In this document: positions 1 through 64,000 of the stretch, piece after piece | Numbering within the stretch: the first letter of the stretch is position 1 | Layout: each line of letters opens with the position of its first letter | Origin: a virus | Strand: one strand, 5' to 3' | Length of the DNA stretch: 64,000 nt | Virus record (IMG/VR): IMGVR_UViG_3300037189_006336 | Span: 1-64,000 of that record | The notes under the pieces: generated by a model | The model's database searches: none | What the model saw: the letters and a program-made list of their open reading frames with translations, nothing else | Told to the model about the DNA's origin: nothing | Position numbers and translations under genes: made by a program

Positions 1-2040
1 CTTACTTCTGTAGGTATTTCTAATCTTACAGCTACAGGAACACCTAATTCTACTACTTATTTAAGAGGAGATAATACTTGGGCTGCTATAAGTGGAGTAT
101 TATCTGGATTAACATCTGGACAAGTAACTTTTGCTAACAGTTCTTCTTCTATAATAGGAGATACTGGATTAACATGGAATAATACAAACAAAACTTTAAC
201 TGTAACTACTAACCAGGGACTTAATGGTTTAAATGTCACTGCTCTAACTACTGCAACAACTTCTACTAATAGTTTAGTTTCAATATCATCGACTATAACA
301 AGTGGTGCTGGTAGTAATGTTTTATTTGTAAATAGACAAGGTGGTGTAGGTGGACCAAGTACTACTGCTGACTTCCCTGTTAGATGTATTTCAATATTTA
401 AAGCAGGTACGCAAGAATTGTGTTTTCACCAGACTAATGGTATGGGGTTACAGGTTACAACAGATAACTACACAGGTTTAAATTCTCTATATTTAAACTC
501 ATTTGGTGGAGATGTATATGCAGGTAGTAGTTCTAATTCTTCTGGTAGTACGTTATTTGTGTATGGAAAAAACTCAGTGTATAGTTCTAACTCTTTCCGA
601 GTATTAAATAACTCAAATATTCAATTGTTTAATATTGATAGTGGAGGAAATATATCTATAGGAGGTAATACAACTTCTAGTTTATTTCAAATATTTCAAC
701 GTACTACAGGAGTAGGTACAGTATCAACTAGTGGCACAACAGTAACAGGAACAAATACACAATTTACTAATACATTTAAAATAGGTGATACTATAACAAT
801 AGCATCTATAGCTTATACAATATCAGCAATAGCTTCTGATACTAGTATGACTACTAATACATTAGCTACACTATCTAATCAAACTTACACTCTTACAGGT
901 GGTGCTAGATTTAATGTATATGGTAATGGTAATGTATCTTGGGGAACTCCAGGAACAGGAGGTACTAGTTCTACAATGTGGTATGATGCTAGATATGGTG
1001 CTTTAAATATAGGTAGTTCTACAAGTCAGTCTAGTTATCTGCTAAATGTAAATGGTGCTAGTTATTTTGTAGGAACTACTTTATTTGGTTCTTCTACTAA
1101 TAATACAGGTGCAAAAGTTACAATTAATGGTGGTTCTACTTCTAGTGGTTTTCCATCTACAAGTGGATCAACTTTTACTAATGGTATATTAAGATTGACA
1201 GATAATCAATATGCAAACGCTTTAGATTTTGGATTTGGCACATCTACAAATAATCCACCGTGGCTTCAAGCGAGATATAATAATGCTAGTACCACTGTCC
1301 CATTAATCTTACAACCGAATGGTGGAGGGGTATTAATAGGTGGTCAAACAACACCTGGCTCAACAATAACTTTAACAGTAGCTTCGAGAGAGGTAGGTCA
1401 AAGCACTGCTGATGTAATATTAGCTATAGATCAAACTAATGCAATTTATAATAGTTTACTAAACTTTAGTTATAGAGGAACTGCCTATGGGAGAATACAG
1501 TTTAATAATACTAGTAACGATTTTACTATTGGCTCATTAAGTGGTGCAACAGGTGGCAAAACATATTTATCAAATAACGGTACTAATATATTAAGTATTT
1601 ACTCTGGGGGTAAAGTTGGTATCCAAAATGGAGGTACATTTACAGATGATACAGTCAATATATTACAAGTAACAGGTAGAACTAAACTAAATGGTCAAGT
1701 ATCTTATGGTGGTAGTACACCTACAATAGCTGCTGGAACTGGTGCTGGTACTTCTCCTACTGCCTCTATAGTAGGAACTAATAATGGTGGAGTAATTACT
1801 GTTACTACAGGTACTCTACCCTCTTCATCTGCTACACTAGTTACTGTAACTTACACAGGAGCATTTGCTACAGGTAGTCAAATAATACTCTACCCTACTA
1901 ATTCTGCTACAGCTTTATTATCTGGAGTATCCATGGTATTTACAACAGGAACAACAACAACATTTACAATTACAACTGGTACAACAGCTTTAACAGCAGC
2001 TACAACTTATAGTTGGGCTTATGTTGTCACAGGATATTAA
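1..2040 (+). CDS. Tail fibre protein, 3' part (5' end cut by window)
   Basis: The reading frame is open from base 1 to the TAA at 2038-2040, so the gene starts upstream of the window; an apparent TTG start at 418 is only an internal codon. The visible 679 residues are very rich in Gly, Ser, Thr and Asn, as in beta-structured fibre shafts. Near the left edge is the phage-fibre signature GTPNSTTYLRGDNTWA, followed by a typical 'TSGQVTFANSSSSIIGDTGL' segment. The last ~120 residues (from about GTGAGTSPTASI) resemble the C-terminal knob of trimeric phage fibres, ending in a YSWAYVVTGY-type strand. Role by family: receptor binding at the virion tail or head surface. No enzymatic motif was seen. 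Two small genes follow it before a terminator. Confidence 0.8.
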   Translation, partial: LTSVGISNLTATGTPNSTTYLRGDNTWAAISGVLSGLTSGQVTFANSSSSIIGDTGLTWNNTNKTLTVTTNQGLNGLNVTALTTATTSTNSLVSISSTITSGAGSNVLFVNRQGGVGGPSTTADFPVRCISIFKAGTQELCFHQTNGMGLQVTTDNYTGLNSLYLNSFGGDVYAGSSSNSSGSTLFVYGKNSVYSSNSFRVLNNSNIQLFNIDSGGNISIGGNTTSSLFQIFQRTTGVGTVSTSGTTVTGTNTQFTNTFKIGDTITIASIAYTISAIASDTSMTTNTLATLSNQTYTLTGGARFNVYGNGNVSWGTPGTGGTSSTMWYDARYGALNIGSSTSQSSYLLNVNGASYFVGTTLFGSSTNNTGAKVTINGGSTSSGFPSTSGSTFTNGILRLTDNQYANALDFGFGTSTNNPPWLQARYNNASTTVPLILQPNGGGVLIGGQTTPGSTITLTVASREVGQSTADVILAIDQTNAIYNSLLNFSYRGTAYGRIQFNNTSNDFTIGSLSGATGGKTYLSNNGTNILSIYSGGKVGIQNGGTFTDDTVNILQVTGRTKLNGQVSYGGSTPTIAAGTGAGTSPTASIVGTNNGGVITVTTGTLPSSSATLVTVTYTGAFATGSQIILYPTNSATALLSGVSMVFTTGTTTTFTITTGTTALTAATTYSWAYVVTGY

Positions 2041-2051
2041 AATATAAAAAT

Positions 2052-2351
2052 ATGATACAGTTTTCAAAACCTATAGAGTTCATAGAAGATGAACTATTCA
2101 AACCACAGATGGGTACATTCACCTTATTAGATGGAATCACTACAGATGACAATGGAGTGGAATATGTTACACTAGAATTTGAGTTATTACAAAATCATCA
2201 ATCTGGTAATAGAACAATAAGAAAAGGAAATATAAAAGTTCTAAAATCAACATTTGATTCTTTAAATATTGATTATATTGGTAATATAAATAATCAAGAA
2301 GCTTGTAAAGTTTTATTAGCAACATTTAATATAAATGATTTAACTTTGTAA
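2052..2351 (+). CDS. Hypothetical protein, 99 aa
   Basis: I do not recognise this protein. The start chosen is ATG at 2052, 11 nt after the fibre stop; a longer frame from 2013 would overlap the fibre gene and lacks support. It is a small, mixed-charge soluble protein starting MIQFSKPIEFIEDELF, with no membrane segment, signal peptide or Cys motif. It sits between the fibre gene and another small gene and shares their transcript up to the terminator at 2781. A virion-assembly or fibre-associated role is only a guess from position. Confidence 0.65.
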   Translation: MIQFSKPIEFIEDELFKPQMGTFTLLDGITTDDNGVEYVTLEFELLQNHQSGNRTIRKGNIKVLKSTFDSLNIDYIGNINNQEACKVLLATFNINDLTL

Positions 2352-2364
2352 AAAAATAAAATAT

Positions 2365-2763
2365 ATGAATATAGAATTAACCAATAGTGAACTAACAACA
2401 CTATTACAAGAAATCAATGGCGCCATTCCTCAGATTAGTAAAGAAGGTGGTCAACCATTAAAGTTTAACTTAGCTGTATTATTTCAAAAAGCTACAGATG
2501 CTCTTAAACCTTTTGAAAAACTTAAAGAAGAGTTTATTAAAGAAAAAGGTACATCAACAGAAGATGGTGGATACACTCTTAAACAACTAAAATATGAAAC
2601 TCTTCCACCATCTGATAATAATTTTACAGATGAATTTAAAGAGTTTTTAGAATTATTAAATCAAAAAGTAGAGATCACATTTAAAAAAATACCTGTTTCT
2701 TATTTTGAGAAACTTAACTCAGAGGCCGTTTATCCTATACTATCAAAGTTTGTAGAATTATAA
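2365..2763 (+). CDS. Hypothetical helical protein, 132 aa
   Basis: I do not recognise this protein. It is soluble and Lys/Glu-rich, with several predicted helices (for example a stretch around FEKLKEEFIKEKG and another around FKEFLELLNQKVEITF). It has no signal peptide or membrane span. It starts 14 nt after the upstream gene and is the last gene before the terminator at 2781-2812, so it closes the fibre transcript that began left of the window. Position suggests a small structural or assembly accessory protein; the sequence gives no function. Confidence 0.65.
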   Translation: MNIELTNSELTTLLQEINGAIPQISKEGGQPLKFNLAVLFQKATDALKPFEKLKEEFIKEKGTSTEDGGYTLKQLKYETLPPSDNNFTDEFKEFLELLNQKVEITFKKIPVSYFEKLNSEAVYPILSKFVEL

Positions 2764-2780
2764 TTAACTATTTTATGTTT

Positions 2781-2812
2781 AAAACCACTTCATTTTTGGA
2801 GTGGTTTTTTTT
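2781..2812 (+). terminator. Rho-independent terminator after fibre operon
   Basis: A 9-bp stem, AAAACCACT / AGTGGTTTT, with a 10-nt loop (2790-2799), runs straight into a T tract ending at 2812. It lies 18 nt after the stop at 2763 and just before the promoter-like element at 2832, separating two transcription units. Confidence 0.8.
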
Positions 2813-2831
2813 GTTTTATAAATATTTTTTA

Positions 2832-2852
2832 GTATATTGTATTGTACAATAA
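2832..2852 (+). promoter_or_regulatory. Putative phage promoter element, copy 1
   Basis: The 21-nt element matches the one at 62583-62603 at 19 of 21 positions; the shared core is GTATATTRTATTGTACA followed by WTAA. It ends 18 nt before the ATG at 2871 and directly follows a terminator. The second copy stands 19 nt before the ATG of another virion gene. This shared sequence and placement suggest a phage-specific promoter or activator site. A TTTG at 2810-2813 sits 19 nt upstream of TATATTGT, a poor match to the host TAnnTTTG box, so host polymerase use is uncertain. Confidence 0.55.
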
Positions 2853-2870
2853 TTATATAAAATTACTATA

Positions 2871-4235
2871 ATGCCAATTACAAAACCTACTAAATCCAAT
2901 ACTTCTGATATAGGTTGTTCTCCTACAACTTCCAACTGTGTCACGTGGCAGGGTCCAGATCTTTCGTGTATAAATCTTTGCGCGGGAGATAATGTATCTG
3001 ACGTAGTTTTTCAACTTGCGACAGAGATATGTAAACTAAAAACTGAAACAGATCTTTCTGATCTTGATTTGACGGGTCTTAAGTCTTTTTGTTCCCCTCA
3101 AATTCCTGCCCCGGACGTAGTTGATGTAGCAAAAGCTTTATCTTACATAACTAAAAGTATTATATGTTTAAAAGAATCTAGTTCTGGTTCTAATATAAAT
3201 GACGGTAGTGTTAGTGTACCTAAATGTGTAGGTGGTACAGGAGGTACTTATACTTATAGTGATGCTATAGGTTTTATTAATGACAAAATTGTAAATACAT
3301 TAAGTACAAAAGATGGTCAATGTTCTAGTGAGATTATTAGAGATTTGTATAATAGTGTTGATAATCTTACACAAGAAACAAAGGTTACATTACCAAATCA
3401 AATTAAAGACGTATCTAATAGAGTAACCGTAATAGAAACACAAAATATTGTAGTTACTAAAAATGGTAAATCAGCTAGTGATTTTTATCCACCACCAAGT
3501 ACAACTAGTGTACAAAAAGCTGTACAAGAGTTGGAGTATCAGATGATTTCTGTTATTGGTATGTTTAATAATGACTCACCTAAATATGATATAGAAAAAG
3601 CTTTACCTGATTTAGCTCAAGCAAAAACTTTAGCTACTACATTTACAAGTGATAACTTAAGTTTATCTACTGGTGGTACTTTAATAAATTTAGGATTAAT
3701 TGCTGATGATAAAGTTAAAGGTATTGGTAATATGTTGAATAACATATGGGTAGCTTTAGGTGATGTACGTTCAGCTGTAAAAATAATTCAAGATAACTGT
3801 TGTAAAGTTAATTGTGATAGTATTATTATTGATTTCCAACAAACGTTTGATCTTGTAGCTAAAACACTTAGTCTTGATTTTACTAATTCTATAGTACCAA
3901 AAGGATTTAAAGATACTGGAACTAATATTAGTGTTACCGATGTAAATGGTTTATCTGTACATGTTACAACCAATGGTAGTACCACTTTACCATTTATTGT
4001 AACTGAAGTTGATACTCCTGAATATAAACAAACTAAAGCTACTGCTTTAAAAATTCCTATTGATGGATTAGCTAATGGTAAGTTATTAATATCATTTAAA
4101 AATAATATAGGTAGTAGTACTGTTACATGTAATGATTGTTTTAGTAAAGAAATAAACTATGTAAATGAGTCTTGTTGTTCTATTACTAATACAGGAGCTG
4201 CAACAGTTACATTAACTATAAAAACCTGTTCATAA
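2871..4235 (+). CDS. crAss-like tail fibre/appendage protein, Cys-rich N-terminus
   Basis: 454 aa. The first ~110 residues carry the pattern I associate with crAss-like tail appendage proteins: 'NCVTWQGPDLSCINLC', then a VSDVVFQLATEICKLK helix and a second Cys segment. This module probably attaches the fibre to the virion (inference). The middle is helical and repetitive (for example around VQKAVQELEYQM). The C-terminal ~150 residues are beta-rich with several Cys (for example around residues 420-440), suggesting a folded tip. It is the first gene after the promoter-like element at 2832; its TAA overlaps the ATG of the next gene (TAATG), implying translational coupling. No enzyme motif seen. 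Confidence 0.7.
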   Translation: MPITKPTKSNTSDIGCSPTTSNCVTWQGPDLSCINLCAGDNVSDVVFQLATEICKLKTETDLSDLDLTGLKSFCSPQIPAPDVVDVAKALSYITKSIICLKESSSGSNINDGSVSVPKCVGGTGGTYTYSDAIGFINDKIVNTLSTKDGQCSSEIIRDLYNSVDNLTQETKVTLPNQIKDVSNRVTVIETQNIVVTKNGKSASDFYPPPSTTSVQKAVQELEYQMISVIGMFNNDSPKYDIEKALPDLAQAKTLATTFTSDNLSLSTGGTLINLGLIADDKVKGIGNMLNNIWVALGDVRSAVKIIQDNCCKVNCDSIIIDFQQTFDLVAKTLSLDFTNSIVPKGFKDTGTNISVTDVNGLSVHVTTNGSTTLPFIVTEVDTPEYKQTKATALKIPIDGLANGKLLISFKNNIGSSTVTCNDCFSKEINYVNESCCSITNTGAATVTLTIKTCS

Positions 4236-4756
4236 TGAGTTTTACAACTATTCCTCCATATCAATCAACACAAACCAGCGTAATGTGTGGTGGTAAAGGT
4301 ATTCCAATAAATTATAATGATGAAGGTGGTGATCATACTTTAGTATTATCTGCAAAAGGTATTTGTTGGAGTATATTTCCCAACCCTACATATGGTGGAA
4401 CAACTTCTAATAATATACAATTATCTGGAACAAATAAAAAAGATTATACATTACAAATAAATGGTCTTTTACCTAATACCAAATATTATGTAAGAGCTTA
4501 CATGAATGTAGCGTCTCTTACATATATGCCTGAATATGTTGTTGGTTATAATTATGGAACAGAATATTCTTTTTTTACATTATCTACAGATCTTGATTCA
4601 TCATATTCACATTGTGTTAGTAAAGACATACGTATAACACCTGGTGAGATTGTTATACTTCCTGATGGATATGATCTTATTGGAATAGACTATGGTGGTA
4701 ATATTACATCAACTTTAAAAGGTTCTACACCTGATTGTTTAATAATGGCTAAATAA
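4235..4756 (+). CDS. Fn3-like adhesin, tandem paralogue 1 (173 aa)
   Basis: First of three adjacent related genes. The N-terminal ~115 residues look like the Fn3/Ig-like domain common in Bacteroidota surface proteins: 'AKGICWSIFPNPT', a loop, then 'LPNTKYYVRAYMN'. The C-terminal ~50 residues form a small module with a Cys, a 'VILPDGYDLIGI' strand and a second Cys near the end; the same layout recurs in the next two genes. There is no signal peptide, consistent with a virion part rather than a secreted host protein. Likely role: surface binding or decoration of the fibre complex. The start overlaps the upstream stop. Confidence 0.6.
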   Translation: MSFTTIPPYQSTQTSVMCGGKGIPINYNDEGGDHTLVLSAKGICWSIFPNPTYGGTTSNNIQLSGTNKKDYTLQINGLLPNTKYYVRAYMNVASLTYMPEYVVGYNYGTEYSFFTLSTDLDSSYSHCVSKDIRITPGEIVILPDGYDLIGIDYGGNITSTLKGSTPDCLIMAK

Positions 4757-4763
4757 TAAAAAA

Positions 4764-5552
4764 ATGGCGGGATCTCCATCTATAAGAACAGTAAAACCTT
4801 ACAATATAACATCTACTGGATTTACATCTGGTGGATATTCTATATATGATATAGTTCCTACAACTAAAGGATTATTATATAGTACAATATCAAATGATAG
4901 TTCTGCTACATATAAATCAATTAATACTGGAACATCAAATCCATATGAACAAATAATACTTTCAGAATTAACCAATAATACAGTATATTATGTAAGAGCT
5001 TATTGTTCTAATGGTACAACTAATGTTATTGGAGATGAATATCAAATAAGAACATTAGCTCAGGATGCTTTACCGAATACATGTGTAGAAAGATCTATAA
5101 CATTAAATCCTAATGTTACATATGATATACCCAAAGGTGTAGAAATAATATATAGTGATACTCCTACTAATGTACTTGAATCTAATTGTTTAGATGTAAA
5201 CCTAATACCATATACACCATCTGTTACAAATCTTCCGGGCGCTCCTAGAAATTTAAGATGGTTTTATCTTGGTAATGGTCAGCTTAACATAGATTGGGAA
5301 CCTCCTACATCAATAGGAAATTCTCCTATAATTAAATATAAAATATATATATATAGAGGAGAATCGTTAGTTATCAACTATCCTAAAACAATTAATGTTG
5401 GAGGTTCTTTTAGTACTTCTCATAGAGCATCACCTGTAACAAATAGTACATTAGGTGACGTTAACACTTATTATTATGCTAGAATATCTGCTATAAACAG
5501 TGCTGGTGAAGGACCTGTAGCGTTAAGTCCTGGAGGTGGTGTTGTTATTTAA
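4764..5552 (+). CDS. Fn3-like adhesin, tandem paralogue 2 with extra Fn3 domain (262 aa)
   Basis: The order is the same as in its upstream neighbour: an Fn3-like domain ('TKGLLYSTISND' ... 'NNTVYYVRAYCS'), then the short Cys module ('CVERSITLNPNVTYDIPKG' ... SNCLDV). It then adds a more classical Fn3 domain from about residue 155: 'PGAPRNLRWFYLGNGQLNIDW' style A/B strands, a PPTSIGNSPIIKYKIYIY stretch, and a final 'YARISAINSAGEGP' strand. This added domain is the only large difference from its paralogues. Likely a carbohydrate- or protein-binding part of the tail appendage. It follows the previous gene by 7 nt. Confidence 0.65.
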   Translation: MAGSPSIRTVKPYNITSTGFTSGGYSIYDIVPTTKGLLYSTISNDSSATYKSINTGTSNPYEQIILSELTNNTVYYVRAYCSNGTTNVIGDEYQIRTLAQDALPNTCVERSITLNPNVTYDIPKGVEIIYSDTPTNVLESNCLDVNLIPYTPSVTNLPGAPRNLRWFYLGNGQLNIDWEPPTSIGNSPIIKYKIYIYRGESLVINYPKTINVGGSFSTSHRASPVTNSTLGDVNTYYYARISAINSAGEGPVALSPGGGVVI

Positions 5553-5563
5553 AATAAAAACTT

Positions 5564-6433
5564 ATGAGTTGTTTTATTGCTATAGATACTAAAAAGATTA
5601 CTAATATAACTACCAGTACATTAAATACTGGTGGATTAAATATTCTATCTACTGATCCTATTGTAGAAAAAGGAATAGTGTATTCTTATACTTCTATTCT
5701 TCCCACTATAGGTTTTAGTAATAAAGAGATATATTCAAAAAAAGGTGTTGGTAAGTTTGATGTTACACTTCAAGGATTATCTGAAGGATTCACTTATTAT
5801 GTTCGCGCGTATGCTATAAGTAATACAGGAGATGTATCTTATGGAAGAACACTAGAAGCTAAGATGTTAATCACAGCTCAATCTAGTTGTTCTATGAATG
5901 TATCTCTTCCTGTTGGAAAAATATATACTATTCCTGATGGTTATACATTAGTAGGATCTAGTAATAACGGTTCATTACAATCTACTTGTATTGATGTTAC
6001 AAAAATAGAAAATTTAATAAAAGAATGTTATGGATTTTTCTTCTCTGTTACTGACCCTAATGATTCAGCTTATGGTAAAGATGTTGTATTAAAAGGCATT
6101 AATATTAATGGAGTAGATTATGACTTTAATGAACCTAATATTTGGCAAAATGGTAATACAGTAACAAGTACTGTTACAGATCAACTTATAAATAGGATGA
6201 TTAACTCTAATCCTTATTTATCTACTGTAATGATGGATGGTCATTATTTTGGATTTAATATAGGTGCTGATGGAAAAAACCAAGTCATATCATTTAAAGG
6301 ATTACCTGTATTTAAAGATGCTTATGTTTATTATAGCATGTACGGAACTCCTACTGGAACTAGATTAGCAACTTTTATTTACCCAATTGATCAATTATCA
6401 ACTCAAACAGGTCAATCTTTAACTTGTATATAA
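5564..6433 (+). CDS. Fn3-like adhesin, tandem paralogue 3 (289 aa)
   Basis: It begins with the Bacteroidota-style Fn3-like domain (TSTLNTGGLNILS; 'VEKGIVYSYTSILPTIGF'; 'GFTYYVRAYAISNTGDVSYG'). The shared Cys module follows ('CSMNVSLPVGKIYTIPDGY' ... STCIDV). The remaining ~135 residues are unique, with a 'GVDYDFNEPNIWQNG' segment and a 'GLPVFKDAYVYYSMYGTP' segment; I do not recognise this part. The domain swap at the C-terminus, with the first two modules kept, suggests duplication followed by change of the distal binding part. The 85-nt gap after it holds no clear terminator or promoter. Confidence 0.65.
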   Translation: MSCFIAIDTKKITNITTSTLNTGGLNILSTDPIVEKGIVYSYTSILPTIGFSNKEIYSKKGVGKFDVTLQGLSEGFTYYVRAYAISNTGDVSYGRTLEAKMLITAQSSCSMNVSLPVGKIYTIPDGYTLVGSSNNGSLQSTCIDVTKIENLIKECYGFFFSVTDPNDSAYGKDVVLKGININGVDYDFNEPNIWQNGNTVTSTVTDQLINRMINSNPYLSTVMMDGHYFGFNIGADGKNQVISFKGLPVFKDAYVYYSMYGTPTGTRLATFIYPIDQLSTQTGQSLTCI

Positions 6434-6517
6434 TCTTATTAAATTTAAATACTGTTTTGAACCATAACTCATCATCAAATAATAAAAATATTTTATAAAA
6501 TAAAAAAATAATTAATT

Positions 6518-8173
6518 ATGTCTTCTTGTCCTGGATGTCACGATACACCACTACCTTTATATAATGAGCATCATTGTGTAAGTAGTCAACCGGTTATATT
6601 ACCGGTATGTTCAAATGGTGAAAAATGTGAAGAAACTCTTGATGCTGGGTGTGTTATTTATAGTGGTGATCCAATATCTCGTTTTGGTATAGCTACAGAT
6701 GATAGAATGGATGCTATATTACACAAACTAGATACTAATTCTACTTCAAATAATATTATAGTAGCTAATACACCTACAGTTTTTTTAACTGGGTTGGTTA
6801 ACGGTGAAACTACTTTTACTAAAACAGTAGCATCAACAACAAACTCAACCACTTTAGTATTAAATAATGGAACTGATATAACTCCCGGACAACTAGTTAC
6901 TGGAACTAATATTGATAGTGATACTAAAGTAGTGTCAATAACTGTTAATACATTAGTGATATCAAAACCTGTTTTAGGAGTTGTTACTAACGGAACTCTT
7001 ACGTTTACAAGATCGGCTGGTGTTGGATTAGTTTCTAATCCTCTTATAGCTAATGTTAAAAAATCTACTTCAACAACTAATGGAGATAATCAACTTCAAT
7101 TATTATCTGATGGATTGTATATATCACCTAAAATAAAAACTACTAGTGATGATACAACACCGGCTTATTTAAATAATAAATTAGTAGCTGGAACAGGAGT
7201 AACTATAACATCATCTACTGATACAACTTATGGTAAAATACTTACTATAGCTTCAACAGGTGGATCAAATATAGCCGTAGCTGATACAGCTACAATAGAT
7301 TTAACATTAACACCTGGAGTTGGTAACGCACCTTCTACACTAACTGCTGATTTAAAATTAACAGGTACTACATTACCAACACCAGTTATAACTATAAATA
7401 GTAGTTTTTATAAAAATGATGGTATTACTGCATATACAACAGCTTCTTTTTCAGGTAACTCTGTAACTGTAGATGTAGGAGCTAAAATAAACATAAGTAA
7501 TAGTATTTATAAATACACTAAATCTGGTAGTCAATCTAGTCCTACAAGTTTATCTGGTTCAGACGGATGGGGAACTACAGATCCTGGTAATGGTATAAAT
7601 AGTAATCCTTTAGGAAGTTCTAGTTCAGCTTTAACTAGTCCTGAAAATATTCCTACAACTATAACAAAAAGTATTACATTATCAGCTCCTTCAAGTGGTT
7701 TAATAGTAGTAGGTAATCAAATTCAAGTTGGTGGATCAGGAACGCCTGTAACTACAACAGCTAGTATAAATATGAAATTTTCTTATAGATATTTTTATGG
7801 TAAAAGCACTAATCCAGGACTAACTACTTTAAATGATTTTAGAACAGCTTTATTTAATAATGATTTTACATTAAATGCTCCAGTTACTGGTAGTGTAGTA
7901 GGAGGAGTTACTAGATCAGTTTTAGTAACTAGAGAAACTACTGTAGCTGGTGAATATTATTACTTTTGTATTCCAACAAATCAACCATTAACATCTATAA
8001 TTAAAGATGGTGCTACTGGTATATTACCTTCTTTTTTACCAATTGTTAAAAATGCTTCATTTGTAAATGATGCAGGATTAACATTATCATATAATATATA
8101 TAGAACTGGAGCTAATCCTTTTGGTCTTGGTGAGCCAGCTTCTTTACAATTTAACTTTACAAGCCAAATTTAA
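6518..8173 (+). CDS. crAss-like tail fibre/spike protein (551 aa)
   Basis: The N-terminal ~75 residues are Cys-rich ('CPGCHDTPLPLYNEHHC' and further Cys) and lead into 'CVIYSGDPISRFGIATDDRM' and an ILHKLD helix. This layout (Cys segment, Y-S/T-G-x motif, then a short helix before the shaft) is what I associate with the attachment end of crAss-like fibres. The rest is Ser/Thr/Gly-rich beta repeat with two TTTF/TLTF-type strands, consistent with a trimeric shaft and tip. The final ~120 residues look like a folded globular knob. No lyase or hydrolase motif was seen, so it is probably a binding protein. Five nt separate it from the next fibre gene. Confidence 0.65.
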   Translation: MSSCPGCHDTPLPLYNEHHCVSSQPVILPVCSNGEKCEETLDAGCVIYSGDPISRFGIATDDRMDAILHKLDTNSTSNNIIVANTPTVFLTGLVNGETTFTKTVASTTNSTTLVLNNGTDITPGQLVTGTNIDSDTKVVSITVNTLVISKPVLGVVTNGTLTFTRSAGVGLVSNPLIANVKKSTSTTNGDNQLQLLSDGLYISPKIKTTSDDTTPAYLNNKLVAGTGVTITSSTDTTYGKILTIASTGGSNIAVADTATIDLTLTPGVGNAPSTLTADLKLTGTTLPTPVITINSSFYKNDGITAYTTASFSGNSVTVDVGAKINISNSIYKYTKSGSQSSPTSLSGSDGWGTTDPGNGINSNPLGSSSSALTSPENIPTTITKSITLSAPSSGLIVVGNQIQVGGSGTPVTTTASINMKFSYRYFYGKSTNPGLTTLNDFRTALFNNDFTLNAPVTGSVVGGVTRSVLVTRETTVAGEYYYFCIPTNQPLTSIIKDGATGILPSFLPIVKNASFVNDAGLTLSYNIYRTGANPFGLGEPASLQFNFTSQI

Positions 8174-8178
8174 TAAAA

Positions 8179-9660
8179 ATGAGTCAATTATCATATCCTT
8201 CAGAATTAATACATGGTGATCCATTATCAGCATTAGTTGATTCTAATATAGTTAGAGGTGGATTAAGAACGGTAGGTTCAACAGGTGCGTTACTTACTAT
8301 TCCAACAGATCAAGTAAAACGATATGTTACTAGAGTATATGTAACTGATCCTACTAATAAATGGTACACGTTAACAGGTAGTAATAGTACACAATCAGGA
8401 TCATGGACTGCTGATGATCCGTCATATTCTTTACCTAGTGCTACTACTGATCAGAAAGGTGGTGTAACTATTTCATCTACTGGTGGTTTATCTGTAACTA
8501 GTAGTGTTTTATCAATTAATGCAAATAATGGTTTAAATATTAGTAGTAATGCTGTTCGTCTAGGAGGTACATTAACTCAAAATACTGAACTTACTTGTAC
8601 TACTTATGATCTTAATATAAGAACTTCAGCTACTGTATCTATAGGAAATACTGACTTTGATGGTTCAACTCATCTTTCTAATTTATATATAAAAGCAAGT
8701 AGTGGTAAACCTTATGCATTACGTTCATCAAAAGAACTTAGTGTAACAAGTGGTGATTCTAATAATATGTTAAGTAGTTATGCTGAATTAACTATAAGTA
8801 ATAGCTCACCTAATTCTTCATTTGCTGATACTATTACATATTCAAGTAGTTTTAATATACTAAATCTAAGTTCTGCATCATCAACTACACAAGTTCTTAA
8901 TTCAGCAAATGTTACTTGTAGTACTAATTTAATAAGAATTGATAAACCTTCTTCAATATATAATGTAAACTCTAGTAGTATAAGAGGTACAACTAATGGT
9001 CTTCTTTTAAAAGGAACTTCAGGAGGAACGAAACCTTGGGCAGCTAATACACCTTATTTAGCTGATGACACTACTTCAAGATATGCTGATTATGTAATGG
9101 TAGTTGATTCAACTTCAAGAATATATAAATGTAAGACAAATGGTACATCATCAACTACCGCTCCTACACATACTTCGGGAGATGTAACAGACGGTAGCGG
9201 ACCCTTAGTTTGGACATATGTAGGACTTGCCGGTCCTGATTATAACTACCAGCTAGGTAATATATCTCTTATAAATACAGGAGTAATAGGTAGTACTGAG
9301 TCAAATGGTTTACCTGTATTTAATGGAGTTATAAATAACTTGCATGGTTTGTATGTACAAAATATACCAAAAGGAATAAATAGTCTTAGTGGTACCAGTT
9401 CTACAGGAATTGCTAACACCACATATGGAATATATATAGATGGTGATGATGTTGCTTATTCTAAAATTGGTACTAGATATGGTATATACCAAAATGGTGA
9501 AAGAGATGTAAATGTATTTAGAGGACCAACTAGAATTGATGGTGTATTTACTTTAGGTGGTGCTAATAATCCTGTTACTACTGGTACTGCTACACCAAGC
9601 AAAAAGATACGAATAAAAGTAAATGATACTTATTATTATTTATTAGCTGTTGAAAGTTAA
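8179..9660 (+). CDS. Tail fibre/spike with carbohydrate-binding-like segment (493 aa)
   Basis: The protein is Ser/Thr/Asn-rich with a beta-shaft composition. The N-terminal ~70 residues look like an attachment domain ('YPSELIHGDPLSALVDSNIV'). The segment around residues 288-350 ('WAANTPYLADDTTSRYADYV', then VYKC-type strand and 'GSGPLVWTYVG') has the layout of small chitin-binding-type (CBM5/12-like) modules: Trp start, Y-x-x-D, then DGS...W at the end. After that come segments with 'GIYIDGDDV' and 'GTRYGIYQNGERD', typical of fibre tips, and a last strand ending YYYLLAVES. It is the last gene of the fibre operon, followed by a terminator. Glycan binding is inferred, not shown. Confidence 0.6.
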   Translation: MSQLSYPSELIHGDPLSALVDSNIVRGGLRTVGSTGALLTIPTDQVKRYVTRVYVTDPTNKWYTLTGSNSTQSGSWTADDPSYSLPSATTDQKGGVTISSTGGLSVTSSVLSINANNGLNISSNAVRLGGTLTQNTELTCTTYDLNIRTSATVSIGNTDFDGSTHLSNLYIKASSGKPYALRSSKELSVTSGDSNNMLSSYAELTISNSSPNSSFADTITYSSSFNILNLSSASSTTQVLNSANVTCSTNLIRIDKPSSIYNVNSSSIRGTTNGLLLKGTSGGTKPWAANTPYLADDTTSRYADYVMVVDSTSRIYKCKTNGTSSTTAPTHTSGDVTDGSGPLVWTYVGLAGPDYNYQLGNISLINTGVIGSTESNGLPVFNGVINNLHGLYVQNIPKGINSLSGTSSTGIANTTYGIYIDGDDVAYSKIGTRYGIYQNGERDVNVFRGPTRIDGVFTLGGANNPVTTGTATPSKKIRIKVNDTYYYLLAVES

Positions 9661-9715
9661 AAATAATTAACAACTTATAAGTCAGCGGTTTGTTGGTTTA
9701 TTCCTCTGAACATTC

Positions 9716-9748
9716 GTCCTGATATATCTATATCGGGACTTATTTTTT
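9716..9748 (+). terminator. Rho-independent terminator of fibre operon
   Basis: The stem is GTCCTGATAT / ATATCGGGAC (10 bp with one G-T pair), the loop is 4 nt (9726-9729), then TTATTTTTT follows. It stands 56 nt after the last fibre gene and 55 nt before the phosphoesterase start. The rest of the 143-nt gap holds no gene; an AT-rich TATACAATAA stretch at 9753-9762 is a weak promoter candidate. Confidence 0.8.
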
Positions 9749-9802
9749 AATATATACAATAAAAACCTCTAACTTTACACACCGTAATATAAACATTAAT
9801 AT

Positions 9803-11113
9803 ATGAATTTAATCAATCAAGTTTACGGGTCCATAAAATGGAAAAAAACAGATCTTTTTTGTGCGGCTAAATTAGGTATTTCTATAGAAGAATATAGAAA
9901 GATTCGTGAACAAATAGAACAAACAAAATCTCTATTACAAGATGAAGTAGATAATAATCTTATTGAGATGTGTGGTAAACGAATGCTTGGCTTAATAACT
10001 GATGATTCTGTAAAAACTCAGATTGAAGAACACCTCGGTGATCTCACCAATGTGTTAACAAGTAAAAGAATAGAGTTTGAAGAAAACTTAGAACAAGGAA
10101 CCGGAAAGATTAAAATATTAGCTAGTAATGAACCAAAAGATCCAGATGAAGTAGAAGAACTTCTAAAGATAAAAAACTCTAAGAAATGGAAACTTTCCAA
10201 CTACTATAATAAACAACAACCTAATGGATTATGGCTTATTACAGGATTTGTAACACAACGCCAACTAAACGCCAAAGATCTTCTAGAAGAAACGCTTAAA
10301 AACTTTGATCCTTTCTCAGCTTCCATAGATAAAATAGAAACCCCTTCCCCTTTCACTAATCCTGTTCAAGGAATTATATCTGCTCAAGATTTACACTTTG
10401 GTAAAGAAGGTAATGAATCTATTGTTGATTCATTTAAAGAAGCTCTTAAAGAGCTTATGTATAAAAGCTATAGTTGTCATAATTTAGATAAACTAACTTT
10501 TGTATTAGGCGGTGATTTATTAAACATGGATACATTTATGGGAACCACAACAAGTGGTACACCAGTGTCAAATAACTCAAGCGCTCAGAAAGCTTACGAT
10601 ACAGCTTTTGATACAATGTATTGGGCTATACAGTTTATGAGTGGGTTTACAAAAAATCTAGAAATAATATATCTTCCTGGTAATCATGATAGATTAAGTT
10701 CATATCATATGGCTCACGCTTTATCTAAGTGTTTTAAAAATGATCTTACAATAACATTTGATGTAGAGTATGCTGAAAGAAAAGTAAAGACTTATGGTAT
10801 AAACTTCTTTGGATACGAACATGGTGATGTAAAGAGTAAGAACCCCGCGTTATTATATGCTACAGAGTTTTATCAAGAATGGGGAACTACAACTAATCGT
10901 GTTTGTTTTACTGGACATTGGCATACTAAAAAAGTAACAGAATATGTCACTGAGAATGAACAACACGGCTTTACTGTAAAGAGTTTACCAAGCCTTTGTA
11001 GTACAGACTACTGGCACTACCATAACAAGTTTACTGGATCTAAACGTCAGATGATTATAGAACTATATGACAAAGTAAAAGGTAAAGTTTCTGAATTTGT
11101 AGTTAATAGTTAA
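9803..11113 (+). CDS. Calcineurin-like metallophosphoesterase (436 aa)
   Basis: All metallophosphoesterase signatures are present in order: D-x-H near residues 196-198 ('SAQDLHFGKEG'), GGD at 236-238 ('LGGDLLNMD'), GNHD at 293-296 ('LPGNHDRLSS'), and GHWH near the C-terminus ('CFTGHWHTKK'). These residues bind two metal ions in the family, which includes Mre11/SbcD-type nucleases and phosphatases. The N-terminal ~180 residues are a separate helical part beginning 'KWKKTDLFCAAKLGISIEEY', possibly DNA-binding. It opens the tail/cargo operon after a terminator, directly before the ring protein candidates. A role in DNA processing, either in virion assembly or just after infection, is possible; the substrate is unknown. 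Confidence 0.85.
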   Translation: MNLINQVYGSIKWKKTDLFCAAKLGISIEEYRKIREQIEQTKSLLQDEVDNNLIEMCGKRMLGLITDDSVKTQIEEHLGDLTNVLTSKRIEFEENLEQGTGKIKILASNEPKDPDEVEELLKIKNSKKWKLSNYYNKQQPNGLWLITGFVTQRQLNAKDLLEETLKNFDPFSASIDKIETPSPFTNPVQGIISAQDLHFGKEGNESIVDSFKEALKELMYKSYSCHNLDKLTFVLGGDLLNMDTFMGTTTSGTPVSNNSSAQKAYDTAFDTMYWAIQFMSGFTKNLEIIYLPGNHDRLSSYHMAHALSKCFKNDLTITFDVEYAERKVKTYGINFFGYEHGDVKSKNPALLYATEFYQEWGTTTNRVCFTGHWHTKKVTEYVTENEQHGFTVKSLPSLCSTDYWHYHNKFTGSKRQMIIELYDKVKGKVSEFVVNS

Positions 11114-11170
11114 ACATTCTAAGTTTAATTTTAAAATGATACAAGTTTTTCGTAAATTATAGTATAAGTT

Positions 11171-11758
11171 TTGAAGAAAGTATTTAACAGTCCCGATTTA
11201 AACGCGCCAAGATATAGACCCACAGAAGTTAATTTATGTAATGCTAAACATTACAAAATGTTCTTGGAGCAAAATCCTAAACACGCTAACATTACTCTTG
11301 ATGAGTTTAAAAAAATCATATCAACGTTTAATGGAAACATTTGGAAAAATGTTATAGAAAGTAGAGATGGTATTGAGCTTCCAGAACAAGTGGGTTTTAT
11401 ATTTATAGGAACATGTCCAAGAAGAACAAAGATAAATGTAAACTTTACTAAATCTATTGAGCTAGGACAAATAGTTCAGTATCAAAACTGGGAAAGTGAC
11501 AACTATACAGCTAAGATTTTTTATACAAACTTTGAAACTAAATATAGATTTAAAAACAATGATCTATGGGGTTTTGAAGCTGTAAGAAATTTTAAAAGAA
11601 CCGTTGCTAAAACATATCCTGAAAAATGGAAACAATATATGTTAGTGGATGATTTAATCAGAGTGAGTAAACTTTTTAGAAGAAGTATAGGAAAAGAACT
11701 CAGACAAAAAGAAACATTAGATATATTAAAAGATTACGATGAATTTAATTTAACATAA
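11171..11758 (+). CDS. Conserved crAss-type tail-region protein, ring/adaptor candidate (195 aa)
   Basis: This looks like the small protein conserved in crAss-like phages next to the ring and muzzle genes; signatures I recognise are 'FNAP/LNAPRYRP' near the start, 'ELPEQVGFIFIGTCP', 'NWESDNYTAKIFYTN' and 'FKRTVAKTYPEKWKQY'. The start used is TTG at 11171, which keeps the conserved N-terminus (KKVFNSPDLNAPRYRP); the first internal ATG would remove ~33 residues including that motif. It is separated from the phosphoesterase by 57 nt and from the next gene by 3 nt. Function in the tail complex is inferred from position only. Confidence 0.65.
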   Translation: MKKVFNSPDLNAPRYRPTEVNLCNAKHYKMFLEQNPKHANITLDEFKKIISTFNGNIWKNVIESRDGIELPEQVGFIFIGTCPRRTKINVNFTKSIELGQIVQYQNWESDNYTAKIFYTNFETKYRFKNNDLWGFEAVRNFKRTVAKTYPEKWKQYMLVDDLIRVSKLFRRSIGKELRQKETLDILKDYDEFNLT

Positions 11759-11761
11759 GAT

Positions 11762-12436
11762 ATGCCAAAAAGTCTAATAGGTGATGTAGTATCGAGAATA
11801 CGTTCTCAAGTAAAAGCTGTTAAAACAGACAGTCTTCTTACAGACCGTGTTATATACACTTTTGTTTTAAAACACGCTAAGTTCCTTTTAAGACGAGAAG
11901 ATTCTAAGAATAAGATAATGTCTATGACATCTGTTATTCAAACTCTTCCTATTGTAGATCTTATAGAGGTAGATAAAATTGAAGCTCAATGTTCTGGTGT
12001 AAGTTCTGATTGTAAAATAAAAAGAACAAAAGATAGGCTTCCTACATTTCTAGAAGGATACTACGGACCTCTTATTAGAACGGTTGCTTCTGTAGATGGG
12101 TCAGAAGAGTTACAACCAACTCTTCCAAGTTCTTATTTAGCAATGGCTAATAGTAAAAACTTTAGATTTAATAAAACTAAATATTTTTGGTTCTTAAATG
12201 ACTATTTATATTTTCCTAACTTAGAATGGGACGCTGTAAGAATAGAAGGAATATTTGAAGAAGATATAAGTGCTTTTACCTGTGAGCCTGATGGTTGTAT
12301 AGATAAAACAGCTCAACCTTTTAATGTACCAGATTATCTTTATAGTGAACTTGAAGCTAATGTTGTAAAAGACTTATTAGGTCTTTATAGTGTACCAACT
12401 GATTCTACAATAGATAAACAAAATCCTTCTCGATAA
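11762..12436 (+). CDS. crAss-like tail ring/adaptor protein (224 aa)
   Basis: The N-terminus ('VVSRIRSQVKAVKTDSLLTD', then 'KHAKFLLRREDSKNKIM') and the middle ('IVDLIEVDKIEAQCSGV', 'FWFLNDYLYFPNLEWDAVRI') match what I remember of a conserved crAss-like structural protein located before the large muzzle gene. In related virions such small proteins form rings between the portal and the tail tip. Two Cys pairs (around SGVSSDCKI and CEPDGC) may help folding. The TAA overlaps the next ATG, so it is translationally coupled to the next ring candidate. Confidence 0.65.
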   Translation: MPKSLIGDVVSRIRSQVKAVKTDSLLTDRVIYTFVLKHAKFLLRREDSKNKIMSMTSVIQTLPIVDLIEVDKIEAQCSGVSSDCKIKRTKDRLPTFLEGYYGPLIRTVASVDGSEELQPTLPSSYLAMANSKNFRFNKTKYFWFLNDYLYFPNLEWDAVRIEGIFEEDISAFTCEPDGCIDKTAQPFNVPDYLYSELEANVVKDLLGLYSVPTDSTIDKQNPSR

Positions 12437-13371
12437 TGAATACCGAATTAAGATACAAAACTTTTGATGAGCTACTTAATGAAGTAGCTTCAGATTTTAG
12501 AGCTTATAACAATGAGGGTATGATTGAACCTGGGCAACTTATTAAAGTTGCTCAACGTGTTTCATATGATCTTGGTTTAAAAATTCATGGTACTAAAGAA
12601 AAGCTTATAGAAATAGAATATAGTAAAACAAAACTACCAGATGACTTTTACACTTTAAACTACGCAATGTTATGTAGAAGTTACAGAGTAGAAACTCCTG
12701 TTTTACAAGGAAGACAAACTGAGAATGTTGTTTTAAATAAAAAGAATGTTTATTTAAACGGTGAGCTTTGTAATAAATGTGGATATGAACAACAAGAATG
12801 TGGTTGTGAATCTACATATAGTGTACAATGTGAAACTGGTGAAAAGATATTTGTACAAGTTGTAGAAAAACGTAAAACAGAAACACGAGTATACGAAGAA
12901 TTTGAAAGAGTGTATATATCAGCTGATACTGGTAAACTAGATGCTTTAGATAGAGTTGGTAGTTATGATGAGCACCAACCACAACAAAAGACAGCTTATA
13001 TAAAGAATGGATTTATATATACTAATTTCCCTCAAGGAAAACTGTTTATATCCTATCAGGGGGCCCTGGAAGATGACAATGGAAATCTTCTTGTATTAGA
13101 TCATCCTATGATTAATGAGTATTATGAATATGCATTAAAACAACGTATACTAGAAAATTTATATATAGAAGGAGAAGATGTTGTACAGAGATTACAACTT
13201 ATAGAAACCAAACTAAAACAAGCGCGTAACTATGCGTTATCTATAGTAAACACTCCTAACTTCTCTGAGATGTATCAATTATGGCAGATGAATCGTAAAG
13301 CTCAGTATAGTAAATATTACGATATGTTTAAATCAGGAGAAGTACAAACATTGGTGTTACCTAAAAAATAA
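12436..13371 (+). CDS. crAss-like tail ring/adaptor protein (311 aa)
   Basis: It lies directly between a ring candidate and the muzzle-type gene, the usual place of a second ring protein in crAss-like genomes. The N-terminal half is helical ('LLNEVASDFRAYNNEGMI', 'LIKVAQRVSYDLGLKIHG'). A Cys cluster follows at about residues 112-125 (CNKCGYEQQECGC), which could bind zinc. The C-terminal half has a 'DDNGNLLVLDHPMINEYYEY' segment and a long helix (LQLIETKLKQARNYAL), as expected for a protein packing around the portal. Function is inferred from context and partial family memory. Confidence 0.6.
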   Translation: MNTELRYKTFDELLNEVASDFRAYNNEGMIEPGQLIKVAQRVSYDLGLKIHGTKEKLIEIEYSKTKLPDDFYTLNYAMLCRSYRVETPVLQGRQTENVVLNKKNVYLNGELCNKCGYEQQECGCESTYSVQCETGEKIFVQVVEKRKTETRVYEEFERVYISADTGKLDALDRVGSYDEHQPQQKTAYIKNGFIYTNFPQGKLFISYQGALEDDNGNLLVLDHPMINEYYEYALKQRILENLYIEGEDVVQRLQLIETKLKQARNYALSIVNTPNFSEMYQLWQMNRKAQYSKYYDMFKSGEVQTLVLPKK

Positions 13372-13377
13372 TAAAAT

Positions 13378-16300
13378 ATGCCAGATCAACAACAACCTAT
13401 GGCTCCGGGTGGCGTTAACACATTCTCTAAAGGAATGGTTAAAGATCATAATGAAACTTTTTTAGGAGAAGGTATATATACGCACGCGCGTAACGCGGTG
13501 AATAATTCACACGATGGTCAGATTGGTGTAATAGGTAATGAACCTTCTAATTTTAAATGTGTCCAACTACCATACACTCTTATTGGTAGTGTATATGTTT
13601 CTGAAAGTAAATGGGTAGTGTTTACTACTGATGATATTAATTCAGAAATAGGAATATTTGATGAGAATCTTTGTGGTAGTGAATTAGCTTATCAAAAGTT
13701 AGTTAACTCATCATGTTTAAACTTTAAACGTACAAATCCTATAACCGCAATATATCGTAAAAGATATGATTGTGAAAGAATAATATACTGGGATGATGGA
13801 TTAAATCCAACACGTTCTGTTGATATAGATAGATTAGATTATACATCATCTCTTCCAAATCTTCCTTTTGAATATACAGAAACTAATGTTAATGGTTGTA
13901 TACTTAAAAAATATACTTCAACATTAGATTGTGAGAAAATAAGAATTGTTCCTCGTATACAACACCCATGTTTAATTCTTACTAAGGGTGTATCCGCGGG
14001 AAGTTTACCTAACGGATCATATCAAGTGTGTATAGCTTATACAGTAAATCAGGTAAGAGTTACAGATCTTATAGGTCTTTCTGAAGTACAAAGTGTTTTT
14101 ACACATGAGAATACATCATCTAGTCTTAAACTCACTATTAGTAATATGGATTCATCTTTTGATGAGTTTGAAGTTGTATTAATAGCTGCGTTTAATCAAC
14201 AAACAGTTGCTAAAAGTATCGGCTTTTATTCTACTAGTCAAGGAACTATTCTTATAGATAGACTTGATAATGAGTTTGTTAATGTTCCATTAAGTGAGGT
14301 GGTGTTAAGAACAGAGCCTGTAGAAAAATCTGATGCGATATATACACTTAATAACTATGTACTTAGATTAGGCGTATATAGTAAATATAAGTTTAACTAT
14401 CAGTTACAAGCTAATGATATAAAAGCTAATTGGGTTGTTGTTAAATATCCTTTTGATTATTATTCTAAAGGCGGTAATAACACCGGATATATGAGAGATG
14501 AGCAGTATTCATTCTTTATAAGATGGGTTTATAATACTGGTGAGTTTAGTGAAAGTTATCACATACCGGGTAGAAAAGGATCAATTGATGAATTAAGTGA
14601 TTCTAGTAGTTTAGATGCATTTGAATCATTAGAAGGTGTTATTATTAAAAAGTGGCAGATTGAAAACACAGCTGTTATAACATCTTCTACTCAATCAACA
14701 CTTTCTGATGGTGGTGTTGTGATAGCTAAAGGATTAATGGGATATTGGGAATCTACAGAAAAATATCCTGGAGATAGACCTGATATATGGGGACCGCTTT
14801 GTGGTCAAGCTATAAGACATCATAAGATGCCAGATGTATCTATAAGTGATATGTTAAATCATTTTAGTGATGATGGAGGATCTATAAATATATTAGGTGT
14901 ACAGTTTGATAATATAGCACATCCTTTAGATCAGAATGGTGATATTATTAGTTCTATAGTTGGGTATGAAATATTAAGAGGATCAAGAGAAGGAAATAAA
15001 ACAATAGTAGCAAAAGGTCTTTTAAATAATATGAGAGAATATCCTATTCCAGGAAATATCTCTAATAAAGGATTAATGCAAAACTATCCATATAATGATT
15101 TGAGAGCTGATAGTTATTTAACTACTGAAGAACAAGATGGATATAATGGATCCGCTACACCTTCTAGTAGTAAGATGAGTGGATATAGACAAGATATATT
15201 TAGTTTTCATAGTCCTGAAGTCTCTTTTAGTAATCCTTATTTAAGTCTTAGTGAAGTTAAGGTGTATCAACAATTGAATGGTATATCTACAGGATCTTTT
15301 ACCACTCCTTATAAACATCCTAAATTTAAAGTATTAACTGACGCGGACTCTGTAATAGGAAGTATAGTTGGTGTTATATCTGCAGCTACAATATTTAGTA
15401 AAGGAATTGAAATAGGCGCTACTGCGGATAATCCTATAGGAATGAAAATAGGCCCCCTTCCTCCGTTTCCTACAGCATCATCAATTTTACCAACTGTAAG
15501 TTCTACTGGAGCACCTTTAGTACCTTCACTAGCTACTTTAGCTAGTGATGCTGCATATGTTGGTAACTTAGTTACTTGGGGAATAGAAGCTGCTCAAGCT
15601 ATTATATTTATAGCAACATTTGCTGAGTTACAGAAAGAAAAGTTTCTTTCTCTAATGATGATGTTAATACCTAAAGGACAGTTTGCTGCTCAATATACTA
15701 GTCATGGATTCTATAATAAATCAGTAACAAATAAAGCGGGAAATATTCGTAGAAAAGTAATAGATGTTTCTTATGTTGGAAATGGTGTACAACAGTTTGG
15801 TGTAGGTCATCAAATAAATAATCTAAACAGAAGTAAGGTGGTGGTGGTAAAAACAAGTAAAACACTACCAAACCCAACACTTCAAGATAATAGTAGATAT
15901 ACTATGGGTGATATTAATACAGAACTAAATGTAAATAATACAACTAATATATCATCTTACTATGGCGCTTTGAAAACAAGTCTTCCGTCACAATATGGTC
16001 AACTAGAAAGTATTAAACAACTTCCTATATCTACATGTATACAAGCTTCTAATCCTAAAAAGAATCAAGTTGTATCATCTGATGTTATGTTTGGAGGAGA
16101 TATTTATATTAACCGTTTTACAGAAAAGAATACAATGTTCTTTTTTAATTCTTGGTTAATGGGTGAACCAGATGAGATAGAGTATGATTATACATTATAC
16201 ACTAACGTACCATATCCTAGATTTTGGCTTAACAGTATTGAACAAAAACGTTCATTATTAATGACATCATCTAAATATAGAGTGTTAGATAAACGTGAAT

Positions 16301-18000
16301 CAGAAATCACTTATGTAAGAAAAGGATATTTTTATTTATTTAATTCTGGGGTAAGAGACTTTTTTGTAGAGAGCGAGATAAATCTAGGATATAGAGATTG
16401 GGATGATGATATAGCTAAACGACATTATGACCCGGCCAGATATACAGATCTTGTTTCTCTTTTTAGAAGTGATGTAATTAGAAGTGGTAACTTCTATAAA
16501 TATGATTATAGTCTTAGTATTTCTAAGTTATTTAATAGTTCTATATCGTGGGGTAATATGTTACCAAGAGATTATAATCCTACTACTGCATCTACATGTT
16601 ATGTATATAGACCAAATAGAGTAATATATTCTCTTCCGCAAAATGATCAAAGTAAACAAGATGCTTGGAGATTATTTTTAGCTAATAATTTTAAAGATTT
16701 TAGAAGTAGAGTAACTTCTATAAAAGCTATAAATAAAACAGGAGCGTTGTTTATGATGAAATATGCATCACCTGTTATGTTTATTGGTACAGAAGAACTT
16801 AAATTAAATGGTACTAATACAGCTGTTACAATAGGTAATGGAGCTTTATTTGCAAATAATCAAAACTTACAATCTACAGCTAATGCTGAAGATAGTTATG
16901 AATATGGATCTAATCAAAGTAGATTCTCATCTATAAATACAACTCATGGTGTATTCTGGGTAAGTCAAAATCAAGGTAAAATATTTGTATACGCTCCTCA
17001 TAAAGGAGAAAATATGGTGGATATTACAGCTAATGGAATGATGAAGTATTGGTTTGCTAAATATCTTCCTTCACAGCTTTTAAAAGTGTATCCAGGATAT
17101 ATTCAAGATGATAACACTATAATTGGAGTTGGTGTACAGATGAGTTATGATGCTACTAATGAAATAATTTATGTATCTAAAAAAGATTACAAACCATTAA
17201 CAGACAAACTAACATATGATGTAAATGGTAATTTTTATAACAATGGACAAAAAGTAGAACTCACTGATACAACTTATTTTGAGGAAGCATCTTGGACCGC
17301 GTCATTTGATCCTAAATCTAAGATGTGGATATCATTCCATGACTGGATTCCTACATTAACTTTAGCTGGTAGATTACATCTTATGTCTGTAAATAGTGAT
17401 TCTATATGGATGCATAATGTAAGATGTGATAGTTATTGTAACTTCTACGGAATAGATTATCCATTTGATATTGAGTTTGTATCATCTACTGGTCAACAAG
17501 TTAACTCTGTAAGAAACATTGAGTATCTTCTTGAAGTGTATAAGATGCATAATGATTGTAAAGATAAGTTTCATGTATTAGATACAAACTTTGATTACGC
17601 CATAGTATATAACTCAGAACAGATTTCGGGAACATTACATCTTAATTTAATGGATAGAAATAATCCATTAACTATATTAGGGTATCCTAAAATATATTCT
17701 GATCATATAGATATTAACTTTTCTAAAGTAGAACAGAAATATAGATTTAATCAGTTTTGGGATATAACAAAAGACCGTGGTGAGCGTAATTCATCTATAG
17801 ATGTTCCAATGTTTAATACCTCAGCTAATGGATATGAGTATCCAATTAATCCTGAGTATGTAAATTATGATAAAGTTTCTTTAGAACGTAAGAAGTTTAG
17901 ACACACTATTAATAAAGTGTTTTTAAGAAAATCTTTATCCGGTAATCAAAAGCTTCTATTTAAAATCTCTAATGTTAAAAATCTTAATTCTCCTAGATAA
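13378..18000 (+). CDS. Muzzle-type tail tip protein, often labelled 'stabilization protein' (1540 aa)
   Basis: The N-terminus is the part I recognise: 'GGVNTFSKGMVKDHNETFL', 'YTHARNAVNNSHDGQIGVIG' and 'YRKRYDCERIIYWDDGLNPT' are features of the large crAss-like protein that forms the muzzle closing the tail, also described as related to P22 gp10-like tail proteins. It is mostly beta-rich, with Ig/propeller-like strands. There is a hydrophobic Gly/Ala/Ile stretch at about residues 660-760 that may interact with membrane or pack inside the tail. It follows the ring candidates by 6 nt, and its stop overlaps the start of the first cargo-type gene (TAATG), linking tail tip and ejected proteins in one operon. 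Confidence 0.75.
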   Translation: MPDQQQPMAPGGVNTFSKGMVKDHNETFLGEGIYTHARNAVNNSHDGQIGVIGNEPSNFKCVQLPYTLIGSVYVSESKWVVFTTDDINSEIGIFDENLCGSELAYQKLVNSSCLNFKRTNPITAIYRKRYDCERIIYWDDGLNPTRSVDIDRLDYTSSLPNLPFEYTETNVNGCILKKYTSTLDCEKIRIVPRIQHPCLILTKGVSAGSLPNGSYQVCIAYTVNQVRVTDLIGLSEVQSVFTHENTSSSLKLTISNMDSSFDEFEVVLIAAFNQQTVAKSIGFYSTSQGTILIDRLDNEFVNVPLSEVVLRTEPVEKSDAIYTLNNYVLRLGVYSKYKFNYQLQANDIKANWVVVKYPFDYYSKGGNNTGYMRDEQYSFFIRWVYNTGEFSESYHIPGRKGSIDELSDSSSLDAFESLEGVIIKKWQIENTAVITSSTQSTLSDGGVVIAKGLMGYWESTEKYPGDRPDIWGPLCGQAIRHHKMPDVSISDMLNHFSDDGGSINILGVQFDNIAHPLDQNGDIISSIVGYEILRGSREGNKTIVAKGLLNNMREYPIPGNISNKGLMQNYPYNDLRADSYLTTEEQDGYNGSATPSSSKMSGYRQDIFSFHSPEVSFSNPYLSLSEVKVYQQLNGISTGSFTTPYKHPKFKVLTDADSVIGSIVGVISAATIFSKGIEIGATADNPIGMKIGPLPPFPTASSILPTVSSTGAPLVPSLATLASDAAYVGNLVTWGIEAAQAIIFIATFAELQKEKFLSLMMMLIPKGQFAAQYTSHGFYNKSVTNKAGNIRRKVIDVSYVGNGVQQFGVGHQINNLNRSKVVVVKTSKTLPNPTLQDNSRYTMGDINTELNVNNTTNISSYYGALKTSLPSQYGQLESIKQLPISTCIQASNPKKNQVVSSDVMFGGDIYINRFTEKNTMFFFNSWLMGEPDEIEYDYTLYTNVPYPRFWLNSIEQKRSLLMTSSKYRVLDKRESEITYVRKGYFYLFNSGVRDFFVESEINLGYRDWDDDIAKRHYDPARYTDLVSLFRSDVIRSGNFYKYDYSLSISKLFNSSISWGNMLPRDYNPTTASTCYVYRPNRVIYSLPQNDQSKQDAWRLFLANNFKDFRSRVTSIKAINKTGALFMMKYASPVMFIGTEELKLNGTNTAVTIGNGALFANNQNLQSTANAEDSYEYGSNQSRFSSINTTHGVFWVSQNQGKIFVYAPHKGENMVDITANGMMKYWFAKYLPSQLLKVYPGYIQDDNTIIGVGVQMSYDATNEIIYVSKKDYKPLTDKLTYDVNGNFYNNGQKVELTDTTYFEEASWTASFDPKSKMWISFHDWIPTLTLAGRLHLMSVNSDSIWMHNVRCDSYCNFYGIDYPFDIEFVSSTGQQVNSVRNIEYLLEVYKMHNDCKDKFHVLDTNFDYAIVYNSEQISGTLHLNLMDRNNPLTILGYPKIYSDHIDINFSKVEQKYRFNQFWDITKDRGERNSSIDVPMFNTSANGYEYPINPEYVNYDKVSLERKKFRHTINKVFLRKSLSGNQKLLFKISNVKNLNSPR

Positions 18001-19886
18001 TGAAAAAACTTCTTCCTTTTATCTCTGATTCTTTGGGTCCCAGTTGGTTAGATAAATACCAGGGGGGTGGTAATGTAAAACCTAAAATAGGTTATACCCC
18101 TAATGGTGATATCAAAAATAATATCAAAGTAATTCCTTCAAAAGATACTTCTATAGATGATGTAAATTATGTTAGAAATTATAAACAACCTTACGAACCA
18201 ACACAAGGTGTTAAAGATTTAAAAGCTAAATTAGCCACTATATCATTATCTACAACACCTATTAAAGAAACTCCTTTAGGAGAAGGTATAGATTTACTTA
18301 ATACTGTAGGTGACTTTTATACAGGAAGTAGATATTTAATGGATGGACAAACTAAAAAAGGATTGATAGATATAGGTGAAGGTGTATTAAACTTTATTCC
18401 ATTTATAAAAGGAAAAATTCCTACAGGATGGGATGCAGCTCTTACAAAAGGTCCACTTTTACCACAATTAAGTAGATTAGGCAAATCTTATAACAACATA
18501 TTACATCTTTCACAAAAAGCCGCTGATGTAGATAATATAAAAGATGGATCATGGTTAAATAAATATGCTCAAGGTGGCACATATGGTGATCCTCTTTCTC
18601 CACGTATTATGAATCTACCAGCATCTTATAAAATGAATAGTTATGATAAAGGTGGAAATATAATAACTGATCCTATGGGACAATGGGCCCATCCTGGTTC
18701 TATTACACGTATACCATCTAATGATATAACTATGCGCGGTGTTTTTAAACCTTTGATAGGAGTATCGAATACAGGACATATACAGTATATGGAACCTGGT
18801 AAAGATTATAAATTTAATGGAGAGTATGTAACAGAGTATCCTATAATGCAAAATGGTGGCAGTAAACCTACATCACAAGATAGTTTAGCTTTATATAATA
18901 ATACATTAGCATTACAGAATTATTATAAAAAATATAAAAAAAGTAGTGAACAATTATCTTCTAAAGGAAATGAATTTGAAAATTTAGATCGTGCTGCTAA
19001 TAATAAATGGAGATTTCCTTCAACAATACCTTCTAAAAATTGGTTTGGTAATCCTTCTAGTAAAACAGAAATTTTAAAAGATAGTGATATTAGACAAATA
19101 GTAGATTCAAATAAATTTAAGCAAAGGGAATTAGCTACATCTATTTTAGATACAAATGCTCCTTTTGCATTATACGATAGAAGAATTCCACCTAAAAAAA
19201 TTATTCATTATATAAATGAAATAGAAGGTGATCCATTAGTAGGTGATTTCATAGATATTCCATCTTACGATCCAACTGATATTAAACCCTATAGTATGCG
19301 TACACCTGCTGAAAAGATTATAGAGGATAAAAATTATCTTCAACCCAAACAAAAATCTATTAAACCACAACATCAAGATATATATTTAACTCCCACTAAT
19401 AGTACTAAAAAAATAATTAAACAGTCAGAACAATATAAACCTTTAACTCCTGGTCAAATAATACCTAATAAGTTAAATATAGATGAAGGAGATGTTCCAC
19501 AACATTTGTCTAATCAACAAATATCTACTCAACAGCCTTATCAAGGATTTGGCGCCAGACCTGTGTATGATGAAAACAACACATATTTAGGAACACCTGT
19601 TTATGTTGGTAATAATATTGTACTTAGAGATAACAGTGGTAATTATATTGGTAATCCTATAAGTAAAGAAGAATATCATCAATATGGAAATACAGATACT
19701 TCATTAAGAGGAAGATTTATTCCTAAACAAAAGAATGGTGGTAGACTTCTTAGTAAGTCTGTTACATGTTCTAATTGTGGATGGTCATGGAAAGCAACAG
19801 ATGGAGGATTAGATCCTTTAACATGTCATAAGTGTGGTGGAACTATTAAAATGAAAAATGGTGGTTGGTTAGACAACTATAATTAG
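18000..19886 (+). CDS. Cargo-type virion protein with WLDKY-GG motifs and C-terminal zinc ribbon (628 aa)
   Basis: The protein combines short recurrent modules. A W-L-D/N-K-Y-x-x-GG motif appears at residues 16-23 and 185-193, with a short form (GGWLDNY) at the C-terminus. A segment at about 225-285 ('MGQWAHPGSITRIPSNDITM' ... 'PGKDYKFNGEYVTEYP', ending in NGG) is one I know as a recurrent domain of unknown function in large phage proteins. Near the end is a four-Cys zinc ribbon, CSNCGW ... CHKCGG (about C590, C593, C609, C612). The central ~200 residues are low-complexity and polar. Location right after the muzzle gene fits an ejected cargo protein. TAG stop. Confidence 0.65.
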   Translation: MKKLLPFISDSLGPSWLDKYQGGGNVKPKIGYTPNGDIKNNIKVIPSKDTSIDDVNYVRNYKQPYEPTQGVKDLKAKLATISLSTTPIKETPLGEGIDLLNTVGDFYTGSRYLMDGQTKKGLIDIGEGVLNFIPFIKGKIPTGWDAALTKGPLLPQLSRLGKSYNNILHLSQKAADVDNIKDGSWLNKYAQGGTYGDPLSPRIMNLPASYKMNSYDKGGNIITDPMGQWAHPGSITRIPSNDITMRGVFKPLIGVSNTGHIQYMEPGKDYKFNGEYVTEYPIMQNGGSKPTSQDSLALYNNTLALQNYYKKYKKSSEQLSSKGNEFENLDRAANNKWRFPSTIPSKNWFGNPSSKTEILKDSDIRQIVDSNKFKQRELATSILDTNAPFALYDRRIPPKKIIHYINEIEGDPLVGDFIDIPSYDPTDIKPYSMRTPAEKIIEDKNYLQPKQKSIKPQHQDIYLTPTNSTKKIIKQSEQYKPLTPGQIIPNKLNIDEGDVPQHLSNQQISTQQPYQGFGARPVYDENNTYLGTPVYVGNNIVLRDNSGNYIGNPISKEEYHQYGNTDTSLRGRFIPKQKNGGRLLSKSVTCSNCGWSWKATDGGLDPLTCHKCGGTIKMKNGGWLDNYN

Positions 19887-19917
19887 TTAAACAGATAAAT
19901 AAAGATTATATTATATT

Positions 19918-21381
19918 ATGAAAAGTGAATTTTTAAAGATAGCAAATGTAAAGACTCAGAAAGAGTTTTACGATAAATACCCTAATGAAGCTTCTTTCTT
20001 TGCGGCTCATCCTGAAGCTAAACATCTTAAAACTATGGCTAGAGGTGGAAGCGCGTCTGGTAATAAACAACAGCAACAGATTATGCAGATAATCCAAGCT
20101 TACGCTAAAGTTTCTGGATCTGATCCTAGACAGATTATGCAACAGTTACAACAGATGCAGCCCCAACAACAACAACAAGCTTTACAACAAATGATGCAAA
20201 GTCTACAGGGTCAAGGTCAACAGATGATGGCTCAACAACAAGGACAGCCTCAGATGCAAATGGGTGGTGGATTGAATCATTACGATACAGAATACGCTTA
20301 TGGTGGGTATACTACACATCCTTATCAAGTTGATAATCATCATTATCAAAAAGGTGGACAAAATAGTGATGCCACGTATGTAAAAAGATCTGATAATCCA
20401 GTTTTTGTAAAAAATCAAGATCAACCATTCAATAGTAATCCAGAGTCAAATTTTCAAATTGGTTATAATGTTTTAAAAAGTCTTCCTAAATTAGGATGGG
20501 AAAAACTTAATGTAGATATGCCTGTTTATACATTTAGTAAACTAGCAAGACTTGGAGAAAAGTTAGGAGCTGAACCAAATAAAGATCTTTTTCCTCAAAG
20601 TCCTTATTATAATTTAACAGGAGCTCAACGTGAATTAAAAGAGTTAAATGATTTACAAAAACAAAGATGGTCTAAAATTATAAAAGGAGAGTATTCTGAA
20701 GGTGGATACTATATGGGTAATGATGGACAAAGACATAAATCTACTGGAGCTAATTGGAGTGGTAATGCTTTTTATGCTGATGGTGGCTCAGCTCCTTTAG
20801 AATATCCTCATATGTTTAAGTATCCTCCTTATTATGAAATAGGACCACATATGGCTTATGGTGGATATTATCAAGATGGTGGACAACAACCACAACAAAG
20901 TCAAGGTGTAGATCCTCAACAGATAATGCAAGAGATAGCTCAGAAGTTACAACAAGGTGAAGATCCAAATCAGATAGTACAAGAACTTGTACAAGAAGGT
21001 GTACCACAAGATCAAGCTCAACAAATGGTACAAGCTGTTGTTCAACAGATGCAACAACAACAAGGTGGTGGACAAGATCAAGGTCAGTCTGGTATGAAGT
21101 ATGGTGGAATACATATTAATCCAGCTAATAAAGGTAAGTTTACCGCAACTAAAAAAGCTACAGGTAAATCTACAGAAGAATTAACTCATTCTAAAAATCC
21201 TATTACTAAGAAGCGCGCTATATTTGCTCAAAATGCTGCTAAGTGGAAACATGAAACCGGTGGACAATATGGTGGACAGTATATGCAAGATGGTGGTATA
21301 TCTATAGGACAAACAATGGATGTTACTCCAGAACAAGCTCAATACCTAAAACAAATGGGTTATACATTTGAAAAATTATAA
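19918..21381 (+). CDS. Gln-rich cargo-type virion protein with YGG/DGG motifs (487 aa)
   Basis: It starts with a short helical module ('TQKEFYDKYPNEASFFAAHP', then MARGGS). Two Gln-rich low-complexity blocks follow, at roughly residues 42-115 and 320-395. About ten short aromatic-GG motifs (AYGGY, YQKGG, EGGYY, ADGGS, QDGG, KYGG) are spread between them. A module near the C-terminus ('PANKGKFTATKKATGKSTEE', then KRAIFAQNAAKWKH) is one I have seen in other phage and virus proteins of unknown function. Flexible, low-complexity composition and position between two cargo-type genes suggest a packaged protein that can unfold for ejection. No catalytic motif seen. Confidence 0.6.
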   Translation: MKSEFLKIANVKTQKEFYDKYPNEASFFAAHPEAKHLKTMARGGSASGNKQQQQIMQIIQAYAKVSGSDPRQIMQQLQQMQPQQQQQALQQMMQSLQGQGQQMMAQQQGQPQMQMGGGLNHYDTEYAYGGYTTHPYQVDNHHYQKGGQNSDATYVKRSDNPVFVKNQDQPFNSNPESNFQIGYNVLKSLPKLGWEKLNVDMPVYTFSKLARLGEKLGAEPNKDLFPQSPYYNLTGAQRELKELNDLQKQRWSKIIKGEYSEGGYYMGNDGQRHKSTGANWSGNAFYADGGSAPLEYPHMFKYPPYYEIGPHMAYGGYYQDGGQQPQQSQGVDPQQIMQEIAQKLQQGEDPNQIVQELVQEGVPQDQAQQMVQAVVQQMQQQQGGGQDQGQSGMKYGGIHINPANKGKFTATKKATGKSTEELTHSKNPITKKRAIFAQNAAKWKHETGGQYGGQYMQDGGISIGQTMDVTPEQAQYLKQMGYTFEKL

Positions 21382-21386
21382 GAACT

Positions 21387-24300
21387 ATGAAAATAAGAAT
21401 AACAGGACAGGGTTTAAAGAAAGCTCAATTTCTTAATAGTCAGATTGATACTCCTCAACAAAACTGGAAAGCTCCACAATCATTACCTAATCAGAATCCA
21501 TGGATGTCTAATAGTTTTGATTGGACTAGAAAACCACAGGGAGAATTGGATGATGAACCTAAATCTCCTAATTTATCTAATATACCAAGAGTAAATCAGA
21601 CAGTTAATCCAAGATACGCTAGTGTATCTATGGATAATCCTATAAATTCTTTTTCTCAATATGCAGGTACTCAAGCTAATACTGAACCTTTTCAACCTAA
21701 AACAACAATCACACCTAGAATACCACTACCAGCTCAAAGTATAATGGGTGTTAATGGTAGTGTTACAACTACTGGTAATGTAGGTGATTCGATTAATAGT
21801 TATTCTACTGTACAAGATGAAGATAATTTAGATGAAACTAGTCCAGAATTAGTTAAAGAAAATCCAAAACAAAACTCAAAACCAAAACAAAAAAGTAAAG
21901 GACTAGGTATGGGTATTTATAATACTTTAGAACTAGGTAATGCTTTTGGAAATCTTATACAACAACCACAAAAACAAAGAGACTGGTATAAAAAGTTTCG
22001 CGATAGTAATCTAACAGATAATGCATATGCGGTTACACCTGGTAATGAATCAGGTAATAGAGGAGACTATGATATAAATAACGGTATGTTTAGACCTAAT
22101 GAGACTGGGTTTAAAAGTAAAGGAATGTATACTAATAACTTTTCTACACCTCAAGCTCAGTTTGGAACAACAATAAATACCGACCCTGGTTTTGTTACAG
22201 ACAATATAGTAGGTGGAAATGATTATTCTTCTTTAATACTATTAGGCCCAAGTTCAACATATGGACCTAAACCTATTAGAAATAGTGATGTATCTACGCA
22301 ACACTCATTTATAGATAATAAATCTAAAGGTAGTATTAGTGTAAGAAATAATAATCCTGGTAACATGATGTATTCACCATTTACAAAAAAGTTTGGAGCT
22401 GAGCCAGGTAGTCCTAGACCAGATGGAGAACCAGGTAATTACGCTTATTTTCCTGATTTACAACATGGATTACAAGCTCAAAAAGCTTTGTTAACAAATA
22501 AAGGATATGCTAATCTTGATCTTACACATGCTATAAATAGATGGATAACAGGTGATGTAAATAGACCAGGAGCTTATACAGCTAATACAATAGCGCCATC
22601 TTTAGTTCATAAAAAAGTTGGTGATCTAACTAATGAAGAACTTGATATAGTTCAAAAAGGTATAGTTAAAAATGAAGATACACATTTATATAAAATTCTT
22701 AAACAACAAGGTATTTTTGATACCGGAGGTGAAACATCTAATATGAAAATATGTATAACAGCGGGCCCAGACTCTATAGATCACATGGCCTATGGTGGAC
22801 AAAAAGGATATGGATTTGATTTAGGTCAACGTAATACATATTCTAAAATGAATCAAAGTTCTTTTGCTGACGCATCTAACACTATACAAGAAGTTCCTCG
22901 TGATGAAGCTAATATAGAAGCTGAAAAAGGAGAAACTGTATATGGTGATCTTGATGGTGATGGAATATTAGAACAAAAGATGATTGGAGGAAGACGTCAC
23001 TCTGAAGGTGGTACAACTCTTAATGTTCCTGAAGGAAGCTTTATATTTTCTGATACTAAAAAGATGAAGATTAAAGATTCTAATATATTAAAATATTTTG
23101 GAAAGACATCTGTTCCAACCGGTGGTATTACTCCAGCTGATATAGCTAAACAATATAACATTACAAAATATAAAGCTATATTACAAGATCCATTATCTGA
23201 TCCTATTGCTAAGAAGACCGCTGAGATGATGATCACTAATATGAACGCTAAGTTATCTAAACTAGCTGATATACAAGAAGGTATGAAAGGATTTCCTCAA
23301 GGTCGTCCTAAAGTAGCTACAGATCAAGAACAAGAATTAGAACAAGCTGCTTATGGTGGATATTTACAAAAGTATCAAGGAGCTACTGGGCCATCTACTG
23401 TATCTACTATTCCTTATCCTTTACAAACAGCCACACAAAATAGTCAATCTAGTGGAACAGATTATGGTAATATTAATGGTATAATGAGAGGAGCTGATTT
23501 ACATTCTAAATATCCTTGGTTTAAACCTTTTAATGTAGCTAATACAAAAGCTGGACATACAACACCTACTAATCAAGATTCTTTATTTATAGGAGATAGT
23601 GAAAGTCAATATGAAAGACTTCCTTATTGGGAAAAACGTCACGGTTCTCCTTTTAAAAGTATGGATGAATTACAAGGTTATATTTATGATGAACATGAAA
23701 AAAGTGATCCATCTGTTATTAATAATATGTGGAATAAATATGGTGAAACTTATCATGGTCCAACAAATAGAAAAGGTTTTGTTGATAATAAACCTGGACG
23801 TAGAACATTTGATCTTTTAAATGAACCTATTTGGGATAAAGAAAAAGAAATACCTCAAAAACACGATATGACTTATGATGTTGTAGATAATAGTAATAAA
23901 GGTACAATACCTAATGTACCAGGTTTTACACCTACTTCTAATAAAGCTATTCCAGATCGTGGTCCTTGGTGGTTACAAGATAAGATAAACTTAACTAATG
24001 CTACAGCTAACTGGGCTGGTAATAAAAAGTATCTTCCTTATATACCTGATGTATCATTACAACACGCGGCTCCTACATTTGAAGATTGGAGAGGACAAGC
24101 GGGAGCTTTACAATCTGGTTATCAAAATAATGCTAGAGTAAGTGGAATATATGGACCATCTAGCGCTTTAAACTCTAATCTAAGTTCTTTAGCTGGTCAA
24201 CAAGCTGAACAATTAGCTGGAGTAATAGGTGGTGTTGGTGCTAAGAATACAGCTACAGCTAATCAGTTTGCTGAATATAACACTGGTCTTACTAACTCAG

Positions 24301-24773
24301 AAGCTGCTCAAAGAGCTCAAAACAGAACTAAACTTTGGGAAGGTAATGTTATTGCTAATCAACAATATGATAATGCTAATAGAGAAGGTAGAACTAACTT
24401 TGTTAATGCACTTAACCAAGGATTTACTAATGCAGCTAACACTTATAATTTGAATATGTCTGAACCATATTTTAGATCTAATCCATCATCTGGTGGTTTT
24501 GGTTATTTTGTTGGACCAGGCGCCCAAAATATGTTTAATAAATCACGCGGAATCGGTACAAATGAAAATCAAGATTTCTTAACAAAATATAATGATGAAT
24601 ATAAAAGAGCTAATCAGATGTTTGCTCATATAAGTGATGCTACAGAAAGAAATAATAGAATCAATCATTATCTTGATAACTTTGCTAAGATGCACACAGA
24701 AACCAATAGAGCTACCACAGGAGCTTGGGGACAACCTAAAGGATACACCGAAATAACAAAAGGTTTCAATTAA
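21387..24773 (+). CDS. Fused cargo-type protein with lysozyme-like domain (1128 aa)
   Basis: The first ~310 residues are polar and disordered after a KIRITG start. Residues ~313-447 look like a phage virion lysozyme/transglycosylase-type domain: 'SISVRNNNPGNMMYSPFTKK', 'NYAYFPDLQHGLQAQKALL' and 'AINRWITG'. At Met453 a second protein-like start follows (MKICITAGPDSIDHMAYGGQ), leading to the crAss cargo module ('EVPRDEANIEAEKGETVYGD', 'HSEGGTTLNVPEGSFIFSDT', then KKMKIKDSNILKYFG). A GGYLQKYQG motif at ~655 recalls the preceding cargo gene. The C-terminal ~250 residues are Ala/Asn-rich helices. It probably helps cross the cell wall during ejection. The layout suggests a fusion of two cargo genes. 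Confidence 0.7.
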   Translation: MKIRITGQGLKKAQFLNSQIDTPQQNWKAPQSLPNQNPWMSNSFDWTRKPQGELDDEPKSPNLSNIPRVNQTVNPRYASVSMDNPINSFSQYAGTQANTEPFQPKTTITPRIPLPAQSIMGVNGSVTTTGNVGDSINSYSTVQDEDNLDETSPELVKENPKQNSKPKQKSKGLGMGIYNTLELGNAFGNLIQQPQKQRDWYKKFRDSNLTDNAYAVTPGNESGNRGDYDINNGMFRPNETGFKSKGMYTNNFSTPQAQFGTTINTDPGFVTDNIVGGNDYSSLILLGPSSTYGPKPIRNSDVSTQHSFIDNKSKGSISVRNNNPGNMMYSPFTKKFGAEPGSPRPDGEPGNYAYFPDLQHGLQAQKALLTNKGYANLDLTHAINRWITGDVNRPGAYTANTIAPSLVHKKVGDLTNEELDIVQKGIVKNEDTHLYKILKQQGIFDTGGETSNMKICITAGPDSIDHMAYGGQKGYGFDLGQRNTYSKMNQSSFADASNTIQEVPRDEANIEAEKGETVYGDLDGDGILEQKMIGGRRHSEGGTTLNVPEGSFIFSDTKKMKIKDSNILKYFGKTSVPTGGITPADIAKQYNITKYKAILQDPLSDPIAKKTAEMMITNMNAKLSKLADIQEGMKGFPQGRPKVATDQEQELEQAAYGGYLQKYQGATGPSTVSTIPYPLQTATQNSQSSGTDYGNINGIMRGADLHSKYPWFKPFNVANTKAGHTTPTNQDSLFIGDSESQYERLPYWEKRHGSPFKSMDELQGYIYDEHEKSDPSVINNMWNKYGETYHGPTNRKGFVDNKPGRRTFDLLNEPIWDKEKEIPQKHDMTYDVVDNSNKGTIPNVPGFTPTSNKAIPDRGPWWLQDKINLTNATANWAGNKKYLPYIPDVSLQHAAPTFEDWRGQAGALQSGYQNNARVSGIYGPSSALNSNLSSLAGQQAEQLAGVIGGVGAKNTATANQFAEYNTGLTNSEAAQRAQNRTKLWEGNVIANQQYDNANREGRTNFVNALNQGFTNAANTYNLNMSEPYFRSNPSSGGFGYFVGPGAQNMFNKSRGIGTNENQDFLTKYNDEYKRANQMFAHISDATERNNRINHYLDNFAKMHTETNRATTGAWGQPKGYTEITKGFN

Positions 24774-24825
24774 ACCTGATAAGTTTGGTTTTAAACTTTA
24801 AAAATTTTTTCTTAATATATAGTAT

Positions 24826-27800
24826 ATGGCAACTTTTTTGAGTGGTATGACCGATATAAACTCGGCTCCCCAATTATTCACACCCGATTATAATTTTTTA
24901 AGATATACATTAGAAAAACGCACTCAAAACTATGAACAAGGTTTGAGTCAAGTATCTAGTGCTTATAACTTTTTAAATAGTGAATTATCTAGTCCTATTA
25001 ATACAGAACGTAGAAATCAATATTTAAAAAACGCTCAACAACAATTACAAAGTATATCATCATCTGATTTATCACAACAACAAAATGTTGCTGCGGCTAA
25101 TGATGTATTTGCTCCAATGGTTAATGATAAAGCTTTTTTGTTTGATGCTACAGCTACCGCTAATAATAAAAAACAATTAGCTGAAATGGAAAACTGGAGA
25201 ACTTCTTCAAATATTGAAGAACGTAAAAAGTTTAATCAAGATATTTATAATTGGGTTAGAAGAGATATGGATAGTCTTAGAAATGATAAGACTGGAGATA
25301 TATCTAAATATAAATGGGAAGGTAGAAAAGCTTTTGGATATGTTGATCCTATAGAACTTGTTGAAAAAGCAGCAAAAGATCAAGGTGTTAAGTTTGAAGA
25401 TGATATAGATGGTGGTACATATATATATACTGTGGAGAATGGAGAGATGCATAGAAAAAAGTATAAAGCTTTTGCTAAAGAAGTTTTAGCTAATAACTCG
25501 GTTTTTCAACAACAAAATCAAATACTTGGACAATCTAGATCTGAAAATCTACTCGAATTAGTCAAATCTAAACCTGAAAATATTGGTAAATCAGATGATC
25601 AGATAAAATATGAATATGGTTTAAATCATTATGATCAAGCTAAAACTATAAAAAAAGATTATTTAAATAATTTAAAAAAAGAAAATGAAGATAAACTTGC
25701 TGATTTAACAACAGCTAGAGCTGTTGCAGGTAATCTACCAGATGGTTCTTCACAAAAAATGTTAGCTGTACAAAAAGCTAACGCTTTAGAAATGGAGTTT
25801 AATAATTTAAAATCTCAATATGAAGATGGTTACAACTCTTTTATTACACAATTTGGGAAAGATGATGATCCTAATGCTATAAGTAAAAGATTAGAATATG
25901 GTGAATCATTTAAAGGTAGAGGTGCTGAACAAATATTTACTAATGAGTTTCAAGAAGACGCTGTAAATAAATATGCGAATCTTAGATCGTCTTACGGTAC
26001 TAAAAAGATAAAAGAAAACCAAGCTTATTTTAAAGCTAATGATGAACTTAACAATAGTATTAAAAATCTAAATAACTTTTTATTACAAAGTAAAGGACTT
26101 GAGATTAAACAAGAAGGTCAAGATCTTAAAGAAAGACATGAGGATTTTATAGAGAATTTAAAAACTGGTAAATTACCTGGAGCTGATTCACCAACTGGAG
26201 AAGGAGCTACAGGTAATGGTAAAAATAAAGTGAGTAATGTTTCATCTTATGGTGGAACTAGTGCTACACAAATTAGTATAGTAAATAGTTTAGATAATCT
26301 TAAAACTCAATTAGGAACATCACTTAGTGCATCTCTTACATCTTTAATTGGAGGACCGGGTGCTGGTCAAGGAGCTATAGGTATTCTTCCATCATTAGGT
26401 ATAGACGTAAAACATATACCAGCTTTAAGGTCTTATTTTCAAAAAGCTCTTTCAGCTAATGCAACAGATGGTCATAGTATTACATATGATCAGAATGAAG
26501 CTAATGCTCTTAATGCTTTAAATCAAGGATTAAGAAACTATGCTGTACAAACTGGTAATAAAGATTTAGCTGATAAAGTAGCAAGTGAATGGAAAAAATC
26601 TTTAGGTACAACAGATTGGACAGGTATGTTAGATCTTTGTATTCCTAAATTAAAATGTACTGAAGAAAACTGGAGATATATAAAACAATATGAAGATCAT
26701 AAATCATTAATGAGTAATACACTTCAGTTAAGTACTTTAATTAATTCATCTGAAAAAGCTGTTGTTTCTCAGTTAGCTAAAAATATAAAAGTTAATCCAG
26801 AAATTAGTAATCTTTTAACTGATGATAATACTAAATTAATAAATCAATTAACAGTTGAAGGGTGGTTTAAATCTAATAAAAAAAGAATTGAAGATGCTAA
26901 TGGTGGAATACCACTTACTGATTCAGACATAAAAGAAATATCAGCTGCTTTTATAAATGGAAAATTAAAAGCTTCTACTACTACTTTTTTATTTGGCGCA
27001 AATATGGATGTTCTTGGTGGAGATCAAGAAAGTGCTACATTTAGAAAACTAGAATATAATAATAAAAAATTATCAATACCATCTGATATTTTAAGAGCTG
27101 AACCAGATGCTTATATAAAACTAAAAAAAGAAATAGGAACACGTTATCCTATTCCTGGATTAAGTAGTGATTTTTTACAAAAAGGAGCAATGGCCTCAGC
27201 TGTTTTTAATATTCGTGGTAAAGATAAAGATGAAACAATGAGTGATCTTGTTTCTGTTACTCAAGCTAACTCTGAAGTATGGGAATATAAAGATGGTACT
27301 GATATACCTACACCAGTAGCGCCAGAAGATGCTTTAAATATAAGAAGGATATTAGCTAATTATAAAGAAAATGTAGCTGATGAAGGTGTTAAGATTTATC
27401 CTAGATCTTCTGCTAACAATGGATTAGCTATAGAAGTTGTTTTTGATCCAAAAGAAAAAGATGATAGTAAATATAAAAAACGTTATTTATTTCCTATTAA
27501 TGTAGATCAAGGAAGTCCTGAGATATTTAAAATATACAATGAAGTAAATAAAGTAGATAAGTATTCTAGAATAAAAAATGCTGAAACATTTGAACCAAAA
27601 CCTATCTTTGATTATTCAAATATGGGAATAAAGATAGAAATGCAACCAGCTATGAAAGGAGCTGATCATGGCTCATATATAGTTTATGCTCAATTAGCTG
27701 ATAAAACAACAGGAGTGTATGGATCTGATCTTGTAAAGAGTCCTTATGATTATCAATATGATTTTACTAAAGAAAGTTTTGAAGAATTTGAAAATAGACT

Positions 27801-27927
27801 GATGTCAACTGTAATTAATCCATATATTGTAACTCGTATAAAATCAGAAAAAGATAGAGCTGGATCATCTAATCCAACAATACCATCTTATACATTACCA
27901 ACCTTTAACTATCCACTATTAAAATAA
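24826..27927 (+). CDS. Large crAss-like virion (cargo/ejection) protein (1033 aa)
   Basis: The N-terminus ('INSAPQLFTPDYNFLRYTLE', then 'QNYEQGLSQVSSAYNFLNSE') matches a conserved opening I associate with crAss-like virion proteins located before the giant polymerase genes. It is largely alpha-helical with long charged segments (for example ENEDKLADLTTARAVAG) and a Gly/Ala-rich stretch near residue 455. No enzyme motif seen. It begins 52 nt after the previous gene, a gap holding a weak AAACC/GGTTT hairpin and a lone TAAGTTTG. Likely packaged in the capsid and ejected with the DNA. Confidence 0.65.
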   Translation: MATFLSGMTDINSAPQLFTPDYNFLRYTLEKRTQNYEQGLSQVSSAYNFLNSELSSPINTERRNQYLKNAQQQLQSISSSDLSQQQNVAAANDVFAPMVNDKAFLFDATATANNKKQLAEMENWRTSSNIEERKKFNQDIYNWVRRDMDSLRNDKTGDISKYKWEGRKAFGYVDPIELVEKAAKDQGVKFEDDIDGGTYIYTVENGEMHRKKYKAFAKEVLANNSVFQQQNQILGQSRSENLLELVKSKPENIGKSDDQIKYEYGLNHYDQAKTIKKDYLNNLKKENEDKLADLTTARAVAGNLPDGSSQKMLAVQKANALEMEFNNLKSQYEDGYNSFITQFGKDDDPNAISKRLEYGESFKGRGAEQIFTNEFQEDAVNKYANLRSSYGTKKIKENQAYFKANDELNNSIKNLNNFLLQSKGLEIKQEGQDLKERHEDFIENLKTGKLPGADSPTGEGATGNGKNKVSNVSSYGGTSATQISIVNSLDNLKTQLGTSLSASLTSLIGGPGAGQGAIGILPSLGIDVKHIPALRSYFQKALSANATDGHSITYDQNEANALNALNQGLRNYAVQTGNKDLADKVASEWKKSLGTTDWTGMLDLCIPKLKCTEENWRYIKQYEDHKSLMSNTLQLSTLINSSEKAVVSQLAKNIKVNPEISNLLTDDNTKLINQLTVEGWFKSNKKRIEDANGGIPLTDSDIKEISAAFINGKLKASTTTFLFGANMDVLGGDQESATFRKLEYNNKKLSIPSDILRAEPDAYIKLKKEIGTRYPIPGLSSDFLQKGAMASAVFNIRGKDKDETMSDLVSVTQANSEVWEYKDGTDIPTPVAPEDALNIRRILANYKENVADEGVKIYPRSSANNGLAIEVVFDPKEKDDSKYKKRYLFPINVDQGSPEIFKIYNEVNKVDKYSRIKNAETFEPKPIFDYSNMGIKIEMQPAMKGADHGSYIVYAQLADKTTGVYGSDLVKSPYDYQYDFTKESFEEFENRLMSTVINPYIVTRIKSEKDRAGSSNPTIPSYTLPTFNYPLLK

Positions 27928-27931
27928 GTTT

Positions 27932-30900
27932 ATGGCAGATAATACAATTCAACCGTCTGGGCTTAGTCTACAATCTAATACATTAGATTCAATAGGTCAG
28001 ACAGGTAGAGATTTAGCTTTAGGTCAAATGAAGGATATAGCGTCAAGTTATACAAATGATACACCTACAAATCTTATCAATGGTCAAACAATAACTGATT
28101 TAATAAGTAAAACTAGCGCTAATCAAGCGTTAAATACATCGTTACAAGGTGGTATTGATTTAAATAATTCTAAAAAAAATAATAATCATTTTGATGTATT
28201 TGCTGCAGCTGATAAAATGAATCAAGAAATGTTAGCAGCTCCTCCATCATTTGACTTTTTAAAACAAAGTAAAGGAATTGGTACTGGAGAAGATTATTCA
28301 AGATATTCTCAATCTGGAAACTTTCAAGCTTTTGGTTATACACCGGGAGCTGGAGATAGACAAGAATATAAATACGGTGAAGCAATGACCTGGGGTGATA
28401 CCATTGGTAGAGCCATTGGGGGTGGTGCTAATTTAGCTTTAGAAACTTTTGAAGAAGGTTGGAAAGGTTGGGGAAGAATGACCAGCGCTTTATTTAATTG
28501 GGATTCTTCTAAACTTATGGGAAGTGAAGAAGAACGTTATGATTTATCTAAACAACAAGAAGATATATTTAACAAGTATGCACTATACGATACTAAAGAT
28601 TCTAAAGATAGTGTTTGGAACCGACAGTTTTTTGGTAGTATGTTACAACAAAGCGGTTTTGCTATAGGAGCCGGTTTACAGTTTGCTTTAGAAAGTTTTT
28701 TAACAGCTGGTGTGGGTACTGTTTTTGAAGGTATAGGTGTAGCTAGTATGGGATCTAACTTTATAAAAGCTAGTGAGCTTATTAATGATACTCGTAAAGT
28801 TTCTTCAGAATTATTAAGATCAGAAAGAGTTACATCCAGTATAGCTAATATAGCTAAAGAAGTTGTTCCTCTTTATGGAACTATTGATGAAATGTTAAAG
28901 CTTAATAAAGCTGGAGCTGGAACTTTACAATTAGCTATGACTGGTATAGGAGGAGTTAAAAGAACTCTTAGTGAGTTTAATATGGCTCGTTCAGAAGCTA
29001 TATACGAAGCGGCTTCTACATATAAACAATTACAAGATAAACTGGTAAATAATTATATACAAGAGAATGGTAAAGAACCTAGCAGTGACGATTTAGAAAA
29101 AATAAAACAAACAGCTGAAAACGCATCTCATGATAACTTTTGGGTTAATATGGGAGTGTTATCTGTTATGAATAGAATGCAGTTTGATAATATGTTTAAA
29201 AGTTTTAACTCTACAAGACGTATATTCAATGAAGGTGTACATGAACTAGAAAATGAAGCTTATAAAGTAAGTATTAAACAAGGTGAAAAAGAACTTGAAA
29301 AAGCTTATGCTAAACATTGGTTCTTTGGTAGTCTTGGTGCTGTACCTGAAATATCTAAAGATTTTGGTAAAAAAGCTGCAGCTTGGGAAGCTACTAAAAT
29401 ATTAGGTAAAGGGTTAATGAAAATAGAAGGTAGTGAAGGTTTACAAGAACTTATACAAAGTGCTTCTGACAAAGGTCTTGAAGATTACTACTATGATTTA
29501 TATCATGGGTCTAAAGGATATGGTGACACCAGTCTACAGAAACGTTTAGATAAATATGATTATATTAAATCTGGTTTTATTGATCAAGTTGGTAGTGAAG
29601 AAGGTTTAAAGACGTTTTTAATGGGAGCTTTAACCGGAGCTTTATTATCTCCAGGATCAAAAGTTATTGAACATGTAAATGAACTCAGAGCTGATTCTAA
29701 AGGAAGAAAAGAAGATGCTGAATATCAAACAAGATATCAGAGAGCTAAAGAAAATATAGCTTTAGTAAATGAATGGTATACTAGTGATAAAGCTAAGTTT
29801 AAAAACGAATGGATTGCTAATATTAAAATACAAAATAAAGCTGCTCTATCAATGGAAGAAGCAGCTAAAAATCATAATAAGTATGTATTCTACAACTATA
29901 AAGATAGCGCATTTGCTAAAATGGTTGGTAGCGCTATAAAACTTAATATGTATGATTCTGTAAGAGATAGTATTAAAGAATTAGGTGATGATATAAAAAC
30001 AGACGAAGAATTTAAACAAGCGTTTAATATGGATCCTACAAAGGAAAACCGTAGTAATGTAAAAGCTTTTATGAATAATATTGCTGGACAACTGGATGAG
30101 TATTATACAACCTATAGTAACCTTAAAGATAAGTATGGTGATATAGTAATACCAGAGTTATATAAGAATAATGATAAAGAAACATATAATCAAATAAAGT
30201 TATCTAAACTTGCTGTAGATGATGCTATAGAAATATTAACTACTAATGTTCATAAAGCTAAACAATCTGTTAAAAGAGCTGTAGCTTTACAAAAAGAACT
30301 TGGTGAAAACAAAAATATAGGAGGATCATCTATTCAAATTCTTACTAGGATGGGTAGTGAACAAGCTATAAAAGATAGTATTAATACTTTAACATCAGAG
30401 ATTAAGAATCTAGAACAATTTGATGGTACTATTTCTAAAGAACAAAAAGAACTTCTTAAATCTAAAAAAATAGAACTTGAATTGACTAACGCGTGGAAAG
30501 ATGCTCATGATTCTATTATGAGTAATGATGAAGAATCATTTTCTCCAGCTGTTGAAAGAAGAGCTTATAACACTTTTAAGGATTTAGTAAATCATTTTAA
30601 TGAACAGTCTAAATTATCTACAGTTCTTTCTAAAGAAGATGTAGATGATAACTTTATAAAATTTGTTGATTATATAAAACTCAATAAAGATAATAAAGCT
30701 TATGTTGATGCTGTTAACCTATTAGCTGATCCTAAAAACTTTAAGCTTGTAACAGCTTCTATGAAGTCAGCTTATGAAAAAGTAAATGAGATATTTCATA
30801 AAGAACACGTTGAAGAAATAAAAAAAGCTTCAGGTATACCAGCTGAGGATCTTAAAGAAGAAACAAAGACTACTTCAAAAACACCAGCTGCTACACCAGG

Positions 30901-33256
30901 AGCTGTAGAAACAAAAGAAGAACCTACTGAACTTGTATATGATATAAATCATTTTAAAGATTTTATTAATGAAGAGTATGATAATGAGAAGAAAGAAAAT
31001 GAAAACTTTACATTATCTAAGAATGAGTGGATAAAAAGTGGTGCTGTTAATAGACATATAGCAGCATATAACATGTTACATAATGCTAAATACAGTTCTG
31101 AAGATTTAGAAAAAAAAGCTGACAAAAAAACTGAAGCTCCTGTTCTTGAACCTAAACCAGAAAAAAAGGTTATAGGTAAAATGTTGTTTGATGGTAAAGT
31201 TGGAAGAATAGTAGAGAAAAATATAATATCACCGGCAGATTTAGCCAACCCTGATATTGAAGAAAAAAAATCAACTTTTACATATTTAGATGATGAAGAT
31301 AAAGAACATCATGTAGAGATGTTCTTAAAAAAGAATGAAGAAGGTATATATGTACCAGAAGATTTTGTTAATGCTGACACAGGTGAAATAATAGATGTAC
31401 AACCGTATACACCTACACAAGAACAACAAAAGAAAGAACCGGTTACTAAATCTGAAACAAAAGAAAGTGTATTAAAAGAAGATACTCCAACTGGAGAAAG
31501 ACCTTCTAATGAACCATACACTGCAGAAGGTGTGGTAAAAGATATTGATCAACCAGGTTTAAACAAAAGAAGTGAGATTGAAAAGATAGCTCAAGAAGCT
31601 GAAGAAAGTACTGAGCATATTTCAAGAGCTAAACAAGTTGCTCCTTTTAACTCATTAGCTAATGCTACAGATTTAACCACGGTTGTTGTAGATACTAATA
31701 CAAATACACAACGATATGAAAGAGGTGAAGTTAATAAAAACTATATAGGTTCTGTAGCTACATCTCAGTTTATGCCAGGAGCTTTTGTTACTTATAAAGT
31801 TATTACAAATCAAGATGAACCTGTAGTTAACAGACTTACCGGTGAAACTTATAATATCAAAGATAACTTTGATGAGAAAGGTAAAATTAAAGAAGATAAG
31901 TATGACAAAACTCCTATTGGTGTGTATGCAACATTCAATGGTAAAGAAGAGCTTATAGGTCATTTACACGAACCATCTTGGATAGAAACTAAGAAGGGTG
32001 ATAACTATGTTCACATTGCAATACCAGATGATCAAAAAGGAATGAAGGTTCCTACAGTTGTAGCTGATCAAGTAGAAAAGAATAAACAATTAAGAAAGAA
32101 AATCATTAGCGAATTCAATAAAGATCCTAACTTTGTATTTAACGCTCAAGTGAGTGATAAATCAATAGGTATGATAAGATTAGTAAATGAGTTAGGATTG
32201 TTAAAAGATAGAGTTAATCCTGAAATAGGTAAGGGCGGTATTGAAAATAGACATGGTATGTTTGGTATTGTAAGGGGTGGTAATATTCATATAGATTCAG
32301 AAACTATAGGAAATGTTATATCAACAAAAGCTTTTTCTCTAGAGAATATAAGCAAATACGAAGGTATACCTGTATTATTGATTCCTACACCAACAGGTGA
32401 ATTATTTCCTTCATTTATACAAATACCTAGAGTTGCTAAAGATCAAGCTCAGTTTATATCTAGAGCGTGGAAAGCTTTTACAGATAAAACAACAACAGAC
32501 ACTGAAATAGTTGATGCTGTTTATAAAGCCATGGGAGCTACATATACAGAAGGTGATAAACCAGATGTATTCATGTTGAAAGACTATATTAACGCTTATA
32601 TAACGATGCTTTCTGCAAAAAGTATTATAAAACTTAGTAATAAGAATCCTAATATACCGTTAGGATCAGCTAGACTTAATATTACAAAAGATGGTATGTT
32701 ACAATTTATAGCTTATTTAGATAGTAAAAAAGGTGTTGAAAAACATTATGTCTCACCTGGAAATAATATATCATCAGAGTTAGAAACAAAGTTTGAAAAA
32801 CTTCTTACTACAGTTAAATTTTCAGAAAGAGGATTATCACAAGGTATTAATAGTGAGAAATCTATTACAGCTTTATCTGTAAAAGATGGTAAGCTTAAAG
32901 TTGATACTATGCCATATAATCAGTATATTATGGAGAGAGCCTCTACATTTATAGATAAGGGAATCCCATCTAAAAATAATAACAATGACTGGATATATTT
33001 TGCTAATCCAGTTATCAAAATGGATATTATTAATAAACCTGTAGAAGATATTACTACTTTTCAACAAAAAGAAGAAGTTAAATCTGAGACTCCTGTTACA
33101 GCAGAGAGTGTATCAGAAGCTCCAAAAGAAACAGCTGCTCAAAAGCTTTTAGCTAAACTTAATGCTGTAAAGATTTCTGATAAAGAAGTAGAAGATGCTA
33201 AAGATAAATGTAGTGGTATTACTCAAGCAATGAATGATTTAGAAGAACTATCTTAA
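27932..33256 (+). CDS. Giant crAss-like virion protein, probable ejection protein (1774 aa)
   Basis: A mainly helical protein. Between about residues 230 and 280 it has a Gly/Ala/Phe-rich amphipathic region ('AIGAGLQFALESFLTAGVGT'), and a second one near residue 560 (LKTFLMGALTGALLSPGS), which could enter membranes. Similar segments occur in phage ejection proteins. The middle is charged coiled-coil-like helix; around residues 990-1270 there is a Lys/Glu/Pro/Thr-rich linker; the C-terminal ~400 residues contain a beta-rich domain ('HGMFGIVRGGNIHIDSETIG'). It sits directly before the polymerase-like giant and is likely to travel with it. Function inferred from position and composition. Confidence 0.6.
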   Translation: MADNTIQPSGLSLQSNTLDSIGQTGRDLALGQMKDIASSYTNDTPTNLINGQTITDLISKTSANQALNTSLQGGIDLNNSKKNNNHFDVFAAADKMNQEMLAAPPSFDFLKQSKGIGTGEDYSRYSQSGNFQAFGYTPGAGDRQEYKYGEAMTWGDTIGRAIGGGANLALETFEEGWKGWGRMTSALFNWDSSKLMGSEEERYDLSKQQEDIFNKYALYDTKDSKDSVWNRQFFGSMLQQSGFAIGAGLQFALESFLTAGVGTVFEGIGVASMGSNFIKASELINDTRKVSSELLRSERVTSSIANIAKEVVPLYGTIDEMLKLNKAGAGTLQLAMTGIGGVKRTLSEFNMARSEAIYEAASTYKQLQDKLVNNYIQENGKEPSSDDLEKIKQTAENASHDNFWVNMGVLSVMNRMQFDNMFKSFNSTRRIFNEGVHELENEAYKVSIKQGEKELEKAYAKHWFFGSLGAVPEISKDFGKKAAAWEATKILGKGLMKIEGSEGLQELIQSASDKGLEDYYYDLYHGSKGYGDTSLQKRLDKYDYIKSGFIDQVGSEEGLKTFLMGALTGALLSPGSKVIEHVNELRADSKGRKEDAEYQTRYQRAKENIALVNEWYTSDKAKFKNEWIANIKIQNKAALSMEEAAKNHNKYVFYNYKDSAFAKMVGSAIKLNMYDSVRDSIKELGDDIKTDEEFKQAFNMDPTKENRSNVKAFMNNIAGQLDEYYTTYSNLKDKYGDIVIPELYKNNDKETYNQIKLSKLAVDDAIEILTTNVHKAKQSVKRAVALQKELGENKNIGGSSIQILTRMGSEQAIKDSINTLTSEIKNLEQFDGTISKEQKELLKSKKIELELTNAWKDAHDSIMSNDEESFSPAVERRAYNTFKDLVNHFNEQSKLSTVLSKEDVDDNFIKFVDYIKLNKDNKAYVDAVNLLADPKNFKLVTASMKSAYEKVNEIFHKEHVEEIKKASGIPAEDLKEETKTTSKTPAATPGAVETKEEPTELVYDINHFKDFINEEYDNEKKENENFTLSKNEWIKSGAVNRHIAAYNMLHNAKYSSEDLEKKADKKTEAPVLEPKPEKKVIGKMLFDGKVGRIVEKNIISPADLANPDIEEKKSTFTYLDDEDKEHHVEMFLKKNEEGIYVPEDFVNADTGEIIDVQPYTPTQEQQKKEPVTKSETKESVLKEDTPTGERPSNEPYTAEGVVKDIDQPGLNKRSEIEKIAQEAEESTEHISRAKQVAPFNSLANATDLTTVVVDTNTNTQRYERGEVNKNYIGSVATSQFMPGAFVTYKVITNQDEPVVNRLTGETYNIKDNFDEKGKIKEDKYDKTPIGVYATFNGKEELIGHLHEPSWIETKKGDNYVHIAIPDDQKGMKVPTVVADQVEKNKQLRKKIISEFNKDPNFVFNAQVSDKSIGMIRLVNELGLLKDRVNPEIGKGGIENRHGMFGIVRGGNIHIDSETIGNVISTKAFSLENISKYEGIPVLLIPTPTGELFPSFIQIPRVAKDQAQFISRAWKAFTDKTTTDTEIVDAVYKAMGATYTEGDKPDVFMLKDYINAYITMLSAKSIIKLSNKNPNIPLGSARLNITKDGMLQFIAYLDSKKGVEKHYVSPGNNISSELETKFEKLLTTVKFSERGLSQGINSEKSITALSVKDGKLKVDTMPYNQYIMERASTFIDKGIPSKNNNNDWIYFANPVIKMDIINKPVEDITTFQQKEEVKSETPVTAESVSEAPKETAAQKLLAKLNAVKISDKEVEDAKDKCSGITQAMNDLEELS

Positions 33257-33265
33257 TAATAAAAT

Positions 33266-36200
33266 ATGCTTTGTCCTAATATAAAAAGTCCTAAGTGGCA
33301 TAACCTTGTAGAAAAAATTGGTGAAACTAATGCTTGGAGAGAGTTCTTAGCTCATGGTGAAATACCAGAAGCTAATAAGTATGAACAATCTGAAGGTAAT
33401 AAAATACAGTATTCTATTCGTACTAAAACTACAGAAGAGATCCAAGAAAGTTTAAAAAATGAAAATGTTAAAACTGGTAATACCATAAAGTATACAAATG
33501 CTGTTAAGTCAATGTTACTAGCAAGGATTGGTGATATTACTCCAAATGTAGAGTTAACAACTAATCCAACTACTGCTTTTAATAATATTAAAGATACTTT
33601 TAATAATATTAAAAATGGACTTATTTTATTAATGGATAGTGTACCAGATGAAGCTACTTATAATGAGGTAGTATCATCACCAGAGTATTCTTCTGGTGAA
33701 ATACAAAAATTATTACCAACACTTAAATATATTAAATCTTATGAAGATATAGGTAAAGCATTATCTATGTATTCTAGTTTAGTAGAAGACTTTGATAAGT
33801 ATAAAGAATATGCTACAGCTGATCTTTCTAAACTAGGTGTTATTATAAAAAATAACAAGATTACAAAAGTTGATACTAAAGATGAGAATAATGATAAAAC
33901 AGATGATGAAAAAGATGAAATAGAAATTACAGCTGTTGAACAAGGTTCTCAATTTGCAGATGGTAGACAATTTCAAACAAATACAAGGGATACAGCTAGT
34001 CAAAGAGTAAAAGCTTTACTTCATACTATTAAAACAGGTGAAACAGAATTTGGTCTTCCTTTATATGCTAGTCCAGATGATGTTAATGATGATATATTAC
34101 ACATTGGTTCTAAAATGAAACTTACAAACTTTGGTAACAATGAAAGTAAGTTGACTGAGTTTAATAAAGCTTTAGCTGAGCGCGCTGCAACAAGAACTTA
34201 TTTAGGAGATTTACAAGCTAAGATTGCTAATTATATAAATAAAGGTGATACAACAGTTCTTAATCAGATAGTGACATATGCTACTAAAGCATATGCTAAT
34301 GAAAACATCTTATTATATAAATCTGAAAGAATAGGTAATGATATAACCGGAATTAGTAATGTTAAAATATTTGGAAATAATCGTGACTCTGTTGAAGAAC
34401 AAGTAGCTAGAGATTGGGTTGCTAGTCATGTATCATCTAGTACAGGGTTTTATATTACTAACGCATTAAATGAAAGATTTCCAAATCCAGTTAAAGTTGA
34501 TCAATTAAAAAATATTATAGAAAAAGCTAAAGAAGTAAATAGTGATAAAAAAGAACTATTTAAAAACTTCTTTGATACACTTGGTATTACATTTAGTGAC
34601 CAGGATATGAATGTTATATATAATAATCTTGCTACTAGTATTAGAAAAGGACAAACTTTTGATAGTTTGTTTGCGCCTAATAATATGTTGGATAATATAT
34701 ATAAGAGTTATAATGATAATTTAAATACTGCATTTGAAAATCAATATGGTTTTCAAGATCAGGGTACGACTATGAGTAAGTTAGCTACTATGTACTATGA
34801 TCTAAATCCTCAAAAGTATAATGTTGTATCTGCTACAAGCGCGGATGGTAAAAATAAATACCTTTATATAGAAACATCACATGTTGAAAATATAAAAAGA
34901 AACTGGGAAACTGATAGAGAAAAAGGTACCAGTACACATAGAGTGTTTAAATCTGCATTTGCTAAACCTAATTTAGACTTCTGGAATGATGCTAAAACAG
35001 GTAAGACTAAGTTTAAACTTGAATACTTTAACGGTAGCCGAGATGAGTCATCTAATAGAGATGGTAAAGTAAGAAAAAACTTTACATCAAAAGAACAAAC
35101 TGTTAGTATGTTTTTAAATCATCAAACAGCTAACACATATATTAGCTTTACCTTATCTGATAAAACATCTAGTTTACAAACAACTATAGATAAAGAATTC
35201 TTTATTGATTCTAAAAAGAAAGAAAGTGGTAGTTCTAATCCAATGGGTAAGAATGTTGATTTTGGTATAAGTCAATCTACTGGAGCGGCTATATATAGTG
35301 AAGCATTTAAAAATAAACTATATATGAATCTTGTAGCTCCTGAAATATCTAGAATACAAGCTTCTATAAAAGCCGGTGATCGTATTAACGTAGAAGATTT
35401 TCAAACAGCTTCTAAGTTGTTTTATATTATTCCAAGTATTAATATTGATGAAAGACTTGAAGACTTTAGAAAAGATCTTTATGCTGGAAATAATGTATCT
35501 AAATATAGAGCTTTAATTGGTCAGGTTGTTTTAGATGATATGATAAAGTCATCTGAAAAACAATTAGAAAAGTTGGTAGAAAATGATGTTATAAGAAGAA
35601 GTGATAAAGATGTATATACTTTTCATTTATTTAATAAAGACTATGTAAATAGATTTAGACAAACAGGTTTGGTAAATAGAAACTTGGCTCTAACTATGAT
35701 AATGGATCTAAAGACAAACTATATGAATGCTCAGGTTAAAAACCTACAGTTTTTTGGTTTTGATCCTATGAATGCTTTCAAACGTTATAGTAAATCTTTT
35801 ACAGAAACGGATATAACTAAGTTTACAGTTGATGATAAATTAAAATGTATAAACTCTACATGGGATGAGTTTTCTAAACGTGCGGCTGGTCTTATAGCTC
35901 CAGGATCTCAAGGAACCTGGATATGGAATAATGTTAATGGTAAAGAATATCGTAGTACAACATATAAAGCTGTTACAGCTAAAGATGTTAAAATAGCCGG
36001 TAGTGAAACAACTGATGCTCAAGAGTTTACTACAGTACAAGAACATATAGATTTCTTAATGAGTGAAGGAGATATACCATTAAGTATATGGCAATCTATC
36101 CACGATAAAATAGAAGCAGCTAAAAATACAAAAGATAAGTATTATGAACTTACAGGTAAAGAAATGGAATATCTGATGAGTCCTATTAAACCTGTACAGT

Positions 36201-39200
36201 TTGCTGATGTAAATGAAGCTGAAAATCTTAATAGGATAGATTATGTTAAGTCATCAAGGTTTCCGTTAATTCCTCAAAATGAAATACACTCTGAACGTAA
36301 TAAGTTGAGACTATTAATGGAGAACAATGACATCCAATCTGTCAACTTTGCTTCAGCTAAAAAACTTGGTAGACCTTCTGAGTCTATACAATTATTTGAT
36401 GAGAATAATAATTTTGTAATACCAGATTTAACCAGTAAAGAAAATACATTTTATCAAACTCTAACTAGAGATGGTTTAAGAAAACAACAAGTTGTACCTG
36501 ATCAAAAAGATCATATAATGACAATTAGTCAGATGAATCGTACTCTTCTAGATGGTCTTCTTGAAAGTGATGGGTTTAAACTTAAAGACTTATCTCTAAA
36601 AGGATCTGAACTTAAAAAGTATAAAGAAGCTGTAAGAAGTAAATTATTCGAGTTAGCCACTAAAAAATTAGATGATGAACTTGGAGATTTGAGTAGATCA
36701 CATAGAGGATTACATAAACTACTTACAGATGTAATAAAATCAGATACTACAGGTAGTTATACAAGTAATGATCTTAGAGCTTTAGAGCTAGGCGCAGATG
36801 GTAAGTTTAAAATACCACTAGAAGTACAGTTTAAGTATAACAAGTATCAATCTCTAATTAACTCACTTATAAACAAGAACATAATGTTAAAAGTTAACGG
36901 TTCTAGTTTTATTCAAGTCAGTGGTATTGGTGCCAAGTATACTTTTTCTGAAACAAGTAGTAATTTAAAATCTGGTATTATCTGGGTTGATAAGCATATT
37001 AAAGATGGTGAACCAACAACTCTTAAATATCTTCGTAATGAAGATGGTAAGATACAAGGGGCCCAGGTAATAGTATCACAATACATAAGAGATGAAAAAG
37101 GAAAACTAATAGATTTATCACAGTTTATAATAACAGATGAAACTGGAAGAAAGATATTAGATACACACGCTTTTACTGATGATATGTTTCAAATGATTGC
37201 GTCACGTATTCCAAATCAGTCTCATCCATCTATGCTTCCTATAGAAGTGGTAGGTTTCTTATCAGGTAATGTACAAAACAGTATTATTGTACCAGATGGT
37301 ATTACCGGTCAAATGGGATCTGACTTTGACGTAGATAAATTATTTACATATCTTTCTAATACAGTTATAAGAAGAAACGATAATGGTAAGATAGATAGAG
37401 TAATGTCTACTGACTATAATCTTAAATCTATAGATGATATAAATAGTATGAATGAAGAACAGTTATTACAGTTGTATAAAGATATACACTGGGCGGCTCT
37501 TACTCATCCTGAAGCATTTGATAAGATAACAAGCTCAGTAGATTTACCGGAAGTAAAAGGAATGATAGCTGATAGAAATGTGTTATTAGAAAAATACGGT
37601 ATTTCTAAAAATATTACATCTTCTCTACCTCTTGATTTTAATACTAGTACTGATAGGTTTAATGATAACAGATCTGCTAAAGATGGGGTTGCTATATTCG
37701 CAAACTATATCTCAGCTCAAGCTGATTTTCAAGATAAAGTTATTACACTAGGTTACACTGATAAAGAAGGTGAAGCTATACTGAACGGTATACAAGTTAA
37801 ATTAGATAAAAATAAACCAGTTACAGAATTATTATACCTTGGTAAAGAAGGTAAGTCTGAGTCATTAACAAAAGACGATAAAGGTAAAACACTTCCATTG
37901 CGTACTATAGGTGATGTTGTTAATATGATGATGACAGAGTCAGTTGATAATGTTAAAAATCAAAACCTAAAAGAATTCAATTGGGATAAGAAATCTATGT
38001 CCGCTATTGGAGTATTTAGTATGTTAACTGATGAAGATGGAAACGCCCCATCTGTTGAGTTTAGCGCAAACTTAACATCTCAATACACTATTTACAAATA
38101 TTTCAATATACTAGAACAAAAACAAGATAGTTTTGGTGAGTATGATGCTGACGCTAAAAAGAATGCTTTTCTTGAAACACAAGATTCTCTTATAAAGAGA
38201 ATTGAAAAATATAAGTTACTTCCTGCTAATGTAGTAGTAGAACAATACTTATCTGATCCTGATAGAAAAGATAAAGTGTTAGATCCAGCTACATTAAAAG
38301 ATATGTGGGTTGTAGGTATGGCTTTACAAGATGGTGGTTATAAAGAGTATCAAGATAAAGTAACAGCTAGTCAACCAACAACTGATACAAAACTTATGAA
38401 GATCGCTGCAGATTTAAACTTTAAATCTGTAAATGATATGCTATTGAAATATTATACAACACAGTTTGATAGTCTTGAATTATTTGATAAATTAGATAAT
38501 CTTGGTCAAGAATTCAACACTATTCTTGGTAGTGTATATACTTATACAAAAGGTATTGGTTCAGACGTATTTACAACTAAACAAAAGATTAATCAATTGA
38601 TGAAGTTAAAAACATCATCAAACTTTTTAAATCTAGATAAAATAGCCGGTAATATAGATAGAGATGAAAATACTGGTATGGTTAATATATCACCTATTGG
38701 AGAAATTGGTAACGCTATTAATAATTCTTTAATAAAAGCACAATCTTATTATCAAAAGTTATTTCCTATAAGTGTTAGTAAGTCTATTGATAAAATAGCC
38801 GGTGCATTAGTATCTACTACAGGTGTAGCTAGATTAACTGATGTAGGTAAGAATAAATTTGTTTCTACTTATAATGATGCTTTTAGAGGTATTAAGAACT
38901 ATTTATTTACTGAAAGAGGTCTTGAATTATTTTCTAATGCTATAGAAGAAAGAGAGAAACTTATTAATGGACCAACGTCTATTGGAGCGCGAGTAGCTGC
39001 TATAAAACAAAGCGGAGATAAACAGTTATCTAGTAATGGGTTCTTAAAGAATATAGATGTAACTGCTCAGATAAAAGGTGGTGATGCATATGTTATGAGT
39101 TTTAAATCACCATTTGGTGGTGATATAGATGAAAACATAGTTGCTTCTGGTTTCTATGAATTAGTTAATCACCCTAAAGAAGAGATAAGACAACTTGCTA

Positions 39201-42200
39201 AAGACTTAGCTATATATCCTTTTGCTACAGGAGATGCTGGTAATATAGGTAGATTTATACCTGTAGAATACTTGATGACTGATAAGGACTTTAACAAAGC
39301 TATGAAAGACTTAAACTCAACTTATAGTTCTGAAATATTAATTGATAACCCTTATACATTAGATACACTTATAAAACAAATTGTACAAAATGATCCTAAG
39401 ACATATAGTAAGAAGTTTAAGTTTGGTACTATTATAGAACAAGGAGAGAATGATAATACTTTCAAGAAGCTAATAAAACAATCAGGTATTCTTGAAGCTG
39501 GTGTTAATGATTTATCTAAAGTTCCTAGTTTTAAATTAAAAATTGGTACGTTAGAAGATTATGCTAAAGCTAATCCAAAAGCTTCAGGAATAGTGAGTTC
39601 TTTTAAAGTTCCTTTATCTGATGATGAGAAAGAAAGACTTGGTGATAAAGCTTTATATATAGACTTTAAATATCCTGATTATGTAATGATTACAGATAGT
39701 GTCGTTGATAATATGACAGAATATGGTGAGTACAACAGAGATAATAACTATCTGTATAAAAGGATGTCTAAAATAGGTGATCCTGAAGCTAGATATCAAC
39801 GTATTCCTATTTTAGGATATAAAAATATTAGAGAATTTGATTTTAAAAATGATTCTTTATATTCTGCTATTAAACAAAATCATATTGATAATAGTTTTGT
39901 TCCTCAAGTAAAAGCTCAAGAAGCTGAGAGTGTACAATCAGGAAATAATACATCTGATAAAATATATTCTGAATTAGGTGAAAAGACTCAATCTAAGAAT
40001 GTAATTCTTCCTAAAGATGTAGATCCTGAAGCTGATAATGTTGGTATGTCATATACTACAGCTATTGATTTTTGGAGAAAAATAGTACCAGAAGCAATGA
40101 CTCTGTATAATAAATCTCAACCGTTAATTGTAGCATTTAGAGGTGATTCTAAAAAAACATTCTTACAGAACTATAAAACTAGTACAAATACAATAGGTAA
40201 TCCTTTTGATTTTAGAGATGAAGCTGGTGATAGAAAACAACAAGGTATTACATCTACTAAGAAATTTATAGACTGGATGATTACTGGTAATAATCAAGGT
40301 AATCAAAATGCTACAGAAGAATATAGACAAGCTATTATAAATGATATCAAATCGGGAAGATTAAAGAATAGTTCTATATTATACTATGAAGAAAAAGGAT
40401 ACGCTACTCATGCGACAGCTTTAGATTATTTGATTAACAAATATGATTGGAGTAATCAAGAAACTAAAAATACATCTTCTCCTTTCATAGAAGGTGTACA
40501 TAAAACTTATGAAGGAAAGATAGAAAAATTAGCTCCTAATCAAGTGTATGTATTCGGTAGTAATCCAGAAGGAAGACATGGCGCTGGTTCAGCGTTAGAT
40601 GCTAGAAACAAGTTTGGAGCTATATATGGTAACGGAAGAGGAGAACAAGGACAATCATATGCTCTTGTTACTAAAAATCTTACTCCAGGGTACACTGAAA
40701 AATCTACAGGTATCACTTATGAAAAAGCTGGGGAAAAGAGTATAAGTAAAGAACAAATAACAAACAACATTAAAGACTTATATAAGATAGCTTCAGAAAA
40801 TCCTGAGAAAGAGTATGTAGTAGCTTATAAAAAAGATTCAAAAAATCTTAATGGATATTCTTCACAAGATATGGCTGATATGTTTTCTAGTCAACCTATT
40901 CCTAGTAATATGGTTTTTGAAAAAGGATTTAATGATTTAGTAAGATCTGGTCAAGAAAAAACTAATGTACAATCATCTAATACAGAACAATCAATAGATA
41001 AGAATAACAAAATAAATATCTATTCTACTGAAAAGAACGGATATGAAGACTTAAGTAACTTTGCTGTTAGACCTTTTGATGTTGGTGATAATTATAGATT
41101 TAATACAGTAGAAGGAGCTTTTCAAGCTTTTAAATTTAGCGAAACATTTCCTATACAAGATGATTATCAAGAAATAATCAAAAAACTACAAACAGCTAGC
41201 GGATCAGAAGCTAAAACTATTGGAAAAACTATTGAAAATCTTAATAAAGAAAAATGGGATGCTAAAAGTTCTTCAATAATGAAGACTGTATTAAAAGCTT
41301 CTTTTGAACAAAATCCTGAAGCTCTTGAAAAACTTTTATCTACAGGTAATGCTGAGCTCACTCATACACAAGATAATAGTAAATGGAAAACAGAGTTTCC
41401 TAGATTATTAATGGAAGTAAGAAATGAACTAAGAAATACAAAAACAATTGATCAACCAGCTTTTACAGAGTCTGAAGAACAACAACAAAAGACTAACAAC
41501 ATACAAACAGATATTGTTAAATATGGTAATGGATCATTTAGTTCACAATTTATTGTAGAACATGAGGGACCTTACTCTGGAGAACTTAAAAAAATATTTT
41601 ATGTAAGTAAAGGTGAAAAAGGTAAAGAAGTAACTGATCCTGGGCTGTTTTATAAAGTATCACTTAAACATGATACAATGATACATCCACAAGATGTTGT
41701 CACTATTAAACTAGGACTTAACGAACACTCATATTTTATTGATATGGAGGGTGCCGTTGTTTCTTTACAAGAAAGTAGTTATGGTACTCAGATTACATCA
41801 AAAGATGTTTTAAAAAGAATATTTCAAGAAAAAGATAAAAAACTTGAGGATAAGATTGTTGATCAACATAATGAAGATGTGGTAGAAAAGGTTCCTGAAG
41901 GTGAAAAACCTAAGTTTGAATATAATGGAACAAGTGTTACTACAGAGTTTCCTTTAAGTGAAGAACAATCACAAGCTCTTAAAAATCTTATTGATTTTGT
42001 TGAGAATAAAACTACAGGTGAAGGAGAATATAATGGTGTACATACTTTAGAAGGATATGCTGGTACAGGTAAGACATCTATTATTGGTATACTAGAAAAA
42101 TATATGAAAGTTAAAGGTGGTGGAGCTAAGTTTATATACATGGCACCTACTCACGCAGCTACTGTTGCTCTTGGTATAAACATTGTAAAATATGGATCTA

Positions 42201-44425
42201 AGACTTTTCCAATAACAATTCAATCTTCTATAAGAACAACAGTTAAACAAAATAGAGAAATAACAAATTTTACTAGAAAGTTTAATGATAGAGCTACAGG
42301 TTTAAAAAACATTATTGTTTTAGATGAAGTATCTATGTTAGATAATATAGAATTTAGTAGACTTGTAGCTACAGCTAAAGCTTCAGGACATCGTGTTATT
42401 TTCATAGGTGATCCAAAACAAATCACAGCAGTTAAAACTGATAATGATGATGATAATAACAAAACAACACCAACTAAAAATATATCAAAAGCTTTTCTTA
42501 ACCCAAATATAAGTAAGTTAAATCAAATCTTTAGAACTAAAGACAACAACATTTTAACTGTTTTAACAAATATAAGAAATGCTAATAAGTTTAATGAACA
42601 AATGTTTGAATCAACTGATACATTAAAACAACTTACTAAAAGTGATTATAATGATGAATTGATTAATGACTTAAAAAATAATGTTGAAGACACTATTATA
42701 TTAAATTATACAAATGATGGTGTAGCTAAAGCAAATAAAAGCGCAAGAGAAGTATTAGGATATGAAGGTGAATTAAAAGTAGGAGAAAAAATAGTTGGTT
42801 ATATTGGATCTGAAACAAAAGAAATAGAAAAAGGAGAATTAGCTAATTCTGTTACATATGTTGTAAATAATATAGAAAAATCTGAAAATGGTCCTATAAC
42901 AATAACAGCAACTAGCAAATTACTATCTCATCTTTTAAAAATGGGGATGGGTGGTATATCTGATTATACAGTATTTACATACTTGAATATGTCTAACGCG
43001 GACGTTCATAACTATGGTTTAACTTCTGAACAAATGGAGTTTAATAAAAATTATTTAAAACAGTATTTGAAAAAGATTCATGTTCTTAATACTCAGTATG
43101 ATAATGGTAATGGAAGATTAGAGTATGTTGACTATTTACAAGCTGTATACCTGGTAAGAAAAGAACTAGCTAGTATAAATACTGGAGCAAAGTATATTTA
43201 TAATCCAAAAACTGATAGTGTTGAACTTTATAATGAACGTACACACGGAAAGTATGGTTTAAATATAGCTCATAATCTGAAAATGGATAAAGGTATAGAT
43301 TTTGGATATGCTGTTACAGTACATAAATCACAAGGTATGAGTATACCTATTGTTTATGTTGATATGGCTAGTATTAGAAACATGAAGCGTACAGATATTC
43401 TTAGAAATGGTGAGTTATACAATACAGAACAAAATGCTATTTATTATGTAGCTTTATCCAGAGCCTCTCAAAAATTAATTGTTAGTAAAGGTGAAAATGC
43501 TAGTACATTCTCACAAGCTCCGAATGAATATATGGAAGATAGTCCTTTGAGTTTTTTAGATAATAACATGTCAATGTTTCATGATCAGATAGCTATTAAC
43601 TCTGTATTTGGAGAAGATAGTACAAATATCAGTGTTAATGATTTACTTAAAAATATAAAAGCAAACGCTAATCCATTTAACACACAAGTAGTAAATTCTA
43701 TTATAAAAGCTAAACCTAGTCCATTTAAAGTAACAGTAGACTATAAAGCTGAAAATCCTGGTATGTATGATCTAAATAGTAAACAAATAACTATCAATCC
43801 AACATTAGCTATTAAAGATTATACTGAGATTAAAGATAAAACTCAAGCTTTACATGATGTAGTTATACATGAGATAATGCATCATCTTACAGCTGATTTA
43901 CTTAACGCAGATCCTGATACCTTATCTGTAGCACAGAAAAAATATGTATTAGCTATTAAGAATCTATTTAATGATACTCAAAAGAAAATATTAAATGATG
44001 AGGAACACAAAGAAGCTCTTAAGAATGCTATAGAACAAACTAATAAAGAAGGTGGTTTCTTATCTCAAGCTGATAAGAGTAAGTATTATGGTTTGACTAA
44101 TGTTCATGATTTTGTATCTATGATGATGAGTGATAAAGGTTTTAGAAACTTTATGAATCAAACAAAATACTCAGGTAATAAATCTATTATTGACAGGTTT
44201 ATAGATATCTTAGCAACTCTTCTTGATTTATTCAAAGGTCAGATAAAAGAAGATAGTGTTTTACATGAAGGATTATCTAATATTATTGGTTTACTTGGAA
44301 CAAGAGTTGATGATCAAATACAAAGATCTATAAGAACCGAAGAGGCTTTTTCATTTAAAGAAAACGTTATGCTAGATAACTTTAATGATATAATAAAATT
44401 ATTAGATATAAAAACAAAATGTTAA
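33266..44425 (+). CDS. Giant virion RNA-polymerase-like protein fused to macro-like, NADAR-like, SF1 helicase and HExxH domains (3719 aa)
   Basis: Domains in order. Residues ~1-2200: RNA-polymerase-like region, with 'RIPNQSHPSMLPIEVVGFLS' followed by MGSDFDVDKLF; D1353, D1355 and D1357 form the DxDxD metal site expected in a double-psi beta-barrel polymerase. ~2290-2400: a GNPF domain (NTIGNPFDFRDEAG ... ATALDYLINKYDW). ~2420-2560: macro-like module ('QVYVFGSNPEGRHGAGSALD'). ~2580-2720: NADAR-like domain ('EKNGYEDLSNFAVRPFDVGD', VEGAFQAFKF). ~2900-3420: SF1/RecD-type helicase with Walker A GYAGTGKT (2930-2937), VLDEVSM, GDPKQI, VTVHKSQG and ALSRA. ~3535: HEIMHH, a zincin-type metallopeptidase site. 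Crassvirus relatives carry virion polymerases that transcribe early genes; the fused enzymes may act on host defence or the polymerase itself (inference). Confidence 0.8.
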   Translation: MLCPNIKSPKWHNLVEKIGETNAWREFLAHGEIPEANKYEQSEGNKIQYSIRTKTTEEIQESLKNENVKTGNTIKYTNAVKSMLLARIGDITPNVELTTNPTTAFNNIKDTFNNIKNGLILLMDSVPDEATYNEVVSSPEYSSGEIQKLLPTLKYIKSYEDIGKALSMYSSLVEDFDKYKEYATADLSKLGVIIKNNKITKVDTKDENNDKTDDEKDEIEITAVEQGSQFADGRQFQTNTRDTASQRVKALLHTIKTGETEFGLPLYASPDDVNDDILHIGSKMKLTNFGNNESKLTEFNKALAERAATRTYLGDLQAKIANYINKGDTTVLNQIVTYATKAYANENILLYKSERIGNDITGISNVKIFGNNRDSVEEQVARDWVASHVSSSTGFYITNALNERFPNPVKVDQLKNIIEKAKEVNSDKKELFKNFFDTLGITFSDQDMNVIYNNLATSIRKGQTFDSLFAPNNMLDNIYKSYNDNLNTAFENQYGFQDQGTTMSKLATMYYDLNPQKYNVVSATSADGKNKYLYIETSHVENIKRNWETDREKGTSTHRVFKSAFAKPNLDFWNDAKTGKTKFKLEYFNGSRDESSNRDGKVRKNFTSKEQTVSMFLNHQTANTYISFTLSDKTSSLQTTIDKEFFIDSKKKESGSSNPMGKNVDFGISQSTGAAIYSEAFKNKLYMNLVAPEISRIQASIKAGDRINVEDFQTASKLFYIIPSINIDERLEDFRKDLYAGNNVSKYRALIGQVVLDDMIKSSEKQLEKLVENDVIRRSDKDVYTFHLFNKDYVNRFRQTGLVNRNLALTMIMDLKTNYMNAQVKNLQFFGFDPMNAFKRYSKSFTETDITKFTVDDKLKCINSTWDEFSKRAAGLIAPGSQGTWIWNNVNGKEYRSTTYKAVTAKDVKIAGSETTDAQEFTTVQEHIDFLMSEGDIPLSIWQSIHDKIEAAKNTKDKYYELTGKEMEYLMSPIKPVQFADVNEAENLNRIDYVKSSRFPLIPQNEIHSERNKLRLLMENNDIQSVNFASAKKLGRPSESIQLFDENNNFVIPDLTSKENTFYQTLTRDGLRKQQVVPDQKDHIMTISQMNRTLLDGLLESDGFKLKDLSLKGSELKKYKEAVRSKLFELATKKLDDELGDLSRSHRGLHKLLTDVIKSDTTGSYTSNDLRALELGADGKFKIPLEVQFKYNKYQSLINSLINKNIMLKVNGSSFIQVSGIGAKYTFSETSSNLKSGIIWVDKHIKDGEPTTLKYLRNEDGKIQGAQVIVSQYIRDEKGKLIDLSQFIITDETGRKILDTHAFTDDMFQMIASRIPNQSHPSMLPIEVVGFLSGNVQNSIIVPDGITGQMGSDFDVDKLFTYLSNTVIRRNDNGKIDRVMSTDYNLKSIDDINSMNEEQLLQLYKDIHWAALTHPEAFDKITSSVDLPEVKGMIADRNVLLEKYGISKNITSSLPLDFNTSTDRFNDNRSAKDGVAIFANYISAQADFQDKVITLGYTDKEGEAILNGIQVKLDKNKPVTELLYLGKEGKSESLTKDDKGKTLPLRTIGDVVNMMMTESVDNVKNQNLKEFNWDKKSMSAIGVFSMLTDEDGNAPSVEFSANLTSQYTIYKYFNILEQKQDSFGEYDADAKKNAFLETQDSLIKRIEKYKLLPANVVVEQYLSDPDRKDKVLDPATLKDMWVVGMALQDGGYKEYQDKVTASQPTTDTKLMKIAADLNFKSVNDMLLKYYTTQFDSLELFDKLDNLGQEFNTILGSVYTYTKGIGSDVFTTKQKINQLMKLKTSSNFLNLDKIAGNIDRDENTGMVNISPIGEIGNAINNSLIKAQSYYQKLFPISVSKSIDKIAGALVSTTGVARLTDVGKNKFVSTYNDAFRGIKNYLFTERGLELFSNAIEEREKLINGPTSIGARVAAIKQSGDKQLSSNGFLKNIDVTAQIKGGDAYVMSFKSPFGGDIDENIVASGFYELVNHPKEEIRQLAKDLAIYPFATGDAGNIGRFIPVEYLMTDKDFNKAMKDLNSTYSSEILIDNPYTLDTLIKQIVQNDPKTYSKKFKFGTIIEQGENDNTFKKLIKQSGILEAGVNDLSKVPSFKLKIGTLEDYAKANPKASGIVSSFKVPLSDDEKERLGDKALYIDFKYPDYVMITDSVVDNMTEYGEYNRDNNYLYKRMSKIGDPEARYQRIPILGYKNIREFDFKNDSLYSAIKQNHIDNSFVPQVKAQEAESVQSGNNTSDKIYSELGEKTQSKNVILPKDVDPEADNVGMSYTTAIDFWRKIVPEAMTLYNKSQPLIVAFRGDSKKTFLQNYKTSTNTIGNPFDFRDEAGDRKQQGITSTKKFIDWMITGNNQGNQNATEEYRQAIINDIKSGRLKNSSILYYEEKGYATHATALDYLINKYDWSNQETKNTSSPFIEGVHKTYEGKIEKLAPNQVYVFGSNPEGRHGAGSALDARNKFGAIYGNGRGEQGQSYALVTKNLTPGYTEKSTGITYEKAGEKSISKEQITNNIKDLYKIASENPEKEYVVAYKKDSKNLNGYSSQDMADMFSSQPIPSNMVFEKGFNDLVRSGQEKTNVQSSNTEQSIDKNNKINIYSTEKNGYEDLSNFAVRPFDVGDNYRFNTVEGAFQAFKFSETFPIQDDYQEIIKKLQTASGSEAKTIGKTIENLNKEKWDAKSSSIMKTVLKASFEQNPEALEKLLSTGNAELTHTQDNSKWKTEFPRLLMEVRNELRNTKTIDQPAFTESEEQQQKTNNIQTDIVKYGNGSFSSQFIVEHEGPYSGELKKIFYVSKGEKGKEVTDPGLFYKVSLKHDTMIHPQDVVTIKLGLNEHSYFIDMEGAVVSLQESSYGTQITSKDVLKRIFQEKDKKLEDKIVDQHNEDVVEKVPEGEKPKFEYNGTSVTTEFPLSEEQSQALKNLIDFVENKTTGEGEYNGVHTLEGYAGTGKTSIIGILEKYMKVKGGGAKFIYMAPTHAATVALGINIVKYGSKTFPITIQSSIRTTVKQNREITNFTRKFNDRATGLKNIIVLDEVSMLDNIEFSRLVATAKASGHRVIFIGDPKQITAVKTDNDDDNNKTTPTKNISKAFLNPNISKLNQIFRTKDNNILTVLTNIRNANKFNEQMFESTDTLKQLTKSDYNDELINDLKNNVEDTIILNYTNDGVAKANKSAREVLGYEGELKVGEKIVGYIGSETKEIEKGELANSVTYVVNNIEKSENGPITITATSKLLSHLLKMGMGGISDYTVFTYLNMSNADVHNYGLTSEQMEFNKNYLKQYLKKIHVLNTQYDNGNGRLEYVDYLQAVYLVRKELASINTGAKYIYNPKTDSVELYNERTHGKYGLNIAHNLKMDKGIDFGYAVTVHKSQGMSIPIVYVDMASIRNMKRTDILRNGELYNTEQNAIYYVALSRASQKLIVSKGENASTFSQAPNEYMEDSPLSFLDNNMSMFHDQIAINSVFGEDSTNISVNDLLKNIKANANPFNTQVVNSIIKAKPSPFKVTVDYKAENPGMYDLNSKQITINPTLAIKDYTEIKDKTQALHDVVIHEIMHHLTADLLNADPDTLSVAQKKYVLAIKNLFNDTQKKILNDEEHKEALKNAIEQTNKEGGFLSQADKSKYYGLTNVHDFVSMMMSDKGFRNFMNQTKYSGNKSIIDRFIDILATLLDLFKGQIKEDSVLHEGLSNIIGLLGTRVDDQIQRSIRTEEAFSFKENVMLDNFNDIIKLLDIKTKC

Positions 44426-44426
44426 T

Positions 44427-47400
44427 ATGAGCTGTAAGTACACATACAAAGGAATGGAGTTTGAAAAAGATGAGTTAGTTAAATATCTTATAGATAATCC
44501 ATCAGAAAAGTTTGATAATAGTGGAAAGCAAAGTGACTTTTACTACTCTATTAAAACTGGAGCCAGTTTAAAAGATTTGAAAAAAGCCGGTCTTAATGTA
44601 ACGGTTGCTACAGTAACAATGCTTAATCAAAGAATAAGTGATGCTAAGAATATGGCTCAAGCTATTGAACACTCAGCTTATTCAGAAGAAGAAAAACTTA
44701 GGTTAAAAGCTTATTATAAAAACATTATTCAAGAAACAACTGGAGCTTTACGTGATATATCAACATCTACTGGGGATAAACAACTTAATCTTATTCTTAA
44801 TCAAGCTACTATAGATCATAAACTTGTTGAAACTATGTATAAGTCGTCAGACTCTATAAGTTTTAATGAGTTAAAGTTTGCTAAAGAAATGGTAGAAAGC
44901 TGGTCTAATTTTAAATCTGTTCTTGGTATAGAAGATGTTGATGAGCTTCCGGATGAAACAAGAGAAAAAGTTAGAACTATTCTTCATAATTTTTCTGATC
45001 TATCTGATAAAACAAGAAGAATTGCTATAGAGCTTATAAGAAAAGCTTTTGATGGTAAAATAACTGAAACAGAGATTACAAGAATTGTAGATACATCATT
45101 AGCTACTGAATGGATCAGAGATCTTACTACTACAGGTGTTCCTATTGCAAACGTATTAAGTAGATTATTAGAAGAAACTAATATTAAAATTAATAAGGAA
45201 AGAAATGATATACATCGTGAAATAGATAAGGTAGCTGATAAGCTAAAAACACATCCAGAAATAATAAAGAATGGGTTTGATATATTCTTTAAAATGAAAA
45301 AGAATAAGGATAACACTGAAACAAGAACTAGAGTTTCTAGATATTCTCAAAAGTTTTGGGATTCTAAAAGAGCTAACTCAACAACATTAGATATTCAATT
45401 AAAAGAAGTGGGTGATAACAAAGAAAAAGTTAAAGCAGCTTGGGCTCGATACCACGCTTGGAATGAAGCTAACACTATATTGTTTAATTCACTACCTTTT
45501 ATAAATTCTGAAGATTATAAAGACTCTGATAGAGAACGTGAAATAGAAAATCTTAAAAATTTAGGATTTAAAGAAAACGAAATTGATAATATTATTAGCG
45601 AAAGTGCTTTAAGATATGAAAGATATTTAAAAGCTAAAGATCAATATCAAGCTAATATGATAGCTAAGATAGCTTATCATCCAGAATTAATAGCTGAAGG
45701 TAAAACAGAAGCTGATTGGGTTAAAGAACAAGTAGAGGATTATGATAATTTATACAATCCATTAAAATATGTTAATCAAAAGATATATGGAGCTCTAATT
45801 GTTACAGCAAAAGGTGGTGCTGAAAATTGTTATCTTGTTCCTGTAAAAAATATAAAAGGTCAGGATATGGAGTATTACGATAAACAGTTTGACACTATAG
45901 TTAATGATCCAGTATTATATGAATTTTATTCTTGGTTTGATAAAACGATTAAAGAAAATTTATCTTGGTATCCTAAAGAAGAAATAGAAGGACTTGGTTC
46001 AAACTATCTTCCAATTATAGCTGAAAAAGCTGCTAAAGAATATGGACTTAGTAATATTAAAGACTCAGTTAAAGGATTAGGAGATTGGTTTTTAAATGCA
46101 TTTACCGCGTATGACTATGAACAAAGAGTTGAAACCGGTGGTATGACTATGAAAGAACGTAGAAACTTTAACGCTACATTTTTACATCAAGATATAGGAA
46201 CTGAGAAAGCTTCTAAAGATATGATATTAATGGCTAGAGCCTTTGCTGATATGTCTTTGATATATAAACATAAGAATACAATTAAAGCTCAAGTTGATAT
46301 TATTAATGACGTAATACAAGAAACTAAAGGTTCTTATAAATACAATAAGAAAACAGGTGAATATATAGCTAAAGCTGAGGATGCTAAACATATAAAAGGA
46401 TTGGCGGACTTTACTGTAAAAAAAGGATTTTATGGTATTAGTGATAAAGATATGGCTGATGAAGCGCTTAGTGGTGATACTTTGTTTTATGATTGGAAAG
46501 AACTAGTTAGTGGTGGATTATATAAATCTGAAAAAGCTAAAAAAGCAAAAGCTATTGAAGATAAAATTAAAAAAGTTAATGAACAGTTAGATAAAGAAAA
46601 TATTACAGAAAAAGATGAAGAAGTCTTAACAGATGCCTTATATCAATTAAAAAAAGAACATACGAATTTAGGTGGTAGAAAGTTTTCATTATCACAAATG
46701 ATTGATAGTAGTCTTACTTTAACAAGAGCTACATCATTAACTTTTAACGTAGCTTCTGCAGTTAGAAACTTACTTGTTGGTAAACTAAATAACTGGGAAC
46801 ACGCAAAAGGTGGTAGAGATTATACTACATCTGATTTAGCTATTGCTAATAGATTAATAGCTTCTTCAATAGGTAAATACTGGTCTGGTGGAAAATATGA
46901 GACAAGAATGACACATATATTATTTAAAGTGTTATCAGATTCAGGACTATTAGAAGGAGAAGATCATGGTTATGTAAAATCTTTAGTTGATAATAGAAGT
47001 AATGTAGATAAGTTTAAAGCTATGTTACCTAAAGGGTATACACTTCTTCAATCTGGTGACTATCATTTTAAATCTGAGCTTATGATGGCTGGTTTTAATT
47101 TTACTAAAGTTGAAACTAGCAAGGGACAAAAGTCTTTACATGAAGTATTAGATGAAGATGGTAAATATGATGAAAAAGAATTTGGTCCTTGGGATGCTGA
47201 AAAAAATGGTGGAAAAACATTTGATGAACTGTATACTGATACTATTCTTAAATATAGACAACTAGCTAAAAAACTACATGGAGCTGTTGGTAAAGATATA
47301 TATCTTAAAGCTAAAGGAAACTCTATAGGTAGATTGTTTATGGTGTTTAAATCATGGTTACCTGAAACAATTGGTGTAAGGTTTGATCCTAAACATATTG

Positions 47401-47936
47401 ATGGTATAATGAATAGAGAAGAAGAAGGTTTTTATAGAACATTTGTTGGTATTTGTAGAGAAAAAGGATTAGGTACATTTAAACTTATGTTAGATGCTGT
47501 TCTTAATAGAGATGTAGATATAAGTGATGAAATGAAACTTGCTAACTTTAAAAAAGCTGTCGCTGAAATACAAGTTATTATAACATTAATGTTAGCGTAT
47601 ACAATATTATCAGCTATATCACCTACAGATAAAAAAGATAAAAAAATGTATAATCTTTTTGTTTTAAGACAATTAAAAGATTTACAACGTGATATGACTT
47701 ATTATATAGATATTAGATCTGCAAATGATTTACAAAAAAATGTTGTACCAATACTGATCACTTATCAAAATATGGGAAAAGCTTTTAACGCTTTTGGACA
47801 ACATATACTTGGTGTCGAAAAACCAGATGGTAAACTTAAATATGATAATGAACGTACAGCACTTGCTATAACTAAAGTACTTCCAGTATTAAGTAATGTA
47901 AACAGAGTTATATATTATACTAAAGAGATACAATAA
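44427..47936 (+). CDS. Giant crAss-like virion protein, partner of RNA-polymerase-like protein (1169 aa)
   Basis: It begins one base after the preceding stop, with 'CKYTYKGMEFEKDELVKYL', an opening I associate with crAss-like large virion proteins. Conserved-looking patches include 'NCYLVPVKNIKGQDMEYYDK', 'SLTLTRATSLTFNVASAVRN' and 'MVFKSWLPETIGVRFDPKHI'. There is one likely membrane-active hydrophobic stretch near residue 1050 ('AEIQVIITLMLAYTILSAIS'). It is predicted largely helical. In relatives the two or three genes here encode the virion polymerase and proteins packaged with it; I cannot say if this one holds a polymerase subunit. A strong terminator begins within its stop codon. Confidence 0.65.
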   Translation: MSCKYTYKGMEFEKDELVKYLIDNPSEKFDNSGKQSDFYYSIKTGASLKDLKKAGLNVTVATVTMLNQRISDAKNMAQAIEHSAYSEEEKLRLKAYYKNIIQETTGALRDISTSTGDKQLNLILNQATIDHKLVETMYKSSDSISFNELKFAKEMVESWSNFKSVLGIEDVDELPDETREKVRTILHNFSDLSDKTRRIAIELIRKAFDGKITETEITRIVDTSLATEWIRDLTTTGVPIANVLSRLLEETNIKINKERNDIHREIDKVADKLKTHPEIIKNGFDIFFKMKKNKDNTETRTRVSRYSQKFWDSKRANSTTLDIQLKEVGDNKEKVKAAWARYHAWNEANTILFNSLPFINSEDYKDSDREREIENLKNLGFKENEIDNIISESALRYERYLKAKDQYQANMIAKIAYHPELIAEGKTEADWVKEQVEDYDNLYNPLKYVNQKIYGALIVTAKGGAENCYLVPVKNIKGQDMEYYDKQFDTIVNDPVLYEFYSWFDKTIKENLSWYPKEEIEGLGSNYLPIIAEKAAKEYGLSNIKDSVKGLGDWFLNAFTAYDYEQRVETGGMTMKERRNFNATFLHQDIGTEKASKDMILMARAFADMSLIYKHKNTIKAQVDIINDVIQETKGSYKYNKKTGEYIAKAEDAKHIKGLADFTVKKGFYGISDKDMADEALSGDTLFYDWKELVSGGLYKSEKAKKAKAIEDKIKKVNEQLDKENITEKDEEVLTDALYQLKKEHTNLGGRKFSLSQMIDSSLTLTRATSLTFNVASAVRNLLVGKLNNWEHAKGGRDYTTSDLAIANRLIASSIGKYWSGGKYETRMTHILFKVLSDSGLLEGEDHGYVKSLVDNRSNVDKFKAMLPKGYTLLQSGDYHFKSELMMAGFNFTKVETSKGQKSLHEVLDEDGKYDEKEFGPWDAEKNGGKTFDELYTDTILKYRQLAKKLHGAVGKDIYLKAKGNSIGRLFMVFKSWLPETIGVRFDPKHIDGIMNREEEGFYRTFVGICREKGLGTFKLMLDAVLNRDVDISDEMKLANFKKAVAEIQVIITLMLAYTILSAISPTDKKDKKMYNLFVLRQLKDLQRDMTYYIDIRSANDLQKNVVPILITYQNMGKAFNAFGQHILGVEKPDGKLKYDNERTALAITKVLPVLSNVNRVIYYTKEIQ

Positions 47937-47964
47937 AAAGAGGGAGTTATTCTCCCTCTTTTTT
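47935..47964. terminator. Strong bidirectional terminator between convergent blocks
   Basis: A perfect 12-bp stem, AAAAAGAGGGAG / CTCCCTCTTTTT, with a 5-nt loop (47947-47951). Both strands show an A-rich arm before and T-rich arm after the GC core, so it can stop transcription from either side. It overlaps the stop codon of the + strand giant gene and lies 2 nt from the stop of the - strand 59-aa gene. Confidence 0.85.
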
Positions 47965-47965
47965 G

Positions 47966-48145
47966 TTACTTTTTTTTGTAATAAGTAAAGTAAATAATAA
48001 TAATTCCTATACCAATTCCTATCTCATTATAGATAGACTCTTCTCTGGTATCATCACATATTGCTTCACCTTGTTCATACAAAATACCAAAAACAGTTTT
48101 TCTTTTTGAAAAAAAAGAAAACTTAACATGTAACATACTATTCAT
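47966..48145 (-). CDS. Small membrane protein, 59 aa
   Basis: An ATG at 48145 opens a 59-codon frame that ends TAA just before the terminator. It starts MNSMLHVKFSFFSKRKTV, has a Glu/Asp-rich middle (GEAICDDTREESIYNE), and ends with a C-terminal hydrophobic helix ('IGIGIGIIIIYFTYYKKK'), positively charged at the tip. This is the shape of a tail-anchored small membrane protein with the acidic part in one compartment. It lies 6 nt after the receiver/HNH gene and is the last gene of the minus-strand operon. Holin, anti-host or superinfection roles are all possible; none can be chosen from sequence. Confidence 0.55.
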   Translation of the reverse strand: MNSMLHVKFSFFSKRKTVFGILYEQGEAICDDTREESIYNEIGIGIGIIIIYFTYYKKK

Positions 48146-48151
48146 AACTGT

Positions 48152-49243
48152 CTAATTTTTAATTTCAAAAGGATGCTTCATAATAAAACAATCCTGTGGT
48201 TGATCCGTATGTTTTTTAAAGCCGTTAATATAGCTTTGTATATTTGTAGATCCAACTGGATTATGTGAATGACAACATGCTTTCCAAGATAATAAAGTTT
48301 TATACTCATTTTCTAAAATACTGATATCAGGAATAAAAAATGGATGTCTAAATTTATAATCTATATTTGGTTGTAAAATAGATGGTTTTGTAATAGGTAA
48401 ATCATTAGCATTTTTCCATATAAAACCTTTACTTGTTTTATATAAATTTCTTGCACAAGCTCTTATTGATGAAGCACTAAATCCTAGTTGTCTAGCAGCT
48501 TCTTCACTACTACCATAAACGTCAATTAAGTTATTATTAATATCATATTGAGCTATTGGTATACTAATAGACGTATTTTCAGAAACTCTGCTTCTTTTTT
48601 TTGGTCTTATATTATTATTTATAGCATGTTCATTATTTTCTTTAGATGTACACCATTCTAAATTACTCCAATGATTGTTCCATCTATTCCCATCTATATG
48701 ATTTATTTGTGATTTATTATCAATATTAACAATAAACGATTCAGCAACAAGTCTATGAATCTTTTTTCTACTTTTATTACCATTACCATCATATAATGTT
48801 ACCATTAAACCAGTAACTGATTTATCAGGTTTAAGAAAAGCATTTGTCTTTCCATTTTTTTTATTATATCCTTTATGAATAATTCTTCCAAAATTAGATA
48901 CTTTATAAATAGATTCATAACCAGGTATGTCTTTCCATACTTCTTCTGTATATAATAATCTTTTCTGACAATGTTCTACTAACCAACGCGCGCAATCTAG
49001 TCCGGTTTTTTCTTTATACTGTCCGTAGTTAGGATGTTGAAATCCTTCTACCATAAGTTGTTTGTAATAGTCATCCATATGTTCCTGGGCCAGGTCATGA
49101 TCAAAAGAGATCAGATCTGGTATACCGTTTTTGGATATGTATTCTACAAACTCATCATAGTTTCTTACAACATTCCATGGATGATATCCGGGAATAGTTA
49201 CAGTTGGGATACGCGTATCATCTAGATATAATGCTTTCTTCAT
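48152..49243 (-). CDS. cREC-type receiver-like protein interrupted in frame by HNH homing endonuclease (363 aa)
   Basis: Residues 1-95 match a small phage family with a receiver-like fold (cyclic-phosphate processing REC): LDDTRIP, 'NVVRNYDEFVEYISKNG', 'PDLISFDHDLAQ' and 'KTGLDCARWLVEHC'. The family's usual ending, SHNPVG-x-x-NIQSYI, appears only at residues 326-339. Between them sits a homing-endonuclease cassette: NUMOD4 (EVWKDIPGYESIYKVSNFGR, 101-120), HNH (HRLVAESFIV ... NHIDGNRWNN, 163-206) and NUMOD1 ('IPIAQYDINNNLIDVYGSSE' to about 278). The frame stays open throughout. It may be a single fusion protein, or a group I intron with its endonuclease frame running on from exon 1. The host domain is probably cytosolic, linked to RNA-end chemistry by family association only. 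Confidence 0.75.
   Translation of the reverse strand: MKKALYLDDTRIPTVTIPGYHPWNVVRNYDEFVEYISKNGIPDLISFDHDLAQEHMDDYYKQLMVEGFQHPNYGQYKEKTGLDCARWLVEHCQKRLLYTEEVWKDIPGYESIYKVSNFGRIIHKGYNKKNGKTNAFLKPDKSVTGLMVTLYDGNGNKSRKKIHRLVAESFIVNIDNKSQINHIDGNRWNNHWSNLEWCTSKENNEHAINNNIRPKKRSRVSENTSISIPIAQYDINNNLIDVYGSSEEAARQLGFSASSIRACARNLYKTSKGFIWKNANDLPITKPSILQPNIDYKFRHPFFIPDISILENEYKTLLSWKACCHSHNPVGSTNIQSYINGFKKHTDQPQDCFIMKHPFEIKN
48404..48949 (-). mobile_element. NUMOD4-HNH-NUMOD1 homing-endonuclease insertion
   Basis: This interval covers residues ~99-280 of the receiver-like gene. Its limits are approximate and are set by where the host-domain motifs stop and resume. The domain order NUMOD4, HNH_3, NUMOD1 is standard for free-standing and intron-encoded HNH endonucleases of phages, which copy themselves into uncut alleles. 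No stop codon or frameshift occurs within it, which is unusual for a free-standing gene. A further ~45 residues (281-325) before the host motif resumes are unassigned. Confidence 0.7.
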
Positions 49244-49244
49244 T

Positions 49245-49718
49245 TTACTTAATATTTAATAGTTTACATATATATCTAAATTCATTAATAGAAGAACAGA
49301 ATCCATTATAAACAATATCTAAAGAATATTTACCAGGTGGATTTGTTTTTATTTTTGAAGCATCTAGTATATAATCCCGTAACTCAATAGTTAATCTAGT
49401 ACTTAAAATATTATATCTACAATCATAAGTATAGTTACCAATGTCTTTTTTAAATAATTTTACACCATCACCATAAATTATATCTGCTATACAGATCCAT
49501 CCTTCAGCTTCTAACTGTTCTTTAGTGAGATATGGAGTTCTTATTCTTCCTTCTTCTAAATCTTCTACAAGATTTTCTAAATCAAGTTCTTCAATAGTAA
49601 TACTTTCCCAAGGATATTCATCTTTTTTTTCAAAAGCATATTCATCACAATCTTTCCATTCACATTCATATCCAATATGTAAATCTGATATGTCTGGAGT
49701 ATAATATTTATTTTCCAT
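49245..49718 (-). CDS. Conserved phage protein of unknown function (157 aa)
   Basis: It begins 'YYTPDISDLHIGYECEWKDC' and is acidic, with a C-terminal 'VYNGFCSSINEFRYICKLLN' segment. I have seen this layout (P-x-I/L-x-x-L-H-x-G-Y-E near the start; I-x-x-I/L-x-E-F/L-x-x-L/I-x-x-L at the end) in small proteins of Bacteroidota phages, but no function is known to me. It overlaps the upstream 83-aa gene by 11 nt (start inside the previous stop region) and is followed after one base by the receiver-like gene, so it is embedded in the operon. Confidence 0.65.
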   Translation of the reverse strand: MENKYYTPDISDLHIGYECEWKDCDEYAFEKKDEYPWESITIEELDLENLVEDLEEGRIRTPYLTKEQLEAEGWICIADIIYGDGVKLFKKDIGNYTYDCRYNILSTRLTIELRDYILDASKIKTNPPGKYSLDIVYNGFCSSINEFRYICKLLNIK

Positions 49719-49959
49719 CTTTAAATTCGTTTTCTAAATACTCAATTAGATACTTAGCGTATCCTGTTAATATCTCTTTATCTTGAAAAATAAAGCTGTT
49801 GAGTTTAGACTCAACAGCTTTATTATATTCTTCTTTTAGTAGTTTAAAACTACTTTTATTAATAGACAGACTTTCCTGATTCACTACTATAATTTTGATG
49901 ATATTTTGATTCTTGTACTCCAGTTTGACCGTGGTATTTACTACCTGCTTTTTGATCAT
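49708..49959 (-). CDS. Hypothetical protein, up to 83 aa (start uncertain)
   Basis: The frame runs from ATG at 49959 and overlaps the 3' end of the dCTP deaminase gene by 101 nt in another frame. A later non-ATG start near 49858 would avoid the overlap and leave ~50 aa. The C-terminal half ('SFIFQDKEILTGYAKYLIEY') looks like a real short helical protein, and its stop region overlaps the next start by 11 nt, as in coupled genes. It contains a perfect 16-bp inverted repeat (49789-49824), which is odd for coding DNA. Function unknown. Confidence 0.45.
   Translation of the reverse strand: MIKKQVVNTTVKLEYKNQNIIKIIVVNQESLSINKSSFKLLKEEYNKAVESKLNSFIFQDKEILTGYAKYLIEYLENEFKDGK
49789..49824 (-). terminator. 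Perfect 16-bp hairpin, terminator-like, inside a small gene
   Basis: The arms AATAAAGCTGTTGAGT (49789-49804) and ACTCAACAGCTTTATT (49809-49824) pair without mismatch around a 4-nt loop. Read on the minus strand the stem runs into TTTTTC, so it looks like an intrinsic terminator or attenuator 35 nt after the dCTP deaminase stop, though it lies within the 83-aa frame. Confidence 0.6.
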
Positions 49960-50515
49960 AGGATTCTTCTATTTCTCCCTCCACTCTAGCAAACTCTAAC
50001 TGACATATTTTCATGTTAGGATATACTAATATAGGACGTGTAGCAACAAGTTCTAACACTAAGCTTCCTTCGAATCCTGGATCTATAAAACCAGCAGTTA
50101 TATGTATAAACAATCCAAGTCTACCTAAAGAAGATTTACCTTCAACCTTAGCTCTTATATTACCTTTTACACCGATACGTTCGTTTACAGCATAAAGATA
50201 AACATCTCCTGGCATAAGAACACATCCATAATCTGGAATAGTAAATTCTTCTACTTCATTAGGTTTGCGTGGATCCAATGGTTCAGTGTAAACATACATA
50301 CCATGACTATCTATAAAATATAGTTCTTCTTTATCTAATATATATTGAGGAACTTGATCTTTAAATACTTTTTTTACAGGCGTTTTATATATCTTAAAAC
50401 TAGGCGCCAGCGTAAGATCAACACTAACTGGATTCAAATACTTTTCTTCAAAAGGAGCTATAATAACTTTACCTTTTAATAACTCATCTTTAATTACTTT
50501 GTCTGATAATATCAT
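49859..50515 (-). CDS. dcd: dCTP deaminase / dUTPase family enzyme (218 aa)
   Basis: The central signature is clear: EGKSSLGRLGLF then 'HITAGFIDPGFEGSLVLELV', the core of the trimeric dCTP deaminase/dUTPase fold, with the conserved Ser-Ser, Arg (in GRLG) and the catalytic-type Glu of VLEL. One family Arg (RSS) is Lys here. The enzyme makes dUTP from dCTP (or, if bifunctional, dUMP directly), feeding dTMP synthesis; which of the two cannot be told. Length is near the usual ~180-200 aa, plus a polar tail. The start overlaps the upstream stop (ATGA). It clusters with dNMP kinase as a nucleotide-pool module. Confidence 0.85.
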   Translation of the reverse strand: MILSDKVIKDELLKGKVIIAPFEEKYLNPVSVDLTLAPSFKIYKTPVKKVFKDQVPQYILDKEELYFIDSHGMYVYTEPLDPRKPNEVEEFTIPDYGCVLMPGDVYLYAVNERIGVKGNIRAKVEGKSSLGRLGLFIHITAGFIDPGFEGSLVLELVATRPILVYPNMKICQLEFARVEGEIEESYDQKAGSKYHGQTGVQESKYHQNYSSESGKSVY

Positions 50516-50790
50516 AATGGTATATTTTTTAATGTTTTTTCTATTAACTCTTTATCTCTTGGTTTTAAAGCCGACATTCTTAATGCTATATCTTTCTTTA
50601 AAACAGAAGAATATATTTGTGTTTTTCTTACACATCTTTTTTGTACATCTGCTGGTGGTATACCCAATCTATTACCAGCTTTGTTAAAGTTCTCATACAC
50701 ACCTATAAGTTTAGAATCCCCCTGTAAAAGGGGATCATAAACTTTAACACATGTATCAGAACACACATCATTTCTTAAAGCTAAACTCAT
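50512..50790 (-). CDS. Small basic protein, HTH-like (92 aa)
   Basis: It is basic and helical, with a 'YENFNKAGNRLGIPPADVQK' segment resembling the helix-turn-helix of NUMOD1-type DNA-binding modules, preceded by 'VYDPLLQGDSKLIG' strands. It could be a solo DNA-binding module left from, or related to, homing endonucleases, or a phage regulator. No nuclease motif is present. Its TGA overlaps the ATG of the dCTP deaminase gene. Confidence 0.5.
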   Translation of the reverse strand: MSLALRNDVCSDTCVKVYDPLLQGDSKLIGVYENFNKAGNRLGIPPADVQKRCVRKTQIYSSVLKKDIALRMSALKPRDKELIEKTLKNIPL

Positions 50791-50791
50791 T

Positions 50792-51070
50792 CTATAAATT
50801 ATTTAATTTTCTAAAATTATCAACTTGATGTTTAGCTTGTTTTAAATCAAGTCCTGTAAAATCTTTGTGTTCTTTTACAGATTGTAAATACTCTCCATTG
50901 ATTATATGATGAATAGTTTTTCCAGATAAGTTATCTGGATTTTTATATTCAACATAAAAATACGTGCTCATTCTTTTATCTATAGTGGCTTTAAATATTT
51001 CTAATTCTTCTTTAGAAGCTTTATTTTCTAGATATATGTTTACAGTAGCTGTATGTTTTGTTAAGCCCAT
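50792..51070 (-). CDS. Hypothetical protein (92 aa)
   Basis: I do not recognise this protein. It has alternating strand/helix composition, beginning 'GLTKHTATVNIYLENKASKE', and ends with 'GLDLKQAKHQVDNFRKL', a helix loosely like the ribosomal L7/L12 C-terminal pattern but too short to assign. It overlaps the dNMP kinase stop by one base and ends one base before the next gene, so it is a full member of the nucleotide-metabolism part of the operon. Confidence 0.55.
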   Translation of the reverse strand: MGLTKHTATVNIYLENKASKEELEIFKATIDKRMSTYFYVEYKNPDNLSGKTIHHIINGEYLQSVKEHKDFTGLDLKQAKHQVDNFRKLNNL

Positions 51071-51687
51071 TATAATAACTTTATTTGTTTTAATATTTCT
51101 TTTACTGTTAATTCAAGACTAGTTATATCAGAAACATTAGCTATCTTAAAATCAAACTCCCAATCATCTAAGGCTACTTCGCTAGGATGACTATTTATTG
51201 GTTTATATCCGGGACGATCAACACGAATAATAACACCTCCTTTATCTTTAATAGCTTTAGCTTCATTAGGAAATCTAACATCTGTTATCACCCATTTACT
51301 AGGGTGATGTTCAGACATCTTTGGTGATTTATAATCCGCAAATAAAGCGTTCACCCATATATTATCGTGTAAACAGTTTCTCATAGCGTCTGTACCAAGA
51401 AGCTGTAAAAACATCCTTACAGTCATTGATTTAGAAATGTCTTCTCTGTCTATACCTTTTGGTAGCCACTTTTTTTCTATAACTTTAGTATTCCATTCAT
51501 GTCCTAAATCAGTTTTTTTAAACTCTTGATCTTCAAACATCTCTATGGGAATACCTGTTAGGATAGAAGCTATGAGTTTTAACTTACCCGCAAACATTTT
51601 CATTTCCCAGGTATGATCTAATTCCCATATAATCTTTCCTATTGTACTTTTTCCAACCCCAGAGTACCCTGAAATCCCAATTATCAT
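51070..51687 (-). CDS. Deoxynucleoside monophosphate kinase, T4 gp1-like (205 aa)
   Basis: It starts with a P-loop, 'IGISGYSGVGKSTIGKIIWE' (GxxxxGKST), then a 'MKMFAGKLKLIASILTGIP' substrate-lid-type segment and 'FLQLLGTDAMRNCLHDNIWV', as in the T4 gp1-like dNMP kinase family. A later 'KWVITDVRFPNEAKAIKDKG' strand-helix with 'IIRVDRPG' completes the NMP-kinase core. It would phosphorylate dNMPs to dNDPs for DNA synthesis in the cytosol. Length fits the family (~200-240 aa). Neighbours include dCTP deaminase and DNA polymerase. Confidence 0.8.
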   Translation of the reverse strand: MIIGISGYSGVGKSTIGKIIWELDHTWEMKMFAGKLKLIASILTGIPIEMFEDQEFKKTDLGHEWNTKVIEKKWLPKGIDREDISKSMTVRMFLQLLGTDAMRNCLHDNIWVNALFADYKSPKMSEHHPSKWVITDVRFPNEAKAIKDKGGVIIRVDRPGYKPINSHPSEVALDDWEFDFKIANVSDITSLELTVKEILKQIKLL

Positions 51688-51688
51688 T

Positions 51689-52030
51689 TTATTTATATTT
51701 ATTATTAATAAATGTTTGAATCATGTCCACTACTTCTTCTACATCATCTGGTGGAACTCTAAATACTTCTTCAGTAATCAACATCAAATATACAAGATCT
51801 GCTCTATCTAAATACTTTTTTACTGTTAATACTGACTTACTATCTGGCATTAAGCTACAGACTTCGTTTACAGCTAATTGAGCTGCTTTTAGAGCTTTAC
51901 CTAATATATATTTTTGTTGTTTACTAGTTAAAGATTTACTAGCTTCAATTCTTATTTCTATACACTTTAGATGTTGTAAAACACAAGCAAATAAATCAGA
52001 TATACTATTTTCACTTAGTTGATCATCCAT
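51689..52030 (-). CDS. Hypothetical all-helical protein (113 aa)
   Basis: I do not recognise this protein. It is predicted all-helical and acidic, with 'LHLKCIEIRIEAS'-type and 'KALKAAQLAVNEVCSLMPDS' helices, and no Cys cluster or membrane span. It is the first gene after a terminator (52045-52070), one base before the dNMP kinase gene, so it leads the nucleotide-metabolism sub-block. Transcription would need read-through or an unseen promoter. Confidence 0.55.
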   Translation of the reverse strand: MDDQLSENSISDLFACVLQHLKCIEIRIEASKSLTSKQQKYILGKALKAAQLAVNEVCSLMPDSKSVLTVKKYLDRADLVYLMLITEEVFRVPPDDVEEVVDMIQTFINNKYK

Positions 52031-52044
52031 AAATAAATTTAAAA

Positions 52045-52070
52045 AATTAGGAAGATTATTCTCCCTAATT
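52045..52070 (-). terminator. Intrinsic terminator after 257-aa gene
   Basis: Read on the minus strand: AATTAGGGAGA, 4-nt loop, TCTTCCTAATT with one G-T pair (11-bp stem), then TTTTAAA. It lies 3 nt after the stop of the gene at 52074 and before the next gene, 14 nt from its start. Confidence 0.7.
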
Positions 52071-52073
52071 ATA

Positions 52074-52847
52074 TTACATAAATATTACACCCATATTAGG
52101 TTGTTCAAACTCTTTCATTATTTCTATTACATCAATAACCTCACGATGTGTCACTGGTGACACCGGAACATTTATACCATTATTTGATATAGTTGGTTTA
52201 AAATAATTTTTTAAATAATTATATAATACCAACCGATCATCAATGTATGAATAAGGATGTGACTCATCTAAAACGTCTGTCAACTTTTCAAACAACTCTA
52301 ACACAGTTTTTGGAACGGATAAATCTAATTGTTTTTTTAATATACCAACTTGTGTTAGATTTAATATGTTTTCTATAAACAACAACTGACCTATAATACT
52401 TGATGTAGTTAGTTTATCAATAGGCATATTTATAAATGAGTCTATTGTTTCATCAATTTTTGATATATCTGATACAGTGTTTAATTGTGATTGTACAGAT
52501 GCATCTATATCACTGATAGTTAACCCTGTTCTCATTTTACAGATATTAGGTGTTCTGTTAATGATTATTTTATCCATATAACTCTTACCTAACACACATC
52601 TAAATCCAAACGAGTTAACATAAGAATTAACCCATATTAATATATGACCTGATGTTGTATAATGAATACCTTGAACTACATCTTTAGTTGGAGTCATTCT
52701 ATAATGTTCAAAAGAAACAGTATATCCATTTTTTGATAATGAGTCTTTTACACTATTTTTTACATCATTGTGTGATGTAAACCCATTTTTAGCAGGGCCA
52801 CTATTTATAATAGCTTCTTCTATTACATATCCTACTTTAAGAGGCAT
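52074..52847 (-). CDS. Conserved phage protein of unknown function (257 aa)
   Basis: The N-terminal half is beta-rich ('GHILIWVNSYVNSFGFRCVL', then GKSYMDKII) and the C-terminal half helical, with 'SYIDDRLVLYNYLKNYF'. The layout loosely recalls DUF932-type phage proteins, but I cannot confirm the family. No catalytic motif is visible. It follows PolB by 12 nt in the operon and is closed by a terminator 3 nt after its stop, so it is co-transcribed with PolB; a replication-accessory role is a guess from context. Confidence 0.55.
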   Translation of the reverse strand: MPLKVGYVIEEAIINSGPAKNGFTSHNDVKNSVKDSLSKNGYTVSFEHYRMTPTKDVVQGIHYTTSGHILIWVNSYVNSFGFRCVLGKSYMDKIIINRTPNICKMRTGLTISDIDASVQSQLNTVSDISKIDETIDSFINMPIDKLTTSSIIGQLLFIENILNLTQVGILKKQLDLSVPKTVLELFEKLTDVLDESHPYSYIDDRLVLYNYLKNYFKPTISNNGINVPVSPVTHREVIDVIEIMKEFEQPNMGVIFM

Positions 52848-52859
52848 AATCTATAATTT

Positions 52860-54785
52860 TTAAAATAATGATAATTGTTTAACGTTTCTGTTTTTTACCT
52901 TTTCTATCTGATTGATTTCTTTATAAATAGCTTCTAGATAATAACTAAAATTAATGTCATAAGATTCAAACGGTTTATTAATATCTATCTCATTAGCTAC
53001 TATTTGTCTCCATACACCAGCTTCTACTTGTAACTCTCTTCCGTCAGTATGACATTTTATAAGCTTAGTACCGCGATTAGATACATAATACCTAACAATC
53101 TTTTTAAGCTTTGTTACTTGTTGTTGATTATTAACAAAGTCTCTACCTTCATAATGCCATCCAGATTTAGCTTTTACACCTCCACAATAATCAAAAATGT
53201 TAGTGTTAGTTGCTAAGAAGTCTTCAGGTTTTACACCATTAACAAAATACGCGTGGATAGCTTTAGGAATAATCAAGAAAGATTTATTCTTGTGTAACGT
53301 AGCTGTTTTCTTTTTATCAAGATCTTCCCACTCAAATCTACCTTTACATTTTACTTTACCTTTCTTATTTACCGCGATATAATTATTTACATCACCGATA
53401 ACCATTTTGGTATATTCATCATGTTCAAGTTGAAGTTTAGTAAGTAGTTCCCATTGATGACATACTGACATATAAGTAGAAACCGCTGTAACAGGAATCA
53501 TCATCTCTAAACCATCTGTATTCTGCATAAGAGGTGCAGCATCAGGTATAGCTTCACACAACATCTCGTACAACATACTTAACAGTAGTTGTCCATTAAT
53601 AGTGATTTGCATGGTCATCTTAGGATCATAAAGAAAACTATTTTCATCACCAGATAAACCATATGTACTATTAAGAATAATCTTATATACATAGTTTCTA
53701 GGATCTGTTTTAGGAATCTTCACTCTCTCATTAAAAAACCACTCATACTGTTCACAGAATTCTTTTTGAGGAAGATGTCCCGGATGAAAACCGTTACGAA
53801 TAGCTAGATTTGGATAATAGCTCACAACATCTGAAGAAATAATTACATAACCGGGTTTAGCTTCATACACACCCATATCTGCAGCTCCATGGATACCACC
53901 AAGTCCATAATCAGTTTTAACTCCTCTATTTATAAGAGAATACTTAAATCCATCTTTTGTAGATGTAATAACTGTTTTTTTAAAAAAGTCGTGTAGCTTT
54001 TGAAACTCTGGAGTTTTAAACTTAACATAAGGAAGAATACAATCAGCTAACACTATATAACTACGTGGAGTACGCATGTCTTTTATAACACTTTTATCAA
54101 GTCCTGTCTTTTTAGAAAGAAAGAACATAAATAACTCTTTAGATATACGAGGTTCAGAAGCTGAATATAGATCTACACCGTATTCTGTAGTAAGAAGTGT
54201 TCTTAAACTTAGTTGTTCTTTTGATAAGTGTAAAATTTGTTTAGTACTCTTTACATCATTGACACAATAATCAACAATCATATCTAGAGTCTTTTGATCG
54301 GGTACCGGTTCATAATGCGGATGAGGCATCTCTTCTACATTATACCAGTCCATAGAATACTGTATCCATTTAAGACTAGACATCTTGGCTTTATTATCCC
54401 AATGGTTCATCTTAAAAAGATCAATACACTTAATCTTAAATTGTCTAGGAGTAAACTCAGCAAATTCAGATCTGTTTTTACGATCTATAACATCTTGAGC
54501 GTATTTATATATCCAGGAAGCAAGATCTTTTCCTGACATATGTATGAGTTTGTGTTTCTCTCTTAACAGTTTTTCAGTAATCTGAGCGTCAAAAGCTATA
54601 CCGTTGAAACTTATATGCCACTCGTTTTTAGTTATATTATTTTCTAAAAAAGATATTAAGTCTTTGAAATCATTCTGGTGTTCCCAGATAATAAACTTCT
54701 TTGTTTTATCCTCTTTGTAGTGTGTAAACACGGCTGTGAAAAGATTTATAATCGTTTCATAGTCCATTACGTAATGATCTGCCAT
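52860..54785 (-). CDS. Family B DNA polymerase with 3'-5' exonuclease motifs and C-terminal clamp motif (641 aa)
   Basis: Exonuclease: 'VMDYET' (6-11), N61-G-I-A-F-D66, and Y173-x3-D177. Polymerase: motif A DVVSYYP (319-325), motif B KIILNSTYG (368-376), motif C NTDG (422-425), in which the usual first Asp is Asn. The length is short for family B (usually 750-1000 aa), with a compact N-terminus. The last six residues, KQLSLF, are a consensus bacterial beta-clamp-binding motif. It replicates the phage genome; it lies between a terminator and the 257-aa gene, downstream of primase, helicase and recombination genes in the same operon. Confidence 0.9.
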   Translation of the reverse strand: MADHYVMDYETIINLFTAVFTHYKEDKTKKFIIWEHQNDFKDLISFLENNITKNEWHISFNGIAFDAQITEKLLREKHKLIHMSGKDLASWIYKYAQDVIDRKNRSEFAEFTPRQFKIKCIDLFKMNHWDNKAKMSSLKWIQYSMDWYNVEEMPHPHYEPVPDQKTLDMIVDYCVNDVKSTKQILHLSKEQLSLRTLLTTEYGVDLYSASEPRISKELFMFFLSKKTGLDKSVIKDMRTPRSYIVLADCILPYVKFKTPEFQKLHDFFKKTVITSTKDGFKYSLINRGVKTDYGLGGIHGAADMGVYEAKPGYVIISSDVVSYYPNLAIRNGFHPGHLPQKEFCEQYEWFFNERVKIPKTDPRNYVYKIILNSTYGLSGDENSFLYDPKMTMQITINGQLLLSMLYEMLCEAIPDAAPLMQNTDGLEMMIPVTAVSTYMSVCHQWELLTKLQLEHDEYTKMVIGDVNNYIAVNKKGKVKCKGRFEWEDLDKKKTATLHKNKSFLIIPKAIHAYFVNGVKPEDFLATNTNIFDYCGGVKAKSGWHYEGRDFVNNQQQVTKLKKIVRYYVSNRGTKLIKCHTDGRELQVEAGVWRQIVANEIDINKPFESYDINFSYYLEAIYKEINQIEKVKNRNVKQLSLF

Positions 54786-54823
54786 ATATATAATATTCAG
54801 TTAAGCTGTTTCCCCTTCTTAAG

Positions 54824-54853
54824 AAAAAAAAGGAGATCTAATTGATCTCCTTT
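54824..54853 (-). terminator. Intrinsic terminator before PolB
   Basis: On the minus strand the 10-bp stem AAAGGAGATC / GATCTCCTTT (5-nt loop, 54839-54843) is followed by a run of eight T. It begins 11 nt after the stop of the 133-aa gene and 38 nt before the PolB start, so PolB is either reached by read-through or has its own promoter. Confidence 0.8.
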
Positions 54854-54864
54854 GTTGGTTTATT

Positions 54865-55266
54865 TTAAACAGTGACAATAGACTTTTTGACCGCGGTAGG
54901 ATTGAAAGCTTCATCTAAAATACTAAGATCAAATGTATCAGTGTTTGTTGCAAACATTTGAACAAACTGTTTAATTTCATCTTCGTTACTTATAAAGTAT
55001 TCATAGAAAGTTTCTAACGCTTTTCTTTCTTCAGCATAGTCTTTTCCATTAGCTCTCTTACCTATTTTCATAGCTGTAGGATCTCCCCATTCATTAAGTT
55101 TAGCCATCATATGAAAAGTTTCTTTCTTTTCTTTTCCAATAACAACTAACACTTTATCTTCTGGATCAAATATTACCTCGTTGTACGGACAAATTGGTGA
55201 CACTGGAATCATCTTGAAAGTCTTTCTAACTCCCCAAGATGATGTAATCAAAATCATTGACTTCAT
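54865..55266 (-). CDS. Conserved crAss-like protein near PolB (133 aa)
   Basis: The start is ATG at 55266 (MKSMILITSSWGVRKT); a longer frame begins with TTG at 55290. Signatures: 'VSPICPYNEVIFDPEDKVLV', 'IGKEKKETFHMMAKLNEWGD' and a C-terminal helix of EEIKQF type. I believe similar proteins occur beside the polymerase in other crAss-like genomes, but no function is known to me. A mixed alpha/beta fold without Cys cluster or P-loop. Followed by a strong terminator. Confidence 0.6.
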   Translation of the reverse strand: MKSMILITSSWGVRKTFKMIPVSPICPYNEVIFDPEDKVLVVIGKEKKETFHMMAKLNEWGDPTAMKIGKRANGKDYAEERKALETFYEYFISNEDEIKQFVQMFATNTDTFDLSILDEAFNPTAVKKSIVTV

Positions 55267-55296
55267 AAATCTAAACTTTATTTTTTGCAAAGCTAC

Positions 55297-55830
55297 TTAT
55301 TTTACATCAATACTCAAAGTTTCTTTTTCGATATCGTATTTATCACACAATTCTCCAACTTCTTTAAGTACACTCAATTTTACATTCAGAAGTTTAGCAT
55401 ACACATCCATGTATTTTTCTGGATACAGATAAGTTTTCATATAGAGGTACTCTGATGATAGAGGACCAAAATAATCTTTAATGTGTGATTTCATATCTTT
55501 AGATAATTTAGAATACTTTCCTTCTAGAAAATACTTCCAATCTTCTTTATACTCTGTAAATTTAAACATGTATAGTTTAAACCCATCAGCTTCAATCACA
55601 TATTCAAACAACTTATTGGATTGTAATACGTTCTTTTCAAATGTTTTAAAGACACTAGTGTCTTCAGCTTTATACGCACATACTAATATCATATCCTCCA
55701 CTCCTATTTTATCTTTAATAGACAAGTATACACCAGCCGGTGTAAAAGGATTTTTCTTATTTATACCAAGTGCGGGAAATAAAAAAGATCTAGATTTTTG
55801 AAAATATTTATCGTATAAGCTACTAATCAT
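55297..55830 (-). CDS. Hypothetical protein in replication block (177 aa)
   Basis: I do not recognise this protein with certainty. It begins 'SSLYDKYFQKSRSFLFPALG', then 'TPAGVYLSIKDKIGVEDM'. The first half is alpha/beta and the second helical ('YKEDWKYFLEGKYSKLSKDM'; 'LLNVKLSVLKEVGELCDKYD'). Similar genes seem to accompany the replication block of crAss-like phages. It starts 10 nt after the PD-(D/E)XK gene stop and ends 30 nt before the next start, so it is co-transcribed with both. Confidence 0.55.
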   Translation of the reverse strand: MISSLYDKYFQKSRSFLFPALGINKKNPFTPAGVYLSIKDKIGVEDMILVCAYKAEDTSVFKTFEKNVLQSNKLFEYVIEADGFKLYMFKFTEYKEDWKYFLEGKYSKLSKDMKSHIKDYFGPLSSEYLYMKTYLYPEKYMDVYAKLLNVKLSVLKEVGELCDKYDIEKETLSIDVK

Positions 55831-55840
55831 AATTTGTTAT

Positions 55841-56860
55841 TTATAAAACTACGTTTCCTACAGCAAAGTCGTATGGAAGACTATAGTCTTTATTTATATA
55901 ATGCCACTCAGCTTTGTTTAAGACCTCTTTCATTCTTTCTAACCAGCTGTTCATTGTTAAATCACTCACTTTAAAAGGATATACTAAAAATGATTTATCT
56001 ATTACAATAAAACGAAACTCCACTTTATAACCAGCATCTATAAGACGCGCGTAATTAACGTGAACTAATGACATATATACAACAGCTTGTAACCAATAAG
56101 AATAAAACTCTACAGTTTCTGAAAAATCTTTTAGTTCTTTACTTGTTGTTTTAATATCATTAATACGTATTACTTTTTTATCATTATCAATTACAAGATT
56201 ATCCAATATACCTTTAATTCCAAAAGGTTTACCGGCAACATTCATTGAGAGTTCTATTTCACTATATACTTCAACATCATCAAAATCAGTAGCGCTACAT
56301 CCTATAAGATTACATATCAAACTGTCTTGCTTTATCAAATCAACAGCTTCTTTACAGTAGTTGTAATCCTCTACAGATATTAGAGATTTTCCTTTCTTTT
56401 GTTTTAAAAAACTCCAGTATGATTTTGTTTCAGAAGTGATTATTTTATCAAATCTTTGATCATCTGTTTTTAAACTTTGATGTAGATTCATATCTGTCAA
56501 TACATCAAGGATCGCGTTTTTAAATTCATCTAAGTTTTCTCTTCCATCATCAGACAACTCTGAGTAATGTTTAAAAACTCTATCCACTACAGCTTTTGTA
56601 TTACCTGTAGGAAGAGTATCGGGAGAAACAACAAACAATTTTTCAAAGTTATGTTCTTCTAATAACAAACAATGTACAAGTTTACCTTGTACTAAATGGT
56701 TATCCAACTTTTCTTCTTTGTTTCCTAATATATAAGATTGATAGAAAAACGCGGGATTCCACATCAGTTGTTTTAAAGAACTATAACTAAACATCATTTG
56801 TTTACTATAGAACTCATTTTGTAAATGTTCCATAGTTTCTCTTAATAAATCCTCAAGCAT
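55841..56860 (-). CDS. PD-(D/E)XK exonuclease, RecB/exo VIII-like (339 aa)
   Basis: N-terminal 'YSSLKQLMWNPAFFY' and 'NHLVQGKLVHCLLLE' are the opening helices of the phage PD-(D/E)XK exonuclease family (PDDEXK_1 / exo VIII-like). The active-site set is visible: the His and Glu of VHCLLLEE, then GILDNLVID, then NDIKTT (D-x-K) and the Q of YWLQAVVYM. Such enzymes resect double-stranded DNA for recombination. Length fits. It belongs with the Sak4-like ATPase and the SSB-like protein upstream as a recombination set. Confidence 0.8.
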   Translation of the reverse strand: MLEDLLRETMEHLQNEFYSKQMMFSYSSLKQLMWNPAFFYQSYILGNKEEKLDNHLVQGKLVHCLLLEEHNFEKLFVVSPDTLPTGNTKAVVDRVFKHYSELSDDGRENLDEFKNAILDVLTDMNLHQSLKTDDQRFDKIITSETKSYWSFLKQKKGKSLISVEDYNYCKEAVDLIKQDSLICNLIGCSATDFDDVEVYSEIELSMNVAGKPFGIKGILDNLVIDNDKKVIRINDIKTTSKELKDFSETVEFYSYWLQAVVYMSLVHVNYARLIDAGYKVEFRFIVIDKSFLVYPFKVSDLTMNSWLERMKEVLNKAEWHYINKDYSLPYDFAVGNVVL

Positions 56861-56872
56861 ATATTTTATTTT

Positions 56873-57061
56873 TTATAATTTGTTAGATTCAGCTTTTTTC
56901 CATAAGCCTTTTTCTTCTAGAAAAATACGAATTCTATTTCCTGTTCTAAAATCTGTAGTAAAAGCTTCTGTAAGTTCTAGAAATCTATACACCTCGCAGA
57001 GTTCTTCTTTCACTTTACCTATATCATCTTCTGATAACATACCATCTAAGAATTCACTCAT
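56873..57061 (-). CDS. Small hypothetical protein (62 aa)
   Basis: An acidic N-terminus ('FLDGMLSEDDIGKVKEELCE') leads to a basic C-terminus ('TGNRIRIFLEEKGLWKKAES'), all helical. Its ATG overlaps the TGA of the HNH gene (ATGA), and it is separated by 12 nt from the PD-(D/E)XK gene. Not recognised; a small accessory factor of the adjacent nucleases is possible. Confidence 0.55.
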   Translation of the reverse strand: MSEFLDGMLSEDDIGKVKEELCEVYRFLELTEAFTTDFRTGNRIRIFLEEKGLWKKAESNKL

Positions 57062-57444
57062 TTCTTTCTATCTTTTTGTGTTTTTTTGTCATGACAATTT
57101 ATACATAGTACCTGTAGCCCTTCAACCTCTACAAATAATCTTCCTACAAACCCTTCTAGATCAGCACCACAGTTAAGAGCTCCGGCTGGTATAATGTGAT
57201 CAATATTAATATCTTTCTCCATAAACCACTCTTTACAAATGTTACATTGGTATTCATACTTTTGTCTTTTGTTAACTCCTTTATAAATACGTCTTGCTTC
57301 TAGTTTAACCTGTGTTACAGGTGGCCACCATCTACTTTTTTGTCTAAGAGCGCTTCTGATGAAAGTCCAGTACACAGCTTCACTCATTGTACCACCAGCT
57401 CTTGTTTTAGCAACTCTAGATTTCACTACTTTCTTTGCTTTCAT
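57058..57444 (-). CDS. HNH nuclease (128 aa)
   Basis: The C-terminal 65 residues hold a classic HNH fold: C-N-I-C around residue 81, then 'INIDHIIPAGALN' with the catalytic His, and 'EGLQVLCINCHDKK' with the second Cys pair and last His. Two CxxC knuckles would bind zinc. The N-terminus is basic and may contact DNA. This type of small HNH protein is common in replication blocks of phages; it may resolve or nick DNA, or be a free-standing homing endonuclease. It overlaps the primase 3' end by 29 nt, which argues for stable integration rather than recent mobility. Confidence 0.8.
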   Translation of the reverse strand: MKAKKVVKSRVAKTRAGGTMSEAVYWTFIRSALRQKSRWWPPVTQVKLEARRIYKGVNKRQKYEYQCNICKEWFMEKDINIDHIIPAGALNCGADLEGFVGRLFVEVEGLQVLCINCHDKKTQKDRKK

Positions 57445-58426
57445 CCGGCAAAGATATAAGTTTATCTATTATTGGAACAAGTCTATTTCTAACTTGTAAA
57501 GGTCCATGATCACGAATACTATCTGAAGGATCTTTACTCATTGGTAGATAACATACATGAATATAAGGATATGTTTCTTTATACTTTACCATAGCCGCTT
57601 TACCTGGTTCATCATTATCAAACATTACAAGAATCTTCTTATAGTTTAAACGATAGATTTCCATATCAGCTGCTTTAATCAAAGTGTTTTCAGAATCAGG
57701 AGCTATTATATCTATATTCTTAAGCTTCAGACTTTTAATAGCCATTATATCTTTAAGACTAGATGTTATTAACAAAAACTGATTTAAATTAATTTGATCA
57801 AATCCTTGAATATAATCTTTAACTTTAATAAATTTTTTATCCAAAGTTTTGGGTTGGTAAATTTTATACAAACTCCCATCTTTTCTAAAATATCCATATA
57901 AATAACTACCTCTGATAGTTAGTGTAATAGGACCAGCGTCTGTAGTTTTTTCCATAAGATAACTTTCAAGCGGTCTTACATTATGTTCTGTAAGAAGCTT
58001 TGATCCTATGTTAAACTGAGTCCAGAAATATTGATCTTTAGATGTCCAGGATCTAAACACTACAGATGTCACCTTATATCTTGATGACACTTTAAACTTT
58101 GACATATTATATCCTCCATTATTATGAAGAACAAAGTCATTGTAATTTTCTATAATGATTTCAGATGCTTTATGAAAAGGAACGTTATATAGTTCTTTTA
58201 CAAGATCTACAGCGGATCCTCCTTTACCTGTAGAGAAATCCTTAAATCTATATTGACCACTTGTACAGTAAATAGAAAAACTAGGTGTTCTTTCTTCAGG
58301 ATTAAATATACTTTTAATCTTTACTTCAGAACCATCTAATTTATGTTTCAGTTTACAAAAGTGTTCAAATATCCAAGGAATAGGTATCTGCTTTACATCA
58401 TTTACAAGATTCTTAGTGTTAAACAT
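57416..58426 (-). CDS. DnaG-type DNA primase with degenerate zinc domain (336 aa)
   Basis: The N-terminal ~90 residues follow the CHC2 primase zinc-domain pattern ('FNPEERTPSFSIYCTSGQYR', 'STGKGGSAVDLVKELYNV') but lack the zinc Cys/His set. The TOPRIM domain starts near residue 205: LLITSSLKDIMAI replaces the usual ITEG-x-x-D-x-x-A, so the catalytic Glu is Ser; then VMFDNDEPG gives the D-x-D pair, and 'SKDPSDSIRDHG' is the usual late motif. It would make RNA primers for PolB, working with the DnaB-type helicase. It is preceded by an intrinsic terminator. Reduced motifs may be a crAss-type trait. Confidence 0.75.
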   Translation of the reverse strand: MFNTKNLVNDVKQIPIPWIFEHFCKLKHKLDGSEVKIKSIFNPEERTPSFSIYCTSGQYRFKDFSTGKGGSAVDLVKELYNVPFHKASEIIIENYNDFVLHNNGGYNMSKFKVSSRYKVTSVVFRSWTSKDQYFWTQFNIGSKLLTEHNVRPLESYLMEKTTDAGPITLTIRGSYLYGYFRKDGSLYKIYQPKTLDKKFIKVKDYIQGFDQINLNQFLLITSSLKDIMAIKSLKLKNIDIIAPDSENTLIKAADMEIYRLNYKKILVMFDNDEPGKAAMVKYKETYPYIHVCYLPMSKDPSDSIRDHGPLQVRNRLVPIIDKLISLPDESKESSEI

Positions 58427-58436
58427 AAAAACAGTT

Positions 58437-58471
58437 TAAAAAAATAGGGGATCCCTATTAAAGAATCCCCC
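58437..58471 (-). terminator. Terminator with two exclusive hairpins upstream of primase
   Basis: On the minus strand, AATAGGG / CCCTATT (7 bp, 3-nt loop) is followed by TTTTT and is a compact terminator. A competing stem, GGGGAT / ATCCCC, uses bases 58465-58470 with 58447-58452 and cannot form at the same time. It lies ~25 nt after the SSB-like gene stop and 11 nt before the primase start. Confidence 0.65.
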
Positions 58472-58495
58472 TTTTTTAATCAATAGCAACAATGA

Positions 58496-59116
58496 TTACA
58501 TATCAAAATCAGAACCAGCGTCAAAACTTGCTACAGGTATAGATGGAGCTAAAGCTTTGTAATGATATATGTTAGTTTTATCAAATACATCAAGCTTACT
58601 TATGTCTTTAGCTACATATTTATACTTAGGAAGAGAAAGTTTAACGATGGTTTTACCATTATATTCTTCTTCTGTTCCTTTTAAAAACCAATTAAGATCA
58701 TGTCCTTTTAATACATCAATAGCTTTGTCAACCCAAGTTTCAATATTTGTAATATTATGCTTTTGACCAATCTCATCAATTTCTTTTCTCAAACCTAGTT
58801 GATCAGAAATAAATACAAGCTTACTTAAGATTTCGTTTTTAGCAAGTTCTTGACTATTATACTCAGCTGTATAAACAGTAGCTACTACTTTACCAGTAGG
58901 ACCAGCATACTTAGGACCAGTTGGGTTATCTTTATCAATTGGCCATCCTTCGAAGTCAGGAACTATTTCCCCTTCTAATAAAAGATCCAACACTTTCTTA
59001 TCACCTTTTGATGATGTTCTTACTAAGCCACTTAAAATATGGGCTTTTACTACTCCTGGTGTTAGACTCTTTGATCCACCACCACTTTTTACTTCTTGTC
59101 CTTGTGTACTAAACAT
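58496..59116 (-). CDS. Putative single-stranded DNA-binding protein (206 aa)
   Basis: Assignment rests on three hints: location between the Sak4-like ATPase and primase; a beta-rich body that could form an OB fold (VVATVYTAEYNSQ; 'TIVKLSLPKYKYVAKDIS'); and an acidic, aromatic C-terminal end ('VASFDAGSDFDM') like the protein-interaction tail of SSBs. The N-terminal ~25 residues are Gly/Ser/Lys-rich. I cannot see a family-specific motif, so another replication-accessory role remains possible. It starts 11 nt after the ATPase gene and is followed by a terminator. Confidence 0.5.
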   Translation of the reverse strand: MFSTQGQEVKSGGGSKSLTPGVVKAHILSGLVRTSSKGDKKVLDLLLEGEIVPDFEGWPIDKDNPTGPKYAGPTGKVVATVYTAEYNSQELAKNEILSKLVFISDQLGLRKEIDEIGQKHNITNIETWVDKAIDVLKGHDLNWFLKGTEEEYNGKTIVKLSLPKYKYVAKDISKLDVFDKTNIYHYKALAPSIPVASFDAGSDFDM

Positions 59117-59127
59117 GTGTGTTTTTT

Positions 59128-59811
59128 TTAATTTTCGTAATCAATAATTCCTTTTCTAACCAGTTCTAAATCATTAGGTATTTCTAATGTTAGAAACATT
59201 CCTCTCGGAGATTTACATGTGTTATCTCCTATTGTTTGAGTTTCAAATACATAACGAATTGTTCCATCTTTATCTTTTTTAACTTTACCAAACAACACTA
59301 TAGAAAATAAACCTTCGAGTGTTAGTTTCTCATCAATAAGTTTTCCTATTGTTTTAGCTTTCACCTTACGTTTACCTTCTATATCTACGCTTTCTTCAGC
59401 GTGTGTTAAATAAAAAACAGTTAGGTCTTCTCTCAAATTCTGAGGAAGTCTGGATAATTTAGATAATTTACTACCAATTTGAGTAAATTTTTCATACCCT
59501 TTTTCATTTATCTTATCAAAAAACTCAAATGAACTTACATACTGAAAATCATCTATAACAATAGTGGTGATTTCAGGACGCTTTTCATTTACATACTTGA
59601 TACAAGCCTCAATACTTTCAGCATCATGTCTACTGATAATATTACCTTTAGGACTATCTTTACTCCAAGCTACATATTTAGACTTCCATCCTTTAAATGG
59701 AAGTGGTTTATTAGCTACATTGATTATAAAAGTCTCAGAAGGATTTAGACTTTCAATACTTGTACTTTTTCCGGAACCTGATTCCGCAATAATTAAAACA
59801 CCTCTTCCCAT
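59128..59811 (-). CDS. Sak4-like RecA-fold ATPase (AAA_24 type), recombinase candidate (227 aa)
   Basis: The ATG at 59811 is preferred: it lies 5 nt after the upstream stop and puts the P-loop at residues 9-16 (AESGSGKST), as usual in this family; an ATG at 59850 would overlap the upstream gene. Walker B-type 'TTIVIDDFQYV' follows, then an arginine-rich helix (SKLSRLPQNLRED) and TVFYLTHAEE. The family (Sak4/AAA_24) anneals single-stranded DNA in phage recombination and works with SSB proteins. It sits directly upstream of the SSB-like gene and in the same operon as the exonuclease. Confidence 0.8.
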   Translation of the reverse strand: MGRGVLIIAESGSGKSTSIESLNPSETFIINVANKPLPFKGWKSKYVAWSKDSPKGNIISRHDAESIEACIKYVNEKRPEITTIVIDDFQYVSSFEFFDKINEKGYEKFTQIGSKLSKLSRLPQNLREDLTVFYLTHAEESVDIEGKRKVKAKTIGKLIDEKLTLEGLFSIVLFGKVKKDKDGTIRYVFETQTIGDNTCKSPRGMFLTLEIPNDLELVRKGIIDYEN

Positions 59812-59816
59812 AATTT

Positions 59817-60428
59817 TTACTTCTGATTTTTGATTAAATCGTTTAACCAATGTTTGTTTGATACTGGATTACCCGTGTGTATCGCATAATAATCTCTTAT
59901 TGTCATATCTGAATAAGGAGCATCATCTACAGATGTAGAAGATATAGATATAGGAGCTTTGAAGAAAGTAACCGCGGGATTTTTAGTTTCTTGTTTACTG
60001 TTTTTCAAAACACTATCACTACTTATCGCTGCAGACGATTTAGATATAGCAACTGATGTTGGGTTAACAATTCTTAATTCTTCTAATGGAACATAATACG
60101 AACCTCTTTCATTAAGTTCATACTCATCTTCAAAATGTGGATTATAAGGAACTCTATATACAGTTCTTTCGTTTGTAATAGGTTTATAATCTCTACCAAT
60201 TACTTCAATATACAATCCTGATGGTCTTCTAAACTCACTTGGGAAGATTCCCACTACTGTTTTGTTTAGATATTTACCAGTGCTTGAATAAAAAGCCATC
60301 TTCATCTGAAAATCACCTGGAGTGATACCAAGATCTTTAATAAGATCGGCATGATACTCTCTAATAGTTTTTAACTGATGAACTTTGTAATCCGCCTCTG
60401 TAGCGAAACCTTCAAAAATACTTGACAT
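59817..60428 (-). CDS. Conserved phage protein in replication block (203 aa)
   Basis: It has two parts: an N-terminal segment beginning 'IFEGFATEADYKVHQLKTIR' and 'YHADLIKDLGITPGDFQM', then a C-terminal segment after a Ser-rich linker (~residues 130-160) with 'YSDMTIRDYYAIHTGNPVSN' and KHWLNDLIK. The last motif (S-D-M-T-I-R-D-Y-x-A-I-H) recurs in other Bacteroidota phage and prophage proteins, but I know of no function. It lies between the helicase and Sak4-like genes; a role as helicase loader or recombination mediator is speculative. Confidence 0.6.
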   Translation of the reverse strand: MSSIFEGFATEADYKVHQLKTIREYHADLIKDLGITPGDFQMKMAFYSSTGKYLNKTVVGIFPSEFRRPSGLYIEVIGRDYKPITNERTVYRVPYNPHFEDEYELNERGSYYVPLEELRIVNPTSVAISKSSAAISSDSVLKNSKQETKNPAVTFFKAPISISSTSVDDAPYSDMTIRDYYAIHTGNPVSNKHWLNDLIKNQK

Positions 60429-60453
60429 GTGTAATGTGTTAATGTGAAAAATG

Positions 60454-61467
60454 TTAAGTGGTGCGCCATTTTACAGCTTTAGCTCCTCCATTATTAGGAG
60501 CTGAGCTTACTACTGGAGGAGCGACTTCTATCATTCTACCACGATTGAACTCTGCTTTCATAAAAACAAGATTACTGTTGTTAGGACTGTTTCTTGATTT
60601 AATAATATGCATTGCGATATCATCACTTGTCATAATATAACCATTAGGACCATACACTGGTACATCAGCTATAAAAGGACGGTTCATAACACTCACCATA
60701 TCTGAACATTGCATAAGAGCGTCACCACCAAATATATCAGAACTAGTTGGATAATTAGCTATGTTACCTGGTAATTTTCTTACCGCATCATCAATACCTC
60801 TGTTAAGTTGACTTAACATGATAATAATAACTGGTAAATCTCTTTTAACATTCATCAAAGTTTCAGCCGTGTTGTAAAGAGTAGAAATCTTCTCCTTTTC
60901 TGTTATGGACTGTTTAATTAACCAACTATGATCTATAGTGACAATAAGAGGTTTACCACCCATCAGATTATAATAATGATGGATAGCCTTCTCAATATCC
61001 TTATGACCCATTGATTGACTAATTAAATAACGCATAATACCTAGCTTTTCTAAAGCTATAGTATCATGTAAATGTTGGATCATTTGTTTATGAGCAAAGT
61101 CTTCTAGTTCTCTATACGCACTAAGAACAGTGTTGTAATCTAGAGCTGTCTCTGCAGCGAAAGCTCTTGAAGCATACTGTTTAGTACCCATTTCAAACTG
61201 AAACTCTAAAATACTAAAATCCATTTTAGGATTTAACATTCTAGACTCTCTTAGAATTTGACTTACAATCATAGTTTTACCAGATCCGGGTCTAGCACCT
61301 ATAGTCCATAGGGAGCCCCACTCTAAACCATTTACTCCGGAACTATTAATTCCGTTCCATGGTGTCAAAAAAGAAACGTTTTTACCTTTCTTTCTATCTT
61401 CTACATAAATCAGACCTTCCCTAAGAATTTCCGAATACCTTTTTCCGCCAAATATTTCATTATCCAT
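60454..61467 (-). CDS. DnaB-type replicative helicase (337 aa)
   Basis: A RecA-fold helicase: Walker A GARPGSGKT near residue 57-65 ('SLWTIGARPGSGKTMIVSQI'), Walker B 'PLIVTIDHSWLIKQ', and the SF4 motif 'PVIIIMLSQLNRG' with the Gln sensor, then an ADIAMHIIKSRN-like strand. The DnaB N-terminal collar domain is missing, so this is a C-terminal-domain-only helicase, as in several phages. It would form a hexamer and unwind the fork with the primase and PolB. A perfect Bacteroides-type promoter lies 21-51 nt upstream of its ATG. Confidence 0.85.
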   Translation of the reverse strand: MDNEIFGGKRYSEILREGLIYVEDRKKGKNVSFLTPWNGINSSGVNGLEWGSLWTIGARPGSGKTMIVSQILRESRMLNPKMDFSILEFQFEMGTKQYASRAFAAETALDYNTVLSAYRELEDFAHKQMIQHLHDTIALEKLGIMRYLISQSMGHKDIEKAIHHYYNLMGGKPLIVTIDHSWLIKQSITEKEKISTLYNTAETLMNVKRDLPVIIIMLSQLNRGIDDAVRKLPGNIANYPTSSDIFGGDALMQCSDMVSVMNRPFIADVPVYGPNGYIMTSDDIAMHIIKSRNSPNNSNLVFMKAEFNRGRMIEVAPPVVSSAPNNGGAKAVKWRTT

Positions 61468-61487
61468 ACACGGTATTAGGGGGTTTG

Positions 61488-61518
61488 CAAATATAAACTA
61501 TTCATTTTAACCAACAAA
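61488..61518 (-). promoter_or_regulatory. Host-type (Bacteroides sigma-70) promoter for helicase
   Basis: On the minus strand, TTTG at 61518-61515, a 19-nt spacer, then TATATTTG at 61495-61488: an exact match to the Bacteroides -33 TTTG / -7 TAnnTTTG consensus with 19-nt spacing (consensus is 19-21). The start site would fall at about 61481, giving a leader of ~15 nt before the ATG at 61467. Confidence 0.75.
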
Positions 61519-61521
61519 TAA

Positions 61522-62100
61522 TTATATAGCTCTTGTTAAAATAGATGGATCATCTTTAATCATTTGACAATAATCAGCCAACTTAGATGACACTGTTTTA
61601 TGAATATCCATTTTTTTTATAAAATAGCTACTACTCATTGTAAATTGAAAGTTTACAAGTCTTTTTTGTATAATATAATATTGTGTTGCATCTAAAACAA
61701 GATCCCAATTGAACTCTTGATACGTTTTAAAAAACCATATAAATTTATCTTTAAGTTCTTGAGTATTTTGTCTAGCTAACTCTCCAGAAGGAAATTTTCC
61801 ATCTGGAAAGATCTCTCTATATTCATTTATTTTAGTAATAAAATCTTCTCCAAGTACAGATGTTGTAACAACTTTTTTAGTTTTAACTAAATAAGTTTCA
61901 AACTCATCTAACATAGTCATAGCTGTATGACTTAATACACCACTTTCATCTATATAACCTTTACTTTTTGCTATTTTGTATTCTTCGGTTACGTCTATTA
62001 TTTGCGAAGGTTTTATCTTGTATCTGCAACAATCTAAGAAGTACAGTTGGTTCGGGCTCAACTGATATCTGATCAAACTTGTCCATATCTGATGACTCAT
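61522..62100 (-). CDS. Conserved protein between DnaA-like and helicase genes (192 aa)
   Basis: The N-terminus ('LIRYQLSPNQLYFLDCCRYK', 'KIAKSKGYIDESGVLSHTAM') looks like a winged-helix-type fold often seen in phage replication proteins, and the C-terminal half is helical ('YYIIQKRLVNFQFTMSSSYF'). No enzyme motif. It overlaps the DnaA-like gene by 140 nt in another frame, and both frames look real. A replisome-loading or DNA-binding role is likely from position but unproven. Confidence 0.6.
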   Translation of the reverse strand: MSHQIWTSLIRYQLSPNQLYFLDCCRYKIKPSQIIDVTEEYKIAKSKGYIDESGVLSHTAMTMLDEFETYLVKTKKVVTTSVLGEDFITKINEYREIFPDGKFPSGELARQNTQELKDKFIWFFKTYQEFNWDLVLDATQYYIIQKRLVNFQFTMSSSYFIKKMDIHKTVSSKLADYCQMIKDDPSILTRAI

Positions 62101-62539
62101 ATTTTTTTAATTTTAATCTATATATAGTGTTTATTTTATCAAATAAAAGTTTAAAATCTGGATCGGTTTCTATAAAATCATTAAAGCTTTGTAAAGCGTG
62201 TACTACAGATGTATGATCTCTATTTAAAAATACAGCTATCTCTTTAAGAGTATATTTCATAGTTCTAGCTAAGAAACAAAAAATAACTCGTAACTCTACT
62301 AGTTTTCTTATTTTAGATTTATTACTTAAAGTAACTTTTACTCGAGGAATTTTAGGAAGAAAATCTTTAAATATATCACTTAATTCTTCTAAAGATATAA
62401 CTATATTTTTATGATATACATCTAAAGTATATTTACTAAATATAACGGGATAATATCCCATTTTTTCATAAAAATCATCTTTAAATTTTTCTATAAGTTT
62501 TGTCTCAAGTTTACATTCATAATCATCTATAACGTGCAT
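61961..62539 (-). CDS. DnaA domain-IV-like DNA-binding protein (192 aa)
   Basis: The central part matches the DNA-binding domain of DnaA: 'RVIFCFLARTMKYTLKEIAV', then FLNRDHTSVVHAL (106-118), the basic-loop/helix signature that reads DnaA boxes in bacteria. The ATPase domain of DnaA is absent. The N-terminal ~60 residues ('VIDDYECKLETKLIEKFKDD') are helical and the last ~40 residues are basic. It is the first gene of the minus-strand replication operon, consistent with an initiator or regulator binding a phage origin. Its 3' end overlaps the next gene by 140 nt. Confidence 0.8.
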   Translation of the reverse strand: MHVIDDYECKLETKLIEKFKDDFYEKMGYYPVIFSKYTLDVYHKNIVISLEELSDIFKDFLPKIPRVKVTLSNKSKIRKLVELRVIFCFLARTMKYTLKEIAVFLNRDHTSVVHALQSFNDFIETDPDFKLLFDKINTIYRLKLKKYESSDMDKFDQISVEPEPTVLLRLLQIQDKTFANNRRNRRIQNSKK

Positions 62540-62582
62540 AGGCTAAATATTTATTTTTTTAAATGTTTTTAACAAAAAAGAT

Positions 62583-62603
62583 GTATATTATATTGTACAT
62601 TAA
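62583..62603 (+). promoter_or_regulatory. Putative phage promoter element, copy 2
   Basis: Matches the element at 2832 at 19 of 21 positions and ends 19 nt before the ATG at 62623. It sits in the 83-nt gap between the divergent replication block (start 62539, minus) and virion genes (plus). No exact host TTTG/TAnnTTTG pair lies at this spot on either strand, so the element itself is the best candidate for late-gene control here. The minus-strand start of the replication operon has only a weak AT-rich candidate. Confidence 0.55.
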
Positions 62604-62622
62604 ATACAAAACTTTATATACT

Positions 62623-63210
62623 ATGAGTCAATTATTCTATGCCCAAAAAGATAATCTTGGTTTTCCTATTCCAGGTACCATGATGTCAACTTCTTTAGCA
62701 TCTATTCCTAAGAATACATATGCTATAACTACTTCACCAGCTATATATCAAAGAGAATTAATTCACGAAGGTGGATTAAGATATTTTGTTCGTAAAAAAA
62801 CTAATGGTAATATTATAGCAAACAGTTTGTTTATTAATACAAAACAACCATCGGGTTTTGTTTATGAACTAAAAACTTTTAAAAATATACCTACTACTAT
62901 ACAAGGGTTTAACTATGTTGTTGGTAGCGGTCCTAGTGTTGTTGTTACACAACCTATTGCATTATATAATATAGTTTCAGGTCAAACTGTTACAATATCA
63001 CATTCTTCAACTAATTTTCAGATATCTTTAGATGGTAGTACATATACAACATCTAGTGTAACAGCTACAACAGATGGATCTAATCCTTACAATATCACTT
63101 TGTATATTAGGCTTAAGTCTGGTTTATCTGCAGCTACTTATACAGAAACTGTTACAATTAGTGTATCAGGTGTTTCAACTACATTTACAGTGAGTGGTAT
63201 AGTTTCTTAA
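62623..63210 (+). CDS. Virion protein with Ig-like C-terminal domain (195 aa)
   Basis: The start at 62623 is chosen because it follows the promoter element at 19 nt and begins 'SQLFYAQKDNLGFPIPGTMM', an opening I connect with crAss-like head or fibre proteins; an upstream in-frame ATG at 62563 lies before the promoter. The N-terminal ~105 residues are beta-rich ('LRYFVRKKTNGNIIANSLFI'). The C-terminal ~85 residues form an Ig-like/BACON-like strand series ('YNIVSGQTVTISHSSTNF', then VTISVSGVSTTFTVSGIVS). Likely a head decoration or fibre protein. First gene of the rightmost virion operon. Confidence 0.65.
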   Translation: MSQLFYAQKDNLGFPIPGTMMSTSLASIPKNTYAITTSPAIYQRELIHEGGLRYFVRKKTNGNIIANSLFINTKQPSGFVYELKTFKNIPTTIQGFNYVVGSGPSVVVTQPIALYNIVSGQTVTISHSSTNFQISLDGSTYTTSSVTATTDGSNPYNITLYIRLKSGLSAATYTETVTISVSGVSTTFTVSGIVS

Positions 63211-63228
63211 CTTTTAATATATTCTACG

Positions 63229-63591
63229 ATGCCCGCATCAACACATTTAGCTGATAAAGTAAAAATATGGCTTTTCCCATCTCTAATGGGAATACTTGGT
63301 ATGTTAATTTGGAATGATCTCCAAACAATTAAGACAAATCTAGCTAATGCATTGATACAAACAACTACGGATAAAGCAAATATAGAGAATCTTAATAATC
63401 GAGTAAACAGATTGGAAAATTTTGTTTATAAAACATCACCTGTTCAAGATATTATTAGTGATTCTAATAAACAAAAACAAACCTCCGTACCAACATCTAA
63501 TGATACACTACCTACTTTTCAAAAAATAGTAGCTATAAAACCCGATGAAAGGGACATAATAGCTAAAATAATTCCTAAAAAAACTTTATAA
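63229..63591 (+). CDS. Small membrane protein with coiled coil (120 aa)
   Basis: One clear transmembrane helix at residues ~13-29 ('IWLFPSLMGILGMLIW'), then a coiled-coil-like stretch (around ALIQTTTDKANIENLNNRVN) and a Ser/Thr/Pro-rich, positively charged tail. I recall similar short proteins in crAss-like genomes near head-fibre genes, with no assigned role. A holin or a membrane-touching virion part are both possible. Gap of 18 nt from the upstream gene; 2 nt to the next. Confidence 0.6.
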   Translation: MPASTHLADKVKIWLFPSLMGILGMLIWNDLQTIKTNLANALIQTTTDKANIENLNNRVNRLENFVYKTSPVQDIISDSNKQKQTSVPTSNDTLPTFQKIVAIKPDERDIIAKIIPKKTL

Positions 63592-63593
63592 CT

Positions 63594-64000
63594 ATGACCA
63601 GAGGATTATTTGAGTCAATTGATTGGCTTACAAAAAAAGTTAATATTTTTTTAGCATTAGTTCCATTTCCATCTTTCGGATCTTTTGAAGATTCTACTAC
63701 ACAATCAAATGCTGGTGTTACTTCTGTAAATATAGTTACATTTAGTAGTACATCACAATCTAATGGTGTATCTATTGTATCAAGTTCAAAAATAACTTAC
63801 GCTAATTCTGGAAACTATCTTATTAATTTTCTTGGACAGTTTTTCTTTAGCGGTGGTGCATCAAACTATAACATTACTGTTTGGTTAAGAAAAAATGGAG
63901 TAGATTTATTAGACTCTTCTTATACATTTACTACTACAAGTGCTCAAGGTGCTCAAACATTAGCTAATTTAGAAGATATTATTACAGTAAAAGCTGGTGA
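63594..64000 (+). CDS. C1q/jelly-roll-type fibre protein, 5' part (cut by window)
   Basis: ATG at 63594 opens a frame that is still open at the window end (135 residues seen). It starts 'MTRGLFESIDWLTKKVNIFL', then a beta-rich part ('ITYANSGNYLINFLGQFFFS', 'NYNITVWLRKNGVDLLDSS') typical of C1q/TNF-like jelly-roll domains in phage fibres and collar spikes. The N-terminal hydrophobic stretch (IFLALVPFPSF) may attach it to the virion. Co-transcribed with the two genes before it. Confidence 0.65.
   Translation, partial: MTRGLFESIDWLTKKVNIFLALVPFPSFGSFEDSTTQSNAGVTSVNIVTFSSTSQSNGVSIVSSSKITYANSGNYLINFLGQFFFSGGASNYNITVWLRKNGVDLLDSSYTFTTTSAQGAQTLANLEDIITVKAG

Follow-up and report, generated by a model that had tools for sequence, protein, structure and literature searches.

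The window, as we call the whole 64,000-nucleotide stretch of viral DNA analysed here, encodes a giant protein of 3719 amino acids, whose fold is that of a crAss-like virion RNA polymerase (RNAP) and whose architecture places it among the polyvalent proteins (PMC5512222). Several unrelated effector domains (a GNPF domain, a macrodomain, a NADAR domain, an SF1 helicase, and a zincin-like domain) follow the polymerase in this one chain, which is encoded by a mobile element. The new part of this arrangement is the combination of a two-barrel polymerase with a helicase and the ADP-ribose trio (GNPF, macrodomain, and NADAR, all predicted to act on ADP-ribose). At evenly balanced confidence, we propose that the protein is delivered with the virion, starts early transcription and brings an ADP-ribose-removing counter-defence into the cell. 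The positions of the gene, its domains, and its neighbours are listed in Table 1.

Table 1. Location of the giant gene, its domains and the flanking genes in the window
Feature	Residues or length	Position	Strand	Basis or remark
Virion-RNAP/toolkit giant, single ORF	3719 aa	33266..44425	+	ATG to TAA, no interruption
crAss-like two-barrel virion RNA polymerase region	~1-2150	33266..39715	+	Fpv3 gp32 alignment, 6VR4 profile, AF2/Foldseek; C-terminal limit near 2150 is an estimate
DFDVD metal-binding motif	D1353-D1357	37322..37336	+	Aligned with DFDID of phi14:2 gp66
GNPF domain, divergent DUF4326-like (weak)	~2285-2396	40118..40453	+	Own profile, E=2e-48
Macrodomain (phrog_2072), TARG1-like fold	2406-2565	40481..40960	+	phrog_2072, E=3.5e-28
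NADAR domain	2586-2720	41021..41425	+	PF08719, E=1.3e-13, 52 bits (cut-off 35.1)
SF1 Dda/RecD-type helicase	2895-3407	41948..43486	+	phrog_325 Dda-like helicase, E=9.7e-57; AAA_30, E=1.5e-18; PIF1; UvrD_C_2
Zincin-like HExxH domain	3454-3690	43625..44335 (HEIMH at 43868-43882)	+	Homology to Fpv3 4024-4210 and cr116_1 551-752
Upstream protein	1774 aa	27932..33256	+	Conserved as previous gene in nearest relatives
Downstream protein	1169 aa	44427..47936	+	phmmer matches to next gene of L029, L030, L031, L041; position of phi14:2 gp65

The reading frame

The 3719 codons run from ATG to TAA as a single open frame, as the initial annotation had claimed, and the domains are not split by a frameshift. 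At the base composition of the window, a stop-free run of this length has a log10 P of ~ -140. GC3 lies between 0.11 and 0.18, and codon-position GC is even along the entire ORF. The landmarks of the single domains were found where they had been reported: DFDVD at residues 1353-1357; GNPF at 2311; the macro-like FGSNPEGRHGAG at 2430; NADAR at 2588-2703; the SF1 helicase motifs; and HEIMH at 3535.

The window comes from a 73.1-kb virus record and also lies, with 100% identity where compared, within a 121,793-base contig (L215) of the same virus. This contig encodes an identical protein sequence, may represent another assembly of the same data, and extends the window upstream with terminase, portal, and capsid genes. 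Searches of viral contigs with single proteins returned only the same virus. Equivalent fused frames of 3652-4189 aa, with RNAP regions 52-55% identical, are present in four distinct uncultivated relatives (L029, L030, L031, and L041), so that the fusion is not an assembly chimera. A frameshifted or chimeric ORF was rejected on these grounds, and an artefact of assembly or annotation that joined separate genes, to which the metagenomic source might point, is wildly improbable given the uniform codon signal, the same fusion in the four relatives, and further fusions in the deposited genomes of cr50_1 and cr126_1.

Polymerase region

Sequence matches and predicted fold together show that residues ~1-2150 form a full-length crAss-like polymerase, i.e. 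more than a motif; the fold was matched over the modelled segment (residues 800-1990) as a whole. The 6VR4-type fold and the DxDxD motif, which together mark crAss-like two-barrel virion RNAPs, are both present. A phmmer search with the whole 3719-aa protein missed 6VR4 (phi14:2 gp66), which was matched once the polymerase segment was used alone (residues 900-1400; E=7e-15). A profile built with 36 relatives matched it with E=2e-189 over 1143 positions, while a five-member polymerase alignment was too divergent as a search query. The three Asp residues of the DxDxD motif and the following Lys are invariant across the 36 relatives, as are an R and a P.

Structure prediction, suggested earlier as a check on the polymerase assignment, recovered the polymerase fold. 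Foldseek placed the AF2 model of residues 800-1990 (pLDDT 83.4, pTM 0.80) closest to 6VR4 (E=2e-34; TM 0.66 by query), followed by QDE-1 (E=2e-5) and P23-45-type phage polymerases. A chance occurrence of a polymerase-like motif was rejected. Fpv3 gp32 (4287 aa) covers the N-terminal ~2060 residues of the window protein (E=1e-79), with residues 124-2062 aligned to 1786-3894 of gp32. As had been surmised, the C-terminal ~1500 residues consist of added enzyme domains, joined in the same chain to a polymerase of full length.

GNPF, macro, and NADAR domains

The Pfam Macro profile had no sequence match in the window, and PDB sequence-profile searches for the macro and GNPF domains gave nothing meaningful. 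The AF2 model of the macrodomain (pLDDT 92-98) displays the macrodomain fold. Its top Foldseek matches were TARG1 (prob 1.00, TM by target up to 0.66), alphavirus macrodomains, and DarG; those to TARG1 and the viral macrodomains had prob 0.97-1.00 and E from 8e-3 to 6e-2. The family phrog_2072 is a divergent macrodomain branch. The pair T2469-K2470 is invariant in the alignment, and K2470 may correspond to the catalytic lysine of TARG1.

The NADAR domain combines a profile match with the catalytic Glu/Lys. E2616 and K2623 are the equivalents of the catalytic E/K pair and are kept in 63 of the 64 relatives with a letter there. The domain also matches the structure of E. coli YbiA (E=1.4e-9). 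The glutamate found in the last strand of the YbiA subfamily is absent from the window NADAR, which has Thr-His at that place. A histidine was described for phage NADARs (PMC11125620); its structural equivalence to the Thr-His of the window is putative.

The Pfam DUF4326 model did not match the window. Of the 42 GNPF relatives assembled, 16 matched it weakly (best E=0.018, below the cut-off), and DUF4326 was the only Pfam family matched by many of them. As far as these matches go, GNPF appears weakly DUF4326-like. The GNPF part of the structure model rests on three sequences and is therefore weak. Mixed alignments of single-domain rows misplaced the GNPF and NADAR rows, and the second structure prediction used the macro rows together with two multi-domain rows.

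Helicase and zincin domains

The SF1 helicase possesses the complete motif set (Walker A/B and III-VI), including Walker A at residue 2930, DEVSM at 3020, GDPKQ at 3048, HKSQG at 3353, and ALSRA at 3396. The H, E, and H residues of the zincin HExxH are invariant in 11 sequences; at the third-ligand position, the downstream Glu of the relatives is Asp in the window. The zincin profile also matched the N4 virion RNAP at residues ~2223-2321 (E=0.005; 11fw, E=7e-4) and the internal virion protein 9sfn (E=2e-8). Our first local zincin profile strayed into the adjacent GNPF segment (a spurious match at 2218-2355), and the motif was made mandatory when it was rebuilt; zincin numbers from the tree described below are therefore not to be used.

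Genomic context

PHROG matches in the 121.8-kb contig include TerL (E=2e-58), portal (E=1e-84), and MCP (E=2e-30). The portal (L215, 5474-8230) matches many crassvirus portals at 21-25%, and its best match is that of the unclassified Leptolyngbya phage Lbo-JY46, which has a cyanobacterial host (32% over 84%). Within a comparable late-gene cluster, this phage encodes a giant of 2748 aa that contains two HExxH motifs; a polymerase core was not detected within the stretch of it examined. Replication genes of the window virus lie on the opposite strand from the transcription block. An HNH endonuclease gene (window 48152-49243, minus strand) stands directly after the transcription block as the first gene of the replication block. 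Structural genes at window positions 11171-18000 match virion-structural PHROGs without function.

The TerL of 1089 aa is encoded upstream of the window (L215, 1393-4662). Its TerL-family matches are split near residue 486, and the segment after this residue is common to primase and DnaC-like families. This sequence pattern suggests an intein or other insert.

Fused domains among related polymerases

The initial annotation had judged the protein against crAss-like virion polymerases of usually near 2200 aa, a baseline that turned out to be unfair. A polymerase-motif-only search yielded 68 dereplicated polymerases with complete C-terminus, a sample of those nearest to the window. At least one add-on domain was present in the same frame in 44 of them. 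Zincin was the most frequent (39), followed by helicase (13), macro (8), GNPF (5), and NADAR (5); all five occurred together in the window only and in none of the 68 relatives. The tail after the polymerase core has a median length of 1393 aa (n=68), compared with ~773 aa in phi14:2 and ~2313 aa in the window, and the ORFs reach 5210 aa. Fusions of this kind are frequent among these polymerases, so the window protein does not depart from a 2200-aa norm.

Viral contigs were also searched with the small domains alone. Counting loci with near-duplicate viruses included, the RNAP core was in the same ORF as GNPF at 38 of 48 loci and as NADAR at 46 of 57, and in each case elsewhere in the locus at four more; for macro, 32 of 79 had the core in the ORF and 40 were stand-alone. 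The small-domain queries alone thus still recovered the RNAP core in the ORF, and the association of GNPF and NADAR is polymerase-driven.

When 101 polymerase cores were placed on a tree, the window fell together with L029, L030, L031, and L041 (support 100), all of which have the architecture RNAP-macro-helicase-zincin. Macro and helicase are common to the window and these four nearest relatives, and zincin is common to Fpv-type phages. Within this clade, GNPF and NADAR occur in the window alone, having been either gained in its line or lost in the others. The three domains GNPF, macro, and NADAR, which are neighbours in the window protein, also occur together in two other lineages, L141 (RNAP-GNPF-macro-NADAR-helicase) and L094/L113/L180 (the latter one contig). 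Domain order varies: helicase-macro-RNAP (L086 and L089); NADAR-RNAP (L186, L191, and cr126_1); and RNAP-zincin-macro-helicase (L103). The minimum numbers of presence changes on the tree were 26 (GNPF), 24 (macro), 26 (NADAR), and 10 (helicase), exact values being inflated by sampling of loci selected for these domains; N-terminal domains are undercounted because many ORFs are cut at the N-terminus. Despite the inflated numbers, the kit has been swapped often among related polymerases. Since related phages have shuffled versions, the design recurs, and the window is a rich case of it, not a one-off.

Polymerase giants of this family were also seen in isolate genomes, namely one of 5491 aa in Chitinophaga sp. 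YR573 (L299) and one of 3367 aa, with the helicase, in Spirosoma oryzae DSM 28354 (L319). Both are possibly prophages. An ART-PolyVal domain was recognized in cr116_1 (residues 248-376; Pfam E=9e-13) and, by eye, in the tail of L038; in L038 and L166 the region is located after NADAR. Some kits thus appear to pair an ADP-ribosyltransferase with ADP-ribose removers. In L322 (cr131_1), fragments of NADAR, the RNAP core, and zincin occupy short, stop-broken frames under table 11 and the annotated genes are long, which is consistent with stop-codon reassignment.

Comparison with deposited and described systems

Like the window polymerase, phi14:2 gp66 (PDB 6VR4) and PhiCrAss001 gp49 are two-barrel single-chain RNAPs with a DxDxD motif. 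The phi14:2 protein is colinear with the window polymerase over ~1100+ residues and also lies between large cargo genes, but it has 2180 aa and none of the five extra domains, and a zincin-like region is located in the next gene, gp65. The gp32-type proteins of the Flavobacterium phages Fpv3 and Fpv4 (4287 aa) share with the window both the aligned polymerase and a C-terminal zincin, but have ~1785 more N-terminal residues and lack GNPF, macro, NADAR, and helicase.

Several deposited genomes, including those of gut phages, carry partial versions of the kit. QOR58058 of cr50_1 (Cohcovirus hiberniae; 4774 aa) unites RNAP, macro (54% identical to that of the window), and helicase in one chain; unlike in the window, its HExxH region is N-terminal to the RNAP, and NADAR and GNPF are absent. 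Its annotation reads 'DNA helicase', with the polymerase unmentioned. QOR59539 of cr126_1 (Kolpuevirus hominis), annotated 'DUF1768 domain-containing protein', combines NADAR with RNAP, but the NADAR is N-terminal, and QOR58373 of cr118_1, annotated 'DNA helicase', combines RNAP with helicase; in each of the two, one add-on was detected. Further architectures are macro-RNAP in cr112_1, ART-zincin-macro-RNAP in cr116_1, and a macro C-terminal to the RNAP core in Kolpuevirus 'frurule', which grows on Bacteroides cellulosilyticus. Because these genomes carry them, NADAR, macro, and helicase fusions are already in public data, undescribed in the searchable literature. Our literature search, with most subscription papers outside its reach, found no paper that combined crAss-like, RNA polymerase, and NADAR or that described these fusions.

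Similar designs are known from other polymerases. Coliphage N4 gp50 is a giant virion-injected polymerase with an HExxH domain homologous to that of the window; it is, however, a T7-type enzyme of unrelated fold, and macro, NADAR, and GNPF are not reported for it in the available text of PMC5512222. Thermus phage P23-45 gp96 (5002 aa) resembles the window protein in that its giant chain unites a two-barrel virion RNAP and a metallopeptidase, but it is fused to the tail tape measure, and the accessible part of PMC10770324 reports neither ADP-ribose domains nor a helicase. The principle is already known, because the class of polyvalent proteins (Iyer et al. 2017; PMC5512222) holds N4-type polymerases fused to zincins, ARTs, and other effectors.

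Proposed role and alternatives

Packaging of the protein in the virion is inferred from its homologs phi14:2 gp66 and PhiCrAss001 gp49. The former was found in virions by MS/MS according to its record note, and the Fpv3 homolog is annotated as virion structural. Virions of PhiCrAss001 contain the three RNAP-associated proteins (PMC10172136), and for N4 the polymerase is presumed to leave the virion like beads on a string (PMC12633501). Because the polymerase homologs are virion proteins and such ejection is presumed for N4, the most likely reading is a multi-purpose protein that is injected as a first strike. In this scheme the capsid would hold the protein, which would pass through the tail as a chain of loosely connected domains and refold in the host cytoplasm. 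The polymerase would then transcribe early genes off the incoming DNA, and the C-terminal kit would arrive at the same moment.

The domains are identified, GNPF only weakly and the C-terminal one as zincin-like, and from these identities we infer every enzymatic role. NADAR and the TARG1-like macrodomain may act on the incoming DNA, freeing its guanine- and thymine-type adducts of ADP-ribose (DarT-type defence), or may instead destroy ADP-ribose-based signals. GNPF may handle a related phosphate or ribose product. The helicase could clear or open the template near the polymerase, and the zincin may have a packaging/regulatory or a processing function, comparable to that in N4, whose polymerase is unrelated. 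NADARs reverse guanine-ADP-ribose (PMC11543638, PMC11125620), and virion-packaged Macro/NADAR proteins were proposed as counter-defence (PMC9503650). The NADAR of T4 gp30.3 shows this activity in vitro; in cells, however, DarT1 toxicity is not rescued by non-cognate NADARs (PMC11125620), which leaves DarT unproven as the target. We put forward only tentatively the stronger claim that the polymerase chain erases ADP-ribose from the incoming genome before the first transcript, that the kit changes between phages in line with the defences of their hosts, and that GNPF is a new polymerase-associated ADP-ribose enzyme.

It is conceivable, if somewhat doubtful, that the ADP-ribose domains target soluble host-immunity signals (cyclic ADP-ribose variants and NAD-derived toxins) and not DNA, fusion to the polymerase only securing their delivery. 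This is the view taken of phage Macro/NADAR/DUF4326 domains in PMC9503650, where DUF4326, which GNPF weakly resembles, is proposed to process phosphates of ADP-ribose products. The NADARs assayed in PMC11125620, however, act on guanosine-ADP-ribose, and fusion to a DNA-dependent polymerase and a helicase puts the domains at the DNA.

Zincins are proposed as processing enzymes of polyvalent proteins (PMC5512222), and the giant might accordingly be a self-processed polyprotein, cut by its C-terminal zincin at assembly or post-entry so that polymerase, ADP-ribose enzymes, and helicase act separately. The invariant HExxH and the rank of zincin as the commonest add-on (39/68) agree with such processing, which we nevertheless regard as rather unlikely. 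The homologous HExxH subdomain of N4 remains in the 3500-residue chain, whose C-terminal domain is described as regulatory (PMC12633501); virions of P23-45 contain gp96 at full size (PMC10770324); and no cleavage site was identified in the window protein.

Still more unlikely, in our judgement, is that the fused domains serve the polymerase itself (as clamp or in template opening, promoter search, or autoregulation), with the enzyme folds kept mainly as binding modules. Although the C-terminal domain of N4 autoinhibits its polymerase (PMC12633501) and a helicase within the chain would be well suited to opening the template, the free gain and loss and the variable order of the domains are unlike a structural part of the polymerase, and the E/K pair of NADAR is conserved.

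Implications

Two unrelated polymerase folds, the two-barrel crAss-type and the T7-type of N4, have independently acquired related HExxH domains and other effectors. Public annotations mask the polymerase giants by listing them under 'DNA helicase' or 'DUF1768 domain-containing protein'. Few phage proteins encounter the host as early as virion polymerases do. Should their chain indeed include defence-erasing enzymes, the survival of phages under DNA ADP-ribosylation before their own gene expression would become testable in cultured crassviruses.
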